Shown: positions 1 to 64,000 of the stretch, one piece after another | How the letters are laid out: each line of letters opens with the position of its first letter | How positions within the stretch are numbered: position 1 is the first letter of the stretch | Source of the DNA: an uncultured Acetatifactor sp. | Lineage (GTDB): Bacteria; Bacillota; Clostridia; Lachnospirales; Lachnospiraceae | Direction: 5' to 3' | DNA length: 64,000 nt | Assembly (NCBI GenBank): GCA_947624245.1 | Contig: CANQJL010000003.1 | Location: forward strand, 62,001 to 126,000 | Notes under the pieces: generated by a model | Told to the model about the DNA's origin: nothing | Database searches by the model: none | The model's input: only the letters and a program-made list of their open reading frames with translations | Translations under genes and position numbers: made by a program

Positions 1-393
1 GCGGTGTGAATGTAACCGTAGGGCTCCGTGAAATCATATTTCTCGGCGCGCTCGTCCGTGATTTCCACGCCGTTGATCACCGCGTCGTAACGGCCGTTGT
101 CCAGCCCCGCGAACAGGCCTTCCCAATCGCCTTCCACAAATTCCGCTTCCACACCAAGCTTCCCGGCGATCAATTGACCTACCTCCGTGTCAAAGCCCAC
201 CAGCTCGCCGCTCTCGTCATGGTAAGTCCAGGGCGCCCAGTTGCCCTCCATGGCAAAAACGATCGTTCCCTTTTTCTTGATTTCTTCCAACTGATCTCCC
301 GACTGATCTCCCGACTGTCTGCCGCAGGCGGCAAGACCAAGAGATGCCAAAAGACTGACCGAAAGTATCAGACTCAAAATCCTTTTCTTCATA
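1..393 (-). CDS. Amino-acid ABC transporter substrate-binding lipoprotein (3' end outside window)
   Basis: The first 131 codons of a periplasmic-binding-protein family 3 (SBP_bac_3) protein are present; the rest lies beyond base 1. A start at 393 fits an AGGAGG-type ribosome site about 8 bases upstream. Residues 1-22 form a lipoprotein signal peptide ending in LAACG, so the protein should be anchored to the outer face of the membrane. The mature part begins with IKKKGTIVFAMEG and continues with a GFDTEV and a DAVINGV stretch, typical of polar amino-acid or cystine receptors. Two overlapping QSGD units sit just after the lipobox. The family assignment is firm; the ligand cannot be read from this fragment. 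A strong promoter and a palindrome lie directly upstream. Confidence 0.9.
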
Positions 394-433
394 ATAAAAT
401 CCTCCATATACATCTCACAGACGTTGTCGATTT

Positions 434-450
434 CCTAGTAATTTGCTAGG
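434..450 (-). promoter_or_regulatory. Palindromic operator candidate downstream of the promoter
   Basis: CCTAGTAATTTGCTAGG is a near-perfect 17-base palindrome (CCTAGnAAnTTnCTAGG). It lies 13 bases downstream of the -10 box of the promoter at 464-492, so a bound repressor would block the start of transcription. The shape resembles sites of Rrf2-family regulators such as CymR or IscR, which would suit a cystine or amino-acid transporter. That link is inferred from shape only. Confidence 0.55.
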
Positions 451-463
451 GTATGTTGGGTTT

Positions 464-492
464 ATTATACTTTTCTGTATATTATTTGTCAA
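464..492 (-). promoter_or_regulatory. Sigma-A promoter of the binding-protein gene
   Basis: Read on the minus strand, a perfect TTGACA (487-492) is followed by a 17-base spacer and a perfect TATAAT (464-469). Both hexamers match the vegetative consensus exactly, so unrepressed transcription should be strong. This makes the palindrome just downstream a likely control point. Confidence 0.85.
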
Positions 493-640
493 TCCTTTTG
501 TGTGGAATACAAACAGCATTTTATGCGAAATACGACCGGCAAGCTATATGAAGTACCCTCGTCAGATCTTGTGCAAATCCTAAAATCCATGTTGCCAACT
601 CATCGGCCTTCGGTAGTATAATGAAAACAGGAGGACTGAC

Positions 641-1408
641 ATGACACAGGAAAATAAGAGATTGTTTTTGATCCAAAGGCTTCTTAAAGAACAGCCGCAG
701 TACCGAAATCTGCACGTTCCCTCTGACGAGACGGAACAGAAAGACCTGATCCGCTCCCTGATGAACATTCGCCCGCCCCGGCCGATTGGGGAAGATTTTC
801 TGGCGGTGCAGGACGAGTATCTGCAGGAGGAGACCGCCGCCAAGGGCATTACCGATATCGCCGACCTGACGCCCGCAGAGCCGGGCATCTACCTCTGGCA
901 GGGCGACATTACTACACTCAAATGCGGCGCCGTGGTGAATGCGGCCAACAGCGGCATGACCGGCTGTTATATTCCCTGCCACCGCTGTATCGACAACTGT
1001 ATTCACACTTATGCCGGAGTGCAGCTTCGCCTTGCCTGCGAATCCATCATGGAAAAGCAGGGACATGAGGAACCGACCGGACAGGCCAAGCTCACTCCCG
1101 CCTTTAATCTGCCTTGCGAATATGTCCTGCACACGGTGGGCCCGATCATTCATGGCAGAGTGACCGAACAGGACAGGGCGCTGCTGGCTTCCTGCTACCG
1201 CTCCTGTCTTGCGCTCGCACAGGAAAGGAACATTAAAAGCGTAGCCTTCTGCTGTATCTCCACCGGAGAATTTCATTTTCCCAACGAACTGGCGGCTGAG
1301 ATTGCCGTGCAGACGGTGCGGCGCTGCAAAGGCGACACGGAAGTGATCTTCAATGTTTTCAAGAACGCGGACTACGAAATCTATCGGGAACTGCTCGGGC
1401 GCGCATGA
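641..1408 (+). CDS. Macrodomain protein-ADP-ribose hydrolase
   Basis: A 255-residue protein of the zinc-dependent macrodomain class found in Firmicutes and often encoded beside a SirTM sirtuin. It is predicted to remove ADP-ribose from modified proteins in the cytoplasm. The N-terminal ~85 residues are a helical extension. The macrodomain core shows WQGDIT near residue 88, AVVNAANSGMTGC near 98, the cysteine/histidine-rich PCHRCIDNCIH near 113 (the expected metal and catalytic loop) and VLHTVGP near 164. An AGGAGGA ribosome site precedes the ATG. Its last ~40 codons recur, about 90% identical, at 5215-5340, where a SirTM relic follows. No intact SirTM gene follows this copy. Confidence 0.9.
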   Translation: MTQENKRLFLIQRLLKEQPQYRNLHVPSDETEQKDLIRSLMNIRPPRPIGEDFLAVQDEYLQEETAAKGITDIADLTPAEPGIYLWQGDITTLKCGAVVNAANSGMTGCYIPCHRCIDNCIHTYAGVQLRLACESIMEKQGHEEPTGQAKLTPAFNLPCEYVLHTVGPIIHGRVTEQDRALLASCYRSCLALAQERNIKSVAFCCISTGEFHFPNELAAEIAVQTVRRCKGDTEVIFNVFKNADYEIYRELLGRA

Positions 1409-1456
1409 CGGCATCGGGTGATATCTGTCGTTTGTTTTCAAATACGCTCAAAACCA

Positions 1457-1485
1457 TTGTGTTATCCCTTGTTTTGCGTTATAAT
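1457..1485 (+). promoter_or_regulatory. Promoter of the AbiEi gene
   Basis: TTGTGT (1457-1462), a 17-base spacer and TATAAT (1480-1485) stand 22 bases before the ATG at 1508. An AAAGGAGG ribosome site lies between. The antitoxin gene therefore has its own promoter. Confidence 0.65.
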
Positions 1486-1507
1486 AAAAATCAAAGGAGG
1501 CTATGCA

Positions 1508-2272
1508 ATGGAACGATATAAAGAGCTTGCCGCTTTGCGCTGTTTTACACATAAAGATATGGTTCAACTTACCGGATCAGAGAATGCGGCGGCATGGCAG
1601 ATAAGAAGATATCTGCAAAAAGGATACATTGAGCGTGTGCGCCGCGATCTGTACGCAGTCATCAGCATGGAAACAGGACAGGCAATCCCTAATCGCTACC
1701 AGATTGCTTCCCGCGTAACAGATGATGCTTGCGTGTCTCATCATAGTGCCTTTGAATATTACGGATATGGGAATCAGGTTTTTTATGACGTGTACTTTGC
1801 TACCGAAAAGCGTGTCCGTCCGTTCTCCTATGACGGTGTAAATTACTGCCCGCTGGTCTGCCAGGGAAATGCAGGCATTATAGAAACCGATATCGGCGTC
1901 CGCGTGACTTCTTTGGAGCGAACTGTGATAGACAGCATAGCGGATTTTGAAAAGATAGGCGGTCTGGAAGAATTGCTGCGCTGCCTTCTCCTTATTCCTT
2001 TGCTTGACCCCAATAAGCTGCTTGCTGCGCTGGAGCTTTACGGTCTGAGCCAGCTATATCAAAAGGCCGGATATATTCTTGAAGCACTGAAAGATGACCT
2101 ATCTTTGCCGGAACACTTTTTTACGGAATGTGAAAGACGGTCCTCTGCCAGTAAAACCTACCTCTTTGAAAAGCAGAGCAACTTTGTTCTTCATAAAAGG
2201 TGGAAACTGTTTGCTCCAAAAGATTTGAAAGCTATCGTGAACAAGGGGGTAACTGACTATGACGCAATTTGA
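1508..2272 (+). CDS. AbiEi-type antitoxin / transcriptional regulator
   Basis: A 254-residue protein of the AbiEi antitoxin family (type IV toxin-antitoxin and abortive-infection systems). The N-terminal ~55 residues form the expected winged helix-turn-helix, seen in FTHKDMVQLTGSENAAAWQI followed by LQKGYIERVRRDLYAVI. The middle holds the family-typical ISH-like segment (VSHHSAFEYYGYGNQ) and VTSLERTVIDSI. The start at 1508 is chosen for its AAAGGAGG site. In this family the protein represses its own operon and counteracts the AbiEii nucleotidyltransferase toxin. Its stop overlaps the next gene by 14 bases, as in intact abiE operons. That toxin is cut short here, so the antitoxin appears to be left without its partner. 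Confidence 0.85.
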   Translation: MERYKELAALRCFTHKDMVQLTGSENAAAWQIRRYLQKGYIERVRRDLYAVISMETGQAIPNRYQIASRVTDDACVSHHSAFEYYGYGNQVFYDVYFATEKRVRPFSYDGVNYCPLVCQGNAGIIETDIGVRVTSLERTVIDSIADFEKIGGLEELLRCLLLIPLLDPNKLLAALELYGLSQLYQKAGYILEALKDDLSLPEHFFTECERRSSASKTYLFEKQSNFVLHKRWKLFAPKDLKAIVNKGVTDYDAI

Positions 2273-2438
2273 CCGCATTTCGCTTGGCAGGCAGGCCAAG
2301 GAACTCGGCTTTGTTCGCGATACTTTTGAAAAAGTCTGCCGACTTGCGGACGTTCTTAGTTTCATGGAAAGCGATTCGCTGCTTGCAGACAGCCTCGCCT
2401 TAAAGGGAGGCACGGCAATACGGATATCGGGGAAGTGA
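2259..2438 (+). pseudogene. Truncated AbiEii toxin (nucleotidyltransferase) remnant
   Basis: An ATG overlapping the end of the antitoxin gene opens a 59-residue frame starting MTQFDRISLGRQAKELGFVR and containing LALKGGTAI. The last part is the start of the nucleotidyltransferase motif (GGTALxL) of AbiEii toxins. The family normally continues for roughly 200 more residues, including the SxDID catalytic acids. Here the frame runs into RISGK and a stop, and no continuation is visible downstream. The catalytic core is lost, so the toxin should be inactive. The break is followed within about 70 bases by the promoter of the next toxin-antitoxin unit. Confidence 0.8.
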
Positions 2439-2508
2439 TAACTGTCTCCCTGAACAACTTAAACTGTTTGGATAAATTATAGTATCATAATATTATTAAG
2501 GACACGAC

Positions 2509-2537
2509 TTGACAAAAAGGAAAACGGGGCGTATCAT
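2509..2537 (+). promoter_or_regulatory. Promoter of the Panacea toxin-antitoxin operon
   Basis: A perfect TTGACA (2509-2514), 17-base spacer and TATCAT (2532-2537). The -10 box overlaps the left arm of the 28-base palindrome at 2535-2562, so a protein bound there would exclude RNA polymerase. Confidence 0.8.
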
Positions 2538-2562
2538 ATAGGTATCAAATGATACCTATATG
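2535..2562. promoter_or_regulatory. Perfect 13+2+13 palindromic operator
   Basis: CATATAGGTATCA, then AA, then the exact reverse complement TGATACCTATATG. The site spans the end of the -10 box and the transcription start, and its right end touches the GAGGAGG ribosome site of the first gene. The second gene of the operon encodes a helix-turn-helix domain, which makes it the obvious candidate for autoregulation through this site. Confidence 0.8.
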
Positions 2563-2575
2563 AGGAGGCATTGAG

Positions 2576-3016
2576 TTGATTCATGAACTAAAGACACGAA
2601 TTGAAAGTGAATTAGAAGTCAAAGCATATATTCAAAATTTAAAGTATGCACTTAACAATGGGGCAAAAATAAATTTTCAAGCAAAAAGGCTTGTTGATGA
2701 AAATAGAGACGAAAAATATACAAATCAATATACCGTAGATACTTTATTTCCTGATGAAGATCCTGTAGCTGCACTAAGAAAAGAATTACTAACGCTCTCA
2801 GTGGAAGAATATATACAGACAGTTAAGGATTTCCGTTTTCCAAAGAGAAGCGAAATGAGGGAATTTGGAAGAGTCTATAACGGAAAAGACGATGTATATA
2901 TCAAAATAAGAGTAGAGCTTCTTGGATCGTATGGCAATATGACAACATTTATAATGTCCTTTCATTTTGCCGAGAAACCATTTTTTCCGGAAATGTTTCC
3001 GTATAGGAAAAATTAG
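2576..3016 (+). CDS. Candidate toxin of a Panacea toxin-antitoxin pair, family not recognised
   Basis: A 146-residue soluble protein with no signal peptide or membrane segment. The start is TTG at 2576, placed 8 bases after a strong GAGGAGG; an internal ATG is not in frame nearby. The N-terminal half is charged (IESELEVKAYIQNLKYALNN, then RLVDENRDEKYTNQYT). The C-terminal half contains EFGRVYNGKDDVYIKIRVEL and MSFHFAEKPFFPEMFPYRK, which looks like a small alpha/beta fold. I do not recognise a catalytic motif. The toxin role is inferred from its position as first gene of a two-gene operon, 11 bases before a Panacea antitoxin, under an operator-covered promoter. Base composition is clearly AT-richer than the core genome, suggesting transfer. 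Confidence 0.6.
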   Translation: MIHELKTRIESELEVKAYIQNLKYALNNGAKINFQAKRLVDENRDEKYTNQYTVDTLFPDEDPVAALRKELLTLSVEEYIQTVKDFRFPKRSEMREFGRVYNGKDDVYIKIRVELLGSYGNMTTFIMSFHFAEKPFFPEMFPYRKN

Positions 3017-3027
3017 GGGGTGTTTTC

Positions 3028-4056
3028 ATGGATCTGAAAATCATAAAAAGGGAAAAGCGTTTGTGCACATGCTGCATGGAAGAACATGAAGTGAAAACCG
3101 TTCTCGTAAATGAAGAGACAACCTTTAAAAATAAAAGGATTACTTATGAAGCGTCTTATTTATATTGTGATACGGCGGAAGAATTATATATGGACGAACA
3201 GCAGATGCAGGAAAACGATATACGCCTCAAGAATGCTTACAGAAAATCAGAGGGGCTTTTGACATCAAGTGACATAAGCAATATTCGCGCGAAATTTGGT
3301 ATTAGCCAAAGTGATTTTTGTATTTTGCTCGGCTGGGGCAAAAAAACCATTACCAGATATGAAAGTCATCAGGTACAGGATAAGGCTCATGATACAATAT
3401 TAAAGAAAATAGATCAGGATCCGGAATGGTTCTTGTGGTTATTAAAGGATTCCAGGAAAAGTCTGTCCGCAGGAGCTTTTCAAAAATATTTAACTGCAGC
3501 TACAGCTTTATTTGAAAAGGATCAGGACGCTTACCTGCGAAAAGCGATTGAAGCTAATTACGCAAGATTTCAGGTAAATCCGCTTTTTCGCGGAAACACA
3601 AACTTATCCTTAGATAAAGTGGTAGATGTGATTCGATATTTTGCGGCATCTGCAAAAATTACTGCTCTTTATAAAGTTAAGCTTATGAAGCTTATGTGGT
3701 ATGCGGACGCTTTGTCCTATAAACTTAGAGGATTTGCAATAACCGGTCTCGTGTACCAGGCACTGCCGATGGGAGCCGTTCCGATAGGACATAATTCCAT
3801 CATCGATCTAAAAGACGTACCGTGCGAAGAAGTGGATATAGGGGAGACAAACGCATATCATTTTTCATTAAAGGGTGAGAATACATTCCCTTTTCTTACA
3901 GATGATGACAAAAAAATACTGGATACGGTGATTGAAAAACTCGGTAAAATGAATAAGAATGAGCTTATTAATTTTATGCATAAAGAGCAGGCATATATTG
4001 AGACAGCGCCCAGAGATGTGATTTCGTTTAAGTATGCGGAAAGCTTACAGATATAA
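3028..4056 (+). CDS. Antitoxin with MqsA-like zinc-finger/HTH and C-terminal Panacea (DUF4065) domain
   Basis: A 342-residue protein with three parts. Residues ~10-55 hold a zinc-finger-like segment with CTCC and a later YC; the second CxxC of MqsA-type proteins is incomplete. Residues ~80-135 form a helix-turn-helix of the MqsA/Xre type (SDISNIRAKFGISQSDFCIL, then WGKKTITRYE). Residues ~190-330 match the Panacea domain, with KLMKLMWYADALSYK, AITGLVYQALPMGAVPIGH and a helical tail. Panacea is known as an interchangeable neutralising domain able to serve many unrelated toxins, so the partner at 2576-3016 is likely its toxin. The HTH probably represses the operon through the palindrome at 2535-2562. 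Domain calls are strong; the pairing is inferred from synteny. Confidence 0.85.
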   Translation: MDLKIIKREKRLCTCCMEEHEVKTVLVNEETTFKNKRITYEASYLYCDTAEELYMDEQQMQENDIRLKNAYRKSEGLLTSSDISNIRAKFGISQSDFCILLGWGKKTITRYESHQVQDKAHDTILKKIDQDPEWFLWLLKDSRKSLSAGAFQKYLTAATALFEKDQDAYLRKAIEANYARFQVNPLFRGNTNLSLDKVVDVIRYFAASAKITALYKVKLMKLMWYADALSYKLRGFAITGLVYQALPMGAVPIGHNSIIDLKDVPCEEVDIGETNAYHFSLKGENTFPFLTDDDKKILDTVIEKLGKMNKNELINFMHKEQAYIETAPRDVISFKYAESLQI

Positions 4057-4251
4057 AACTATAAAGGCCGGACGCGCATATTTTAAGTATGCCCTGCACG
4101 TTAGGGATTTACATTTTATGATTTTTGTAGTATGCTTGTTATATAAAAGTATCGTATTAAACATTTATAAATTGATTCTAGGCCTGCATCCAGAGAAAAT
4201 AGTAGATGAATGAAAAGATACTAGTCAATGATGCATATTGGAGAGGAAATT

Positions 4252-5022
4252 ATGAAGAAAATATATGAGTTCAAGGGACTTAGTAAAAATCAAAAAAAGG
4301 AATTGACAAAAAACTATTTTAAAAGTGAATGGAAGAATCTTTTAATTTCTTACATTTTTATTATTTTGTCTTCATCAAAACCATTTTTTTCAAGTAAAAA
4401 TGGTGCCCTTTTTGTATTAATTTGGTTTACTTTAGCTATTCTATTGTCTATATATGCTTATATAAACCAAAGCGATTATATGAATAGCAAGAAAAAAGCA
4501 GTGAAATACTCAAGAAAACATAAAAATGTAGAAGTAGAAAAAGGCTCTACCTTTTTCCCAGAAATTGGTGGGGGGACTTTTATAGGAATGCAGGTTCTGG
4601 CTGCTCTTGTGGTTTATATTTTTATCTTACCGGTATCTTTATACTTGCAATTTAAAAATCGCGAAATCTATAACAAAGTTTATATGAAACTTTTAATAGG
4701 TATTTTTGCGGATACATATATTGTGGCTTTCTTTAACGTAACTCTTTATATTTTTATAGAATTTATACATAATTGTGTAAATGATAGAACGACTTTAAAG
4801 AAGACTATATCCTCGTTAAAATTAAAATATGTAATAGGCTGCGTTGGAGCAATTATTATTTTTTGTATGGCAATTATTTATTATTTTACTAAAGAATTTG
4901 AAGGATTATTTGGAGATATGGCCAGAAAAATCGTGGGGAGTATCTATATTATTTTTATACTGTATCCACTGATTAAGTGTATAAAACAAATGATTAACAA
5001 AAAGAAATTGTTATCTCAATAA
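4252..5022 (+). CDS. Polytopic membrane protein of unknown function
   Basis: A 256-residue protein with a basic, soluble N-terminus (MKKIYEFKGLSKNQKKEL) followed by about six hydrophobic segments. These include SYIFIILSSS, LFVLIWFTLAILLSIYAY, GMQVLAALVVYIFILPVSLY, IFADTYIVAFFNVTLYIFIE, YVIGCVGAIIIFCMAIIYYF and IVGSIYIIFILYPL. A longer frame starts at 4228, but GGAGAGGAAATT directly before the ATG at 4252 supports the shorter form. It resembles many clostridial small integral membrane proteins, but I recognise no family motif. Its composition is strongly AT-rich, like the toxin-antitoxin pair before it, so it may have arrived with that unit. No terminator is obvious between 4056 and 4228. Confidence 0.6.
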   Translation: MKKIYEFKGLSKNQKKELTKNYFKSEWKNLLISYIFIILSSSKPFFSSKNGALFVLIWFTLAILLSIYAYINQSDYMNSKKKAVKYSRKHKNVEVEKGSTFFPEIGGGTFIGMQVLAALVVYIFILPVSLYLQFKNREIYNKVYMKLLIGIFADTYIVAFFNVTLYIFIEFIHNCVNDRTTLKKTISSLKLKYVIGCVGAIIIFCMAIIYYFTKEFEGLFGDMARKIVGSIYIIFILYPLIKCIKQMINKKKLLSQ

Positions 5023-5214
5023 GGTATTTCTCCTTGCATATCTGCGCTTGTCCGCTCCGGTATTAAGTTAGTTTCCGTCTTCATATTCGGCCTTCTTCAC
5101 AAAAAACAAGACGCATAGAAATTGATCTACGCGTCCTAATGCTATTCCTGTATCACATTTTGGACTCATTACACTATCTGCATGATTTGGGGTTCTAATT
5201 CCTTTAATTCATTT

Positions 5215-5340
5215 AACAAACTGGCGGCTAAGATTGCCGTGCAGACGGTGCGTCAGTACAAAGGCGACACGGAAGTGATCTTCAATGTTTTCAAGGATGT
5301 AGACTACGAAATCTACCGGGAGCTGCTCGGGCGCGCATGA
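5215..5340 (+). pseudogene. 3' fragment of a second macrodomain gene
   Basis: About 126 bases match the last 42 codons of the macrodomain gene at 641-1408 (positions 1283-1408), with roughly 12 differences, including the same stop codon and four bases beyond it. Several differences are clustered (TCAGTA versus GCGCTG; GATGTA versus AACGCG). That level of divergence fits a paralogue better than a recent copy. Upstream sequence does not continue the gene, so only the tail survives. Confidence 0.85.
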
Positions 5341-5445
5341 CGGCGGAAGATTCAAAGGCAGTGTATACGTGCATCAGCTACGGAGAAAGGATCTGCCCGA
5401 AGGAAATTGCGGGCGGAGTATTGTGATCAATGCGGAAGTAAGTGC
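5337..5445 (+). pseudogene. C-terminal remnant of a SirTM-type sirtuin gene
   Basis: Directly overlapping the stop of the macrodomain relic, the frame MTAEDSKAVYTCISYGER followed by ICPKEIAG resembles the C-terminus of macrodomain-linked class M sirtuins, as I recall it (a MTA.NPKA.YACIN.GE..CP.EI pattern). A one-base shift then gives RSIVINAEVS, again like the family end. Only the last ~35 codons remain and the frame is broken. The junction sits at ATGACGGC, shared by the macrodomain end and the sirtuin segment, so a deletion between short repeats could have fused them. The sirtuin call rests on memory of family sequences and needs a search. Confidence 0.55.
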
Positions 5446-5473
5446 TTTTCAAATGAACATAATGATAGCATTC

Positions 5474-5504
5474 ATGGTTAAAATAAATCAATTATTTTAA
5501 CCAT
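5474..5504. other. AT-rich 13-base-pair hairpin
   Basis: ATGGTTAAAATAA, a 5-base loop, then TTATTTTAACCAT form a perfect stem. There is no clean T-tract on either side, so it is a weak terminator candidate. It lies in the 593-base gap 5023-5615, which otherwise holds only the macrodomain/sirtuin relics. Confidence 0.5.
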
Positions 5505-5615
5505 AACGATCTTTTGTAAACTATCATTATATTAACATTCGATGACTTACTGTAACTGTATGCAATGTATGACCTTCGTTTTATGAAAAATACATTTAAA
5601 ACGTACAATAATTGT

Positions 5616-5891
5616 TTAGTCTAGCATCAGCTTATCATAAATTAGCTCTACTTCATCCTTTCCTAGGTTCCATTGCCATATTATGTCCAATAACTGATCA
5701 TGTACTTCATGTAACCACTTTTCTACCTCATATTGATAACGCTGGTCACAACCATCTACAGAATCACCAGTAAGGTAAAAATTGTGCTTTTCCTCACCTT
5801 TAATGAATGTTAAAATGGCAGGTACGGTCTCCATGTTTAAAAACACAGTTACATTGTCCACACCTTTTCCATCATGTATCAACAACATCAC
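5616..5891 (-). CDS. Small hypothetical protein, third gene of the DUF4160/DUF2442 set
   Basis: A 91-residue acidic protein starting MMLLIHDGKGVDNVTVFLN. Its start overlaps the end of the DUF2442 gene in another frame, implying translational coupling. It has a possible beta-strand region up to residue 40 and a helical C-terminal half (YEVEKWLHEVHDQLLDIIWQ). I do not recognise the family. Position alone suggests it belongs to the same unit as the two genes upstream. The start could also be the second methionine. Confidence 0.55.
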   Translation of the reverse strand: MMLLIHDGKGVDNVTVFLNMETVPAILTFIKGEEKHNFYLTGDSVDGCDQRYQYEVEKWLHEVHDQLLDIIWQWNLGKDEVELIYDKLMLD

Positions 5892-6159
5892 TCTTCACCT
5901 CACATTCAAACGGTGTTGTAAATTTCAAAAGTTCACTGGATAAAATTTCAACCCAACCAGGCCATACTACATCACCGTACAATATTTCCACATGGGAAAA
6001 ATTGCCCTTTTCCACCATTATTTTCCATCTTGCTTTCATCGTTTCTGATACTTCTTGACAATTCATCACATACTCTAAGTCAAACAGACGTTTCTCCCCG
6101 TTTGAAAAGTCAATCAATATTTGATGATCATTTAATGGCTTTAAGTCTATTGCTTGCAT
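5872..6159 (-). CDS. DUF2442 family protein
   Basis: A 95-residue protein with the DUF2442 pattern: a short strand-rich start (AIDLKPLNDHQILIDFSNGE), KRLFDLEYV, then a VEILYGDVVWPGWVEI segment where the family has its WPNG-like motif. DUF2442 genes commonly follow DUF4160 genes, and the pair has been proposed as a small toxin-antitoxin-like module; its biochemistry is not established. The gene follows the DUF4160-like gene by 12 bases and overlaps the next gene by 20. Confidence 0.7.
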   Translation of the reverse strand: MQAIDLKPLNDHQILIDFSNGEKRLFDLEYVMNCQEVSETMKARWKIMVEKGNFSHVEILYGDVVWPGWVEILSSELLKFTTPFECEVKSDVVDT

Positions 6160-6171
6160 GAAATAGCCTCC

Positions 6172-6444
6172 TTATATGTGATCATTTACCTCATCTATTT
6201 CTAAACCTTTTGCAAGTCTCTCTAAAGAAAGATTTATATGATTCCGATTTCTCTTTATTAGACTTGATATTTCCTTTTCTTTATCACATGTACCCTCCAT
6301 TAAATCGCCAAGTATATTGAAAACAGACTCTTTATTTAAGCATTTAACATGGAAATGAGAATAATTGTGATTTCCATGATGTTGGCTTCGATTATAAAGG
6401 TACATTGATATTTTAAATTCATCTTGATGAAACCATTTTGGCAT
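6172..6444 (-). CDS. DUF4160-like protein
   Basis: A 90-residue protein with the HFHV signature of DUF4160 (here NYSHFHVKCLNKESV) preceded by MYLYNRSQHHGNHN, and the downstream LMEGTC and helical tail expected for the family. The usual HxPPHFH form is altered, so the assignment is good but not perfect. An AGGTGT ribosome site precedes the ATG. It heads a three-gene minus-strand unit with the DUF2442 and 91-residue genes. A hairpin at 6480-6506 separates it from the larger gene upstream. Confidence 0.6.
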   Translation of the reverse strand: MPKWFHQDEFKISMYLYNRSQHHGNHNYSHFHVKCLNKESVFNILGDLMEGTCDKEKEISSLIKRNRNHINLSLERLAKGLEIDEVNDHI

Positions 6445-6479
6445 TTGTTTACACCTTTCATACGGCCGTTTGTTTCTAA

Positions 6480-6506
6480 AAGGGACGATAAAATTTACCG
6501 TCCCTT
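6480..6506 (-). terminator. Hairpin after the coiled-coil envelope gene
   Basis: AAGGGACG and CGTCCCTT flank an AT-rich centre, and the symmetry extends as AAGGGACGrTAAA on both sides. On the minus strand a short TTTTAG follows. It lies 28 bases past the stop of the gene ending at 6535 and 35 bases before the next start, so it is a plausible but weak intrinsic terminator. Confidence 0.55.
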
Positions 6507-6534
6507 AATGCAATAAATAATACTTACTGTGATA

Positions 6535-7623
6535 TTAATACATTCCTGGCATATAATCTGGATTGTTAGGATCATAGTTATGATCAGGATCAAATTCCGT
6601 GTTACCGTCAAACCCAGGTGCCATAGGCATGTCAGACGCATCCATCTCAGTTATCGTTAGTCCTCCTGTTCCAGGAATGTATTCCTCACCAGGATCCTCA
6701 TTCATGACGTCAGGGTTGACACTCGGGTCATCGTCAGGGATGAATGACTCGGCACCGCCTGCATTCACGCCAACCGTGGAGTTTTCGTAGTTGTTTTCTC
6801 TGTTTAATTTTTCTACATCTTCTGCATTGATGGCATCTAATACAACATAACCGCCATTTACATTACCGATTAATGCAACATACTCAACGCCGTTTCCCTT
6901 GTTGGTGAACGTAACCGTGAAATTCACATCGAATTTGTCATCATTCACATCTACAAGGGTCATGCCACTTTCGTCTGCTATTTCAAAGCTGTCTAACTGC
7001 GTTACGTCGAAATTGTACATTCCGTTTGCAATGAAATACTTCAACATATTACTTTCCGTTATCTGTACCTCTTCCAGCTCGTACCTGTGAAAGATGACTC
7101 CGCCGACGCCGCCTGCCGCCTGCAAGAAAGTCCAGTCCTCCGGAACATACGTTATTTCAGCGCCGCCCTCTGCTGCCACAGGATTTAACATGGCGAATGT
7201 GGACTCTAAATCGTCTCTTTTGCAGGCGTCCTCCACTGACTCAAGAAGCGACTTTGTCCTGCTTTGCTCCGCTTCCTTGGCATATTTGATCTCAATACTC
7301 GCAGAGGTAATCGTGTCTTTCACAAGCTGAATCAGGCTCTCATCATCTGTCTGATCGGTGGTATAGCAGACCTGAGACAAGGCAGTCGCTTTTTCGTTTT
7401 CTTTCAGAGTCTTCTGTAATTCGGATATCTGTGCTTCATAGCCTGCAATCTGCTCCTCCAATCCGGAGACCTTGGCCTGCTGCTCCGCTTCCTTGCCTTC
7501 CAGCTCGGCAATCTTTCCCTGAAGCGTTTCCGCCTCGGCCGCGCTCCGATACAGCCAGACATTCCCTCCGACAGAAAAGAGTAGGGCCATGCTTAAAATA
7601 CCGATAATTATTTTGGTTTTCAT
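6535..7623 (-). CDS. Membrane-anchored coiled-coil envelope protein, function unknown
   Basis: A 362-residue protein. A start at 7623 gives a short positive N-terminus and one hydrophobic segment (IIIGILSMALLFSVGGNVWL), so an export signal or membrane anchor; a GGAGGTAAAC site supports it. Residues ~30-80 form a coiled coil (heptads such as LQGKIAELEGKEAEQQAKV). Residues ~90-285 form a globular part with ITYVPEDWTFLQAAGG and VNFTVTFTNKGNGVEYVALI. The C-terminal ~70 residues are proline-, aspartate- and methionine-rich and end in repeated PxxM/PGMY elements. I do not recognise the family. A 35-residue reading frame lies just upstream, so the two may be co-translated. Confidence 0.7.
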   Translation of the reverse strand: MKTKIIIGILSMALLFSVGGNVWLYRSAAEAETLQGKIAELEGKEAEQQAKVSGLEEQIAGYEAQISELQKTLKENEKATALSQVCYTTDQTDDESLIQLVKDTITSASIEIKYAKEAEQSRTKSLLESVEDACKRDDLESTFAMLNPVAAEGGAEITYVPEDWTFLQAAGGVGGVIFHRYELEEVQITESNMLKYFIANGMYNFDVTQLDSFEIADESGMTLVDVNDDKFDVNFTVTFTNKGNGVEYVALIGNVNGGYVVLDAINAEDVEKLNRENNYENSTVGVNAGGAESFIPDDDPSVNPDVMNEDPGEEYIPGTGGLTITEMDASDMPMAPGFDGNTEFDPDHNYDPNNPDYMPGMY

Positions 7624-7654
7624 GTTTACCTCCCTGTGCGCTTCAACGCACATG

Positions 7655-7762
7655 TCAATTAAAATTTGAAAGTTTGACTTCATTAAATTCATTCCTATCC
7701 TGCAGGGTCTTTTCCTCTGTCTCCGACGTTGTACGGTCCTTCTCCTTTTCTTTGGAATTCAT
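7655..7762 (-). CDS. Small charged peptide, leader of the envelope-protein unit
   Basis: A 35-residue frame beginning MNSKEKEKDRTTSETEEK, with a strong GGAGG site 5 bases before the ATG, better placed than for many genes here. It is highly charged, has no membrane segment and resembles no family known to me. It ends 31 bases before the start of the 362-residue gene. A small hairpin (TGTGCG/CGCACA, 7635-7653) covers the gap before the next ribosome site. It may be a genuine small protein or a leader peptide coupling translation of the next gene. Confidence 0.45.
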   Translation of the reverse strand: MNSKEKEKDRTTSETEEKTLQDRNEFNEVKLSNFN

Positions 7763-7782
7763 TCTGCTTCCTCCGATTTCAT

Positions 7783-7932
7783 AAAGTATACTTTTACAAA
7801 TCGGCTTTTCAGGACAAAAGTAGAATGTCGGAAAATATGGAATCCACGGAAATTTTATTGAAAAATAAGGGTTCCCATGTTATAATCTAAAACAATCACA
7901 GAAAAAATTTAGGATTTGTAAAAGTATACTTT
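7783..7932. repeat. Inverted pair of 20-base elements containing the palindrome AAAGTATACTTT
   Basis: AAAGTATACTTTTACAAATC at 7783-7802 recurs as its exact reverse complement at 7913-7932. Each copy contains the perfect 12-base palindrome AAAGTATACTTT. The left copy lies just before the ribosome site of the 35-residue gene on the minus strand. The right copy lies 27 bases after the -10 box of the plus-strand promoter at 7858-7886. Two identical sites at the heads of divergent transcripts suggest a shared regulator. Terminal repeats of a tiny mobile element are the alternative. Confidence 0.75.
7858..7886 (+). promoter_or_regulatory. Strong extended -10 promoter with no protein gene downstream
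   Basis: TTGAAA (7858-7863), a 17-base spacer and TATAAT (7881-7886) with a TGT extended -10 element. No plus-strand protein gene follows before the terminator hairpin at 8041-8068, so it probably drives a short RNA. Confidence 0.7.
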
Positions 7933-8073
7933 TTCAAATTTTCATGCCACCACCCATTCTGCCGCTTCGGCGACTTTTTTGGACATAAATATACTCCTCT
8001 TATGGCAGATTTGTTCAAGAAAAAATAAATAAAATGTGTAAACCCCAGTAGATGCTGCTACTGGGGTTTTTGC
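7893..8073 (+). ncRNA. Candidate small RNA of about 180 nucleotides
   Basis: The unit is bounded by the promoter at 7858-7886 and a strong intrinsic terminator ending near 8073. In between are only very short frames: MPPPILPLRRLFWT at 7944 without a ribosome site, and MADLFKKK near 8001. The 5' part contains the AAAGTATACTTT palindrome, and there is a C-rich stretch (CCACCACCC) that could pair with G-rich ribosome sites. Existence of the transcript is inferred from signals only. A short peptide message is the main alternative. Confidence 0.45.
8041..8072. terminator. Strong hairpin terminator, usable in both directions
   Basis: AACCCCAGTAG, loop ATGCTG, CTACTGGGGTT: an 11-base-pair perfect stem. 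On the plus strand TTT follows directly, giving a run of five T with the stem end. On the minus strand, GGGGTTTACACATTTTATTT follows. It would end the candidate RNA (plus) and the lipoprotein gene at 8105-10453 (minus). Confidence 0.85.
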
Positions 8074-8104
8074 ATGTTTCTAAATAACTTTGTCTACTTG
8101 TTCC

Positions 8105-10453
8105 CTATTCTGCCAGATAGATGCTCAGTCTGCCCTGGACGATCCTGCTGACCTCTTCGGCCGTCTTCTGTCCCTCCATGTAGGGCTCGACCTCCTCCCT
8201 GATGATGAGCAGGATCGAGGAGTAGATCCCGTACCTCGTGTCGCTGTTCTCGATCAGGGCCGCGACGGCATCGGCGTCCTCCTTCGAGGCCTCATAGATA
8301 TTATAGGAAATGGTATGATAAGTATCGCCTCCGGACGCTCTGGGCGTCTTTTCCTGTTGGCCAAATTCATTTATAGAATACCGAGGCGTCTGGCTCTCCT
8401 TCATCTGTTCCTCCAGACGGGAGGACAAGATGGAGAAATCATCCTGATAATAGGAGTAATCGGGTCCCGAAGGGACATACGAGCAGTAGTATTTCAGGAA
8501 TTCCCACGCCCTGTCCTGATTCTGGGAGGCGCTCATTATGGACACCTCCGCCGGCGTCAGTTGGATACAGGCGCCGGAACCGGAGCTCGTCGGATACCCG
8601 ATCAGGGTGATGTCCTGTCCGAACATTTCCCGCATCAGAGAATAATCACATACATCTTCGATCCTCCCTATCGTCAGCATGATCCTGCCGTTCCGGTAAT
8701 CCTCATACAATTGGGCGTTCCCGTAGGAATCCTCCGGCAGAACATACTCCCTGGACGCCAGATCGTCCCGGGTGAACCTGAGGAGCTCCCTGAATTCCTC
8801 ACAGTCGAAATTGCATGTGCCCGTCTCCCAGTCGATGAAATCATCCATGCCCACACAGAGCAGAGTATTTAGCATATCCATGCCCGAATACACGTCGATA
8901 TCTTTGTCCGGATTCTCTGCCAGGAGCTTCCGGAACCCTTCCAAGTTCATCCTCATGTCGTCCCCCACAATGGACTTCGGGCCGTACAATGTCACCAGAA
9001 TAAAGTTGGGCGCCAGTACATAGAGCCCGCCGTTCTCCTCATAGGCCCGGAGGACAGAAGGCACCACGGTCTCTCGGTTCACTTCCTCATCATCCTCCAT
9101 GAACCCGTACAGATCGCACAGCATCCCTTTTTCAGAGTAGACGGCCCCGTCCGGCATGGAGGACGTGACCAGCAGATCCGGCGCGTTCCCTCTGGAAAGG
9201 TCCAGATGCAGCTTGGTGACGGCGTCATTATAGTCAGAGGCCTCCGCAAGATAATCCACGATCTCCACGCGGCAGTCCTGATGTGTCCGGTTGAAATCCG
9301 TCACTGCCTCGCGCAGGATCGAATACGGCTGTGTATCGATATCCGCCAGGGTCAGGACCGTGACCTCATCTTCTCCCTCCGCGATGCACAGATACGACGT
9401 CTCCCCATCGTTCTGTGCAAGAATTCCGATCCTTCCTCCGCCGTCCACCCGCAGTGCCTTGATCTCCTCCTGTGCACGGCCAAAATCGGCCAGATCGAAC
9501 ACCCTGCTGCCTTCTTCGGCCGGACCGTCCTGCTTCCAAAGGACGTTGTCCTTGATGTACCAGAGCGTCCCTTCTAAGGTCCATTGGAGCATGGGATCGC
9601 TCCCCTCCAGCCAGGGCGCGGCATCCGCAGCCTCCTGTGGGGAAAGGCTCCCGTCCTTTTTTACGGTCTCCGTGGACCACCCGTCCTCGCCCTTTACCGT
9701 CATCTCATATCCGTCCGCCGTGACCCTTCCCAAGACCACCTCCTCCGGTTCGCTGGCCGGTCCCCGCACTCCCGCCTTCTCGTCCAGCACATAGATCCGA
9801 TCTATCAGGTACAGGGCATCCTCCGGCACATCCTGATGTCTCTCCAGGCCCGTGTCCCTCGCCCGGATATAGACCGAGTACCGTACAAAGACCGTACCGT
9901 CCTCCGCGATCGCCACGTCCTTTACGGTAGGCGGGAAGGGCGCATCCGGCAGATCGAAAGGGCCGATGCTTCCCAGCCGCTCGGTATTTCCTTCGGCGTC
10001 CGCCAGCCAGACCTCACGGACATCGGCGCCTGACGGCTCCAGGAAGACTACCGCCTCATCCTGCCGGCCGGCCCTGACCTCGCAGGTCCCGTAGCTGCCG
10101 GAAAGGACGGCGGAGCCCAACGCTTTCCCGTCCTCCCGGGAACAGAAGTCCACCCTGCAGCCCTCCGGAGAGATCTTTGCCGCCGCAAGGCAGCTCTCCA
10201 GAATGGCCGCCTCCGCATCTTTCCCTAACGGGACCTGCGCGGCCAGATAATATGTCTTTTCCTTTCTGTCCGGCGCGGAGAACAGGGCCTGCTTCCAGCC
10301 GGAGGTCTGACCGGCGGATTCCTGTCCGTCTGAAGTCTGTCCATTCGAGGCCTGTCCGCCTTCCGGACCCTGAGACGCTCCGCACCCTGCCAGCAGGCAT
10401 AAGGTCAACAGCATCGTCAAAAGTTTGATCGATTTATTTTTCCGACAATCCAT
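8105..10453 (-). CDS. Large extracellular solute-binding lipoprotein
   Basis: A 782-residue protein. The start at 10453 gives a lipoprotein signal ending in LLAGCG; a longer frame to 10624 has no signal and is rejected. A low-complexity linker with repeated GQxSxGQ units follows. Residues ~60-390 are a beta-rich extracellular domain with repeated tryptophan/glycine strands, possibly propeller-like. From about residue 395 the sequence matches family 1 extracellular solute-binding proteins (ILREAVTDFNRTHQDCRVEI, RGNAPDLLVTSSM, DRAWEFLKYYCSY). No permease genes adjoin, so it may work with a distant transporter or as a sensor. Bacterial lipoproteins of this two-part type occur in Lachnospiraceae; the ligand is unknown. 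Confidence 0.8.
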   Translation of the reverse strand: MDCRKNKSIKLLTMLLTLCLLAGCGASQGPEGGQASNGQTSDGQESAGQTSGWKQALFSAPDRKEKTYYLAAQVPLGKDAEAAILESCLAAAKISPEGCRVDFCSREDGKALGSAVLSGSYGTCEVRAGRQDEAVVFLEPSGADVREVWLADAEGNTERLGSIGPFDLPDAPFPPTVKDVAIAEDGTVFVRYSVYIRARDTGLERHQDVPEDALYLIDRIYVLDEKAGVRGPASEPEEVVLGRVTADGYEMTVKGEDGWSTETVKKDGSLSPQEAADAAPWLEGSDPMLQWTLEGTLWYIKDNVLWKQDGPAEEGSRVFDLADFGRAQEEIKALRVDGGGRIGILAQNDGETSYLCIAEGEDEVTVLTLADIDTQPYSILREAVTDFNRTHQDCRVEIVDYLAEASDYNDAVTKLHLDLSRGNAPDLLVTSSMPDGAVYSEKGMLCDLYGFMEDDEEVNRETVVPSVLRAYEENGGLYVLAPNFILVTLYGPKSIVGDDMRMNLEGFRKLLAENPDKDIDVYSGMDMLNTLLCVGMDDFIDWETGTCNFDCEEFRELLRFTRDDLASREYVLPEDSYGNAQLYEDYRNGRIMLTIGRIEDVCDYSLMREMFGQDITLIGYPTSSGSGACIQLTPAEVSIMSASQNQDRAWEFLKYYCSYVPSGPDYSYYQDDFSILSSRLEEQMKESQTPRYSINEFGQQEKTPRASGGDTYHTISYNIYEASKEDADAVAALIENSDTRYGIYSSILLIIREEVEPYMEGQKTAEEVSRIVQGRLSIYLAE

Positions 10454-10659
10454 AGTATTCTCTGCCTCCTCCGCAAATGTACCTTTTTGCTTTGACTGTA
10501 CCCGAATACAGCTTAGCAACAAAGTGTATCCTATTTGTTTAATAATTGTTTCATTCCGCAAAGCATCATGGGCTTTACAGGTTTTTAACAACTTATTAAA
10601 ACCGAACGAAAAAGCCCGAAACACACACTATACCTTTGCAAAATAAGCCATAAATAAAG

Positions 10660-10697
10660 AAAGCCGAAAACCTCTATTCTTGAAGGTTTTCGGCTTT
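10660..10697 (-). terminator. Terminator of the tRNA-Arg gene
   Basis: AAAGCCGAAAACCT and AGGTTTTCGGCTTT form a 14-base-pair stem around a 10-base loop. On the minus strand TTTCTTTATTTA follows. It lies just beyond the 3' end of the tRNA. Confidence 0.85.
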
Positions 10698-10703
10698 TTC
10701 CAG

Positions 10704-10777
10704 CGTCCCCGAGGTGATTCGAACACCCGGCCTTTCGCTTAGGAGGCGAACGCTCTATCCTGCTGAGCTACGGAGAC
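10704..10777 (-). tRNA. tRNA-Arg (anticodon CCT)
   Basis: A 74-base cloverleaf: acceptor GTCTCCG/CGGGGAC (one G-T pair), D arm GCTC/GAGC, anticodon stem TTCGC/GCGAA with loop CTCCTAA, and T arm GGGTG-TTCGAAT-CACCT. The anticodon CCT reads AGG arginine codons. No CCA is encoded. A terminator follows at once, so it is probably a single-gene transcript. tRNA genes are common integration sites, but no phage-type integrase is seen beside it. Confidence 0.95.
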
Positions 10778-10820
10778 AAGATTTCGGGCTTCCCGCTGCA
10801 GGAAGCCTGTGAATATGAAC

Positions 10821-11714
10821 CTACTCTTGGGGAAAATTGATCTGCCCCTGGAGCCATACCACGCCCTTGAAGCGTCGGCCCACCTGGGGTTCCCCAAACA
10901 AATCCATTATATTGATACAGACGTCAAATGTCAATTCATTACAGCAAATTGTGAGAATATAAATCTTCTCGCCGGTGATGTGATTGGTGACGGTTCTGAT
11001 CCCGACGATCTCACCCAGAATGGAATATTGATCGCATTCCACGCCGTAGGGCATAAAGTAGGTATCTACCAGGCTGAAGATGTCCTCCTTCTGAATCCTT
11101 CGGGAGATGGTGGTGTAAATATCCATATCCTCTAAGGTCAACGTCTCAATGGCCTCCTCGTCGCCTTTTCGGGCAGCAGCCATCAGGTTGTTCCGGTTGG
11201 CGGAAGCCTGCTTTACCCGCTGCAGCTGCTCTTCGTCCTTCTGAATGGGCAGCATGACGGAGCCGCTTACAGACAACGCGGACAGCGTCAGTGTGGTTCC
11301 GCGAACGGGCAGCTTCCCCGTGGTCTGGGCCTTCACATAAGGAATTCTGTTCTTCAGGTAAAAGATCAGCGAGATCCCTACCTTAATATCGTCACACACT
11401 CCCGCATAGGAGTCCTTGTCGGCGTGGCGCTCCACGGACACGTCCTCATAAGACGTGATCCCGCTGCCGTTCAGATAGGGATAGTAATATTCGTAAGTAA
11501 ACTTTTCGTCCTCGTCAAACTCTCCGCAGACCGCAATTCCCAGATCGTTGGCAAAATCTTTGCAAAATTCGCCCAGAAGCACGTTATCCTGACTGACGGT
11601 AATGGCACGCCTGTCCGAATTGATCACTACCTCCGTCAAAAGTTCCTGCAGTTTTCTCTTGCTCTCAAAGCTGCTGAAACCGACAGCACGCATATATTTG
11701 TGCAAAAATCTCAC
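10821..11714 (-). CDS. DUF3881 family protein
   Basis: A 297-residue soluble protein that begins MRFLHKYMRAVGFSSFESKR, characteristic of the DUF3881 family, which is largely confined to Lachnospiraceae and relatives. It contains FYLKNRIPYVKAQT, a helical region with AAARKGDEEAIETLTLEDMD, and a C-terminal beta-rich part ending in FKGVVWLQGQINF. No catalytic motif is recognised and no function is established. It follows serS by 48 bases on the same strand, and its conserved place near parAB and serS supports a core role. Confidence 0.85.
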   Translation of the reverse strand: MRFLHKYMRAVGFSSFESKRKLQELLTEVVINSDRRAITVSQDNVLLGEFCKDFANDLGIAVCGEFDEDEKFTYEYYYPYLNGSGITSYEDVSVERHADKDSYAGVCDDIKVGISLIFYLKNRIPYVKAQTTGKLPVRGTTLTLSALSVSGSVMLPIQKDEEQLQRVKQASANRNNLMAAARKGDEEAIETLTLEDMDIYTTISRRIQKEDIFSLVDTYFMPYGVECDQYSILGEIVGIRTVTNHITGEKIYILTICCNELTFDVCINIMDLFGEPQVGRRFKGVVWLQGQINFPQE

Positions 11715-11762
11715 CTTCCTTCCATATCCGGATCTCTCGGGACCGGTCCTTTTTTCAAAAAC

Positions 11763-13049
11763 TTAAGCATTTGGCAGAATCTTCTCCTTGCCGCCCATGT
11801 AGGGGCGAAGCACCTCGGGAATATTGATGCTTCCGTCGGCGTTCACATTATTTTCCAGAAAAGCGATCAGGCCTCTGGGTGACGCCAACACTGTATTATT
11901 TAATGTATGCACATAGTAAGTACCGTTTTCTCCTTTGGTGCGAATGCCGAGACGTCTCGCCTGTGCATCGCCCAGAGTGGAACAGGAGCCTACCTCAAAG
12001 TACTTCTTCTGTCTGGGGCTCCACGCCTCCACGTCGCAGGATTTTACCTTCAGGTCCGCCAGGTCGCCGCTGCAGCACTCCAGCGTGCGCACGGGAATAT
12101 CGAGGCTGCGGAAGAATTCCACCGTATAGCTCCACATCTTGTCATACCACGCCATGGAGTCCTCCGGCTTACACAGCACTACCATCTCCTGTTTTTCAAA
12201 CTGGTGTACCCGATATACTCCTCTCTCCTCCATGCCATGGGCGCCTACCTCTTTGCGGAAGCAGGGGGAATAGGAGGTCATGGTCACGGGCAGGCTCTTT
12301 TCATTTACAATCTGGCCCTGAAACTTACCGATCATGGAATGCTCGGAGGTGCCGATCAGGAACAGGTCCTCTCCTTCAATCTTATACATCATAGCTTCCA
12401 TCTCGGCAAAGCTCATCACACCGTTCACCACACTGCTGCGGATCATAAAGGGCGGAATACAGTAGGTAAAGCCCTTGTCGATCATGAAATCTCTGGCGTA
12501 ACTGATCATGGCGGAGTGGATCCTTGCCGCGTCGCCCATCAGATAGTAAAACCCGTTGCCGCTGGTCCGTCCGGCGCTATCCTTGTCCAAGCCGCTTATG
12601 CTGTCTAAAATATCCGCATGGTAGGGAACCTCAAAATCCGGAACCACGGGCTCGCCGTATTTTTGAATCTCCACATTCTCGCTGTCGTCCTTGCCGATAG
12701 GAACGGAAGGGTCGATAATATTCGGAATGACCATCATGATCTTTGTGATCTTTTCCTGAAGCTCTGTCTCCAGCGCCTCAAGCTCCGCAAGTCTCTTGGC
12801 TCCGGCAGCCACCTCGGCTTTTTTTGCCTCGGCTTCTTCCTTTTTGCCCTGCCCCATGAGCGCGCCGATTTCCTTGGAGATCCTGTTTCTGGCCGCCCGC
12901 AGGTCGTCGCCCTCCTGCTTTGCCTTCCTGCTCTCCGCATCTAATGCGATTACCTCGTCCACCAGCGGCAGCTTTTGGTCCTGATATTTCTTTCGGATAT
13001 TTTCCTTTACCGCCTCAGGGTTCTCCCTCAAAAATTTAATGTCGATCAT
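11763..13049 (-). CDS. serS: Serine--tRNA ligase
   Basis: Seryl-tRNA synthetase (class II), 428 residues, which charges tRNA-Ser in the cytoplasm. The N-terminal coiled-coil arm that binds tRNA covers residues ~25-105. Motif 2 is visible as FRKEVGAHGMEERGVYRVHQ, and motif 3 as the C-terminal NTVLASPRGLIAFLENN (family: NGSGLAvgR). TSEHSM of the active site is also present. The start at 13049 (MIDIKFLRENPE) matches the usual N-terminus; an in-frame ATG four codons upstream is possible. The motif 3 sequence ASPRGL instead of the common SGLAVGR is typical of a subset of clostridial SerRS enzymes. No T-box leader is seen in the 33-base gap upstream. Confidence 0.95.
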   Translation of the reverse strand: MIDIKFLRENPEAVKENIRKKYQDQKLPLVDEVIALDAESRKAKQEGDDLRAARNRISKEIGALMGQGKKEEAEAKKAEVAAGAKRLAELEALETELQEKITKIMMVIPNIIDPSVPIGKDDSENVEIQKYGEPVVPDFEVPYHADILDSISGLDKDSAGRTSGNGFYYLMGDAARIHSAMISYARDFMIDKGFTYCIPPFMIRSSVVNGVMSFAEMEAMMYKIEGEDLFLIGTSEHSMIGKFQGQIVNEKSLPVTMTSYSPCFRKEVGAHGMEERGVYRVHQFEKQEMVVLCKPEDSMAWYDKMWSYTVEFFRSLDIPVRTLECCSGDLADLKVKSCDVEAWSPRQKKYFEVGSCSTLGDAQARRLGIRTKGENGTYYVHTLNNTVLASPRGLIAFLENNVNADGSINIPEVLRPYMGGKEKILPNA

Positions 13050-13082
13050 GCTTCCAACCATACCTTTCTTTTTCTCACGGCC

Positions 13083-14135
13083 TTAGTCCATCGCTTTCTC
13101 AATAAAGACGTTGTGCACCTTCACGAGGTCCTTTATGATTTTGCGGTCTACCTGATTGCCGTGTTTATCTTTCAAAATTTTGATAACGGGTCTGTCCTGA
13201 AATCCTTTGTTCTGGGAAAGCACCACAGCCAGCTCTCCTTCATTGGTGAGCACGTAAGTCCCTGCGGGATACACTGCCGTGAATTCCAAAAACACATCTA
13301 CTATTTTATCATCAAATAATATATTTTTAAAGCTTTTTAAATATTCTATCGCCTCGTAGACCTTCACTCTCCGGCAGCCGATACCGCAGATCATCTCGTC
13401 AAAGGTATCGCATACGCTCACGATCCGGCACTCCAGAGGGATTTCCCGCGGGTGCATGGGAAATCCGGAGTCGTCCAGCCGCTCATGATGGTAAAGGATA
13501 ATGGACTTGCTCAGCTTGGAGATCCATGTCTCGTCCTTCAGGGCGAGATACCCGTATATGGGGTGCTTTTTGTATTCGGTAAGGCTTTGCTTGTTCAGTG
13601 TACCCACATCTTGATTATTGTAGTCAACCGTCATATATCTCATGCCGATATCGTGGAGCAGACAGCCCACACCGATATCATGGATCCTTTTGATATCAAG
13701 GCCCATCTTGAGGGCAGTCAGAATCGACAGGGCACAAATGTTGATAGAGTGTTCATAGATGTCGGCGCTTCTCTCTTTTATGTCAAATACCTTTTCAACT
13801 ACTTGGTTTTCCTGCAGTATACTGTCGATGATATCGTCGGCCGCGTCGCTGAGCTCCGCAAGCTCCTGATTGTGCCGGTAAGTATGGTGCTCCAGGATAT
13901 CCCTCACTGTGTTCTTGACAGATTCTTCCGTCTCCGATCTTAAGATCGCGATCTCATCGGCTTCCGGATTGTCTGTCTTCACATAGACCTCCGTAATTCC
14001 CAGCTCGTCAAATTTTTCGATATAATCTTTTCGGATAACGGTTCCCTGCGGAAGTAAGATCTGGTAGTCCTTATTCCTGATATCCCGGGCCAAGACCTCA
14101 TCACCTACTAATTCTCGCGTGCTTTTCCGTTTCAT
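13083..14135 (-). CDS. HD-GYP domain protein (predicted cyclic-di-GMP phosphodiesterase)
   Basis: A 350-residue cytoplasmic protein. The N-terminal ~60 residues resemble the small domain that precedes many HD-GYP proteins (LARDIRNKDYQILLPQGTVI). The HD part shows HSINICALSI near residue 133 and LLHDIGM near 159. The HD-GYP signature appears as HHERLDDSGFP, with GFP in place of GYP and one altered residue before it. Active members hydrolyse cyclic-di-GMP to pGpG or GMP; the GFP variant could change activity. The C-terminal ~60 residues form a small beta domain. It lies between DUF4446 and serS on the minus strand. Confidence 0.85.
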   Translation of the reverse strand: MKRKSTRELVGDEVLARDIRNKDYQILLPQGTVIRKDYIEKFDELGITEVYVKTDNPEADEIAILRSETEESVKNTVRDILEHHTYRHNQELAELSDAADDIIDSILQENQVVEKVFDIKERSADIYEHSINICALSILTALKMGLDIKRIHDIGVGCLLHDIGMRYMTVDYNNQDVGTLNKQSLTEYKKHPIYGYLALKDETWISKLSKSIILYHHERLDDSGFPMHPREIPLECRIVSVCDTFDEMICGIGCRRVKVYEAIEYLKSFKNILFDDKIVDVFLEFTAVYPAGTYVLTNEGELAVVLSQNKGFQDRPVIKILKDKHGNQVDRKIIKDLVKVHNVFIEKAMD

Positions 14136-14156
14136 AAATAAATCACCGCTTCGACA

Positions 14157-14693
14157 TCATTCTCCCATGGCAATCGCCAGCGCTTCCGCCTCCTCATTGC
14201 CAAGCGCAATAGAACATTCCCCGTTCCGGATCTCCTTTGTGTAGGAATAACAGCCGTCCGTGCTGTGAACGGAGTTTATGATAAATCCGTCATTGTTCTC
14301 ATTCAACAGGGCCAGACTGAAGCTGAGCTGCCCGCCCATCTGGTTGAACGCATCATATTTCACAAGTCCCATCTTCTGATACGCCGACTCTAATTTCTTG
14401 TATATCGTGCGGATATCCTTTTTGTTCTTTTCCGTGCTGTCCTTCAGAAATTTGTTGTCCTCGAACAGACCTGCAATATCCTGCTCCAAGCTGGTGCCGT
14501 CCTTTCCCGTAAGGAACAGATCCAGCCGTCTCTTCAGACTTCCCGTTCTGCGGATCTGCACGATCAGCAGGACAAGCAGAACCAGTACAAGTACCGCAAG
14601 TATCGCAACCGCTATCAAAAGATATCCCAGATCAAAATCGGATACACCGAACAGATTCAAAATACGGTCCAGCATGGTATTTTTTGCACTCAT
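14157..14693 (-). CDS. DUF4446 membrane protein next to parB
   Basis: A 178-residue protein with one membrane segment near the N-terminus (LGYLLIAVAILAVLVLVLLV), a basic stretch, and a cytoplasmic part with GKDGTSLEQDIAGLF and YDAFNQMGGQLSFSLALLN, the typical DUF4446 core. The start at 14693 is supported by GGGAGAG upstream; a longer frame to 14729 is possible. It follows parB by 40 bases, a conserved neighbourhood in Clostridia. The function is unknown; a membrane-linked role near segregation proteins is only suggested by context. Confidence 0.8.
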   Translation of the reverse strand: MSAKNTMLDRILNLFGVSDFDLGYLLIAVAILAVLVLVLLVLLIVQIRRTGSLKRRLDLFLTGKDGTSLEQDIAGLFEDNKFLKDSTEKNKKDIRTIYKKLESAYQKMGLVKYDAFNQMGGQLSFSLALLNENNDGFIINSVHSTDGCYSYTKEIRNGECSIALGNEEAEALAIAMGE

Positions 14694-14733
14694 CTTTTCT
14701 CTCCCGTTCTCCAAAACAGTTTTTATCAAACGA

Positions 14734-15624
14734 TCAGTTGCCGCCTATCATATCCAGCAGTCTGTCCAGATCCTGGTGATTGTAGAACTCGATCTCAATC
14801 TTTCCCGCACCGTCGCCCTTCGGACTGACTGTGACCTTGGTGCCGAATTTCTGTTTCAACTTTTCTTCTATGTCCAGATAGATGGCCTGCATGGTCTTAT
14901 CATCTGTCTTCTTCGGCTTTGCCGGCTTGTGCAGATTTTTGACCAGCTTCTCCACGTCCCGAACACTGAGCTTCTCATCAAAGATCTGCTGGGCCAGGGT
15001 GTATTGTTCCTCGGGATCCTCAACGCCAAGAAGCGCTCTGGCATGACCGGTGCTGATCATGTCGTCAATGACCATCTGCTGTACTTCGTCGCAGAGCTTC
15101 AAAAGACGAATGGAATTCGTGACTGCGGCACGGCTCTTGGAAACCCGCTCCGCCACTTCATCTTGCTTTAGGTTGAACTCCGTCAGCAGACGCTTATAGG
15201 CCTGGGCTTCCTCGATGGGATTTAAGTCCTCTCTCTGTATATTCTCGATCAGCGAGATCTCCATGATCTCCTGTTCGGAATAATCTCTGACGATTACAGG
15301 AATTTCTTTCAGTCCGGCAAGCTTAGCCGCACGCCATCTTCTCTCACCGGCAATGATCTCGTAATGATCCTTGCGGTCCTGCACAAGAGGGGGCTCCAGC
15401 AGACCTACCTGTTTGATGGAATCTGCCAGTTCCTGCAGCTTGTCCTCATCAAAATTTTTACGGGGCTGCTTTCTGTTCGGTTCTACAGAGGTGATCTTTA
15501 CCAGAATCACTCCGCCGTCCTTCTCCGCCGGTGCTGCGCTCTTTGCTTCCTTCTTTGTCTTTGCCTCCCCCACCGCGTTGGGAATCAAAGAATCAAGGCC
15601 CTTTCCTAATCCTCTCGCTGCCAT
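14734..15624 (-). CDS. parB: Chromosome partitioning protein ParB (Spo0J)
   Basis: A 296-residue ParB/Spo0J. It begins AARGLGKGLDSLIP, the short N-terminal peptide that contacts ParA. The ParB/Srx CTP-binding domain shows RKNFDEDKLQELADSI, the motif GERRWRAAKLAG (the CTP-binding box) and ENIQREDLNPIEEA. The helix-turn-helix that reads parS follows as KQDEVAERVSKSRAAVTNSI. The C-terminal ~50 residues form the dimer domain. The start at 15624 has an AGGAGA/GGAG site; an earlier ATG at 15660 is disfavoured. ParB loads at parS and spreads as a clamp. Two parS sites lie just upstream of parA, within 1.2 kb. Confidence 0.95.
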   Translation of the reverse strand: MAARGLGKGLDSLIPNAVGEAKTKKEAKSAAPAEKDGGVILVKITSVEPNRKQPRKNFDEDKLQELADSIKQVGLLEPPLVQDRKDHYEIIAGERRWRAAKLAGLKEIPVIVRDYSEQEIMEISLIENIQREDLNPIEEAQAYKRLLTEFNLKQDEVAERVSKSRAAVTNSIRLLKLCDEVQQMVIDDMISTGHARALLGVEDPEEQYTLAQQIFDEKLSVRDVEKLVKNLHKPAKPKKTDDKTMQAIYLDIEEKLKQKFGTKVTVSPKGDGAGKIEIEFYNHQDLDRLLDMIGGN

Positions 15625-15678
15625 ATCTCCATTCTCCTCTTTTTCGCTGCCTTCCGGCAAACTTGCTTTTCATTCTAC

Positions 15679-16446
15679 CTATTTTCTGCTGTCCGCAATA
15701 ATCTCATCTGCCAACTGCATATACGCTTCGGCGCCTGCGGACTTTGCGTCATATTTGTTGATGGGCATTCCGTAACTGGGAGCCTCCGCAAGCCGAATAT
15801 TTCTTGGTATGAGGGTGTTATATACCTTTTGTTTCAGGTTCTGCTTCACGTTCTCCACCACTTGCATAGACAGATTCGTTCGGGAATCATACATGGTAAA
15901 GATAACGCCCTCCATATCGAGATCCGGATTCAGCCTCTCCTTTACCAAATTCACGGTGTGAATCAACTGGCTCAATCCCTCCAGCGCATAATACTCGCAC
16001 TGAATCGGCACCAGCACACTGTCCGCCGTAGTCATGGCATTGATGGTCAACATGTTCAGCGAAGGGGGACAGTCGATGATAATGAAATCATATTTGTCCT
16101 TCACATAGTCTACTTCGTTCTTTAATATGTATTCCTTCTTATCCACGCCGATCAGCTCGATCTCCGCCGCAGCCAAATTTACATTGGCAGGCAGGACAGA
16201 GACGTTCTCGATCACTTCCCCGATGATACATTCATGGATAGAACACTCGCCCAGAATCAGCTCATAGATGGTATTGTCCAGATCATTCTTGTCGATACCA
16301 AAACCGCTGGTGGTGTTTCCCTGAGGATCCGCATCAATCACGAGAACCTTCTTTCCTTTTTCCGCTAAGCTGGCCGACAGATTAATGGAGGTGGTCGTCT
16401 TACCTACTCCGCCCTTCTGATTCGCAACAGCAATAATTTTTCCCAT
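15679..16446 (-). CDS. parA: Chromosome partitioning ATPase ParA (Soj)
   Basis: A 255-residue ParA/Soj ATPase of about the usual 253-residue length. The deviant Walker A KGGVGKTTTSINL is at residues ~11-23, Walker A' as VLVIDADPQGN, and Walker B as DFIIIDCPPSLN. It binds DNA non-specifically as an ATP dimer and, with ParB, places the origin and regulates DnaA. It heads the transcript parA-parB-DUF4446-HD-GYP. The parS sites lie in its upstream region, so ParB binding could also affect its promoter. Confidence 0.95.
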   Translation of the reverse strand: MGKIIAVANQKGGVGKTTTSINLSASLAEKGKKVLVIDADPQGNTTSGFGIDKNDLDNTIYELILGECSIHECIIGEVIENVSVLPANVNLAAAEIELIGVDKKEYILKNEVDYVKDKYDFIIIDCPPSLNMLTINAMTTADSVLVPIQCEYYALEGLSQLIHTVNLVKERLNPDLDMEGVIFTMYDSRTNLSMQVVENVKQNLKQKVYNTLIPRNIRLAEAPSYGMPINKYDAKSAGAEAYMQLADEIIADSRK

Positions 16447-16639
16447 ATTGTTCGCCTTTCGTTATTTTTGCCTTTCAATTATATCACTAAATATCCCATA
16501 TATCTACATGAAAGTGAAAGTTAATAGCTATATAATACTTAATTTTTATCTGTCATAGTCTGCAAGCCGTCCCGATAACCTTGGAATAATGATGTATACA
16601 ATAAGGATACCACAATATCTGGATTGCCGTGTTTGCGGG

Positions 16640-16686
16640 TGTTTCATTTAACCAAATGTTTCACAAAAAACGTAAAAATGTTTCAC
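16640..16686 (+). other. Three parS-like half sites
   Basis: TGTTTCAt (16640), TGTTTCAC (16657-16664) and TGTTTCAC (16679-16686) all point the same way and lead up to the two complete parS sites. They match the left half of parS but lack the right arm. They may be decayed parS copies or weak ParB contacts. Confidence 0.5.
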
Positions 16687-16716
16687 GCCGACCTGTCACA
16701 ACATCTTGTGTCTAAA

Positions 16717-16732
16717 TGTTTCACGTGAAACA
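16717..16732. promoter_or_regulatory. parS: parS centromere site 1
   Basis: TGTTTCACGTGAAACA is a perfect 16-base match to the Bacillus-type parS consensus bound by ParB/Spo0J. It lies in the 406-base gap between parA and the response-regulator gene. Confidence 0.95.
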
Positions 16733-16761
16733 TTATCTAGTTAAGAGGGAAATATGAAACA

Positions 16762-16787
16762 GGGAATGTTTCACGTGAAACATTCCC
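16762..16787. promoter_or_regulatory. parS: parS centromere site 2 with extended symmetry
   Basis: A second perfect TGTTTCACGTGAAACA (16767-16782) is embedded in a longer palindrome, with GGGAA and TTCCC flanks making 26 symmetric bases. It is 50 bases from site 1, about five helical turns, placing both sites on the same face of the DNA. Confidence 0.95.
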
Positions 16788-16829
16788 CGATATTCCATTT
16801 ACTACCCACAACATCTTGTTTGAATCTGC

Positions 16830-16861
16830 GTTCCTGTCAATATAAGTTCCCGTCAATATAA
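16830..16861. repeat. Tandem 16-base repeat over the response-regulator stop codon
   Basis: GTTCCTGTCAATATAA is followed directly by GTTCCCGTCAATATAA (one difference). The right copy contains the last codons and stop of the minus-strand gene at 16853-17497; the left copy repeats the same stop downstream. It looks like a simple duplication. Confidence 0.8.
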
Positions 16862-17497
16862 TTTAATGATGTCATTCTTAATAGCAAATACAGCCGCCTG
16901 TGTCCTATCCGGAACATCTATCTTCTTGAAAATATTTGAGATATGGTTCTTCACTGTCCGCTCACTTATATTCAGTTGAGTTGCAATCTCTTTATTTAAC
17001 ATTCCGTTTGCAACCTGGACCAGTACCTCAAGCTCCCGCTGTGTGAGCAGCTTTACTTTATCCCTGTCCTTGTCGCGCGAGACCAGCTTGCTGTTCAACT
17101 GCGGAATCAATTTGGGCTCTATATAACTTTCCCCATTCACAACCGTAAAAATTGCCTTCCGCAATTCCGCCGATTCCGACTCCTTCAAAATATATCCGTC
17201 TACACCGATATCGACGGCCTCCAACAAATAGCCAACTTCATTATGCACCGTCAGAATCAATACCTTTACATCAAGGTTTCTCCGTTTAATTTCTTTTAAA
17301 ACCTCGATGCCGTTCATCTTCGGGAGATTGATGTCCAACAGAAGAACCTGAGGACGAACCGACGCAAGCTTCTCCAGACATTCCTCGCCGTCGCCTGCTT
17401 CCTCAATCACCTCAATGCTTCCGTCGAATTCCAAAAGCTGTTTAATTCCTTCCCGCATCAGAACGTGGTCGTCCACCAGCATTACTTTTACACTCAT
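16853..17497 (-). CDS. NarL/LuxR-type response regulator (DegU-like)
   Basis: A 214-residue response regulator. The receiver domain (1-~120) has DD at 9-10, the phosphorylated aspartate in VLLLDINLP near 55, and K in YILKES near 105. A linker follows, then a C-terminal LuxR/GerE helix-turn-helix (LTQRELEVLVQVANGMLNKE, then SERTVKNHISNIFKKI). It is a DNA-binding activator or repressor controlled by phosphorylation. The partner kinase is encoded 33 bases upstream on the same strand. Sequence and pairing resemble DegU of Bacillus; the target genes here are unknown. Confidence 0.9.
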   Translation of the reverse strand: MSVKVMLVDDHVLMREGIKQLLEFDGSIEVIEEAGDGEECLEKLASVRPQVLLLDINLPKMNGIEVLKEIKRRNLDVKVLILTVHNEVGYLLEAVDIGVDGYILKESESAELRKAIFTVVNGESYIEPKLIPQLNSKLVSRDKDRDKVKLLTQRELEVLVQVANGMLNKEIATQLNISERTVKNHISNIFKKIDVPDRTQAAVFAIKNDIIKLY

Positions 17498-17530
17498 AGC
17501 TTCTCACATTTCTCCGATAAGTATCTATTC

Positions 17531-18493
17531 TTATTTCACTCCGCCTATAGGAATCTCGATATGGATTTCCGTACCCTTCTCCCGCGCAGAAGAAATCTCA
17601 AACCTGCCGTTCAACATTTCCACGCGCTCTTTCATCAAAGAAATACCAAAGTGTTTGTCCCCCTTTAAATCATCTTCCGCATAAAAACCTTTCCCGTTAT
17701 CGGCAATATCCATAACGCATACATTGTCGTCGGACACCTTGCAGCGAAAGATAATTTTGTCCGCATCGGCATGTTTTACAACATTGACCAGACTTTCCTG
17801 TACGATTCGGTAAATATTCAGAATAACGAATTTGTTTTCACATGAAACATCATCGATATCAAGGACCAGTTCAAATTTCTTGTCTTCGTTGATACTTTCG
17901 ATAAATCTCTCGATGGCAGACTTCAGACCCAGGTCGTCGAAATTCATTGGCCGAAGATCAAAAATGACATTCCGGATCTCCTCTATGACCTCCCGCATTT
18001 TTTGACCTATAACGGAAAGCTCCAATTTTGCCTTCGCGGGGTCTTCGTCAATATATAAATTACAAAGCTCGATCTTATGAATCAGATAAGCCAGATTCTG
18101 CAGGGAGGTATCGTGCAGCTCCGCGGCAATTCTCTGCCGGTCGTTTTCCCGCATCTGAAAAACAGCAAAATTGTTATTCTCCTGTTTTAATATTTTCTCC
18201 AGACATTCTATCTTGTTCTCGATTGCCTCTTTGCTTTCATACAGCTCCCGATTTTTTTCTTCATATCTGGCTTTGTCCGATCTGGTTCTGGCAATCTCCT
18301 CCTTGTTCCGGTCGCTCATACTTCTGGGGGAAAACATTTTGAATTCATCGGATTCCGATTCTTCCAAAGCCTTAATGCTGACCTCCGCCTCTTTTATGTA
18401 CAAAAGATTACACTGAATCAGAGCATTCACATCGGAAAGCTCCTTCCTGAGGTCATCTAGCATTTCATTTAAGAATCCATAGCTGTCGCGCAT
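17531..18493 (-). CDS. Cytoplasmic sensor histidine kinase (DegS-like)
   Basis: A 320-residue kinase without membrane segments. Residues 1-~115 are a long coiled-coil sensor region, as in DegS. The HisKA_3 dimerisation and phosphoacceptor helix shows RQRIAAELHDTSLQNLAYLI, with the phosphorylated histidine near residue 127. The HATPase domain shows NIYRIVQESLVNVVKHA (N box) and DNGKGF (G1). It forms a two-component pair with the regulator at 16853-17497. The pair sits between parA and rsmG. Confidence 0.9.
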   Translation of the reverse strand: MRDSYGFLNEMLDDLRKELSDVNALIQCNLLYIKEAEVSIKALEESESDEFKMFSPRSMSDRNKEEIARTRSDKARYEEKNRELYESKEAIENKIECLEKILKQENNNFAVFQMRENDRQRIAAELHDTSLQNLAYLIHKIELCNLYIDEDPAKAKLELSVIGQKMREVIEEIRNVIFDLRPMNFDDLGLKSAIERFIESINEDKKFELVLDIDDVSCENKFVILNIYRIVQESLVNVVKHADADKIIFRCKVSDDNVCVMDIADNGKGFYAEDDLKGDKHFGISLMKERVEMLNGRFEISSAREKGTEIHIEIPIGGVK

Positions 18494-18609
18494 TGTAAAA
18501 GCTCCGGAAGAACATATGTTCTGTTCAAAACTTATTCTACCTTTATTATACTAATCAAACTAAAAAAGTAAAATAAAAATTTCATTAATTACCGCCTGCT
18601 GCCTGCCCG

Positions 18610-19332
18610 TCAAAGCGGCGCTTTAGCGGGAAGTCCGGACTTTCTGGGATATTTTTTCGGCGTATTCTTTACCTTTCTGATCTTCACCAAATTTCTGAAG
18701 ACATCGGAATCGGGAAGATAGAATGTAACCTGTCCTTCCGTCTGTCCTCCCAAAATCGAGACAGCGTTTTCCGCGGCGGTTAATTCCTCTGCAATCTTTT
18801 CTGATTTATAAGGAACAAAAAGACCGTCCTTTTTCACAAAGGGAAGACAGTATTCCGCTAAAACAGAAAGATTTGCCACGGCCCTGGACACGCACAAGTC
18901 GTACTTTTCCCGATATTTTTCCTGCACGGCAAAATCCTCCGCCCTGCCGTGTATCGTCTCGACGCCGCTCAATTTCAATCTGTCCGTCACAGCGTCCAAA
19001 AACCGAATCCTCTTATTTAAAGAATCCAGCAGCGTCACCCTAAGATCCGGAAAGGCAATCTTTAACGCCAGCCCGGGAAAACCCGCACCGGTACCTACGT
19101 CCATCAAAAGCAAATTGCCTGAAAGGTCAACGACCTTTACCAGAGAGAGGCTGTCAATGAAATGTTTTTTCATCACATCGTCAAATTCCGTGATGGCAGT
19201 CAGGTTCATGGTCTGATTCCATTCCGTCAGCATCTCGTAATACGTCAGGAACTGTTCGATCTGCTTATCGGTCAACGCAATATCAAACGCGGTCAAATCC
19301 TTTTGGAATTGTTCGATGTCATAGTTTTTCAC
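18610..19332 (-). CDS. rsmG: 16S rRNA (guanine-N7) methyltransferase RsmG
   Basis: A 240-residue SAM-dependent methyltransferase that modifies G527 of 16S rRNA (E. coli numbering). The SAM-binding loop is [20 protein letters not shown] near residue 75, followed by [15 protein letters not shown]. The start is taken as GTG at 19332 ([10 protein letters not shown]) after GGGAGAAGAG, overlapping the end of mnmG by 14 bases. A longer upstream frame exists only as an overlap with mnmG. Loss of RsmG gives low-level streptomycin resistance in other bacteria. Confidence 0.9.
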
Positions 19333-21262
19333 TCTGCTCTTCTCCCTTTTTACTTTGGCCGTAATGCTCCAAATATACCAGAAGCATCGACACGTCGGCC
19401 GGAGAGACACCGGATATACGGGAAGCCTGTCCGATAGAAACGGGTCGGTACAGCTTCAGCTTCTGTCTTGCTTCTATCCGCAGAGAAGGAATCTCGTCGT
19501 AATTTATGTTGAACGGTATCCGTTTTTTCTCCATCTTTTTGAACTGTTCCACCTGCCGAAGCTGTCTTGCGATATAGCCCTCGTATTTGATCTCAATCTC
19601 CACCTGCTCGATCACGGCTTCCGGCAACGCTTTTCTGTTCCTGTCAATTTCCGCAAGACTTTTGTAGGAAAGCTCCGGACGACAGATCAGCTCTGCAAGA
19701 CTTGCCGCGGTCTTTAACGCGGAACTTCCCTTTGCCTCCAGGAAATCCTGAATTTCCCGGCTTGCTCCCACGAAGGTATTTTTCAGCCGGTCAATCTCCT
19801 CGCCGATGGTCTTTTCCTTCTCCAAAAGCTCCCTGTACTGCTTTTCATCGATCAGTCCCACCTGATAGCCCTTTTTTCTAAGCCGCAGATCGGCATTGTC
19901 CTGCCTGAGCAGCAGTCTGTACTCCGCTCTGGAAGTCATCATTCTGTAGGGCTCTCTGTTATCCTTTGTCACAAGATCGTCGATCAGTACGCCGATATAA
20001 CTCTCGGACCTGTCTAAGATCAAAGGTTCCTTTCCCAAGATCTGCATCGCCGCATTGATTCCGGCAATCAGACCCTGCGCCGCAGCCTCCTCATAGCCGC
20101 TGCTTCCGTTAAACTGTCCCGCGCTGAAAAGCCCCTTCACCGCCTTAAACTCCAAAGTAGGATAGAGCTGCCTCGCATTGATGCAGTCATATTCGATGGC
20201 GTAAGCGTTCTTCACGATCTTGCAATTTTCCAGACCCGGAACGGTGCGGTACATGGCAAGCTGCACATCTTCCGGAAGGGAAGAGGACATTCCGCTGATA
20301 TACATCTCGTTGGTGTGAAGCCCTTCCGGTTCAATAAAGACCTGGTGACGTTCTTTTTCCGCAAACTTTACCACCTTATCCTCAATGGACGGACAATACC
20401 TGGGCCCTGTTCCCTCTATAATTCCCGCATAGATTGGGGATCTGTCAAGATTTGCCCGAATGATATCGTGGGTCCTCTCATTGGTGTAGGTCAGAAAGCA
20501 GGACACCTGATCCTTTTGGACGGAATCCGGATCCGTGGAAAAGGAAAAGGGAACAATCCTCTCATCGCCAAATTGTTCTTCCATTTTGGAGTAATCCAGG
20601 CTGCGGCCGTCCATTCTGGCGGGAGTACCCGTCTTAAATCTGCGAAGCTCGATTCCCATTTCTTTCAGAGAATCCGTCAGATGATTGGCGGCCTGTAACC
20701 CGTTAGGTCCCGTGTAAGTGATGGATTCCCCGCACAGACAGCGCGCTCGAAGATAAGTTCCCGTACAGAGGATCACCGCCTTACACTCATAGACGGTGCC
20801 GGTAAAAGTTCTTATGCCCGTAATCTTTTTAAGGCTTTGCTCAGCTTTGGAAGAATCGGGCAATTCCTCCCACAGGATACTGCAGACCTCGATCTGTCTG
20901 ATAGACAAATGCTCCTGATTCTCCAAGACCTTGCGCATCTCCCGAGAATAGTCGGCCTTGTCCGCCTGGGCTCTCAGAGAATGTACCGCAGGACCCTTGG
21001 AGGCATTCAGCATCTTGGACTGGATAAAAGTCTTGTCGATATTTTTGCCCATCTCTCCGCCCAGGGCGTCCAGCTCCCGCACCAGATGTCCCTTGGAGGA
21101 TCCCCCGATATTCGGGTTGCAGGGCATCAGCGCAATACTGTCCACGCTGACAGTAAATATCACCGTCTCAAGACCCAGCCTTGCGCAGGCCAGAGCCGCC
21201 TCGCAACCCGCATGACCGGCCCCTATCACACATACATCTACAATTTCCCGTACTTCCGGCAT
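19319..21262 (-). CDS. mnmG: tRNA uridine-5-carboxymethylaminomethyl modification enzyme MnmG (GidA)
   Basis: A 647-residue FAD-dependent enzyme that works with MnmE to place a carboxymethylaminomethyl group on the wobble uridine of certain tRNAs. The N-terminal dinucleotide-binding motif is [20 protein letters not shown], followed by [16 protein letters not shown]. The GidA signatures [14 protein letters not shown] and [14 protein letters not shown] are present, as is the C-terminal helical domain ([15 protein letters not shown]). The start at 21262 has AGAGG upstream; a TTG two codons earlier is possible. It lies 11 bases after mnmE. Confidence 0.95.
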
Positions 21263-21273
21263 TTTCAAACCTC

Positions 21274-22707
21274 TTATTTTCCCATACAGAATTTGGAGAA
21301 AATTTCTTCCACGACATCATCGTTCAATTCTTCACCGATGATCTTCCCCAGCTCCGCATACGCATTCGTCAGATCGATGGAATAAAAATCTTCTTCCATA
21401 CCGTTTTCGATGCTCTGCTTCACCAGCAGGAGACTTTCATAGGAATTCTGAAGCGCTTCCTTGTGTCTCATATTGGTAATGACAATCTCATCGTTATAGG
21501 ACAAGCCGCCCTGAAAGAACATTTCCCTGACGGTGTCCTCAAATTCTTTCATTCCCGTATTTTCTCTGACAGAAGTTCTGATGACCGACAGATCCTTACG
21601 ATCCGGAAGGGTCTCCTTTAGGAAATCCGTCAGCTTTTCCTCCGAAACCTCACTCTCCAGATCCGATTTATTCAGCAAAATAATGACCTTCTTGCGGCCG
21701 ATCAGAGAAAGAATCTCTCTGTCGTTATCGTCCAAAGGCACGGAGCTGTCCGCCACATATATGACGAGATCCGCTTCCTTTGCATATTTTCTGGCTCTCT
21801 CCACACCGATCTTTTCCACAGTATCCTGCGTATCTCGGATTCCTGCGGTGTCGATCACATTTAATCCGATGCCGTTCAGATTGACGGATTCCTCCAGAAT
21901 ATCTCTGGTAGTACCGGCTACATCTGTCACGATGGCTCGCTCCTGACCCACCAGCAAATTCAACAGAGAAGATTTTCCCACATTGGGCTTTCCGACAATG
22001 ACCGTATCAATTCCCTCTTTTATGAATCTGCCATTGTCCGCGGTATCCAGAAGCTTTTTGATCCTGCCAGACAGATCTTCTATTTTCTCATGCAGCCTTT
22101 CGGAATACCCGTCGAGACTGATATGCTCCGGATTGTCCAGCGCCGCCTCGATAAAAGCTGTCTCATGGAGAATCTCTCCCCGCAGCTTCCTTATGGCTTC
22201 CGCCAGATCGCCTCTTAACTGCTTTACGGAAGCCGAAAGAGCGTACTCGTTCCGAGACCGGATCACATCCATCACAGCCTCCGCCTCGGAAAGATCGATC
22301 CTGCCGTTCAAAAAGGCCCTCTTGGTAAATTCTCCTGGCTGCGCAAGAACAGCTCCGCATCTTAACGACGCCTCCAATATTCTGCGCATCACAAGCACAC
22401 CGCCGTGGCACTGTATCTCCACCGTGTCCTCTCCCGTATAGCTTTTCGGGGCTGACATGACCACAGCCATCACTTCATCGATAATATGATCCTTCCAATG
22501 CGGATCGGAGCCGGAAATATCCGAATCCACCGCAAATCCGTACTGCAGAAAATGACTTGGGGAGCTCTTTAACACCGCCTTTCCCGACGGCGAACGAAAT
22601 ATCCTGTCCCCCACTAAAACGGCGTCGGGGCCGCTTATCCTGACAATACCGATTCCTGAATCCGACAATCCTGTGGAAATGGCGGCAACGGTACTTCCCT
22701 GAAACAT
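21274..22707 (-). CDS. mnmE: tRNA modification GTPase MnmE (TrmE)
   Basis: A 477-residue GTPase and partner of MnmG. The N-terminal tetrahydrofolate-binding domain begins [20 protein letters not shown], and [20 protein letters not shown] follows near residue 125. The G domain shows [12 protein letters not shown] (G1), GTTRDI (G2), DTAGIR (G3) and NKSDL (G4). The C-terminal CIGK-type motif that carries the catalytic cysteine appears as FCMGK at the very end. Length matches the family. Co-transcription with mnmG is likely. Confidence 0.95.
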
Positions 22708-22770
22708 ATCTCCTCCTTGAATGGCAAACGGAACCTATGAAACAGCTATATTTTATCATGCAGTAAAGAA

Positions 22771-22814
22771 GACCGCCACACTTTCCGCAATATTTTCGGA
22801 AAAGTGCGGCGGTC
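22771..22814 (-). terminator. Hairpin between jag and mnmE
   Basis: GACCGCC..ACTTTCCG pairs with CGGAAAAGT..GGCGGTC around an AT loop, with one mismatch and one bulge. The minus-strand side is followed by TTCTTTAC, a weak T-tract, so attenuation or partial termination is more likely than a full stop. Confidence 0.55.
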
Positions 22815-22838
22815 ACAGCATCTAAACAGAAGTCACTT

Positions 22839-23471
22839 TTATTTTTTCAAAGTAACCACGACTCTTCTGAAAGGTTCTTCCCCCTCACTGTAAGTGGTCA
22901 CATATTTGTCGTCCTGCAATGCGTAGTGAATGATCCGTCTCTCATAGGGGTTCATGGGTTCCAGAGATACGGGTCTCTTGGTCCTCTTTACCTTATACGC
23001 GATATTCTTTGCCAGATTCTCCAGAGTCTCTTTTCTTCTCTGGCGGTAATTTTCGGTGTCCACCTTCACTCTGATGTAATCCTGTGCACCCTTGTTCACC
23101 ACCAACGATACCAGATACTGAAGAGAATCAAGAGTCTGCCCGCGCTTTCCGATCAGCACGCCCATCTCATCGCCGCTTAAGTCAACGTCAAGCGCCTTTT
23201 CCGTCTCATCGTAAGACGCGGTCACAACGACACTCATGTTCATAGCTGCGAAAACATCGTTCAAAAAGGCCTTGGCAGCCTCCTCCGGAGAATTCTTTTC
23301 AACCTTTACGGCGGCTTTGATCACTGCGGGCTTGGAACCGATGCCGAGAAATCCGCTGGATCCTTCTTCGATTACTTCATAATCCAATCTGTCGCTGGTC
23401 ACGCCGAATTTCTGACATGCTTCCGTAATAGCTTCGCTCACTGTCTTTGCAGACACTTCAATATATTCCAT
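22839..23471 (-). CDS. khpB: RNA-binding protein Jag / KhpB
   Basis: A 210-residue RNA-binding protein. The Jag-N domain (EYIEVSAKTVSEAITEACQK, EGSSGFLGIGSKPA) is at residues 1-55. A KH domain with the GKRG loop (GVLIGKRGQTLDSLQYLVSL) is near residue 110. The C-terminal R3H domain has PVSLEPMNPYERRIIHYALQ near residue 170. In streptococci KhpB pairs with KhpA and affects cell division; its place after yidC is conserved in Firmicutes. The stop of yidC is 12 bases upstream. Confidence 0.95.
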   Translation of the reverse strand: MEYIEVSAKTVSEAITEACQKFGVTSDRLDYEVIEEGSSGFLGIGSKPAVIKAAVKVEKNSPEEAAKAFLNDVFAAMNMSVVVTASYDETEKALDVDLSGDEMGVLIGKRGQTLDSLQYLVSLVVNKGAQDYIRVKVDTENYRQRRKETLENLAKNIAYKVKRTKRPVSLEPMNPYERRIIHYALQDDKYVTTYSEGEEPFRRVVVTLKK

Positions 23472-23483
23472 AACCTTCTCCTC

Positions 23484-24785
23484 CTATTTATTATTATTCT
23501 TTTCATTATACTGTCTTACAAGATTTGCCTTAGATGCAATACTTCCGGTACCTGCTTTGGTCTGAACGGGTCTGCTCTCCTCTGCCTGATTTTGTACAGA
23601 TCCTGCGGAGCCTATGTTGGCCCTGCTCTGAATACCCTTGGTATTCATGTTGGCATACGCGTTGATCCGTTCCTGGTTCTGCCTTAATTTTTCCATCTTT
23701 TTAGCGCTCTTGGCAGAATTTTTCTTGATGATCTCATCAAAATCCATCTTGTCCAAATGCTTGTTGATGGCGATCTGCTGAATACTTCTGACTACGCTTC
23801 CGGCTATCCAATAAAGTCCCATGCCGGCGGGAAGCGTATAGCAAAAGAAAGCTGACATAATAGGCATCATCATGTTCATCATCTTCATGGACTGGACCAT
23901 GGAATTCTGCTGATCGTTCTTGTCAGAGGAAGGCGCTGCCTGAGGCATCAGTTTTACGTTGATCCACTGTGTCAGAGCGGACAGAAGCGGAATCAAAAGA
24001 GCCCCTAAAATGACCAGCCACTGAACGCCGCCCTCCGCATGCCACCCCTGGCTCACCGTAAAGGAAGGGGAATTGCCGATGTTTATACCCAAGAAATTAT
24101 TATATTTGCTCAATAATTCCATGGTATTGTTCACATCGTTGGCCACCTGCGGGAACTTTTCCGAAATGCTTAAAAAATCTGCAGTTGACGCCTTATTCAG
24201 CACATCGACGAAGGTGTTCTGCACATATGTGACATCTCCGTCCAAAAAAAGCTGGTTTGAAAACTGCTTTGCATACATTCCGGCGTTGCTGAAGCCCTGA
24301 ATAAATTCGGCGCTTCCCTTCTGAGCAATCAGATTGTCCACCAAGGGAAAAAACGCATCTTTGATTTTTCCCACATAGGCGGGCATAGAGTAGATTACTC
24401 GGTAAAGGGCAAACAAAATAGGCATCTGAATCAAGAGCTGTACGCAGCTTCCGCTGGGGGACACTCCGTATTTCGCATAGACGGCCTGAATCTCCTGATT
24501 CTGAGCCATCATGGAATCGTTGTCCTTCTTATTCTTATACTTCTGCTGAATCGCCTGAAGCTCCGGATTCATCTTGGCGGAAAGCTTTGAAAATTTCTGC
24601 TGCTTTATCGTGAGAGGCATCATGAGCAGATAGATTACGATAGTAAATAAAATAATCGCCAGTCCCACGTTCGGAATACCAATCAGATCGATCACATAAA
24701 AGATGCCGTTCATGATCATTCCGAGCAGCTTTGCTACCCAGCCGATAATAAAAGTTTGATTTTGAGTAAGTACGATAAAATTCAT
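23484..24785 (-). CDS. yidC: Membrane protein insertase YidC
   Basis: A 433-residue polytopic protein of the YidC/Oxa1/SpoIIIJ family that inserts and folds membrane proteins. The core shows VGLAIILFTIVIYLLMMPLT, the cytoplasmic hairpin KQQKFSKLSAKMNPELQAIQ, and GVSPSGSCVQLLIQMPILFA. C-terminal membrane segments end with PAGMGLYWIAGSVVRSIQQI. The soluble C-terminal tail of ~80 residues is basic and could contact the ribosome. The lipoprotein-type signal of Bacillus YidC is absent; the N-terminus is a direct membrane segment, as is common in Lachnospiraceae. Confidence 0.95.
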   Translation of the reverse strand: MNFIVLTQNQTFIIGWVAKLLGMIMNGIFYVIDLIGIPNVGLAIILFTIVIYLLMMPLTIKQQKFSKLSAKMNPELQAIQQKYKNKKDNDSMMAQNQEIQAVYAKYGVSPSGSCVQLLIQMPILFALYRVIYSMPAYVGKIKDAFFPLVDNLIAQKGSAEFIQGFSNAGMYAKQFSNQLFLDGDVTYVQNTFVDVLNKASTADFLSISEKFPQVANDVNNTMELLSKYNNFLGINIGNSPSFTVSQGWHAEGGVQWLVILGALLIPLLSALTQWINVKLMPQAAPSSDKNDQQNSMVQSMKMMNMMMPIMSAFFCYTLPAGMGLYWIAGSVVRSIQQIAINKHLDKMDFDEIIKKNSAKSAKKMEKLRQNQERINAYANMNTKGIQSRANIGSAGSVQNQAEESRPVQTKAGTGSIASKANLVRQYNEKNNNK

Positions 24786-24837
24786 TTATACACTCCTGGC
24801 GTGTTTTAGCACGCAAACCAAGTCATGCCGCAACAGA

Positions 24838-25047
24838 CTAAGGCACGGGATCATACCCTCCCTTAGAAAAAGGATTGCATCGAAGTATCCTCCATACGGC
24901 CAACAAGCTTCCCTTTACAGCCCCGTATTTTTCAATGGCCTCGAGACCGTACTGGGAACATGTGGGAATATAGGGACACTTTGTTCTCTTCATGGGAGAA
25001 ATATATTTTTGATAAAATCTGATGCCGGCAATCAAAAACTTTTTCAT
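24838..25047 (-). CDS. yidD: Membrane protein insertion efficiency factor YidD
   Basis: A 69-residue protein with the YidD pattern: [34 protein letters not shown] in order, with the conserved CxxxPTCSxY cysteines. It helps YidC-dependent insertion. The start is uncertain: 25047 (MKKFLIAG) matches the family, while an in-frame ATG at 25071 overlaps rnpA. Neither has a strong ribosome site, so it is probably translated by coupling to rnpA. Confidence 0.9.
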
Positions 25048-25061
25048 TGTTTCAATCAAGA

Positions 25062-25406
25062 TTAAGAACATACCTTAATAATATGATGAAGCTTTCCAAG
25101 GTGAAGCAGCGAACTTTCGATTTCCTTATAACCTACCGAGGCTGCACTCGGCCTTGCCACGATCACAATGTCCAAACCACTATTGAACACCGCTTCCTGT
25201 AATCGGTAACTTTCACGCACCAGTCTCGTTACTCGGTGTCTCACGACACTGTTGCCAACCTTCTTGCTCACGCTGATTCCAATTCTGTTCCTGTCTGTGC
25301 CGTTTTCCTTCGTGTACATAATCAGATATCTGTTTGCATAAGAAATACCGTTTTTGTATACGAATTGGAATTGGTGATTTTTTTTTAAACTTTCAGAAAA
25401 TTTCAT
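25062..25406 (-). CDS. rnpA: Ribonuclease P protein component
   Basis: A 114-residue protein subunit of RNase P, which trims the 5' end of tRNA precursors together with the RNA subunit. The family signature [20 protein letters not shown] lies at residues ~46-65. The start at 25406 has AGGAGAA upstream. It lies between rpmH and yidD in the standard order. Confidence 0.95.
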
Positions 25407-25447
25407 CAAATTCTCCTAAAGAAGAAAAAAGGTCACATTCCTGTGAC

Positions 25448-25582
25448 CTACACGGATAATTTTTTTCTTCCTTTCGCACGTCTTGCAGCCAAAACCTTTC
25501 TTCCGCCCGGAGTACTCATTCTGGCTCTGAATCCGTGAACCTTTGCACGTGAACGCCTTTTGGGCTGATATGTCATTTTCAT
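25448..25582 (-). CDS. rpmH: 50S ribosomal protein L34
   Basis: A 44-residue basic protein: [20 protein letters not shown], then [20 protein letters not shown]. This is full-length L34. GGAGG lies 10 bases upstream of the ATG at 25582. A longer frame to 25651 is an overlap with the leader. It is the first gene of the leftward transcript from oriC. Confidence 0.95.
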
Positions 25583-25747
25583 GGAAAAGCACCTCCTTCT
25601 CTCTACCTTCCTAATTATAACGATAAAGGTGAATATTTTTATTACGCACACTTAATTTTTAGAAAACAGCATATTGATTGTATAAAAAAAAACCTCAGAT
25701 GTCAAGGAAAATCGCACTTTCAGAGCAAATTAATTTTTTTTAATACG

Positions 25748-25999
25748 TTATACACATATATATCCACAAAAAAATTATACATTTCAGTTATGCACAGGCT
25801 GTTGATTTCTTGTGGACAATTTTTTCATAAATGTAAGAACAATGTGAATTTTCTCTGAAAAGAACTGTTTTTTACGGGAAATTAAGCCATTTTTATTTTT
25901 TGACAATTTATCCACTTATTCACATTAATATCCACATGCTCTGTGAAAACAGAAAATAAATGTAAAATTATTCACAATATGTGGATAACTTTATCCATA
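25748..25999. other. oriC: oriC, left part: DnaA-box cluster upstream of dnaA
   Basis: The 503-base gap rpmH-dnaA holds at least nine DnaA-box-like 9-mers. Exact TTATNCACA: 25748-25756, 25788-25796, 25916-25924, 25968-25976, and the perfect TGTGGATAA at 25980-25988 (minus orientation). One-mismatch forms: 25760-25768, 25811-25819 (minus), 25908-25916, 25928-25936 and 25991-25999. The region is strongly AT-rich. It lies between divergent rpmH and dnaA, as in other Firmicutes. It probably also controls dnaA transcription by DnaA itself. No clear dnaA promoter was singled out. Confidence 0.9.
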
Positions 26000-26085
26000 C
26001 TATGTTGATAACTAATATTTGAAATATAAAAGAATCTATATTAAAATAAACTCATGTGATATTTTTTGCGGAAGGTTTTTGAAAA

Positions 26086-27450
26086 ATGGACGACATAAAA
26101 GAAAATTGGTCTAATATAAAGGAGACGATCCGGAGAGAATACAGTATCTCGGAAATCTCTTACCAGACCTGGCTGGAGCCGTTGGAATTTCATAGTGTGA
26201 CAGATGATGTGGTAAGCATCATCATACCGTCGGATCAGGCTCATGCTTTGAACTATATTTCTTCAAAGTATAAGAGCTTTTTTCAGGTTACCATCACAGA
26301 GATGTTCAGCCATAACTATGACGTGAAATTTATTCTGGAGAAGGACGTCCAGGATCAGGAGCCTGCTGACAATGAAAAATTCGGAAGAAAGTCCGTATTT
26401 AACATTAATTATGAGAATGCAAATCTGAATCCGAAATATAAATTCGATACCTTTGTGGTGGGAAGCAACAATAAATTCGCCCATTCGGCTTCCCTGGCAG
26501 TGGCGGAGTCTCCCGGAGAGGCATACAATCCTCTGTATCTTTACGGCGGGCCCGGTCTCGGCAAAACTCACCTTATGCACTCCATTGGTCACTTTATTCT
26601 GGAGCAAAATCCGGAAAAGAAGGTACTCTATGTGACCAGTGAAGAATTTACGAATGAAGTGATCGAATCCATCAGAAGCGGTAACGCTGCTTCCATGACA
26701 AAACTGAGAGAAAAATATCGGACCGTGGACGTATTAATGGTCGACGACGTCCAATTTATCATAGGAAAGGAAAGTACCCAGGAAGAATTCTTCCATACCT
26801 TCAATGTGCTTCACGCGGCCGGAAAGCAAATCGTTCTCTCATCAGACAAGCCCCCGAAGGAGATCGAAACTCTAGACGAAAGATTCCGTTCCAGATTTGA
26901 ATGGGGATTGATTGCGGATATCCAGCCGCCCGACTATGAGACAAGAATGGCAATTTTGCGCAAAAACGCAGAATCCTATGACAGGAAGATAGATGAAGAA
27001 ATCATCAAGTATATTGCCACCAACATCAAATCAAACATCAGAGAGCTGGAGGGAGCATTTAACAAGATCATTGCCTTTGCAAAATTAAATAAGGTAGATC
27101 TCACTCTCGAGCTGGCGGAAGAAGCCCTGAAAGACGTGATCTATCCGAATAAGGCAAAAGAAATCACGCCTGTGCTCATCATCAACGTAGTGGCAGAACA
27201 TTTCGGAGTCAGACCGGAGGACATTACCTCCAAGAAAAGAAATTCCGAATTTGTTCTCCCCAGACAGGTAGTAATGTATCTTTGCAGGGAGCTGCTGGAT
27301 TCTTCTCTGGTGAGCATCGGAAAGCTCCTTGGCAAAAAGGATCACACCACAGTCATTCACGGCGTGAACAAGATTGCTGCGGAAATTCAGACGAACGAAG
27401 AACTGAAAAACAAGATTGACATCATAATAAAGAAAATAAATCCATCTTAG
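26086..27450 (+). CDS. dnaA: Chromosomal replication initiator protein DnaA
   Basis: A 454-residue AAA+ initiator of full length. Domain I covers residues 1-~80 (ISYQTWLEPLEF), domain II is a short linker to ~110, and the AAA+ domain starts at NPKYKFDTFVVGSNN. Walker A is GGPGLGKTH at 154-162, Walker B VDVLMVDDVQF near 214, and sensor 2/arginine-finger elements follow (ETLDERFRSRFEWGL). Domain IV has the DNA-binding signature LLGKKDHTTVIHGVNKI near residue 410. It binds the DnaA boxes on both sides of its own gene. Confidence 0.98.
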   Translation: MDDIKENWSNIKETIRREYSISEISYQTWLEPLEFHSVTDDVVSIIIPSDQAHALNYISSKYKSFFQVTITEMFSHNYDVKFILEKDVQDQEPADNEKFGRKSVFNINYENANLNPKYKFDTFVVGSNNKFAHSASLAVAESPGEAYNPLYLYGGPGLGKTHLMHSIGHFILEQNPEKKVLYVTSEEFTNEVIESIRSGNAASMTKLREKYRTVDVLMVDDVQFIIGKESTQEEFFHTFNVLHAAGKQIVLSSDKPPKEIETLDERFRSRFEWGLIADIQPPDYETRMAILRKNAESYDRKIDEEIIKYIATNIKSNIRELEGAFNKIIAFAKLNKVDLTLELAEEALKDVIYPNKAKEITPVLIINVVAEHFGVRPEDITSKKRNSEFVLPRQVVMYLCRELLDSSLVSIGKLLGKKDHTTVIHGVNKIAAEIQTNEELKNKIDIIIKKINPS

Positions 27451-27612
27451 TAATAATTAGTTTTACTTTACTTTGGATTTATTTTCTTTGAAGATAAACC
27501 CTTCTTAGATGACAGTTAGTTTTACTTTGTGGGTATTTTGTTGATAAGGGTGTTCTTTTCCGCTGTTTTTTGTTGATAACTTTTAGGGCTTAAAAATGAC
27601 GAAATCGGCCCA

Positions 27613-27780
27613 TGTGCATAACTTGAAAGTTTTTCTTAAGATATTCTGAAATAATTAACGACTTTACCATTTTCTTTTTCCTCGAAAAATAGTATAATAG
27701 ATGTGGTTATGCACAAATCAACACTCTTTACTGTAGTTATTATTAAATTATTTATATTTTTATTATTTTATATCATCTGC
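27613..27780. other. oriC: oriC, right part: DnaA boxes and AT-rich stretch between dnaA and dnaN
   Basis: The 374-base gap dnaA-dnaN contains exact boxes TGTGCATAA (27613-27621, minus) and TTATGCACA (27707-27715, plus), plus TTGTTGATAA-type near matches around 27539-27575. A run of almost pure A/T follows at ~27733-27772, a good candidate for the unwinding element. Two clusters separated by dnaA match the bipartite origin of Bacillus subtilis. A TATAAT at 27693-27698 probably serves dnaN; its -35 box is poor. Confidence 0.75.
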
Positions 27781-27824
27781 GGGTACGCAAATTACGTGCT
27801 CTGATTGCGAAGGGAGTTATTCAC

Positions 27825-28934
27825 ATGAAGCTTTTATGTTCCAAATCAAATCTGTTGGCCGGCGTACAGATCGTACAGAAGGCTGCTTCCAACAAGACTA
27901 CCATGTCCATACTGGAATGTATCATGGTAGATGCAACAAAGGGAATCATTACGCTGACAGCAAACGATATGGATCTTGGAATAGAGACCGTCATAGAGGG
28001 CGACATTATAGAGAAAGGAGCGATTGCATTAGATGCAAGGGTCTTTTCCGAAATTGTGAGAAAGCTTCCTGACGGTGATGTTACTATCGAGACGGATTCT
28101 ACATACAAGGCAGTCATTAAGTACGGAAAGTCTCAATTCAGCATCATAGGAAAATCAGGAGAAGACTTCTCTTATCTTCCTGTGGTGGAAAAAGAGGACA
28201 GTATCGTCATCAGCCAGTTCGCTTTAAAGGAAATTGTCAGACAGACAATCTTTTCCATCTCTGACAACGACAACAATAAATTGATGACCGGTGAACTTTT
28301 TGAAATCAATGGAAATGAGCTGAAGGTGGTATCTCTTGACGGACACAGAATTTCTATCCGAAAGATTGCTCTGAAGGACAGCTACAGTCCAAAGAAAGTG
28401 ATAGTTCCCGGAAAGACTTTGAATGAGGTGAGCAAAATCTTGTCCGGCGGAGCGGACAGCGACGTGGTCATTTCTCTTACGTCAAAGCACATCGTGTTTG
28501 AGTTTGAAAATACTACCGTTGTTTCCAGACTTTTAGAGGGCGAGTATTTTAAGATAGACCAGATGCTTTCCAGCGACTATGAAACGAAAGTAAAGGTCAA
28601 CAAGAAAGAATTATTGAATTGTATCGACAGAGCTACCCCTCTTGTAAAGGAAGGGGACAAGAAGCCTATCATCATTAATATCACGGACGATAACATGGAG
28701 TTAAAGATAAATTCCATTATCGGAAGTATGAATGAAAATATAGATATCGAAAAGCAGGGCAAGGATTTGATGATAGGATTTAATCCGAAATTCTTGTTGG
28801 ATGCGCTGCGGGTGATTGACGATGAGGAAGTGGATCTTTATATGGTGAATCCGAAGGCTCCCTGCTTTATCAAGAATCCTGAGGAGAGCTATATTTATCT
28901 GATACTTCCCGTGAACTTTACTACGGTCAGCTAG
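27825..28934 (+). CDS. dnaN: DNA polymerase III subunit beta (sliding clamp)
   Basis: A 369-residue ring-forming clamp that tethers DNA polymerase III to DNA. It begins MKLLCSKSNLLAGVQIVQKA, and shows the three repeated clamp domains, with IVISQFALKEIVRQTIFSIS at the second-domain start. The C-terminus YIYLILPVNFTTV is close to the conserved YLILPVR end. GAAGGGAG precedes the ATG. The next gene starts 9 bases after its stop, so co-expression is expected. Confidence 0.97.
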   Translation: MKLLCSKSNLLAGVQIVQKAASNKTTMSILECIMVDATKGIITLTANDMDLGIETVIEGDIIEKGAIALDARVFSEIVRKLPDGDVTIETDSTYKAVIKYGKSQFSIIGKSGEDFSYLPVVEKEDSIVISQFALKEIVRQTIFSISDNDNNKLMTGELFEINGNELKVVSLDGHRISIRKIALKDSYSPKKVIVPGKTLNEVSKILSGGADSDVVISLTSKHIVFEFENTTVVSRLLEGEYFKIDQMLSSDYETKVKVNKKELLNCIDRATPLVKEGDKKPIIINITDDNMELKINSIIGSMNENIDIEKQGKDLMIGFNPKFLLDALRVIDDEEVDLYMVNPKAPCFIKNPEESYIYLILPVNFTTVS

Positions 28935-28943
28935 GTGGCGTCA

Positions 28944-29153
28944 ATGGAAACGATTCATTTAAGAGAAGAGTATATTAAGCTCGGACAGGCGTTGAAGGCT
29001 GCAGGTCTGGTGGAATCCGGAGTAGACGCAAAATTTGCGATTCAGGACGGTCTCGTAAAGGTAAACGGACAGGTGGAGACACAGAGAGGCAAGAAGCTGA
29101 CAGCCGGCGATGTTGTGGAATTTGAAGGCGAGACCATCTCAATAGAAGCGTAA
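28944..29153 (+). CDS. rlbA: S4-domain RNA-binding protein (YaaA/RlbA family)
   Basis: A 69-residue protein with an S4 RNA-binding fold: YIKLGQALKAAGLVESGVDA, then FAIQDGLVKVNGQVETQRGK and GDVVEFEG. The gene between dnaN and recF in Firmicutes encodes this protein, implicated in ribosome assembly. The start at 28944 has AGGTGG upstream; a GTG at 28935 is an alternative. Confidence 0.9.
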   Translation: METIHLREEYIKLGQALKAAGLVESGVDAKFAIQDGLVKVNGQVETQRGKKLTAGDVVEFEGETISIEA

Positions 29154-29167
29154 AGACGGTATAAAAT

Positions 29168-32333
<3,166 letters not shown>

Positions 32334-32387
32334 ATGAGAATTTTTTGAAAGATGTAAATGCCGTCCTGCGGCAGATTGAGAGGAAAC

Positions 32388-34901
32388 ATGAACGACGACA
32401 TTTTTGAAAAGGGCACCGTGTTCGACAAGATTCAGGAAGTGGACCTGAAGGAGCGAATGGAGACCTTTTATATCGATTATGCCATGAGTGTTATCGCGTC
32501 CAGAGCGCTTCCCGATGTGAGGGACGGTCTGAAGCCGGTTCAGCGCCGTGTGCTGTTCTCCATGTCGGAGCTGCACAACGATTACGACAAGCCTCACAGA
32601 AAGAGCGCCCGTATCGTCGGCGATACTATGGGTAAATATCACCCTCACGGCGACAGCTCCATCTACGGGGCTTTGGTCAATATGGCTCAGGACTGGTCTA
32701 CGAGATATCCCCTTGTGGACGGACACGGAAACTTCGGATCCATGGACGGCGACGGAGCCGCGGCCATGCGTTATACCGAGGCGAGACTTTCCAAGATATC
32801 TTCTCAGCTTCTTGCGGATATAGAAAAGGATACCGTGGATTTTGTCCCCAACTTTGACGATACGGAGAAAGAGCCCGTAGTGCTTCCCAGCCGTTATCCG
32901 AATCTGCTGGTGAACGGTACCACAGGTATCGCCGTGGGTATGGCTACCAATATTCCCCCTCACAATCTTCGTGAGGTGGTCAACGCGGTAGTGAAGATCA
33001 TTGACAATAAGATCAATGAGAACAGAGTCACCTCCATCGACGAGATCCTTGAGATCATCAAGGCTCCAGACTTTCCTACGGGCGGTCTGATTCTGGGTAC
33101 GAGAGGATGCGAGGAAGCATACAGAACGGGCCGGGGCAAGATCGTGGTTCGTGCGGTCACGGAGATCGAGACGCTTCCCAACGGCAAGACGCAGATTGTG
33201 GCCACGGAGCTTCCCTATATGGTGAACAAGGCCAATTTGATCATCAAGATTGCCGAGCTGGTAAAGCTAAAGAGAGTGGACGGCATCACGGATATCCGCG
33301 ACGAGTCCAACAGAGAAGGCGTCAGAGTAGTCATCGAGCTGCGCAAGGACGCCAACGCCAACGTTATCCTGAATCAGCTCTATAAGCACACGCAGCTTCA
33401 GGATACCTTCGGTGTGATCATGCTGGCTCTGGTGAACAATGAGCCAAAGATCATGAATCTTCTGGATATGATGATATATTACCTGAAGCATCAGGAGGAG
33501 GTCGTCACCAGAAGGACAAAGTACGAGCTGAACAAGGCCGAGGAAAGAGACCATATTTTACAGGGACTCTTAAAGGCTCTGGACTTTATTGATGAGGTCA
33601 TCTCTATCATTCGCGGCAGCGATACGCCCCAGATGGCGAAAGAGAGATTGATGGAGCGCTTCGAGCTGACGGAGGTTCAGGCAAACGCCATTGTGGAGAT
33701 GCGTCTGCGCGCCCTCACCGGTCTGGAGAGAGAAAAGCTTGAGAAGGAACACAAGGAGCTGGAGATCCGCATTACGGAATTGAAGGCGATTCTGGCTGAC
33801 GAAAAGCTGCTCCTTGGCGTGATCAAAGAAGAAATGCTTATGATCTCCCAGAAGTACGGCGACGACAGAAGAAGCAAGATCGGCTATGACGAGAAGGATA
33901 TCTCCATGGAGGATCTGATTCCCAGAGAAAATACCGTTATCGCCATGACCAATATGGGATATATCAAGAGAATGACCGTGGACAATTTCAAGGCGCAGAA
34001 CCGCGGCGGCAAGGGAATCAAGGGTATGCAGACCATCGAGGAGGACTTCATCGAGGATCTGCTGATGACCACCACCCATCATTACCTGAATTTCTTTACG
34101 AACTTCGGCCGCGTATACCGCCTGAAGGCGTACGAGATTCCCGAGGCCGGCAGAACTGCAAGAGGTACGGCGATCGTGAATCTTTTGATGCTGTCGCCGG
34201 GAGAGAAGATTACCGCTATGATACCGATCAGCGAGTATGACGACGGCAAGAACCTGTTCATGGTCACTAAAAAGGGCATTGTCAAGAAGACTTCCCTGAA
34301 GGAATACTCCAATATCCGCAAGAACGGTCTGACGGCCATTAACTTAAGAGATGACGATGAGCTGATCGAGGTGAAGACCACAGAGAAAAACAGCGAGATC
34401 TTCCTTGTGACAAAGCACGGTATGTGTATCCGCTTTAAGGAGACGGACGTGCGCAGCACGGGGAGAGCTTCCATGGGCGTGATCGGCATGAATCTGGACG
34501 ATCAGGATGAGATCGTGGGTATGCAGCTTCAGAGTCAGGGAGATTCCCTGCTGGTGGTTTCCGAAAATGGTCTGGGTAAGCGCACCTGCCTTGATGAATT
34601 TACGATTCAGAAGCGCGGCGGCAAGGGCGTGAAATGCTATAAGATCACCGAGAAGACGGGCGACGTGATGGGCGTAAAGGCCGTGGTGGACGAAAATGAG
34701 ATCATGCTGATCACCACGGAGGGTATCATCATTCAGCTCAGAAGCCAGGATATCTCCACGCTGGGAAGAATCACCTCCGGCGTCAAGATGATGGATCTGA
34801 AGGACGGCGTCAAGATTGCAAAGATTGCAAAGGTGAGAGAGAAGGTCTCCAACGGCGAGCAGGAATTTGACGATGTGGACGATGCCATAGAAGGTATGTA
34901 A
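32388..34901 (+). CDS. gyrA: DNA gyrase subunit A
   Basis: An 837-residue breakage-reunion subunit. The active tyrosine lies in [12 protein letters not shown] near residue 129. The quinolone-resistance region reads [20 protein letters not shown] near 86-105 and has serine at both usual positions or nearby. The C-terminal six-bladed wrapping domain carries the GyrA box as [10 protein letters not shown], with a second related QKRGGKGVK motif later. The start at 32388 has GAGAGG upstream. It pairs with gyrB, 54 bases upstream, to introduce negative supercoils. Confidence 0.97.
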
Positions 34902-34916
34902 AGAGATGATGTAGAA

Positions 34917-36113
34917 ATGGAAACGTACAGTGTATTTAAGGATCTTGCTATCATTATCATATTTGCAAAATTGTTCGGGATACTTGCAAGAAAATTGAGA
35001 GCGCCTCAGGTAGTCGGTGAGATTGTGGCGGGACTTTTGATCGGACCGAGCATTCTTGGACTTGTGCAGCAGACGGACTTTTTGACGGGATTGGCCGAGG
35101 TGGGCGTTGTTCTTCTGATGTTTTCCGCAGGTCTGGAAACAGATCTGAAGGAGCTGATGAAGACCGGCCCCGTGGCGTTTCTGATCGCATGTGCCGGCGT
35201 GTTCGTGCCTCTTGTGGGCGGAACGCTGCTGTATATGGGATTTTACGGCGCGGCGCCCTGGGGCTCCGAGAAATTTTACACGGCGTTGTTCATCGGCGTG
35301 ATCATGACGGCCACCAGCGTCAGTATCACCGTACAGTCCCTGAAAGAGATGGGGAAGCTGAGAGGAAAGGTAGGGACTACCATCTTAAGCGCCGCCATTA
35401 TCGACGATGTGATCGGTATTATCGTGCTTACCTTTGTGGTGGGCTTTAAGAATCCCAACTCCAATCCCGGCGCAGTGGTCTTATCCACAGTTCTGTTCTT
35501 TGCGATTGCTTTGGTGATAGGCTATATTCTGTTCAGGCTGTTTCAGGGATTTGACGAACGTTATCCCCATACTAGGCGGATTCCCATTATCAGTCTGGCG
35601 CTTTGCTTTTTCTTTGCCTATGCGGCAGAGGAATTTTTCGGCATTGCGGACATTACCGGCGCCTATGTGGCCGGCATTATCCTCTGCTCTGTGCGGGATT
35701 CTTCTTATATAGAGGAAAAGATGGAGATCAGCTCCTACATGATTTTCGGCCCCGTATTCTTTGCCAGCATCGGACTGAAGACGAATATTGAAAGTGCGGA
35801 CGAGGGCATTCTGCTGTTTTCGCTCGGATTTGTGCTGGTAGCTCTGATTGCAAAGATCATCGGCTGCGGATTGATGGCAAGGCTGTGCCGATTCCGCTTT
35901 CAGGACAGTTTAAAGATCGGCGTAGGAATGATGACCAGAGGAGAAGTGGCGCTGATCGTAGCGCAGAAGGGATTGTCCGTAGGGCTCCTGTCACCGGTAT
36001 ACTTTACATCGGTGATCCTGCTGATCATTGTGTCCAGTATCTCCACGCCCATTCTCTTAAAATTACTGTACGCCAGGGATAAACAGCCGGAGGCGGTTTC
36101 TTCCGCCGAGTGA
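34917..36113 (+). CDS. Cation:proton antiporter (CPA2 family)
   Basis: A 398-residue membrane protein with about 12 hydrophobic segments. The N-terminal half has RAPQVVGEIVAGLLIGPSIL, the usual Kef/NapA pattern. The transport-site acidic pair is in AAIIDDVIGIIVLTFV near residue 160. The later segments include FGIADITGAYVAGI and MMTRGEVALIVAQKG, also typical of CPA2. It would exchange Na+ or K+ for H+. It lacks the C-terminal TrkA-N domain of KefB/C. It starts 15 bases after gyrA. Confidence 0.9.
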   Translation: METYSVFKDLAIIIIFAKLFGILARKLRAPQVVGEIVAGLLIGPSILGLVQQTDFLTGLAEVGVVLLMFSAGLETDLKELMKTGPVAFLIACAGVFVPLVGGTLLYMGFYGAAPWGSEKFYTALFIGVIMTATSVSITVQSLKEMGKLRGKVGTTILSAAIIDDVIGIIVLTFVVGFKNPNSNPGAVVLSTVLFFAIALVIGYILFRLFQGFDERYPHTRRIPIISLALCFFFAYAAEEFFGIADITGAYVAGIILCSVRDSSYIEEKMEISSYMIFGPVFFASIGLKTNIESADEGILLFSLGFVLVALIAKIIGCGLMARLCRFRFQDSLKIGVGMMTRGEVALIVAQKGLSVGLLSPVYFTSVILLIIVSSISTPILLKLLYARDKQPEAVSSAE

Positions 36114-36115
36114 CG

Positions 36116-37222
36116 CTATGCGGTCATCACCCGCAGCAGGTTCAGATTTCTGTCTGCAAGAAGGATATCCGCGCGTTTTCCCGCAGTCAATGAGCCTGTC
36201 TCGTGAAAGATGCCGATGCTCTTGGCGGGATTGATTGTGGCGGCAGCCACGGCTTCTCCCAAAGGTATGCCGAAGGAGACGGCGTTTCTCATACAATCAT
36301 ATAGATTCGTAACAGAGCCCGCAATGGTACCGTCCGAAAGCAGGGCTCTTTTTTCTTTGACCGTGACCCGTTGTCCGCCAAGCTCATATTCTCCGTCTCC
36401 CATGCCGGCGGCCCGCATGGAGTCGCTGATCAGCACGATTCTGTCCGGAAACAGCTTGAAGGCGGCCCGCACCATGCTCTCGTGGACATGGACGCCGTCA
36501 CAGATCAGCTCCGCCATGCAGTCTGCGGTGTCCGCCGCGGCGGCTGCCAGCCCCGGTTCCCTGTGTCCCAGAGGATTCATGGCGTTGAAAAGATGCGTCA
36601 CATGACCTGCCCCTGCCAGAAAGGCTTTCCTTGCGGTCTCATAATCCGCCGAGCTGTGTCCCAAAGAAATCACAGCTTCGTCTTTTACCTTCTCTATAAA
36701 TTCCAAAGCGCCTTTTACATTGGGCGCCAGCGTCACCAGCCGGATCAGCCCTCCGCACGCTTCGCTGCACTCTCGGAAAAAATCCGCATCGGGCGGTATG
36801 ATGTATTCTTCCCTGTGGGCCCCCCGCTTTTCGGGATCCAGAAAAGGCCCTTCCATGTTGATTCCCGCGATTCGAGACAAGCCCTCCTCCTCTGTCCAAG
36901 CTCTCATGCCGTGAAAGATCTCAAGAAGCTTTTCCTTCGGAAGGGCCATTGCAGCAGGGCAGTACGAGGTGATGCCGTGCGCGTACTCATAGCGCAGGAT
37001 CTCTCTCAGTCCCTGCATATCCCCGTCGGAAAAATCATGTCCCGCCGCACCGTGGCTGTGAATGTCGATCAGTCCGGGAAGAACGAGCAGGCCCTCCGCA
37101 TTTATGACAGTATTGTCGGTAACTTGTGCGGGGCTTGCTGCAATACGTCCTTTTTCTATATACAGATCGCGCACCACAAAGGATTTGTCCTCCTGAAATA
37201 CGGCTCCGCCCTTGATGATCAT
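36116..37222 (-). CDS. nagA: N-acetylglucosamine-6-phosphate deacetylase
   Basis: A 368-residue amidohydrolase that converts GlcNAc-6-phosphate to glucosamine-6-phosphate for amino-sugar use and cell-wall recycling. Metal-site and substrate motifs are visible: DIHSHGAAGHDF near residue 53, NMEGPFLDPEKRGAH near 122, LGHSSA near 185, HLFNAMNPLGHREPG near 206, DGVHVHES near 240 and LISDSM near 265. It converges with the antiporter gene with only two bases between their stops. No nagB or PTS gene adjoins, unlike many nag operons. Confidence 0.95.
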   Translation of the reverse strand: MIIKGGAVFQEDKSFVVRDLYIEKGRIAASPAQVTDNTVINAEGLLVLPGLIDIHSHGAAGHDFSDGDMQGLREILRYEYAHGITSYCPAAMALPKEKLLEIFHGMRAWTEEEGLSRIAGINMEGPFLDPEKRGAHREEYIIPPDADFFRECSEACGGLIRLVTLAPNVKGALEFIEKVKDEAVISLGHSSADYETARKAFLAGAGHVTHLFNAMNPLGHREPGLAAAAADTADCMAELICDGVHVHESMVRAAFKLFPDRIVLISDSMRAAGMGDGEYELGGQRVTVKEKRALLSDGTIAGSVTNLYDCMRNAVSFGIPLGEAVAAATINPAKSIGIFHETGSLTAGKRADILLADRNLNLLRVMTA

Positions 37223-37407
37223 AGATTACCTCCTGTAAGTCTTTTGAATCGCTGCCATTATTTAAATTTAAAAAGGTCCTTTATAAACTGTGAACAGATA
37301 TGCTGTAAGAGCTTGATTTTTTATCCTTTTTTGCTATGCTGTTAGAAGCAGGAAAAATGTGCAGTGACAGAACCGCACAAACATTATTTGCGGAAAAAGG
37401 AGTCATC

Positions 37408-38151
37408 ATGCCCAATCGAGAAGCCTTTGAAAATGCCAAAAACAAAGTCATAGGGGTGGACAGACAACGTTTGGGAATCGGTACTCTTGCCGAAAAATCA
37501 GTACATGTGATCCTGAAGAACTACTACGAGCCAGACGAAGACCATCAGGAAATTCCCATTGGGAACTATGTGGCCGATATCTACAGGGAAGGCGAGATCA
37601 TCGAGATACAGACCAGACAGTTCAATAAGCTTCGGGACAAGCTGACGATGTTCCTGCCGCTCTATCAGGTAACGGTAGTCTACCCTATTCCGAGAGAAAA
37701 GTGGCTGATCTGGATCGATCAGGAGAGCGGTGCGCTCAGCAAAAAGAGAAAATCTCCGGTAAAGGGAACTCCCTACATAGCATTTCCGGAGCTGTACAAG
37801 ATCAAGACATTCCTGAAGAATCCGAACCTAAGGCTTAAGCTGGTACTGATCGACATGGAGGAATACAGGCTGCTGAACGGCTGGAGCGGCGATAAGAAGA
37901 AAGGTTCCAGTCGTTTTGACCGCATTCCTACTCAGATCGTAGCGGAAGTGGAAATCAACTGTCCGGAGGACTATATGCAGTTCGTGCCCTGCGAGCTGGA
38001 AGGGCCCTTCACCTCCAAAGAATTTGCGAAGGCGGCCCATATCCAAGTTTCTCTGGCACAGACGGTACTCAACATTCTCTACTATATGGGAACGGTGACC
38101 AAGGTGGGAAAAAAGGGGAATCAGTATCTGTACGAGATTCTGGATATCTGA
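37408..38151 (+). CDS. Conserved hypothetical protein with nuclease-like N-terminal half
   Basis: A 247-residue soluble protein. A start at 37408 has AAAGGAG upstream; the longer frame from 37336 lacks one. Residues ~25-115 read EKSVHVILKNYYEPDEDHQE, YVADIYREGEIIEIQTRQFN, then a strand VTVVYPIPREKWLIWID. The order E ... D ... ExQ resembles the core of PD-(D/E)xK nuclease-like folds. The C-terminal ~75 residues look like a winged helix (TSKEFAKAAHIQVSLAQTVL, then GTVTKVGKKGNQYLYEI). I do not recognise an established function. It is divergent from nagA, and a possible promoter (TTGATT...TATGCT) lies near 37314-37341. Confidence 0.65.
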   Translation: MPNREAFENAKNKVIGVDRQRLGIGTLAEKSVHVILKNYYEPDEDHQEIPIGNYVADIYREGEIIEIQTRQFNKLRDKLTMFLPLYQVTVVYPIPREKWLIWIDQESGALSKKRKSPVKGTPYIAFPELYKIKTFLKNPNLRLKLVLIDMEEYRLLNGWSGDKKKGSSRFDRIPTQIVAEVEINCPEDYMQFVPCELEGPFTSKEFAKAAHIQVSLAQTVLNILYYMGTVTKVGKKGNQYLYEILDI

Positions 38152-38172
38152 ACACGGGCGCGCCTCGCGCAG

Positions 38173-39600
38173 TCAGTCTTCCTCTTCATTTTCCGCGGAC
38201 AGGGACAGGGAGAAGAGAAATTCGCTTCCCACGCCCTCCGTACTGATCACGTTGATGTTCTCGCCGTGGCTGTTGATGATTTCCTTCACGATGGACAATC
38301 CCAGACCTGTTCCCTTTTTGTCGCGTCCGCGGGAAAGATCGGATTTGTAGAACCGATCCCAGATCAGTTTCTGATCGTCCTTGGGAATGCCGATTCCCGT
38401 GTCTTTCACTGATACGAACAGCTTGTTCTTTTTTAACGAGGTCTCTATGGTAATCACCGAATCGTGATGGCTGAATTTGATGGCGTTGTCGATCAGATTA
38501 TAGAGGACCTGCTGAATCTTTCCCATGTCGGCGTTCACATACATTTCTTCGCCGGTGAGGATCAGCTCTATGGAAATGTTTTTCTGCCGGCAGGTGCCTT
38601 CAAAAGATGCGGCGGTGCTGCGAATGACGGCGTTGATGTCGAAATCCGAGCGATCCAGCAGCATACCCTTGGTGTTTAGATTGTTCAGGGTCAGCAGGCT
38701 GTTGGTCAGCTTGGTCAGGCGCTGCGTCTCGTTCAGCACGATCTCCAGATATTTCTGGTGCAGCTCGGGCGGGATTGTGCCGTCCAGCATGGCTTCCAGA
38801 TAGCCCCGTATGGAAGTCAGAGGGGAACGGAAGTCGTGGGACACGTTGGCCACGAATTTCTTCTGGTCGTCCTCCGCTCCGGCAATCTGCCTTGCCATAT
38901 AGTTCAGGCAGGCCGCCAGATAGCCGATCTCATCGTCGCTTTCCACCTGAAATTCATAGTGCATGTTTCCGGCGGCGTACTGCTCGGTGGCATGTGTGAT
39001 CTTGCGGAGCGGCACATAGACCATCTCCGTAAAGAAGATCAGAATGATCAGAGAGAGCAGCAGCAGGATTGCCAGAGTAATGTAGGAAATGTTCAGCAGA
39101 CTGTTGCAGGATTCCTGAATATTGCCGATGCCGCAGTGAATGACCACATAGCCCCGCACCTTGTAGTTAAAAGTGATGGGGGCCAGGACGCTCAGCACAT
39201 CGGATTCAAAGCTGTCAAAAAAATTGTCTACGATATAATAAGAGCCGCCGGTGACGGTGGGATCGAAATTCTCGATTATCACCACGTCCTCCACATTTAA
39301 CGGCGTGTTGGTGTCCAGCACCAGACGGCCGGAGGGGTTGATGATGCGGATCGTGGAATCCAGATAAACGGAAAGGGAATCCAGCTGTTCCTTGACCGTT
39401 TCCAGATCGGTCTCGCTCGCGTAAAGCCCGCTGGCGTAATTTCCGGCGATATAGCTGGCTTCTTCATAAAGGCTCTTGGCTTTCTCGCGGATCAGATGGT
39501 CCATCGTCATGTTGGGCACAAAGGTGGTCACGATGATAAAGCTGAAAACGCCGAATATAAAGTAAGCCAGCACAAATTTTAAATAGAGGGTCTTTCTCAT
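38173..39600 (-). CDS. Membrane sensor histidine kinase
   Basis: A 475-residue kinase with two membrane segments (residues ~8-28 and ~170-192) around an extracellular sensor domain of ~140 residues. A HAMP linker follows (VPLRKITHATEQYAAGNMHY). The HisKA box is FVANVSHDFRSPLTSIRGYL, with the histidine near 253. The HATPase domain shows NLIDNAIKFS, DTGIGIPKDD and GTGLGLSIVKEI. It overlaps the response-regulator gene by ATGA, so the two are coupled. The stimulus is unknown. Confidence 0.92.
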   Translation of the reverse strand: MRKTLYLKFVLAYFIFGVFSFIIVTTFVPNMTMDHLIREKAKSLYEEASYIAGNYASGLYASETDLETVKEQLDSLSVYLDSTIRIINPSGRLVLDTNTPLNVEDVVIIENFDPTVTGGSYYIVDNFFDSFESDVLSVLAPITFNYKVRGYVVIHCGIGNIQESCNSLLNISYITLAILLLLSLIILIFFTEMVYVPLRKITHATEQYAAGNMHYEFQVESDDEIGYLAACLNYMARQIAGAEDDQKKFVANVSHDFRSPLTSIRGYLEAMLDGTIPPELHQKYLEIVLNETQRLTKLTNSLLTLNNLNTKGMLLDRSDFDINAVIRSTAASFEGTCRQKNISIELILTGEEMYVNADMGKIQQVLYNLIDNAIKFSHHDSVITIETSLKKNKLFVSVKDTGIGIPKDDQKLIWDRFYKSDLSRGRDKKGTGLGLSIVKEIINSHGENINVISTEGVGSEFLFSLSLSAENEEED

Positions 39601-40301
39601 CAGTTCCTTACCTCAAATTTGTAGCCGATTCCCCAGATCGTACTGATCTTCCAGTTGGCATGATCCTTGATCTTCTCCCTGAGACGCTTGATATGCACGT
39701 CCACGGTGCGGGTGTCGCCCATATACTCGTAGCCCCATATCTGGTCCAGAAGCTGCTCTCTGGTAAAGACATGGTTGGGCGAGGAGGCCAGAAAATATAA
39801 AAGCTCCAGCTCCTTCGGCGGCATATCCACGGTTTCGCCCATATAGACCACGGAATAATTCGTCAGATTAATGGTCAGATCCGTATATTCCACACACTTC
39901 TCGTTGGAGCGCTCCGGAGCCGTCACGGCCGGCTTGGAACGACGCAGCACCGCCTTGACCCGAGCCACCAGCTCCTTGGAGTCGAAGGGCTTTTCGATAT
40001 AGTCGTCGGCGCCAAGCTCCAGCCCCAGGACCTTGTCGAATACCTCGCCCTTGGCCGAGAGCATGATGATGGGGACGGAATAATTTGCCCGCACTTCCCG
40101 ACATACCTGATAGCCGTCCATGCCCGGAAGCATGATGTCCAGCAGGATCAGATTCGGGGAAAAGCTCTCCATCTCGGGCATCACGGATTCGCCGTCATTG
40201 ACGATCGCCGTCTCGTAGCACTCCTTGGTCAGGTAGAGAGAGATCAGCTCCGCGATATTGTTGTCGTCGTCTACGATCAATATTTTTTGTTTGCCAGCCA
40301 T
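39600..40301 (-). CDS. OmpR-family response regulator
   Basis: A 233-residue regulator. The receiver domain has DDD at 11-13, the phosphoacceptor aspartate in LILLDIMLPGMDGYQV near 55, and K in DYIEKPFDSKELV near 104. The C-terminal winged helix reads PPKELELLYFLASSPNHVFT and DTRTVDVHIKRLREKI. It is a DNA-binding partner of the kinase encoded directly downstream. Confidence 0.93.
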   Translation of the reverse strand: MAGKQKILIVDDDNNIAELISLYLTKECYETAIVNDGESVMPEMESFSPNLILLDIMLPGMDGYQVCREVRANYSVPIIMLSAKGEVFDKVLGLELGADDYIEKPFDSKELVARVKAVLRRSKPAVTAPERSNEKCVEYTDLTINLTNYSVVYMGETVDMPPKELELLYFLASSPNHVFTREQLLDQIWGYEYMGDTRTVDVHIKRLREKIKDHANWKISTIWGIGYKFEVRN

Positions 40302-40327
40302 TTGCCACTCCTTTTTGATTTAATTTG

Positions 40328-42703
40328 TCACTGAAAGGTAACGATTGTGACGCCTGCGTCGCCTTCTCCGTATTCGCCCAGCCGGAATTCCTTCACATAC
40401 TTCAATCGTCTCAGGTGGTTCTGTACGGCATTTCGCAGGGCGCCGGTGCCCTTGCCGTGTACGACGCGCACGCTGGGCAGGTGCGCGAGGTAGGCGTCGT
40501 CCAGATATTTATCCAACAGGGGCAGCGCTTCGTCCACCGTCTTTCCCAGAAGATTGATCTCCGGAGATACGGAGAGGTTCTTGGACATTTTCAGCTTTCC
40601 TGTGCCGGAAGAAGACGTCCTTGGAATGGTGATATCGTTCTCCTGTGCATAGACGAGGTCTTTGACGTTGGTCTGGGTCCGAATGATGCCGCACTGCACG
40701 AACAGTCCGCCTTTTGCGTCCGGCAGCGAGCTGACGGTGCCCGTAAGCCCCATGGAAACGATCCTTACCCTGTCGCCCTTTTTCAGTTTTTTGGGATCCA
40801 CGGTCTGCTGCGGGGAGGGCTTTTGACCGTTTTGGGACAGGCGCTTGTTCTTTTCGTCGATCTGGTTCCGAATTTTCTTGCGCTTTTCTTCCAGCTCCCG
40901 AATGTCCGATCCGGCGCCGGCCTTATGGAAGTCCCGAATGGTCTCGTCGGCGATCTCCTTGGCTTCCTGAAGAATTTCCTTTGCCTTTTCGTTGGCCTCC
41001 CGCAGAATCCTCTCCCTCGCCTGATCGATCTTCTCGTTCTTATGCTTTAACTGCTCCTGCAGCGTGCGGATATGTTCCTTGTACGCCGCGATCTCCTTCT
41101 GCTCCTGCTCGATGGTGATGCGGCTGTGTTCTAAGTCTGCGATCACGTCCTCAAAGCTTTTCTCCTCCTTGCCGATCTGGGCTTTGGCGGCCTCGATAAT
41201 GTGATCCGGCAGGCCCAGCTTGGAGGAAATGGCAAAGGCGTTGCTCTTTCCGGGGATTCCGATGAGCAGCCGGTAGGTGGGCTGAAGCGTCTCCACATTA
41301 AATTCGCAGCTGGCGTTCTCCACAAAATCGGTGGAGAGGGCGTAGACCTTCAGCTCGCTGTAGTGGGTAGTGGCCATGGTGCGTATGCCTCTGTGGTGAA
41401 GAAAATCCAAAATGGAAATGGCAAGCGCGGCGCCCTCCGTGGGATCCGTTCCCGCCCCCAGCTCATCGAAAAGACATAAGGAATCCTCATCGGCGTGCTT
41501 TAAGATATGCACGATGCTTTTCATGTGCGAGGAAAAGGTGGACAGGCTCTGTTCTATGCTCTGCTCGTCGCCGATGTCGGCGTAGATATTCTGAAATACG
41601 GACAGCTCCGACCGGTCCATGGCCGGTATATGCAGTCCCGCCTGTCCCATGAGGGTGAGCAGTCCCACCGTCTTCAGGGAGACCGTCTTGCCGCCGGTAT
41701 TCGGTCCCGTGACGATCAGCAGATCGAAATCCTTTCCCAGAGAGATATCGATAGGTACCGCCTTCTTTTTATCCAGAAGCGGGTGGCGGCCCTTGCGGAT
41801 ATTAAGGGATCGGGACTCGTTGAAGATCGGCTCCGTGGCGTTCTGCTCCATGGCAAGCTCCGCCTTGGCAAAAATGAAATCCAAAGCGGTCATGATCTTC
41901 TGATTCGTTTTCAACTCCTGTGTGTGTTCCGCGGCCTGAGCGCTGAGTGACGCCAGGACGGCAAGGATCTCCTCCTGCTCCTGCAGCTCCAGCTCCTTTA
42001 GCTGGTTGTTCAGGCTGACCACCGCGGCGGGTTCGATAAAATAGGTGGAACCGGTGGCGGACTGATCGTGGATCATGCCGTTTACCTGTGCCTTGTACTC
42101 CGCTTTCACGGGAATACAGTAGCGATTGTTCCGCATGGTGATTACGGTGTCCTGCAGATAAGCGCTGTAAGACCCGTTCAGCATGGAGGTGAGCTGGGAG
42201 TGGATCTTATCGTTGGTCTGCATTTTGGAGCGGCGTATACTTTTTAATTTGGGGCTGGCGTCATCGGCGATCTCTTCCTCGGAGAGGATACAGCGGTTTA
42301 TCTCGTCGGCAAGCTGCTTTAAGGGCGCAAGCTGCCGGAAGTATTCGTCCAGACAGTCATCAGGCGTCTGTTCGTTGTCCTTCTTTCCGTAAGCCTTGAC
42401 ACGGCCCACATTGTCCGACATCGCCGCGATCTTCAACAGCTCCGGAGCGGACAGAGCGCTGCCTATCTCAAGAGATCTCACGGAAAATCCCAAGTCTCGG
42501 TTGTTGCCGAAGGAAATACTGCCGGAGCGAAAGAGACGGCCAAGCGCCGCGGCGGTCTGTGCCTGATCGCTGCGGATTTTGGACAGATCCGTAGAGGGAA
42601 TCAGATTGCGGCACAGTTCTTTGCCGGGCTCGGAGTTGGCCTTCTGCGTCAGCATCTGTATGATCTTGTTATATTCAAGGGTAGTCAGTACCTTTTGCTC
42701 CAT
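40328..42703 (-). CDS. mutS2: Endonuclease MutS2
   Basis: A 791-residue MutS2. The ATPase core shows Walker A TGPNTGGKTVSLKTVGLLTL near 335, DIGDEQSIEQSLSTFSSHMK near 385, and Walker B LFDELGAGTDPTEGAALAIS near 415. A long coiled coil (~520-640) follows, then a KOW-like patch (LKKGDRVRIVSMGLTGTVSS) and the C-terminal Smr domain (PSVRVVHGKGTGALRNAVQN). MutS2 limits recombination and in Bacillus splits collided ribosomes. The N-terminal mismatch-binding domain of MutS is absent, as expected. Confidence 0.95.
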   Translation of the reverse strand: MEQKVLTTLEYNKIIQMLTQKANSEPGKELCRNLIPSTDLSKIRSDQAQTAAALGRLFRSGSISFGNNRDLGFSVRSLEIGSALSAPELLKIAAMSDNVGRVKAYGKKDNEQTPDDCLDEYFRQLAPLKQLADEINRCILSEEEIADDASPKLKSIRRSKMQTNDKIHSQLTSMLNGSYSAYLQDTVITMRNNRYCIPVKAEYKAQVNGMIHDQSATGSTYFIEPAAVVSLNNQLKELELQEQEEILAVLASLSAQAAEHTQELKTNQKIMTALDFIFAKAELAMEQNATEPIFNESRSLNIRKGRHPLLDKKKAVPIDISLGKDFDLLIVTGPNTGGKTVSLKTVGLLTLMGQAGLHIPAMDRSELSVFQNIYADIGDEQSIEQSLSTFSSHMKSIVHILKHADEDSLCLFDELGAGTDPTEGAALAISILDFLHHRGIRTMATTHYSELKVYALSTDFVENASCEFNVETLQPTYRLLIGIPGKSNAFAISSKLGLPDHIIEAAKAQIGKEEKSFEDVIADLEHSRITIEQEQKEIAAYKEHIRTLQEQLKHKNEKIDQARERILREANEKAKEILQEAKEIADETIRDFHKAGAGSDIRELEEKRKKIRNQIDEKNKRLSQNGQKPSPQQTVDPKKLKKGDRVRIVSMGLTGTVSSLPDAKGGLFVQCGIIRTQTNVKDLVYAQENDITIPRTSSSGTGKLKMSKNLSVSPEINLLGKTVDEALPLLDKYLDDAYLAHLPSVRVVHGKGTGALRNAVQNHLRRLKYVKEFRLGEYGEGDAGVTIVTFQ

Positions 42704-42816
42704 GAATTCTCCCGCTTATTTTTCTGAGATTGCCTTTCCTGAAAAGTATACCATGTTTTTAAAAAATACGCGAGTATATTGCAAGTTTTTTGAAATTTTG
42801 AGATAGATACACATGC

Positions 42817-42845
42817 TTTACTTTTGTCCAAGGATTCGCTATACT
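42817..42845 (+). promoter_or_regulatory. Promoter of the HtrA-like operon
   Basis: TTTACT (42817-42822), 17-base spacer, TATACT (42840-42845). It lies in the divergent gap between mutS2 and the gene starting at 42892, 46 bases before that ATG. Confidence 0.6.
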
Positions 42846-42891
42846 TTAAAAAGCGGAACTGACAAGTCGTTTTGTCCGGAAAGGAGCATTC

Positions 42892-44256
42892 ATGCCTGAC
42901 AAGGAACAGCACGATCAAAATGATTTTATGGTGGAAAAGATAAAAGTCCGCCCCATCAACAGGAAAAAACTGATTCGGCGGACGATCATTACCGCTGCCA
43001 TGGCGGTGATCTTCGGACTGGTGGCATGTTTTACCTTTCTGGTGCTGGAGCCTGTGATCAGCAACTGGCTTTATCCGGCGGAGGAAGAACCGCAGATGGT
43101 GATCTTTCCGGAGGATCAGGAGGAGATGTCTCCGGAGGATATGCTGGCGGAAAATCTTCCTCAGGAGAATCCCGTTCCCTCGGCAGGTCCCGCGGAAGGA
43201 ACGCCGGACGACGAGCAGCTCCGGCAGCTCTTGGACGGATTGTCTCTGAACAGCGGCAATTATGCACAGCTTTATGCGTCGCTGTACGATTTGATCTATA
43301 AAGGGAACGGCGAAACGCCTGCCCTCAGTCAGTATATGGTCACTGTTCGCGGTATCTCCTCCAATATCGACTGGTTCGACGACATTCAGGAGAGCAGCAA
43401 TCAGGCGTCCGGCGTGATCGTGGCTGACAACGGCAGGGAGTTTTTGATCCTGGTAGAGTATACCGCTCTGCAGAAGGCGGAAAGTCTGGTACTGGATCTC
43501 GGCGACGGCTACTCCACGGTCGAGGCGCGGTTGAAGGGGCTGGATCCGGAGACGAATCTGGCAATCGCAGCCGTCAGCCGCAGCGATATCCCCGAACAGC
43601 TCATGGGAACGGACGGCCTTGCAGTGGCGCCTATGGGGTCTTCCGTGGGCGACCAGCTTGCGGGAACCCCTGTGATCGCGATGGGAAGTCCCATGGGCGT
43701 CGGCGATTCCATCGGCTATGGAATCATTACGTCTACAGGGCTGCAGCTCTCCTCACCGGACAGAACCTACAAGCTGCTTCTGACGGATATTTCCGGCAGC
43801 AAAAATGCGGAGGGCGTGCTCTTTAATCTGCAGGGTCAGGTGGTAGGCGTTATCACCGGCAACAAGACGGACGGCGACATGGAGAATCTGATCAATGCCT
43901 ACGGGATCACGGAGATAAAGCGGATCATAGAAAAGCTGTCCAATGAAAGCGCCTTTGCCTATCTCGGCATCAGCGGCGTAGATGTGACAAGTGATGTCCA
44001 CAGGGATTTGGGGGTTCCCTACGGAGCGTATGTGACGAAGCTGGAAATGGACTCTCCGGCCATGTTGGCGGGAGTTCAGGTGGGCGATGTGATCACGGCC
44101 ATGGACGACAGCGCCCTGCAGTCCTTCAGTGCTTACTCTACCGCACTGATGCAGAAGGAGCCGGGCCAGACCGTAAAGCTGACGGTGATGCGGCAGGCGC
44201 AGGAAGATTACAGGGAGATGAGCTTTTTCATCGAACTGGGAGAACGGACGGATTAG
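42892..44256 (+). CDS. Membrane-anchored HtrA-like protein with PDZ domain and lost catalytic triad
   Basis: A 454-residue protein: cytoplasmic N-terminus, one membrane segment (IITAAMAVIFGLVACFTFLV, ~36-56), an acidic/proline-rich linker, a trypsin-like beta-barrel region (~160-345) and a C-terminal PDZ domain (~355-450; AYLGISGVDVTSDVHRDLGV, GVQVGDVITAMDDSALQ). Fold landmarks of DegP/HtrA are kept, but the histidine position (normally TNxHV) reads LVEYTAL, the aspartate (TDLAV) reads TNLAI, and the serine loop (GNSGGPL) reads GSKNAEGVLF. It is therefore predicted to be a non-proteolytic scaffold or sensor. AAAGGAG precedes the ATG. yhaM, fprA and rlmD follow on the same strand. Confidence 0.85.
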   Translation: MPDKEQHDQNDFMVEKIKVRPINRKKLIRRTIITAAMAVIFGLVACFTFLVLEPVISNWLYPAEEEPQMVIFPEDQEEMSPEDMLAENLPQENPVPSAGPAEGTPDDEQLRQLLDGLSLNSGNYAQLYASLYDLIYKGNGETPALSQYMVTVRGISSNIDWFDDIQESSNQASGVIVADNGREFLILVEYTALQKAESLVLDLGDGYSTVEARLKGLDPETNLAIAAVSRSDIPEQLMGTDGLAVAPMGSSVGDQLAGTPVIAMGSPMGVGDSIGYGIITSTGLQLSSPDRTYKLLLTDISGSKNAEGVLFNLQGQVVGVITGNKTDGDMENLINAYGITEIKRIIEKLSNESAFAYLGISGVDVTSDVHRDLGVPYGAYVTKLEMDSPAMLAGVQVGDVITAMDDSALQSFSAYSTALMQKEPGQTVKLTVMRQAQEDYREMSFFIELGERTD

Positions 44257-44307
44257 AGAAGCGACGAAACAGGAGACGGGCCGATCAAGGCGGAATGAGA
44301 GGAAACG

Positions 44308-45261
44308 ATGAGGTATATCAAGGATTTCAAGGAAGGCGACAGGGTCTGCGACATTTACCTGTGCAAGCACAGGCAGGCGGCCGTGACGAAGAACGGCAAG
44401 CCCTATGAGAATGTGATCCTGCAGGACAAGACGGGAACCATTGATGCAAAGATCTGGGAGCCCAACAATCCCGGCATCGAAGATTACGATGCGTTGGATT
44501 ACATAGAGGTGCACGGGGACGTCAACAATTTTCAGGGGGCTTTGCAGGTCAGCGTGAAGCGGCTCCGAGTGTGTAAAGAGGGGGAGTATAATCCCGCGGA
44601 ATATCTGCCGGTCAGCTCAAAGGACATAGGCGGCATGTACAAGGAGCTGCTTGCGCTGATCGACAGTATTCAAAATCCATGGCTGAAGCGGCTTCTGGAA
44701 GCCTTTTTTGTAAATGATGAAACCTTTGCGAAGGCTTTCCGCACCTCCTCCGCGGCAAAAATGGTCCACCACGGATTTGTAGGCGGCCTGCTGGAGCATA
44801 CTTTAAGCGTGACGAAGCTGTGCGATTACTATTGCAGCGCCTATCCCGTTTTAAAGAGAGACCTGCTGCTTGCGGCGGCCATGTTCCATGACATCGGGAA
44901 AACAAAAGAGATTTCCGCCTTCCCCGAAAATGATTACACGGACGAGGGGCAGCTCTTGGGACACATCGTGATAGGCTCCCAGATGGTGGCACAGCGGGCG
45001 TCGGAGATCGAGGGCTTTCCCCACGAGCTGCTGACGCAGGTGCAGCACTGTATTCTGGCGCATCACGGAAAGTATGAGTTCGGATCGCCGAAAATCCCTG
45101 CGCTGATCGAGGCGCTGGCATTAAATTATGCCGACGATACGGACGCAAAACTGGAGACCTTTAAAGAAATTCTGGACAACAACAGCGACAAGTCGGGCTG
45201 GCTGGGATACAACCGATTGTTCGAGTCAAATTTAAGAGCCAGCAGAATGGAGGAAGTATGA
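44308..45261 (+). CDS. yhaM: 3'-5' exoribonuclease of the YhaM family
   Basis: A 317-residue protein with an N-terminal OB-fold (residues ~15-95; NVILQDKTGTIDAKIWEPNN) and an HD hydrolase domain. The HD motifs are HHGFVGGLLEHTLSV near 152, MFHDIGKTKE near 193, LGHI near 216 and LAHHGKYEFGSPKIP near 250. YhaM trims short 3' single-stranded ends of RNA (and DNA) with metal ions. The stop overlaps the start of fprA by ATGA. Confidence 0.92.
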   Translation: MRYIKDFKEGDRVCDIYLCKHRQAAVTKNGKPYENVILQDKTGTIDAKIWEPNNPGIEDYDALDYIEVHGDVNNFQGALQVSVKRLRVCKEGEYNPAEYLPVSSKDIGGMYKELLALIDSIQNPWLKRLLEAFFVNDETFAKAFRTSSAAKMVHHGFVGGLLEHTLSVTKLCDYYCSAYPVLKRDLLLAAAMFHDIGKTKEISAFPENDYTDEGQLLGHIVIGSQMVAQRASEIEGFPHELLTQVQHCILAHHGKYEFGSPKIPALIEALALNYADDTDAKLETFKEILDNNSDKSGWLGYNRLFESNLRASRMEEV

Positions 45262-46406
45262 AGATAACGGAAGATATTTTGTATGTGGGCGTGAACGATC
45301 ACCAGGTGGATCTGTTCGAGGGACAGTATACGGTGCCGAACGGTATGGCGTACAATTCCTATGTGATCCTAGACGAGAGCGTGGCGGTGATGGATACCGT
45401 GGACGTGCATTTCGGGCAGCAGTGGCTGGCCAATGTGGAGGAGGCGCTGCAGGGCCGCAAGCCCGATTACCTGATCGTTCAGCATATGGAGCCGGATCAC
45501 TCCGCCAACATTCCCGCCTTTCTGGAGAAATATCCCGATACAAAGGTAGTGGCCACCGCAAAGGCATTTGACATGATGAGACAGTTCTTCTGCCTGGAGC
45601 TGGGCGATAGGCAGACAGTGGCCGCAAACGGCGGCACCTTAAGTCTGGGAAAGCACACTCTGCACTTCGTCTATGCGCCTATGGTACACTGGCCCGAGGT
45701 GATGATGACCTATGACGCCGCGGACAAGGTGCTTTTCTCCGCGGACGGGTTCGGCAAGTTCGGCGCGCTGGACGTGGAGGAGGAATGGGCCTGCGAGGCG
45801 AGACGCTATTATTTCGGAATCGTAGGAAAATACGGTATGCAGGTGCAGAATGTGCTGAAGAAGGCAAAGGAGCTGGACATCGAGATCATCTGTCCCCTGC
45901 ACGGTCCCGTGCTGAAGGAGGATCTTAGCTTCTATCTGAATCTTTATGACATCTGGTCTTCCTACGGCGTGGAGACAGAGGGCGTGACCATCGCCTACGC
46001 TTCCATCTACGGCCACACAGGGGAGGCGGCTCTCTATCTGGACAAGGCGCTTCAGGAGAAGGGCGTGAAGACGGCAGTACACGATCTGGCCCGAACGGAT
46101 ATGGCCGAGGCTGTGGAAGACGCCTTCCGTTACGGAAAGCTGGTGCTGGCCTGCAATACCTACAACGCGGACATCAATCCCTTTATGCACGATTTTATCA
46201 GCAGACTGCTGGAGCGGGGCTATCAGAAACGCACCATCGCTCTGATCGAGAACGGCTCCTGGGCGCCTGTGGCGGCAAAGAAAATGAGGGCGCTGTTTGA
46301 GACGAGCAAGGAGATCACTTTTGCCGAAAATACAGTGACGATTCTCTCCGCCATGAAACCGGAGAACAGGGAGCAGCTTGACAGGCTGGCGGAAGAGCTG
46401 GCATAG
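45258..46406 (+). CDS. FprA-type flavodiiron protein
   Basis: A 382-residue A-type flavoprotein that reduces oxygen to water (and often nitric oxide) in anaerobes. The N-terminal diiron metallo-beta-lactamase domain has HMEPDHS near residue 76, MVHWPEVMMTY near 140, SADGFGKFG near 161 and CPLHGPVL near 220. The C-terminal flavodoxin domain has YASIYGHTGEAALYL near 250 and LIENGSWAPVAAKKM near 335. The usual rubredoxin fusion is absent. It protects against oxidative stress in the cytoplasm. Confidence 0.93.
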   Translation: MKITEDILYVGVNDHQVDLFEGQYTVPNGMAYNSYVILDESVAVMDTVDVHFGQQWLANVEEALQGRKPDYLIVQHMEPDHSANIPAFLEKYPDTKVVATAKAFDMMRQFFCLELGDRQTVAANGGTLSLGKHTLHFVYAPMVHWPEVMMTYDAADKVLFSADGFGKFGALDVEEEWACEARRYYFGIVGKYGMQVQNVLKKAKELDIEIICPLHGPVLKEDLSFYLNLYDIWSSYGVETEGVTIAYASIYGHTGEAALYLDKALQEKGVKTAVHDLARTDMAEAVEDAFRYGKLVLACNTYNADINPFMHDFISRLLERGYQKRTIALIENGSWAPVAAKKMRALFETSKEITFAENTVTILSAMKPENREQLDRLAEELA

Positions 46407-46468
46407 AGAGCGACGGCAAAAAGATGTCTCCACAGGGCGGGAGAAGTCTGCACAGAAGGAACGGAACC

Positions 46469-48040
46469 ATGAATTTTCAGAAGAACGACACGGTCACGGT
46501 GACGATAGAAGACATGGGAAGCGACGGCCAGGGCATCGGCAGAGCGGACGGCTTTACGCTGTTCGTGAAGGACGCCGTGGTCGGGGATACCGTGGAGGCC
46601 CGAATCGTCAAGAATAAGAAAACATACGCATATGCGCGGACAGAGAAGGTGGTCACACCTTCTCCTTTTCGTGTGGAACCGAAATGCCCCTGTCACAGAC
46701 AGTGCGGTGGCTGCCAGCTCCAGGCGCTGTCTTATGAAAAGCAGCTGGAATTCAAGCAGGACAAGATCCGGAATAACCTGATCCGCATCGGCGGGTTCTC
46801 TCCGAAGGACATAGACCGGTGCATGGAACCGATCGTGGGTACAGAGCAGCCCTTCCGCTACCGCAATAAGGCCCAATATCCGGTGGGAACGGATCGGGAC
46901 GGGAACGTGATTGCCGGTTTTTATGCGGGCAGGACGCACTCCATCGTGGCGAACACGGACTGTCTTCTGGGGGTGGAGGAGAACAGAGAGATTCTGGAGA
47001 TCATTCTGGAGCATATGCGCAAGAACCATATCAGCGCCTACGACGAGGCCACCGGCGAGGGACTGGTGCGGCATGTTTTGATCCGCAAGGGCTTTACCAG
47101 CGGCGAGATCATGGTGTGTCTGGTGCTGAACAAGAAAATGACAGATGTGTCACCTCAAGAGGCCGGAAGGCGGAAGGAAGGGGACAAAAATAGTCCGTGC
47201 ACCTATAGTTCAAGCGCTCTTGAATGGATCGCCGGTCAGGAAGAATTGCTGCGCAGGCTGAGCCAGGTCAAAGGAATGACAAGCGTGTCGGTTAATTGCA
47301 ACACCGAGCGGACCAATGTTATCTTGGGGAGGGAAGTCGTCACCATATGGGGAAGCCCCGCTATCACAGACACTATTCATGTGCGGGATATGAACCGGCC
47401 GGATTTTCCCATTACCGGCAGAGAGCTTTCCTTTTCCATCTCGCCTCTCTCCTTTTATCAGGTGAATCCCATCCAGACGGAGAAGCTCTACAGTCTGGCG
47501 CTTGCCTATGCGGGACTTACCGGACGGGAGACGGTATGGGACCTCTACTGCGGGATCGGAACGATTTCCCTTTTTCTGGCGGGAAGCGCAAAGAAGGTCT
47601 GCGGCGTGGAGATCGTGCCCCAGGCCATAGAGGACGCCCGTGAAAATGCCCAGCGAAACGGTATCGCCAACGCGGAGTTCTTTGTGGGAAAGGCGGAGGA
47701 AGTGCTGCCTGCGTTCTATGCAGATGCTGCAGGCAGGGAGGATACAGATGCAATCGGTTCCGGTCTTCTGAGTCCGGCAAGCGATTCCGCCGATATGCTG
47801 CACCCTGATGTAATCGTAGTGGATCCGCCCCGCAAGGGCTGCGACGAGGCCTGCCTCGCCGCCATGCTGCAGATGCGGCCGCAGCGGATCGTGTATGTGA
47901 GCTGTGATTCCGCCACCCTTGCCAGAGATCTGAAGGTGCTGTGCGAGGGCGGACAGTACCGGATCGAGAGGCTGCGCGGCGTGGACATGTTTTCGCAGGG
48001 GGTGCATGTGGAAACGGCTGTGCTGCTTGTCCGAACTTAA
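46469..48040 (+). CDS. rlmD: 23S rRNA (uracil-C5) methyltransferase, RlmD/TrmA family
   Basis: A 523-residue methyltransferase. An N-terminal TRAM domain (DTVTVTIEDMGSDGQGIGRA) is followed by the iron-sulfur cysteines CPCHRQCGGC near 71-80. The catalytic domain shows FYQVNPIQTEKLY, DLYCGIGTISLFLA (SAM site), DPPRKGCDEACL and VSCDSATLARDLKVL, where the cysteine is the nucleophile. It is longer than the usual ~450 residues because of two low-complexity linkers, at ~229-250 (SPQEAGRRKEGDKNSPC) and ~415-445. The start at 46469 has an AAGGAACGG site. The paralogue it most resembles (RlmD or RlmCD) is not certain. Confidence 0.88.
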   Translation: MNFQKNDTVTVTIEDMGSDGQGIGRADGFTLFVKDAVVGDTVEARIVKNKKTYAYARTEKVVTPSPFRVEPKCPCHRQCGGCQLQALSYEKQLEFKQDKIRNNLIRIGGFSPKDIDRCMEPIVGTEQPFRYRNKAQYPVGTDRDGNVIAGFYAGRTHSIVANTDCLLGVEENREILEIILEHMRKNHISAYDEATGEGLVRHVLIRKGFTSGEIMVCLVLNKKMTDVSPQEAGRRKEGDKNSPCTYSSSALEWIAGQEELLRRLSQVKGMTSVSVNCNTERTNVILGREVVTIWGSPAITDTIHVRDMNRPDFPITGRELSFSISPLSFYQVNPIQTEKLYSLALAYAGLTGRETVWDLYCGIGTISLFLAGSAKKVCGVEIVPQAIEDARENAQRNGIANAEFFVGKAEEVLPAFYADAAGREDTDAIGSGLLSPASDSADMLHPDVIVVDPPRKGCDEACLAAMLQMRPQRIVYVSCDSATLARDLKVLCEGGQYRIERLRGVDMFSQGVHVETAVLLVRT

Positions 48041-48071
48041 TGTCGAGAAGCATATTAAAGTGGAATTGACA

Positions 48072-48340
48072 ATGAATGCCAAAGGAATTGAAATCGGCAT
48101 TTATACAACAGATTTTGAAAATGAATTTATTTCCCTGACCGACATAGCAAAATATCGTAATGATGATCCGAGGTTTGTTATCCAGAATTGGATGAGAAAT
48201 CGGAATACGATTGAATATTTCTTGCATTATGGGAAGAACTGCATAATCAAAATTTTAACCGTGTGCAATTCGACACGGTTAAAAATGAAGCCGAATTAAA
48301 TCGCTTCATTATGACTCCGACTAAATGGATCTGTGCCTGA
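48072..48340 (+). pseudogene. Frameshifted KilA-N domain protein remnant
   Basis: The frame from 48072 reads MNAKGIEIGIYTTDFENEFI, SLTDIAKYRNDDPRFVIQNW and RNRNTIEYF, the start of a KilA-N DNA-binding domain. After about 48215 the family sequence continues in another frame as LWEELHNQNFNRVQFDTVKN, then RFIMTPTKWICA up to a stop at 48338. A one-base change near 48215-48225 therefore broke the gene, and the ~150-residue C-terminal part is missing. KilA-N proteins are common in phage and mobile islands. Confidence 0.75.
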
Positions 48341-48375
48341 GAAGGAATTTCCGGGAGGAGAAAAAGCGACGATTT

Positions 48376-48420
48376 AAAATTAGTCAAACGCGATTTGCCG
48401 AATCGTATTTGACTAATTTT
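48376..48420. promoter_or_regulatory. 45-base inverted repeat over the -35 box (operator candidate)
   Basis: AAAATTAGTCAAA (48376-48388) and TTTGACTAATTTT (48408-48420) are exact reverse complements. An inner CGATT/AATCG pair continues the symmetry to a loop of about four bases. The right arm contains the -35 hexamer of the promoter at 48409-48437. A terminator role (T-rich CTTTTTT follows) is also possible. Confidence 0.7.
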
Positions 48421-48437
48421 CTTTTTTGCGCTATACT
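48409..48437 (+). promoter_or_regulatory. Promoter of the AAA ATPase gene
   Basis: TTGACT (48409-48414), 17-base spacer, TATACT (48432-48437), then a GGAGGT ribosome site and ATG at 48466. The -35 box lies inside the inverted repeat. Confidence 0.75.
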
Positions 48438-48465
48438 ATGCCTATCCTAACATGGAGGTAGTGCG

Positions 48466-49857
48466 ATGTTTATCGGCAGAGAGCGGGAACTGGAGACACT
48501 GAACAAGCTATACGATTCAAATAAATTTGAATTCACGGTCATATACGGACGGCGGCGTGTGGGAAAAACGGCGCTGATCAATCAATTTATCGGGGACAAA
48601 AACGCCATCTATTTTATGGGTGTCGAGAGTAACACCAAGCAAAATCTCGAAAACTTCAGTAAGAGTATTTTGGAGTACCGCACAGGCATTGAGACAGACG
48701 GCTTCTTCCACTCCTTTCAAGCGGCTTTGGAGTATGTGTTCAGGCTGTCCGAACAGGAGCGGCTCATCCTTGCCGTCGACGAGTACCCCTATGTCGCCCG
48801 GTCGGAGAAAAGCCTTGCTTCCACGCTTCAGCTGCTCATCGACAAGTACAGGGATAACTCTAAGCTGATGCTGATCCTCTGCGGTTCGTCCATGTCTTAT
48901 ATGGAGGACCACGTCCTCGCTTACAAAGCACCGCTTTACGGACGGCGGACGGCGCAGATGAAGATCGTCCCCTTCGAATTTGAGGAGACTTGCCGGTATT
49001 TTCAGAATTTCTCCGGTGAGGACAAGGCGCTGCTCTACGGAATCGTCGGCGGAACGCCACAGTATTTGCTGCAAATAAACGACAAGATGAGTGTTGAGGA
49101 TAATATCAAAAATACATTTCTCAATCCCGCTTCTGCGCTTTTTGAGGAGCCGGAGAACCTCCTCAAACAGGAGGTGCGGGAGCCCGCGCTGTATAACGCC
49201 ATCATCACGGCAATCGCCACCGGTTCCACTCGTATGTCGGAGATTTCAAGCAAGGTCGGTGAGGACACCAATGTGTGCTCCACCTATGTGAAAAACCTCG
49301 TTGCCTTTGGCATTATTCGAAAAGAGACGCCCTACGGCGAAAAGGAATCCCGGAAAGCAATTTACGCCATCGAGGACAACCTGTTCCGCTTCTGGTACCG
49401 CTTTGTGCCGGAAAACAATTCCATCATTGCCCGTGGCGCAGCTGACCTCGTCTATCGGCGCATCGAGCCGTTTTTATCCGAATATATGGGAAAGGTATTT
49501 GAGGAGATATGCAGGCAGTATCTTTGGAAGCTGCTGCTTGCCGGGAAATGCCCGGTGCAGTTTTCCTCTCTTGGCCGCTGGTGGGGCAATGACCCGAAGG
49601 AAAAGCGTCAGGCGGAAATTGACATTCTCGCCGAGCAGGATAGGACCACCGCTCTTTTCGGAGAGTGCAAATGGACGAACGAAAAAGTAGACCTCGGCGT
49701 GTTGGAAACGCTGGTCAAGCGCAGTGAGCTGTTCCCATATCAGCACAAGTACTTCTACCTTTTTGCCAAGTCTGGCTTTACAAAAGGATGCACAGATCGG
49801 GCGAAAGAGATGGGGAATGTGACGCTGGTGAGATACGAGGAGATACTTAAGGATTGA
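48466..49857 (+). CDS. AAA-type ATPase with C-terminal DUF234 domain
   Basis: A 463-residue protein of the archaeal-type ATPase group. It starts MFIGRERELETLNKLYDS. Walker A is YGRRRVGKTALI near residue 28, and Walker B is LILAVDEYPYVA near 105. The winged-helix part reads MSEISSKVGEDTNVCSTYVK near 265. The C-terminal DUF234 part contains DILAEQ and FGECKWTNEKVD, which resembles a PD-(D/E)xK nuclease core (D...ExK) and may cut or bind DNA. The cell role of these proteins is not established; they are common in islands of anaerobes. It has its own regulated promoter. Confidence 0.85.
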   Translation: MFIGRERELETLNKLYDSNKFEFTVIYGRRRVGKTALINQFIGDKNAIYFMGVESNTKQNLENFSKSILEYRTGIETDGFFHSFQAALEYVFRLSEQERLILAVDEYPYVARSEKSLASTLQLLIDKYRDNSKLMLILCGSSMSYMEDHVLAYKAPLYGRRTAQMKIVPFEFEETCRYFQNFSGEDKALLYGIVGGTPQYLLQINDKMSVEDNIKNTFLNPASALFEEPENLLKQEVREPALYNAIITAIATGSTRMSEISSKVGEDTNVCSTYVKNLVAFGIIRKETPYGEKESRKAIYAIEDNLFRFWYRFVPENNSIIARGAADLVYRRIEPFLSEYMGKVFEEICRQYLWKLLLAGKCPVQFSSLGRWWGNDPKEKRQAEIDILAEQDRTTALFGECKWTNEKVDLGVLETLVKRSELFPYQHKYFYLFAKSGFTKGCTDRAKEMGNVTLVRYEEILKD

Positions 49858-49904
49858 CAATTCCATTATCGGAACGATAAATGAAATTTGATGGAGGGAT
49901 TATA

Positions 49905-51326
49905 ATGAAAGAATCTTTAAAATCGGCAAATCCATATCTGCCGCTTTGGGAGCATGTTCCTGACGGGGAACCGCGCGTTTTTGAATACAATGGCGAGAGG
50001 CGTCTTTATGTCTACGGTTCTCATGACACAGAGCGCAGCTCTTATTGTGGGCGGGACTATGTCGTCTGGAGCGCTCCCGTTGATGATCTCACTGACTGGA
50101 CGTATCACGGCGTATGCTACACTGCCACTGACGGCTCGGTTCTCTATGCGCCGGACGTAGTGCAAAAAGGAGACACATTCTATCTCTATGCCGCTGAGGA
50201 GCGCGGCGCAAGGATTATGGCAGCGTCTTCAAAAAATCCTGCGGGACCTTTTGTAAATCCCATCGAAACAAAGCTTGGCTTTGACCCGGGAATTTTAGTC
50301 GACGACGACGGAAGGGTATATGCGTACTGGGGCTTTTGCTCGTCGTTCTGCGCCGAGCTTGATGACGATATGGCGACCATAAAGGAAGGGACATTCCGCA
50401 GCCATCCGATAGGTCATGTTCCCGACCCATGGAACAAAAACGCCGATACCGCGCACATAGACCTCCGGGACGCTTTCTTTGAAGCATCGAGCCCTCGGAA
50501 AATAGGCGGAAAATATGTTTATGTATATTCCAAAAGATATGTCACGCCTCTGCCTGAATTAGGGGTATATGAGCCCAATAACGGTTTTTTGTCATACAAG
50601 TGGTCTGACAGTCCGCTTGAAGGCTATCAGGAAGGCGGAGACATATCTTTTAACGGCGGAGAGATCTTAAAGCTGCCTGACGGAACGGGGCAGCAGACAT
50701 ACCGCTGGGGCAACAATCACGGCGGGCTTGTGGAGATAAACGGTCAGTGGTATATTTTCTACCACCGCCAGACCGGAACCGACGAATTTTCACGTCAGGG
50801 TATGATAGAGCCTGTAGATATAGCGGTCGGAAAGGACGGAAAAATCTATATCGGCGATATTGCTTATGTAAACGGCGAGCCGGTATCTTCAAAGCCTGTG
50901 GAGATGACCTCATCGGGCGCAAACGTAAACGGCATAGATGCTTATAAATCCGTTTCCGCAGGCTACGCCTGCCATATAAGCCCGCTTCATCAGGCATATA
51001 TACAGCCTGTCTATGAATGTAAAGACGGTATTTCCGCGCCTGTTGTAAATATTCAAAACGGAACTGTTGTCGGCTTTCGATATCTGCAGTTCGGTACAGT
51101 GCCGCCTAAGACCGTTTCTGTATCCGCAAAGGTCAAGGGGAGAATGAATATCAAGGTTCGCGTTGACAATTATCACGGGAAAGCCGTCGCTGAACTTGAA
51201 ATGAAAGAAGGCGATACCGTACAAAGCGCACCGCTTACCTCGGGTATTATTGGCAGGAGGGCAATATATTTCGAGTTTTCCGGCGAGGGTGAAGCTGAGT
51301 TTGACAGTTTCACGTTTGACAGATAA
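49905..51326 (+). CDS. Glycoside hydrolase family 43 protein
   Basis: A 473-residue enzyme with no signal peptide, so cytoplasmic. It begins NPYLPLWEHVPDGEPRVFEY, a common GH43 start. The five-bladed propeller residues seem present: DGEP (base region), YAPDVVQKGDTFYLY (pKa modulator) and FEASSPRKIGGKYVYVYS (acid glutamate). The C-terminal ~130 residues form a beta-rich domain (VKGRMNIKVRVDNYHGKAVA) like a carbohydrate-binding module. It probably cleaves arabinose or xylose from imported oligosaccharides. A GGAGGGA site supports the start at 49905. No transporter or sugar operon adjoins. Confidence 0.85.
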   Translation: MKESLKSANPYLPLWEHVPDGEPRVFEYNGERRLYVYGSHDTERSSYCGRDYVVWSAPVDDLTDWTYHGVCYTATDGSVLYAPDVVQKGDTFYLYAAEERGARIMAASSKNPAGPFVNPIETKLGFDPGILVDDDGRVYAYWGFCSSFCAELDDDMATIKEGTFRSHPIGHVPDPWNKNADTAHIDLRDAFFEASSPRKIGGKYVYVYSKRYVTPLPELGVYEPNNGFLSYKWSDSPLEGYQEGGDISFNGGEILKLPDGTGQQTYRWGNNHGGLVEINGQWYIFYHRQTGTDEFSRQGMIEPVDIAVGKDGKIYIGDIAYVNGEPVSSKPVEMTSSGANVNGIDAYKSVSAGYACHISPLHQAYIQPVYECKDGISAPVVNIQNGTVVGFRYLQFGTVPPKTVSVSAKVKGRMNIKVRVDNYHGKAVAELEMKEGDTVQSAPLTSGIIGRRAIYFEFSGEGEAEFDSFTFDR

Positions 51327-51372
51327 AATTTCACGGATTGAATATTTTAGTCTCTTTTAAGGGAGGGTCAGA

Positions 51373-52989
51373 ATGCCTTTAGACAATGGTATGACAAAGG
51401 AAGAGGTAAAAGCACTCATTGTAAAAGCAAAATCCGGTGATAACGCGGCATGGGAAAGACTATATCATCATTTTGAAAAATACATCCATTCCCGTGCATG
51501 GAATTGTTTGAAAAAACCGGATATGACACCTGACCGCAAAAAGGATTTGGAAGAGGAGCTGTATCAGGCGGGCTGGCAGGGATTTTTGTCTGCCGTGCGG
51601 AATTATGATCCGAAGCAGGGGGAATTTCTGACCTATGCCACGCATTTTATTGACGGGGAAATGGCAAAGGAAATGAAACTTGTCACAAATCCGCATGGAT
51701 TTACGGAAATACCGGATTTTCGGGAGCGCATGGAAACGCAAACAGCGAAAAGGGTATTTGCAGACGGGAAAACAATTTCCGTGGAGGAGTCGCCCAATCG
51801 GGGAAAATACAGCGCGGAGAGGCGCACCCTGCAGATTTTGGAAATCCTTCGTCTTCTCACGGATGAAACGCACAGCCTGTCAAAAGACGAACTGGACAGA
51901 TGCCTGCGCCTCTACCGCATGGCAAAATATAAAAACGGCACGCCGTTGGAAGCGCCAAACACACTCACAAGCACGCTGGAGGAAATACTGGCGGAAATGG
52001 ACCCGCCGGAGTATACGGACGACAATGAGGGAGACTATCGGGTCCGGTATGCGGGGTATCGGGAGAACCGCCTGAAAGAAAGGCAGAACAAAGAAAAAGG
52101 AAAGAAATCAGCGGATATTACGGATTTTTCTTATGTACATATATTCAGCTATGCGGAGCTGGACAGTCTGATCCAGATGGTCAGCTTTTCCGATCTGCTT
52201 TCCAATGAGGAAAAAAAGCGGCTGGTGGACAAGCTGGTGTCCACATCCAGTCTCTATTACCGGACGCCGTTTTACGACGGAGACAGGCTGAAATTCAGTC
52301 CTCAGACCATACACGGAAGATTCAGCACAAGAGCGATGGGGGACAGGAAACCGTTTGCGGCAAAGATCAATCTGATCCAGCAGGCCATAAAGAACCTGTG
52401 TCAGATACGGTTCCGGTTCAACTGTTATACATCGGAACACACGACGGTGCCGAAAACGGAATATCAGCATGTGTTAAGTCCCTATCATCTGGTGGTCTAT
52501 CACGACAATTACTATTGCATCGGAATGAAGAAGGAGGACAGGCGCATCTGGCATTACCGGGTGGATTTGATGTCGGAGGTGGAGCTCGTTACGGATGGGG
52601 AGGGGAAACCTGTGCCCATTGATGTCTGCGTCTTTGAAGGTCTGCCGATTTCCAACGCATATTGGGATCCGGAAAAATATATGGCGGAGCATCTGTATAT
52701 GGCGTATGACGAGCCCCGGGAAATACAGATTAAGCTTCGCTCCGATGACTATACGATTCTGCATGACTGGTTTGGGAATCATTATGAAAAGATGAATGAG
52801 TCCATAGAAACCGATGAAAATGGCAGCAGGGTGCAGTATGACACCGTAAAGGTCAGAACTTCGCCTTCTATGATTGTCCACTGGGCCATGCAGTATGCCG
52901 GGGCGGTGGAGATCCTGGACGAGGAAATTCGGGAGAGAATCAGGGACGAAATCGCAAAGCTCAAGAAAAAATATGAAGAAAGAATCTGA
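51373..52989 (+). CDS. Fusion of a sigma-70 region 2-like domain with a WYL-domain regulator
   Basis: A 538-residue protein. Residues ~8-110 resemble sigma-70 region 2: KSGDNAAWERLYHHFEKYIH, then LYQAGWQGFLSAVRNYDPKQ and GEFLTYATHFIDGEMAKEM, where the family has a DLxQEGxxGLxxAxxxFD and FxTYAxxWIR pattern. Residues ~140-250 resemble the N-terminal part of WYL regulators (RRTLQILEILRLLTDETHSL). Residues ~270-520 carry the WYL sensor region, including LSPYHLVVYHDNYYCIGMKK and WHYRVDLMSEVEL. Regions 3 and 4 of sigma are not evident. GGAGG precedes the ATG. It would be a DNA- or polymerase-binding regulator responding to a ligand or nucleic acid. Confidence 0.8.
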   Translation: MPLDNGMTKEEVKALIVKAKSGDNAAWERLYHHFEKYIHSRAWNCLKKPDMTPDRKKDLEEELYQAGWQGFLSAVRNYDPKQGEFLTYATHFIDGEMAKEMKLVTNPHGFTEIPDFRERMETQTAKRVFADGKTISVEESPNRGKYSAERRTLQILEILRLLTDETHSLSKDELDRCLRLYRMAKYKNGTPLEAPNTLTSTLEEILAEMDPPEYTDDNEGDYRVRYAGYRENRLKERQNKEKGKKSADITDFSYVHIFSYAELDSLIQMVSFSDLLSNEEKKRLVDKLVSTSSLYYRTPFYDGDRLKFSPQTIHGRFSTRAMGDRKPFAAKINLIQQAIKNLCQIRFRFNCYTSEHTTVPKTEYQHVLSPYHLVVYHDNYYCIGMKKEDRRIWHYRVDLMSEVELVTDGEGKPVPIDVCVFEGLPISNAYWDPEKYMAEHLYMAYDEPREIQIKLRSDDYTILHDWFGNHYEKMNESIETDENGSRVQYDTVKVRTSPSMIVHWAMQYAGAVEILDEEIRERIRDEIAKLKKKYEERI

Positions 52990-53127
52990 TTTTCAAAATT
53001 TTGAACATGGTTTTCTCCATAATATAGATGACACTTATAATCGTTGATTTACAAATTTTATATGTGAGCTGCTGAAAACGCTGATCTGTGCGTTTTGAGC
53101 ACAGCGGCGGGCAGAAAGGAGAAAAAC

Positions 53128-53841
53128 ATGGAGCTTTTGCGTGGCAGCTTATTTTCAATTGCGCCGTTCATAAGAGTGGAAGGGCACCAACTTGATATAC
53201 TGGAGTCCGGATATTCGGGCGGGTATGGTTATTATGTGGACATGGGATACCGCAGGCGTTTTTGGACGTCCGGTACGATGTACTTAGTTCACTGGGAGGC
53301 AGACGAAACGGTAAGATGGGAACCGATAGAGGTGGACGGTAATCTGGAGGAAGCTAAAAACGGAAAAAAGGTTTTCAAGCTGGTTTCATGGTTAAAGGCT
53401 AAGGGCTATCATCCGTGTACCTGCGTCAGAAGCTGTTCTCTGGAGGAGTACCGTAACAGCTGCGGTTACGTGGGGAATATCATCCTTATGAAGAACGGCG
53501 GCATTACGAAAGAATCCGGGTGGTTTGATTACGACGCTTACCGATGGAGCGTGGACTTTTATGGACAAGGGCTTTTGTCTGTGGGCGGACGAGTCGTGCG
53601 GGAATTTTATACCAGCTATTGGATCACCAAGAAGCTGACAGGGAAACAGGAGGATGCTTTCATGAAGCTTTTTGAAGGGTCCGCCACCTTTACAAATGCG
53701 GAATTTGTCAGATGGCTTGAGGACTTGGATATGGGCGATTCCCTTGATTGGATCCATATACGGTTTTCTGATGATCCATCATCTGATTTTTCGGTCAAAA
53801 AGCTGGCGGAGACGGACAGCGTGAGGAGTATTGAGGGATGA
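53128..53841 (+). CDS. Hypothetical protein after the sigma/WYL gene
   Basis: A 237-residue soluble protein starting MELLRGSLFSIAPFIRVEGH with an AAAGGAG site. It is rich in tyrosine, glycine and tryptophan in the first 60 residues (SGYSGGYGYYVDMGYRRRFW) and has three cysteines near 95 (CTCVRSC). Later segments include DYDAYRWSVDFYGQGLLSVG and a helical C-terminus (FVRWLEDLDMGDSLDWIHI). No membrane segment and no motif is recognised. It is 138 bases after the sigma/WYL gene and has a possible TATAAT of its own near 53034. Function unknown. Confidence 0.6.
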   Translation: MELLRGSLFSIAPFIRVEGHQLDILESGYSGGYGYYVDMGYRRRFWTSGTMYLVHWEADETVRWEPIEVDGNLEEAKNGKKVFKLVSWLKAKGYHPCTCVRSCSLEEYRNSCGYVGNIILMKNGGITKESGWFDYDAYRWSVDFYGQGLLSVGGRVVREFYTSYWITKKLTGKQEDAFMKLFEGSATFTNAEFVRWLEDLDMGDSLDWIHIRFSDDPSSDFSVKKLAETDSVRSIEG

Positions 53842-53941
53842 AACTAAAGACATCAAAGGAAACTTTGCACAGTAAAAGTCGGTAGTGCGGAAGAGCGAAG
53901 GTGAAAACAGACAGCTTTCAATGAAGGGAGGAGAAAAAGAG

Positions 53942-54757
53942 ATGATGATTGGTAATGAAGAAAAAATTAAAAAAATTACTGGCTATGGGGTGGGAGAATT
54001 GTATGAAACAAACACTTCTCAAAAAATAGAATGCTCCAAAGGGGATAATGCTAAGATTTTGGACATAAGAGAACCAAGATATAAGGATTTGGACATAGAT
54101 GATGAAAAACAAAAATATGATGGAGCAACGTTTAATTTTCATCTATATCCAGAAGACAAAAAAGTAACGGAAGATATTGCAACAAAGGTATGCAATGTAA
54201 GAAAAGAAGTAATCAAACAGCTTAAAGAACAAGGTGCATGTGTGGATAAAGAGAAATTTAAAAAATCTTATATAGATAATAATATATACGTAAGTGCAGA
54301 TATAAATGAAAAAAATGAAGTGAAATGTGGACTCGGAGCAGGAGGCGGAACAGGAGAATTTGGCGGTTTATATCGCTATATAGCGGCAAAGAAAAATGGA
54401 ATTTTGTATGAACTAAATTTTATGCGCTTTTTTATAGATAAAGACAAAAAGGTAAATTGTATTTTAAAGGCGATACAGTTTGACCGATGCATGGAAGAGT
54501 TAAGCGGCGTGAATTGTGACAAAGGGGAATGTAGAATCTGCTATCCAACATCGTATCGATCACAGGCGGCTTATCTCAACAAAATAATAGAAGAAAATAG
54601 CAGAGAAGGCTTAAAAAGTTTTTGCTATAATCCTGATGTGAGTTTTTATTATGATTCGGAAAATGAAGAAAAAACCGCTAAGAATGCGGCGTTGATTGCC
54701 AAATTATTTATTGATTTTATAAATAAATGTGACGAATGGAAAAAGGCTGATGAATGA
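53942..54757 (+). CDS. AT-rich hypothetical protein
   Basis: A 271-residue lysine- and asparagine-rich soluble protein. Three in-frame starts exist (53885, 53921, 53942); 53942 is preferred because GGGAGGAG precedes it. It has a glycine-rich patch (GLGAGGGTGEFGGLYRYIAA) followed by strands LYELNFMRFFIDKDKKVNCI, and three cysteines around 200-206 (CDKGECRIC). No family is recognised. The base composition is far more AT-rich than the genes on both sides, a sign of separate origin. It ends 40 bases before the first phosphatase gene. Confidence 0.6.
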   Translation: MMIGNEEKIKKITGYGVGELYETNTSQKIECSKGDNAKILDIREPRYKDLDIDDEKQKYDGATFNFHLYPEDKKVTEDIATKVCNVRKEVIKQLKEQGACVDKEKFKKSYIDNNIYVSADINEKNEVKCGLGAGGGTGEFGGLYRYIAAKKNGILYELNFMRFFIDKDKKVNCILKAIQFDRCMEELSGVNCDKGECRICYPTSYRSQAAYLNKIIEENSREGLKSFCYNPDVSFYYDSENEEKTAKNAALIAKLFIDFINKCDEWKKADE

Positions 54758-54797
54758 GGGGACAAGAATCGAAGAAGTCAACTCATCCAGGAGGAGT

Positions 54798-55517
54798 ATG
54801 AGATATATTGTTTCCGACATACATGGCTGCTACGACCAGTATCGGGCGCTGCTGGAGAAGATTCATTTTTCAGATGCGGATGAGCTTTATGTGCTGGGCG
54901 ATGTCGTGGATCGCGGGCCGGAGCCCATCAAAGTGCTTCAGGATATGAAGAAGCGTCCGAACGTCATTTTTATTCTGGGAAATCACGACTTTGCCATGTA
55001 TTCTGTCATGAGAAAATTTGCGGTGGAGATTACGGAAGAAAATTATGACAGCCACCTGACCGGGGAGGATATGCTGGATCTGAACCTTTGGCTGCAGGAC
55101 GGCGGACAGAGCACGATGGAGAAGTTCCGGGGCCTGAACCGTGCGGAGATGGCGGATATTCTTGATTACATAGCGGAGGCGTCTCTGTATGAGGTAATAG
55201 AACACAACGGGAAAGAGTACCGGCTCGTCCATGCGGGGTTAGCGAACTTTGCGCCCGATAAAGAGCTGGACGAGTATGAATTACATGAGCTTCTGGAAGA
55301 AAGAGCGGACTATTCCAGAAGATACTATCCTCAGGACAATATCTATCTGGTGACGGGACATACGCCGACAATTTATATCGAAGGCTGGAACAAGCCGGAG
55401 GTGTACAGGAAACACGGGCACATTGCTCTTGACTGCGCCTGTGTGGCGGGAGGAAGGCTGGCGGCGTTCTGTGTGGAGACAGAGGAAGTCATCTATGTAG
55501 ACGGTTATCAATTGTAA
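54798..55517 (+). CDS. PPP-type metallophosphatase (serine/threonine phosphatase or ApaH-like), copy 1
   Basis: A 239-residue phosphatase with the full PPP signature: DIHGCYDQYRALLEKI (GDxHG-like) near residue 7, LGDVVDRGPEPIKVL near 37, LGNHDFAMY near 63, HAGL near 138 and GHTPT near 185. These residues bind two metal ions. Relatives hydrolyse phosphoproteins or diadenosine tetraphosphate; the choice cannot be made here. The start at 54798 has AGGAGGAG upstream. A related second copy follows 200 bases later. Confidence 0.88.
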   Translation: MRYIVSDIHGCYDQYRALLEKIHFSDADELYVLGDVVDRGPEPIKVLQDMKKRPNVIFILGNHDFAMYSVMRKFAVEITEENYDSHLTGEDMLDLNLWLQDGGQSTMEKFRGLNRAEMADILDYIAEASLYEVIEHNGKEYRLVHAGLANFAPDKELDEYELHELLEERADYSRRYYPQDNIYLVTGHTPTIYIEGWNKPEVYRKHGHIALDCACVAGGRLAAFCVETEEVIYVDGYQL

Positions 55518-55717
55518 ATTACCTTAAAGGTGGGGACATTGACCCTGAAATGATGTTGAGCCGGTATGAAATCTTTAATGATTGACGTAGTGCTGTGGCT
55601 GATGGAAAAGTGGACGGAAACAGAATATAGAGACTGACCGTATGAATCCTGAATACAGAAATGTATTAAACTCGGAGGCTCTTACGGCGGAGTTTTTTGA
55701 TAAAAAGGAGATTTTGT

Positions 55718-56422
55718 ATGAAATTATATTGTATGTCAGATATTCATGGCTGCCTTGGGGAGTTTGAGGAGGCGCTTTCTCTGGTGGCGGAACATCTGGA
55801 GGAAGACGATGTCAGGCTGATCCTCTTAGGCGATTATATCCATGGCGGCGCGGACAACAGGGGCGTGCTGGATAAGGTCATGGCGCTCCAGCATCGCTAC
55901 GGTACGGATAAGGTCGTGGCGCTCATGGGAAACCATGAAAAATTTGTCCTGCAGGGTGACTCCGACATCGATCACCTGATTAAGACGATCTGGCAGAATG
56001 ACAACGGCGGGGACGACGACGGAGAGGACGACAAGTACATTCGCTGGATGGAAAATTTGCCCCTTTATTACACGGAGGGCAATACCATTTTCGTCCACGC
56101 GGGCATTGATGAGGAGGCCGGCGACCTGTGGGAGTGGGTAACGGGAGATGAGATATTTACCGGTAAATATCCTGCGGAGACAGGGCAAATCGAAGGTCTC
56201 GAAATGAAAGTGGTAGCGGGGCATGTAGGCACTGCCGAGATCTCGGGAGATCTCAGCTATCATGACATTTATTATGACGGGGCAAGCCACTATTACATAG
56301 ATGGTACGGTTCTTAAAAGCGGCAGGATTCCCGTGCTGAAGGTGGATACGGAGACGGATCAATATTACAGAGTGACGGAAGGCGGAGATTGGCCGATCCT
56401 GCCCTATGAGGAGGAGAACTAG
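55718..56422 (+). CDS. PPP-type metallophosphatase, copy 2
   Basis: A 234-residue protein related to the gene before it: MSDIHGCLGEFEEALSLV, then LLGDYIHGGADNRGVLDKVM, LMGNHEKFVLQ, FVHAGIDEEAG and VVAGHVGTAEI. The second motif is GDYIHGG instead of GDxVDRG: the arginine of the DRG motif is lost and histidine takes the aspartate place, which might alter metal use or substrate. AAGGAG precedes the ATG. Tandem arrangement suggests an old duplication. Confidence 0.82.
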   Translation: MKLYCMSDIHGCLGEFEEALSLVAEHLEEDDVRLILLGDYIHGGADNRGVLDKVMALQHRYGTDKVVALMGNHEKFVLQGDSDIDHLIKTIWQNDNGGDDDGEDDKYIRWMENLPLYYTEGNTIFVHAGIDEEAGDLWEWVTGDEIFTGKYPAETGQIEGLEMKVVAGHVGTAEISGDLSYHDIYYDGASHYYIDGTVLKSGRIPVLKVDTETDQYYRVTEGGDWPILPYEEEN

Positions 56423-56429
56423 TAATGAA

Positions 56430-56513
56430 ATGAGAAGCATTTATCAGACGGACATAGATGCTGTAAAAGCAGAGATGGATAGGTTCTGGAAAGTGCAGAA
56501 GGAAGGAACATAG
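56430..56513 (+). CDS. Possible 27-residue peptide after the phosphatase
   Basis: MRSIYQTDIDAVKAEMDRFW followed by KVQKEGT. It begins 7 bases past the phosphatase stop and has a GAGGAG within the end of that gene. It may be the leftover start or end of a longer gene. Coding is uncertain. Confidence 0.25.
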   Translation: MRSIYQTDIDAVKAEMDRFWKVQKEGT

Positions 56514-56658
56514 TCATGCACAGGATTTCGTGCTGTAATCCGGAAGATTTTCGTGTATAGATTGACTGTAAAATCGGCATTCATTATAATGTGATTGGAA
56601 CAAAAATACTGTAATTTTTGGCTTCGGAATGTAAGAAAATAACAGGGGGCTATTGTTT

Positions 56659-56866
56659 ATGACAGAAAGTCAGGACATTGAGTATAAAGAATCTTGGCGC
56701 GACGAATATCTGAAATAAATCTTCTCACCGAAAACGGAGTAGAATATATTAAGATTACGGTTTCACTATGTGCGTTTCCTGTTAGTTATGATGGTGAGTA
56801 TCACTATCGCAGCGGCAGCACGAAACAACAGCTTCGCGGTAGTGCGTTGACAAATTCCTCAAAGAT
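56659..56866 (+). pseudogene. 5' remnant of an AlbA_2 (Schlafen-like) ATP-binding protein gene
   Basis: After an AGGGGG site the frame reads MTESQDIEYKESWRDEYLK and a stop, the usual start of AlbA_2-domain putative transcriptional regulators. In another frame INLLTENGVEYIKITV, then YDGEYHYRSGSTKQQLRGSA follows directly, which lies about 70 residues further along in intact members. So an internal deletion with a frameshift has occurred near 56715. Family similarity is from memory but distinctive. Confidence 0.7.
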
Positions 56867-57039
56867 CCTCAACCAGAATATCGCAAACTATATAGTTTAA
56901 GTAGGATTAGGGATATTGATTTGTTTTTGCATACGAGTGCGCTACAAAAGGGCATTTTTGAGGGTAAAAGGATCGTTGATAAATTCCCGCGAACGAACGA
57001 GCCAATTTGCGGTAATTCTGACATCAATCTGGAGCAATC

Positions 57040-57140
57040 GAGCCATGGGAGACGGTGCTGCTTGTCCGAACTAGATGTTGAGCAGCATATTGAAGAGGGA
57101 TTAACAATGGACGAGATAAGTCTGACCGCAAGGCCATGAG
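57040..57140 (+). pseudogene. Fragment repeating the region after rlmD
   Basis: GGTGCTGCTTGTCCGAACT and the following ~50 bases match 48012-48075 at the end of rlmD (about 80% over ~65 bases). One frame reads CLSELDVEQHIEEGLTMDEI, and the 48-kb copy reads CLSELNVEKHIKVELTM. It looks like the tail of a methyltransferase-type gene. The ~170 bases before it (frame LFLHTSALQKGIFEGKRIVD) belong to no family I recognise. Confidence 0.5.
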
Positions 57141-57286
57141 CAGAAAGCAATCGCAAACACGATGACTGTATTGAATGAAGAGATTGAAGCATTGCAGTCG
57201 AACGGGATAAGATAATTCAAATCAAAGAAGGAGCAACGGATGACCTGCTGAAGGGTCGTGTCCGCTTGTCGCCCAGAGAGGTGTAA
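57141..57286 (+). pseudogene. 3' remnant of a type I restriction specificity gene (hsdS)
   Basis: QKAIANTMTVLNEEIEALQ is followed, after a frameshift, by QIKEGATDDLLKGRVRLS and a stop. Intact HsdS subunits end with a conserved coiled coil of the form EQxxIAxxLxxxDxEIxALE then KxGMMxxLLTGKxRL. Only this end survives. The intact rhuM gene starts 3 bases after it, an association often seen within type I restriction loci. Confidence 0.65.
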
Positions 57287-57289
57287 ATT

Positions 57290-58321
57290 ATGACCGACAA
57301 AAAGATGAATCCGATTGATGCCAATCAGGGTGAGATTATCATATATCAATCTGAGAGCGGTGACACAAAAATAGATGTTCGATTTGTAGATGAGACAGTC
57401 TGGCTTACACAGCAGCAAATGGCGGAGCTCTTCCAATCCTCTCGCACTAACATTGTAGAACACATACAGCACATATATGAGGAGGGCGAACTGGACGAGA
57501 GCTCAACCTGTCGGAAATTCCGACAGGTTCGTACTGAGGGCAGCCGACAGGTTTCAAGAGAAATTCCATATTACAATTTGGACATGATTATTTCTCTCGG
57601 ATATCGTGTGAAATCTATGATTGCGACTCATTTTCGCCGATGGGCAACCGAACGGCTAAAAGAATATATGGTCAAAGGATTTACGATAGACGATGATAGA
57701 TTGAAGAATCTCGGCGGCGGAAATTATTGGCGTGAACTGCTAGACCGTATCAGGGATATTCGCTCATCTGAAAAAGTAATGTACCGACAGGTACTTGATT
57801 TGTATGCTACAAGTGTAGACTATAATCCAACAAGTGCGGAGTCTGTTGCTTTTTTTAAGATGGTGCAAAATAAGCTGCACTATGCGGCGCATGGTCATAC
57901 GGCTGCCGAGATAATATTTGAACGTGCTGATGCAAACAGACCATTTATGGGACTGACAACTTTTTCGGGAGATTTTCCTACAGCAAAGGATATTGGAATT
58001 GCCAAGAATTATTTGACTGAGGACGAGTTGAAGATACTGAATGGCATCGTTTCAGGATATTTCGATTTTGCAGAGGTGCAGGCGCTTCGCCATAATCCCA
58101 TGTACATGAGCGATTATGTGAAACAGCTGGACAATATATTGAGTTCTACCGGGGACATGGTTTTGGAAAATGCGGGAACAGTGAGCCATGTGCAGGCTCT
58201 TGAAAAAGCGAGGAAAGAATATCAAAAATATCAGGTACAGACACTTTCGCCTGTTGAAGAAGCCTATCTGCAGACGATAAAAAGTGTGGAAAAAACCGCA
58301 CGTAAGAAGGCGAACGAGTAA
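57290..58321 (+). CDS. RhuM family protein
   Basis: A 343-residue protein of the RhuM family (first described in a Salmonella pathogenicity island, function unresolved). It shows IIIYQSESGDTKIDVRFVDE, VWLTQQQMAELFQSSRTNIV (a helix-turn-helix), SREIPYYNLDMIISLGYRVK and FRRWATERLKEYM. The C-terminal half has the DUF4357-like or Fic-related segment NKLHYAAHGHTAAEIIFERA. RhuM genes are often embedded in type I restriction loci, which agrees with the hsdS tail just upstream. GAGAGGTG precedes the ATG. The frame is intact. Confidence 0.9.
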   Translation: MTDKKMNPIDANQGEIIIYQSESGDTKIDVRFVDETVWLTQQQMAELFQSSRTNIVEHIQHIYEEGELDESSTCRKFRQVRTEGSRQVSREIPYYNLDMIISLGYRVKSMIATHFRRWATERLKEYMVKGFTIDDDRLKNLGGGNYWRELLDRIRDIRSSEKVMYRQVLDLYATSVDYNPTSAESVAFFKMVQNKLHYAAHGHTAAEIIFERADANRPFMGLTTFSGDFPTAKDIGIAKNYLTEDELKILNGIVSGYFDFAEVQALRHNPMYMSDYVKQLDNILSSTGDMVLENAGTVSHVQALEKARKEYQKYQVQTLSPVEEAYLQTIKSVEKTARKKANE

Positions 58322-58393
58322 AAGGTATTATGATAGCAAGGGTATGTCCACTACATTGACCGCAAGGTAAAACTTTCCGATGAAAAGCCGACG

Positions 58394-58611
58394 ATGTGCT
58401 TTGTAACCTTTATAATAAGAACAAGAATAAATTCACCACACATACCATAATTGCCAGAAAGTACTGGGAACCAATGGAAGCCTATAGGCCTATGGAAGTA
58501 AAGGATCCAGTTGATCCAGAATGGGAATATCGCATCCAGGATGTTAAGAGAGTTAATGCTAAGCAGGTGAGTTATATTCAAAATCATGCATGGGAAAGAA
58601 AAGATACGTGA
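58394..58611 (+). other. Unassigned short open stretch in the gap 58322-58640
   Basis: A GTG-started frame (58396) of 71 codons reads MLCNLYNKNKNKFTTHTIIA, then PVDPEWEYRIQDVKRVNAKQ. It has no ribosome site, and the preceding bases in another frame (VHYIDRKVKLSDEKPT) seem to continue the same sequence. It is probably another broken gene; I cannot name the family. Confidence 0.3.
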
Positions 58612-58640
58612 AAATGGTAAACCTACGTTAGCAATACTAG

Positions 58641-58994
58641 GGTTATAAGGTTAGAAACGTCATACTTTTACGGGGTAAAAATGGTATTTTCGGAGCGGAT
58701 TTACCGGTATATGAATTGCGCGGAAACGACCTGAGAATCCGTTTCAAGGCGTTACAAAGAGCCCTCATAGATCAGCCCAAAGTATCAGAAAGTCAGCATG
58801 ATACTTTGGGTGATACTTTGGAAAATAAGATTGTTGCTTTGCTAAAAGAAAATCCTTCTATGACACAGACTGTTCTGGCAGAGAAAACAAAAGTATCCGT
58901 GCCGTCTATTAAGCGTGCTATGAAGATACTTTCGGATACGGGAAGAATTGTCCGTATCGGCGGCAAACGCTTTGGATATTGGGAAATAAAATAG
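58641..58994 (+). pseudogene. 3' remnant of an AlbA_2-type ATP-binding protein gene
   Basis: A frame open from 58641 without a proper start reads NGIFGADLPVYELRGNDLRI, then a C-terminal winged helix (MTQTVLAEKTKVSVPSIKRA, then GRIVRIGGKRFGYWEI). Such ends are typical of AlbA_2/HATPase putative regulators. The 5' end of a gene of the same class lies at 56659, so both pieces may derive from one gene split by the hsdS-rhuM segment. Confidence 0.6.
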
Positions 58995-59046
58995 TCTAAA
59001 GAATCATTTTAAATAAAAATAATGTGCATCTTGGTCAAAGTGACCG

Positions 59047-60660
59047 TCATTTCTCTTTCGGGTGAAAAAACAAGCCTTTCAGCCGTCCGAAGACCGTTCC
59101 CGTCTGCTGATCTGTCTTTTCCTGCTCTTTGTTCCCCCGGGGCGCCTGTCTCCTGTCCGGAGAACACAGGTATTGATACAGGGAATCGTCTCCGAATTTT
59201 TCCGAAAACTCTTTGGCATATTCCAAGGCATTCTTGCCCTGTTGGCCCCGATAATGAACGTCCGCACCGTTTTCAATCAGAAAGCGGACTACTTCTGTCT
59301 CTCCGTACCAGGCCGCGTCCAGCAAGGTCTCCGACAGTACCGTTTCCCTTTCGGTTTCCGGAATATGGGGCATGAGCGTCCTTAAGATTTCGATTCGTCT
59401 GGCAAGATAATCTTTCCGTTTTTCCTGTCCCATGACCGCATGTTTCATATACTGTCCGATATCCGCAATATCTCCTGCGCGGTCAAGCACATATACCAGC
59501 ACTTCCGCATTTTGATTGCCGCACGCGGGAATGAGAAGCTTTTCCCAGTTCTCTCTTGTGAACGGCGTTTTGGCGTTTACTTCTTCAATGTGAGCGATGA
59601 TCTGCTCTGCGGGCAGCTTATCCGTGCTGTGGCCGATATACTGCTGCAGCTTTTTCAGCTCTTCCTTGGACAGGCCGCTTTTTGCAGGGGCGTTCTCCCT
59701 CTGCTCCTGAAAGGTGCCCGGCGCTGCGCCCAGCAGCTCTTCCATCATTCTGTCGGAATCCAGATACCAGGCCTTCTTCTCGGCATTGGAAAGATAGGGG
59801 TTGTCCGAACCCAGATACCTTTGATAAATGCGTGTGACGGCCGCGGGCTTTTTTAAGATAGCGTTGATTTCCGCGAGCGGCGCTTCATAGGTGACGCACA
59901 GCGCATCCGATAATTCCTTTTGTGCGAACAGCCACTCCGCATAGCCTTTGGAGAAATTTTTGTATTCCGGCAGGGTCACGGCGGCAAATTCCTCCGCCGT
60001 CCAGAAACGCCTTGCTAACGCAAGCAGTCCATAGGCGTTCTGACACTGCATCTTCCTGTACGGTGCGATATCGGCCCTGTTATAGCCGGTGCAGAGGTTC
60101 TGCAGATTTTCCAAGAAGCGGGAGACATCGTGATCCGTAACGGCCAGCAGGCAGGAAATCACCGCCCGCTCCCATACAGGCTTTTTGGAGGAGGCGAACT
60201 TTTCCGCCTTTGCCGTCACCTGATCCTGCGCATATACGGCCTTATCCGCAGTATTGTACAAAAGACACAGCAGGACATTCGTGCCGTGTACATACATGGG
60301 GTAGCCGTTCGTGCTGAGCGGCAGTCCCTCCGGCAGGATTCGATAAATATTGTCCGTATCCGCGCAGGCTAAGAGATCGAGCAGCGGCCACAGACGGTCG
60401 CAGTGATCGTAGCCGCCGGAAGTCGGCAGGAGCGAGACCTTGGCAATCTGATAGAAAATACGCTGCAGTCCGGCATAATCCTCTTCTTTCATAGCCTGTG
60501 CAAGCATCTTCTCAAAGAGTGCCTGTCGGTAAGGATTGCCGGGAAGCGCGTTTAAAATATGCCTAAAATAAGCGGGACTTCCTTCGGGATAGGTCTCCTT
60601 TGCGGAGGCGGCGGTTTTCATAAGACTCTTCATGTATTGATCCAGTTCTGTATCCGGCAT
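59047..60660 (-). CDS. Ankyrin-repeat protein
   Basis: A 537-residue cytoplasmic protein, mostly helical. The C-terminal part contains a recognisable ankyrin repeat (LLDAAWYGETEVVRFLIENG, ADVHYRGQQGKNALEYA near residue 460-495) and probably degenerate repeats before it (YVLDRAGDIADIGQYM). The N-terminal ~370 residues show no known domain; the tail after the repeat is basic. It lies alone on the minus strand between plus-strand accessory genes. It presumably binds proteins; the partner is unknown. Confidence 0.75.
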   Translation of the reverse strand: MPDTELDQYMKSLMKTAASAKETYPEGSPAYFRHILNALPGNPYRQALFEKMLAQAMKEEDYAGLQRIFYQIAKVSLLPTSGGYDHCDRLWPLLDLLACADTDNIYRILPEGLPLSTNGYPMYVHGTNVLLCLLYNTADKAVYAQDQVTAKAEKFASSKKPVWERAVISCLLAVTDHDVSRFLENLQNLCTGYNRADIAPYRKMQCQNAYGLLALARRFWTAEEFAAVTLPEYKNFSKGYAEWLFAQKELSDALCVTYEAPLAEINAILKKPAAVTRIYQRYLGSDNPYLSNAEKKAWYLDSDRMMEELLGAAPGTFQEQRENAPAKSGLSKEELKKLQQYIGHSTDKLPAEQIIAHIEEVNAKTPFTRENWEKLLIPACGNQNAEVLVYVLDRAGDIADIGQYMKHAVMGQEKRKDYLARRIEILRTLMPHIPETERETVLSETLLDAAWYGETEVVRFLIENGADVHYRGQQGKNALEYAKEFSEKFGDDSLYQYLCSPDRRQAPRGNKEQEKTDQQTGTVFGRLKGLFFHPKEK

Positions 60661-60697
60661 AATTTTTCTCCGTTAAATGGTTTTTTGAAATAGTTTT

Positions 60698-60868
60698 TTA
60701 TTTAGTATGACGCAGACAATCCTGCTCTTTTTCATGCTGCATGATTGCCTGACGAATCAGGTATAACACCTCGCCGTTGATGGATCTGCCGTCATATTCG
60801 GCAAGGTCCTTTAATTTCCGGTGTGTCTCGGAATCGATTCGTAATCCTAAATGCTTATCTTTATTCAT
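60698..60868 (-). CDS. Arc-type ribbon-helix-helix DNA-binding protein
   Basis: A 56-residue protein: MNKDKHLGLRIDSETHRKLK, then DLAEYDGRSINGEVLYLIRQ and AIMQHEKEQ. The strand HLGLRID followed by two helices with GRSINGEVLYLIRQA matches Arc/ParG-type ribbon-helix-helix proteins. It probably acts as a local repressor. It is divergent from the resolvase gene, and three TTTAAGTA repeats lie in the gap between them. Confidence 0.8.
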   Translation of the reverse strand: MNKDKHLGLRIDSETHRKLKDLAEYDGRSINGEVLYLIRQAIMQHEKEQDCLRHTK

Positions 60869-60923
60869 TCCTTTTTATGGATTGAAAATCTTGATTTCCA
60901 ATCTTTTCCTCCCGAAAACTTTA

Positions 60924-60986
60924 TTTAAGTATATTTTAAGTACATTGTATGATATTATGTTCTGGGTGGACTTATTTTAAGTACAT
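60924..60986 (+). repeat. Three copies of TTTAAGTAyAT between the RHH and resolvase genes
   Basis: Copies at 60924-60932 (TTTAAGTAT), 60935-60945 (TTTAAGTACAT) and 60976-60986 (TTTAAGTACAT). The first two are 11 bases apart, a spacing typical of Arc-family operator half sites; the third is 41 bases on. They could be operators of the RHH protein or part of a resolution site of the recombinase. Confidence 0.6.
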
Positions 60987-61073
60987 AATATTTTGAGGCG
61001 AAGAGTTTGCGGGGGTGTTATTTTGTCTGCTGCTTATAATAAAGAAATGCTATGTATAAGGAGGCAGACCAAT

Positions 61074-61694
61074 ATGGAACGGTACGGATATATCAGAGTT
61101 TCCTCGAAAGACCAAAATCCGGACAGGCAGCTGCTGGCAATGCAGGAGCAAAAGATCAAAAAGCATAATATCTATCTGGATCAAATGTCGGGAAAGGATT
61201 TTGCAAGGCCGCAGTATCACAGGCTATTGCGGAAGCTGCATAAGGGAGACATCTTCATCATCAAGAGCATCGACCGGCTGGGAAGAAATTACGGGGAGAT
61301 ATTGGAGCAGTGGAGAATCATTACCAAGGAAATCGGTGCGGAAATTCAGGTGCTTGATATGCCGCTTCTCAATACGGGAGGCGGGCCGGAGGATCTGACG
61401 GGCGTGTTCATTGCAGATCTGGTGCTCCAGATTCTTGCGTATGTGGCGGAAACAGAGCGGACATTTATCAGGCAGAGACAGGCGGAGGGAATCGCCGCGG
61501 CAAAGCAAAAAGGCGTGCAGTTCGGCTGCAGGAAACAGGATACGCCGGACGGCTTTGAGACCTATTATGCATTGTGGAAAGAACGGAAGCTATCTGTGCG
61601 AAAAGCGGCTGAGCTGTGTCGGATGAACTACAGTACTTTTTATCGCAGATGTAAAGAAAAAGAAGATATTGAAAAAAATAGTTTCAAATTGTAG
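61074..61694 (+). CDS. Serine recombinase (resolvase/invertase family)
   Basis: A 206-residue resolvase. It has the catalytic start YGYIRVSSKDQNPDRQLLAM (active serine near residue 10), QMSGKDFARPQYHRLLRKL, the SIDRLGRNYGEILEQW motif with the catalytic arginines near 65-70, and a C-terminal helix-turn-helix (VRKAAELCRMNYSTFYRRCK). GGAGG precedes the ATG at 61074. Such enzymes resolve cointegrates or invert DNA. No transposase is next to it in this window. Confidence 0.93.
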   Translation: MERYGYIRVSSKDQNPDRQLLAMQEQKIKKHNIYLDQMSGKDFARPQYHRLLRKLHKGDIFIIKSIDRLGRNYGEILEQWRIITKEIGAEIQVLDMPLLNTGGGPEDLTGVFIADLVLQILAYVAETERTFIRQRQAEGIAAAKQKGVQFGCRKQDTPDGFETYYALWKERKLSVRKAAELCRMNYSTFYRRCKEKEDIEKNSFKL

Positions 61695-61773
61695 ACAAAA
61701 TGAAACAGACGCAAATTGCCTCTTTCTCAATAAAAATGGTACATATTTTTTTCTATCAGCATTATATCTGATG

Positions 61774-61801
61774 TGTTTCAAAAAGTCTACTTTTTGAAAC
61801 A
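61774..61801. promoter_or_regulatory. Perfect 13+2+13 palindrome before the membrane-protein gene
   Basis: TGTTTCAAAAAGT, CT, then the exact reverse complement ACTTTTTGAAACA. It ends 3 bases before the AAAGGAG ribosome site of the gene at 61817. It may be an operator, or a hairpin that ends resolvase transcription or hides the ribosome site. Confidence 0.7.
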
Positions 61802-61816
61802 GGGAAAGGAGTGATT

Positions 61817-64000
61817 GTGAGATACACATCAGCAATATTAAAGGGAATAGCTGGAGCAGTTTTTGTATTTCTTTTGGGTTTCGCAATGATGCTCCTATTG
61901 TGGACAGTAATAGGAAATCCGAATAATCTTCCGGGGCTATTCTATTATCGTGCGGCTACGATAGGTGATGGAGTATGTCTGCCAATTTTAGTAGGTTCAG
62001 GAATCGCATTTTTACAAATCAATAAAAGTTCCTTAAATAACAGAAAAAATGGCCCTATCCTTGTTTTGTCAATTGCAAGTTGTATTATAGCTGCTGTAAT
62101 ACAGGCATCATGGCTGTTGCGTAATGACACCGTGTTGAATTGGTCTATTCCGATACAGCACCATTTTAATATAGCTGGTTGGTACCATTCTTTGTTTTTC
62201 ATTGGTATGTTTGGTATATCCATGTATTTATTTGGTCATATTTGGAAGATTATGAAGCATAAACAACAGGAGAACAGTCACTGGGATTATGTTTTATTTA
62301 TGCTGTTTTCTTTTTCGGGTTCTCTGTTTCTTTTTATGCATGTAACGGACGATTATCATAAATATCTTCCAATGGAATTATTATTATGTATTTGTGCGAT
62401 TTTTGCATATATTCTGTTAGGCGTTTATGTGTGGTCGGCACAGTATAAGATAGATAAAAAATTGTGGTCTGCCATGGCTATGGGAATAGAATCCGCTTAT
62501 TGTGTTGCAGTGTTTATCTGTATTCCGGCTCAGGGTGATATTGTGCTTGCTATTGCAGCGGGACTTTGCACTTGCTTTTTGTGGAGATTACATAACTTTA
62601 CTTTTGGCCAGATGTTTTTGCAGGATTTATGGACAATTCCTGTTCATATGGGTGTAATTTATGTACTCACGGGCATCACGAGCATCCAAGGCCAAATACT
62701 GATATGTATTCCTTTCATTGTCATGGTGGCCCTCAATGAGTACTTACATAATGGGGTGATAGAATGGCGTTTCTTTTCTATCGGGCTAATGGCGATTTAT
62801 CCCATCATTTCTAATTTATTACCTATCGTTAAAGATATAAAAGACGTTAAGAACATTTTATTTAATTTCTCTGTAGTTTTGTTGTTTAAAAAAGAAATTA
62901 AATTGTATTTTAATGAATTAATGATACAAGAGGATAAAAGAAACAATAAAAAAATAAGTGAATCTGAGTTTTTAGACAGCAAAAAGAAAGTTTATCTTCA
63001 AATAATAATAGGGATAATTTCTGTCCTCTTGGTATTGGCACATTGGATATATGATTTGGCAAAAAATAGTCGATACAGAATTGTTACTGGAAATATACAC
63101 TTTCCTCTGTGGTGCGTTATTTTGCTGATTGGTCTGCTGGGATTTTTGGGCATTATGGGAATGAGCAACTTGCGCAAATACAAATTCATAAAATGGATGT
63201 CCATATTTATAAGTTGCGTTGTGTATATAATAGCCATTTATTTAATTTGGAGCAATAGAGGTGGATATCTACAAATTGTCTGGAACCCAATCAAGTGGTT
63301 TTTATTTTCTTGTTCATTGTGTGCCTGTATCGGAGCCTCTTTATTGTTAGCGCACGGATATTTTATGAATATGTTGCTATTACGCGGAGAAAAGAAAGAT
63401 ACGTTCGTGGGTGTGACGGCAAATTTGCTTTTTGTAGAAAGCCTGATTTTTAATTTGGCTGTAGTCATATTGATATTGTGCCAGCATACTTGGATGAGTT
63501 TGGCACTTATCGGAGGATTAGAAGTTATTTTATATGTTGTGATACCTGTAGCACTTACTAATATTCAGCAGCTTCACTGGAAAACTTATCAGGTGAAAGG
63601 AAATAAACCGATAGGAGGTGTCGCACAGGACGGATTAATGGTTACCGTACTCATGTTGTTAGGGGTTGGATTGCCCTGCATGTATGTTCAAATGATAGAT
63701 GTAAAAAATTGGGCAGAATGGGTTACAGGGATAGGTTTGATAAGCTCGGCATTTATGCCAATAGGTTTTTGCTTAGAGAACAATGTAAAGCATATGCAAC
63801 GTCAAAAGAAAGAATATGAAAAATATCCGGAAGAAAAAGAAATGTGGGAAATGTTGCATAAATGTTTAGTTCGGCAATCTAAACAGACTGTATTCGCTAT
63901 GTTGCCATATGTGTGTATCGCTGTGGGAGGCTGTGTCATAAAGAGATGTATGCATAGTATGGCCATGCCAAAGATTATTCCGGATATATATAGCACATAC
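61817..64000 (+). CDS. Large polytopic membrane protein, unknown function (3' end outside window)
   Basis: An uninterrupted frame of 728 codons from GTG at 61817 (AAAGGAG upstream) to the window end. About 15-18 hydrophobic segments are spread over the whole length. Examples are AVFVFLLGFAMMLLLWTVIG near residue 15, ILVLSIASCIIAAVIQASWL near 80, LLLCICAIFAYILLGVYVWS near 190 and LLVLALAHW-like helices near 400. A hydrophilic segment rich in lysine and glutamate lies near 360-395. I recognise no transporter, polymerase or secretion signature. Composition is AT-rich. The gene lies beside a resolvase and may be island cargo. Confidence 0.7.
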   Translation, partial: MRYTSAILKGIAGAVFVFLLGFAMMLLLWTVIGNPNNLPGLFYYRAATIGDGVCLPILVGSGIAFLQINKSSLNNRKNGPILVLSIASCIIAAVIQASWLLRNDTVLNWSIPIQHHFNIAGWYHSLFFIGMFGISMYLFGHIWKIMKHKQQENSHWDYVLFMLFSFSGSLFLFMHVTDDYHKYLPMELLLCICAIFAYILLGVYVWSAQYKIDKKLWSAMAMGIESAYCVAVFICIPAQGDIVLAIAAGLCTCFLWRLHNFTFGQMFLQDLWTIPVHMGVIYVLTGITSIQGQILICIPFIVMVALNEYLHNGVIEWRFFSIGLMAIYPIISNLLPIVKDIKDVKNILFNFSVVLLFKKEIKLYFNELMIQEDKRNNKKISESEFLDSKKKVYLQIIIGIISVLLVLAHWIYDLAKNSRYRIVTGNIHFPLWCVILLIGLLGFLGIMGMSNLRKYKFIKWMSIFISCVVYIIAIYLIWSNRGGYLQIVWNPIKWFLFSCSLCACIGASLLLAHGYFMNMLLLRGEKKDTFVGVTANLLFVESLIFNLAVVILILCQHTWMSLALIGGLEVILYVVIPVALTNIQQLHWKTYQVKGNKPIGGVAQDGLMVTVLMLLGVGLPCMYVQMIDVKNWAEWVTGIGLISSAFMPIGFCLENNVKHMQRQKKEYEKYPEEKEMWEMLHKCLVRQSKQTVFAMLPYVCIAVGGCVIKRCMHSMAMPKIIPDIYSTY

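Follow-up and report, generated by a model that had tools for sequence, protein, structure and literature searches.

A sigma-70 region 2–WYL regulator fusion and its predicted composite promoter

We analyzed a 64,000-nucleotide stretch of DNA from a gut bacterium (hereafter, the window) that encodes a protein of 538 residues in which region 2 of the sigma-70 family is joined to a WYL-domain regulator. We propose, with a probability of roughly 0.7, that this protein is a self-contained sigma factor in which a ligand-sensing WYL regulator takes the place of the domain that reads the −35 element. Since a matching two-part promoter lies directly behind its gene, the fusion probably starts transcription of the neighboring genes by itself. 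It also appears reasonably likely that such proteins form a new class of initiation factors, arisen at least twice, in which region 2 melts the −10 element and a fused ligand-gated factor takes the place of region 4; this wider reading includes that the protein reads its own operator and that it originated from an adjacent pair of sigma and WYL genes, with region 4 discarded each time. The features of the locus are listed in Table 1.

Table 1. Features of the regulator gene, the predicted composite promoter and the cargo genes in the window
Feature	Position	Strand	Basis and remarks
Vegetative (sigma-A type) promoter-like site, TTGACA-17-TAAAAT	51301..51329	+	Found by pattern match only; agrees with the consensus at 11 of 12 bases
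Sigma-WYL regulator gene, 538 aa	51373..52989	+	Open frame and conserved relatives
Sigma-70 region 2, residues 5-105	51385..51687	+	Pfam, SigF profile match, four-helix model, dN/dS
Linker, residues 106-145	51688..51807	+	Variable in length and sequence among relatives; mostly disordered; no region 4
Winged helix-turn-helix (wHTH), about residues 151-235	51823..52077	+	hhalign against ordinary WYL regulators
Helical module, about residues 252-300	52126..52272	+	Within the hhalign match; predicted helices 260-271 and 278-290
WYL domain, residues 332-405	52366..52587	+	Pfam E 1.1e-8; PADLOC WYL model E 3.1e-19
WCX domain, residues 449-530	52717..52962	+	Pfam E 0.059, below cut-off
Palindromic operator, predicted	52989..53008 (core TTCAAAATTTTGAA, 52992-53005)	+	46-bp model score 50.6, close group left out
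Predicted −10 element CATAAT	53018..53023	+	Fixed spacing; follows an 11-bp spacer and one C
Predicted transcription start T(−1)G(+1)	53029..53030	+	Inferred from the conserved TG 7 nt behind the −10 element
First cargo gene, no assigned function	53128..53841	+	No Pfam or NCBIfam match; the listed ORF starts with TTG at 53095
Second cargo gene, no assigned function	53885..54757	+	No Pfam match
Cargo calcineurin-like phosphoesterase near ApaH/PrpE/Pnkp	54729..55517	+	Metallophos E 2.9e-16; NCBIfam matches below cut-offs
Second cargo calcineurin-like phosphoesterase	55697..56422	+	Metallophos E 7.9e-15

The regulator gene is open from its ATG through its stop codon, with no internal stop. Pfam matched Sigma70_r2 at residues 61–98 (E 8.8e-6; 25.9 bits, cut-off 24) and HTH_16 at residues 14–56 (E 1.5e-4; 22.3 bits, cut-off 22). 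A family profile of 42 sequences, comprising the window protein and 41 relatives (L071, which is cut at its end, was excluded), matched SigF (1l0o) in the PDB over residues 5–104 with an E-value of 6.7e-9, followed by FliA, SigA, SigK, SigH and others. A preliminary description of this DNA had assigned the first ~110 residues to sigma region 2 and had named the lack of a significant match as one ground for refuting it; both Pfam and the profile search returned one. For residues 1–105 the fold assignment rests on sequence profiles together with helix predictions. In an AlphaFold2 model of the whole chain (mean pLDDT 76.9, pTM 0.52), residues 9–105 form four helices, with ten-residue pLDDT means of 79–89 across residues 11–100; residues 107–139 fall below a pLDDT of 50 and are followed by a helix-then-beta regulator part. 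Residues 55–105 are under purifying selection, with dN/dS values of 0.08–0.23 in eight pairs with the window protein, and the N-terminal 54 residues are looser (0.18–0.74 in pairs with the same protein). Where the protein aligns with the region 2.3 aromatic pair, and likewise with region 2.4, its residues differ from those of the vegetative factor sigma-70, which counts against the proposal.

The rest of the chain, ~400 residues described at first as a WYL regulator, does contain the expected WYL domain, and comprises in addition a linker, a wHTH with a helical module, and WCX. Residues 151–299 are homologous to the wHTH and helical module of 26 ordinary WYL regulators (hhalign probability 97.3%, E 2.5e-11), and by likeness to DriD the helical module may be a three-helix bundle. 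Among the 42 family proteins, at E ≤ 0.01, Sigma70_r2 was matched in 39, WYL in all 42 and WCX in 8, and sigma region 4 in none of the 42 fused proteins; neither region 4 nor region 3 appeared among the Pfam and NCBIfam matches of the window chain. By sequence, the chain thus consists of region 2, linker, wHTH, helical module, WYL and WCX, and lacks region 4. The order of its regulator part, with an HTH before WYL and WCX behind it, is that of the PafBC-like class A of WYL regulators, the WCX match being weak in the window protein. Homology to the sigma-70 family covers region 2 and does not extend to region 4 (or 3), so we class the protein as a region-2-only sigma relative and not as an ordinary member of that family. 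ECF sigma factors with regulatory extensions have both sigma2 and sigma4, and the missing region 4 places the protein outside this group as well.

Relatives were collected by scanning contigs from the genomes of 84,980 species with two conserved WYL/WCX peptides, which gave 57 loci whose classes were assigned by reading the ORFs. Fused sigma-WYL genes were found in 42 loci, three of them (L047, L062 and L071) cut at contig ends, and one further fused gene (L073) is frame-disrupted. Six loci (L083, L084, L085, L087, L088 and L092) carry a split form, in which the sigma gene and the WYL gene behind it are separate. One locus (L081) has a WYL gene of the sigma-partnered group with no adjoining sigma gene, in three (L091, L094 and L095) the regulator is cut at the contig start, and L097–L099 are other WYL genes. 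Carriers among these loci include Eubacterium ruminantium FB3002 and Lachnospiraceae bacterium XBB2008. A frameshift or assembly artefact was ruled out as the source of the fusion because 42 of the 57 related loci, from many assemblies, carry the same one.

The sigma ORFs of the split loci measure 185–219 aa as called, or 185–214 aa with an internal start used for three of them, and end 2–21 bp before the WYL ORF or overlap it by a few bases. Region 2 was matched in the separate sigma genes of L084 (E 2.2e-9), L088 (E 2.6e-9) and, below the cut-off, L083 (E 0.0013). Region 4 was matched in L083 at half a bit below the cut-off (E 3.7e-5). Pfam gave no region 4 for L084 and L088, where it was read by eye and by alignment; the same reading, without a Pfam scan, identified it in L085, L087 and L092.

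A search of 397 genomes of the same taxonomic family gave ten matches to the regulator at E ≤ 1e-20, of which six are the regulator or a remnant (G000, G195, G373, G390 with the remnant, G395 and G417) and four are WYL genes with no visible sigma part. Among 60 relatives, 36 of the same genus, the full fusion was present in G001 alone, and among 331 genomes of the class three matched at E ≤ 1e-40, our genome being one of them. Carriage on plasmids or phages was considered and rejected: five of 72,556 plasmid records and two of 50,697 phage records matched, none over 80% of the query, and in viral contigs 71 stretches had a pattern and none was confirmed. Three loci deserve mention in their own right. 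L096 holds a C-terminal regulator remnant (4760–5089); behind it two good promoter sites and their cargo persist, which a regulator copy elsewhere may serve. L050 has a second WYL gene without a sigma part (10813–12054) 1.25 kb downstream of its fused regulator (7974–9560). In L003 (1495–2520 and 1–1350), an ordinary WYL regulator directly adjoins an ORF whose Cas9-like start was recognized by eye.

The history of the fusion was reconstructed from midpoint-rooted trees of the WYL part and of region 2. In the WYL-part tree, a group of 50 rows (42 fused, six split, L081 and the cut L091) is separated with support of 95/96 from eight WYL proteins that have no sigma partner. The fused label requires three changes on this tree, and the starred branches force at least two, as they likewise do in the region-2 tree. 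One fused regulator, L090, is sister to five split forms plus L091 in the WYL-part tree (100/100), a group outside which L083 (91/71) and L081 (97/99) branch. Region 2 gives a tree in which L090 is nested within the same five split forms (100/100), with L088 as the first branch (95/80); L083 falls apart from them, on a long branch whose placement is weak. Both trees thus agree on the company of L090, though not on the exact order. Placing the six split sigma genes in a single clade was not rejected by the AU test (p 0.124).

Because L090 groups with split forms at 100/100 in both trees, and because the starred branches force at least two label changes, fusion accompanied by loss of region 4 probably took place on two or more occasions, provided that region 4, once lost, is never regained. 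With the same proviso, fusion plus loss is the simpler direction, since the fused forms lack region 4 and the split forms apparently have it; the two look like before-and-after stages. Repeated joining of adjoining sigma and WYL genes suggests that their products work together.

To find the sites that such a regulator might recognize, we compared 127 stretches upstream of same-strand ORFs from 44 loci, the ORFs being at least 100 aa long, preceded by a gap of 60–900 bp and located within 8 kb downstream of the regulator. The best spaced pairs of 5-mers occurred in 21–23 of the 127 cargo upstream regions, as against 5 in one shuffle. The element that emerged before the cargo genes is composite: in the window, the palindrome TTCAAAATTTTGAA is followed after exactly 11 bp by CCATAATA, and the consensus of 41 sites from 32 loci, with the spacer fixed at 11, reads ATCTTCAAAATTTTGAA(C/G)AT, then CTCCATAATATAaGTGaAAC. 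Its second part resembles a −10 element, and with CATAAT taken as −12 to −7 by the usual promoter distances, the core palindrome would lie at −38 to −25, centered at −31.5, where region 4 would act in an ordinary sigma factor. The hexamer is nearly invariant (A at −11 in 41 of 41 sites, T at −7 in 40 of 41), and the T and G at the predicted start are conserved in 39 and 37 of the 41 sites. In the window this is the sole site scoring at least 12 bits; the 2.53-Mb genome has one match at up to three mismatches, which is exact and lies 2 bp past the regulator stop codon.

The two halves of the operator covary on both sides (ATCTTC/GAAGAT, ATCCTC/GAGGAT, AACTTC/GAAGTT, ATGTAT/ATACAT). Dyad symmetry in the main group averages 7.7 of 10 pairs, as against 2.6 at random, in sites picked with a near-palindromic model; the operator of the group of split forms and L090 is less symmetric (5.9 of 10 pairs). 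Across groups, the half-sites vary while the −10 block, which the model itself favors, persists, as expected if the wHTH reads the former and region 2 the latter.

The distribution of the element was assessed with a 46-bp model rebuilt for each locus, excluding the locus itself and, for six hand-named close groups, the whole group. This model found 81 sites of at least 18 bits in 56 loci (783,535 bp) and none in one shuffled copy. All but one of the sites are on the regulator's strand (80 of 81; 74 downstream and 6 upstream), the exception being a downstream site on the other strand. A downstream site is present in 42 of the 56 loci, and 14 of these 42 have their first site beginning no more than 25 bp from the regulator stop codon. 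The 14 loci with no downstream site at this threshold include five with at most 610 bp of downstream sequence (L047, L062, L071, L072 and L084), L097, which is outside the sigma-partnered group, three with 1.1–1.9 kb (L059, L081 and L087) and five with at least 4.8 kb (L068, L069, L073, L074 and L083); L081 and L083 have weaker candidates with the same spacing, at 15 and 16 of 22 bases. Among 78 sites with a following ORF, measured to mechanically called ORF starts, the predicted start lies 20–70 nt before the ORF in 38, from −15 to 150 nt in 64 and more than 150 nt in 14. One locus outside the model, L141, has two sites downstream of its regulator (29.6 and 40.4 bits), its near relatives L079 and L080 being in the model; L142 repeats L086 and adds nothing. 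Since the sites share descent, these counts are not independent.

A search with the 20-bp palindrome by itself, which can be read on both strands, gave 109 hits of at least 18 bits (63 on the plus and 46 on the minus strand) and none in one shuffle. Of the 63 hits on the regulator's strand, 59 have ATAAT (at least 4 of 5 bases) at the fixed spacing, as against 2 of the 46 on the opposite strand; at 12 other offsets it accompanies 0–17 of all 109 hits.

In the 397 genomes of the family, a degenerate pattern of the element was found in 15: all six that hold the regulator or its remnant, and 9 of the 391 others (Fisher p 9.6e-10). The figure of six out of six is partly circular because the pattern was drawn in part from sites of those same genomes (loci L056, L063, L077, L090 and L096 and the window), and the weight of the comparison lies in the rarity of the pattern elsewhere. 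For five of the six genomes, the pattern occurs on the regulator's contig and strand, downstream of it (by 11 kb in G417), and in G373 it is on a different contig. Reversing the pattern left 2 hits in the 397 genomes. With the spacer one base longer, four of the 397 genomes matched, our own not among them, and the backwards version gave 4 hits; the match in G195 was on a contig apart from the regulator. Two of the nine regulator-free genomes illustrate the matches elsewhere: the site of G312 precedes a methyltransferase gene where its contig begins, and that of G101 has no recognized cargo in its region. Taken by its sequence and position, the element is the probable target of the regulator.

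In the mechanism that we propose, region 2 would dock on the clamp of RNA polymerase and would read and melt a −10 element of the C−12 type (CATAAT), while the wHTH, as a dimer, would read the palindrome centered at −31.5. The palindrome-bound wHTH would thereby perform the promoter anchoring that is the task of region 4 in ordinary sigma factors. WYL and WCX would make activity dependent on a ligand, by analogy a nucleic acid or nucleotide, so that one chain would be sensor, activator and sigma factor and would switch the cargo on; the one recognizable target in its own genome would be the promoter of the cargo genes directly downstream. Transcription of the regulator gene probably starts at a sigma-A promoter, a candidate being the upstream site in Table 1, although shuffled sequence gives pattern matches of this type about as often (3.3 expected, 4 found). 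Autoregulation was rejected, with 0 sites (at least 17 of 22 bases, spacer 11) in 34 regions upstream of the regulator gene. The preliminary description had suggested that one such chain could switch RNA polymerase directly in response to a signal. Direct action is favored by the retained region 2, by the repeated joining of sigma and WYL genes and by the promoter-like composite element with fixed spacing beside the regulator gene; a response to a signal is plausible from what is known of the WYL regulators PafBC and DriD.

The first alternative, which we regard as unlikely, is that the protein is a WYL activator of the PafBC/DriD type, or a repressor, working on the ordinary sigma-A holoenzyme; sigma-A would read CATAAT, and region 2 would be a relic or a tether that raises the local concentration of polymerase. 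CATAAT is one base from the vegetative −10 element, the palindrome alone would suit an ordinary regulator, and PafBC and DriD, in the available text of the papers on them (PMC11804915, PMC12340889), use a holoenzyme of the sigma-A type at promoters where −35 contacts are poor. However, base −12 is C in 58 of 61 palindrome-found sites, whereas in 59 sigma-A-like promoters of the same loci it is T in 40, G in 10, A in 6 and C in 3. Composite sites of at least 15 bits were absent from 43 control loci, namely 39 WYL genes outside the sigma-partnered group and four distant cargo relatives (187,662 bp in all, the loci being shorter, with a median of 3.4 kb). A relic would also fit poorly with a region 2 that is under purifying selection, is recognizable in 39 of 42 family proteins and was probably joined to the regulator at least twice.

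It is very improbable, in our judgment, that the protein is a sigma competitor, in which region 2 would occupy the clamp and the WYL part would park a dead-end complex on the operator until released by ligand. The operator would indeed cover a promoter, and with region 4 absent initiation is not guaranteed; against this, the conserved block runs through the −10 element to T−1 and G+1, as in a used promoter, and no plus-strand site of the vegetative type overlaps the element in the window. That the 46-bp element marks a recombination or cassette boundary and not a promoter is hardly credible: the genes behind it are indeed of many unrelated kinds (30 ORF clusters) and stand in arrays whose content varies, the element almost always points the same way, and in 14 of 78 cases over 150 nt separate it from the following called ORF, but it contains a −10 hexamer with the near-invariant A−11 and T−7, its half-sites covary like those of a protein-dimer site, and no recombinase stood out among the recurring neighbors listed.

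As a rule, a sigma factor and an activator are different proteins. If the self-contained sigma factor proposed here is real, a one-component regulator that took over the role of region 4 shows how promoter recognition of two kinds can be combined, and it allows a direct test of whether region 2 is enough for initiation when the upstream DNA contacts come from elsewhere, gp55 of phage T4 being a known case. With one recognizable promoter in its own genome, it could serve as a compact, orthogonal and signal-dependent expression switch. In the SigO–RsoA system of Bacillus subtilis, both parts are sigma regions and no WYL sensor is known.

That system likewise has a sigma factor divided over two proteins, according to the available part of its description (PMC10141391). 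PafBC of mycobacteria and DriD of Caulobacter, in the accessible text, share with the window protein the series of wHTH, helical linker, WYL and WCX; the DNA-binding domains of DriD flank the −35 position, and both regulators are switched by single-stranded DNA (PMC11804915, PMC12340889). They use a complete vegetative holoenzyme, whereas the window protein has region 2 on the same chain and lacks region 4. T4 gp55 is sigma-like in domain 2 only and gp33 binds the polymerase flap at the place of domain 4 (PMC2988020, as far as accessible). This T4 arrangement takes two chains and a sliding clamp, and gp33 reads no DNA sequence, whereas in the window protein the substitute for region 4 is fused and has, by prediction, a palindromic site of its own. 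Sensor and sigma factor are likewise united in one chain in ECF41 (SnoaL), ECF42 (TPR) and ECF238 (CorE), but in the available text of the ECF review these extensions contact or tune sigma2/sigma4 and do not replace sigma4, and WYL occurs 0 times in it (PMC8999054). Searches of titles and abstract openings, which covered few subscription papers, found no published fusion of sigma region 2 with WYL, and to that extent the earlier impression of a previously undescribed architecture holds; PMC6789036, in its accessible part, omits architectures with fewer than 100 sequences.

The genes behind the predicted promoters are diverse. In the window, the first cargo gene has a Shine-Dalgarno-like AAAGGAG before its ATG at 53128. 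Across the 78 sites with a following ORF, the genes fall into 30 ORF clusters, one of which is the regulator's own. Recurring neighbors were counted within 8 kb on either side, and among those listed the commonest is a family with no Pfam match in two members scanned (30 loci). Two clusters of calcineurin-like phosphoesterases follow, at 16 loci each, along with ABC transporter ATPases named by eye (16 loci, mostly upstream), an uncharacterized family (12), SpoVK/CbbX-like AAA proteins (9), NT5C-like HAD proteins (8) and rarer others. The profile of the commonest family matched 9 of the 397 genomes at E ≤ 1e-10, and found no member in our own genome. Five of these matches are strong (E 1.1e-115 or better), all in carriers of the regulator or its remnant (hypergeometric p 7.5e-11, the strong class having been drawn after the result was seen), and four are weak (E 6e-24 to 3e-15) in the non-carriers G137, G393, G430 and G445.

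A link to defence, raised in the preliminary description, found no convincing PADLOC match among the 13 proteins scanned, none of which matched the core genes of a known defence system. The regulator hit a generic WYL model and the next two ORFs gave no match. For ten cargo proteins, the best hit was a weak one, an IetA-type AAA model (E 3.7e-7) to the AAA protein of L063; the matches of PDC-S10 to the window phosphoesterases (E 0.0013 and 0.0015) and of Cas10 to the L043 kinase (E 0.0061) are marginal, and six of the ten had no match. The L063 protein (13141–15999), which has a double AAA architecture, is a relative of stage V sporulation protein K/CbbX that exceeds the SpoVK cut-off (E 2.1e-141); among the neighbors listed, 9 loci have a member of its cluster. 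L043 carries a P-loop kinase-like cargo protein (AAA_33; 14017–14925) near phosphoesterases of the Pnkp/ApaH type. It can be speculated that the kinase-like cargo, the phosphoesterases and the HAD proteins resemble an end-processing kit for nucleic acids or nucleotides.

Finally, the G+C content of the window drops from 56–57% at 46–48 kb to mostly 37–51% between positions 48000 and 59000. The drop begins behind a methyltransferase gene of the RlmD/TrmA type (46424–48040, named by eye), and the same methyltransferase cluster directly precedes the regulator in L050, L060 and L075. The region behind this gene is a possible insertion spot for islands.
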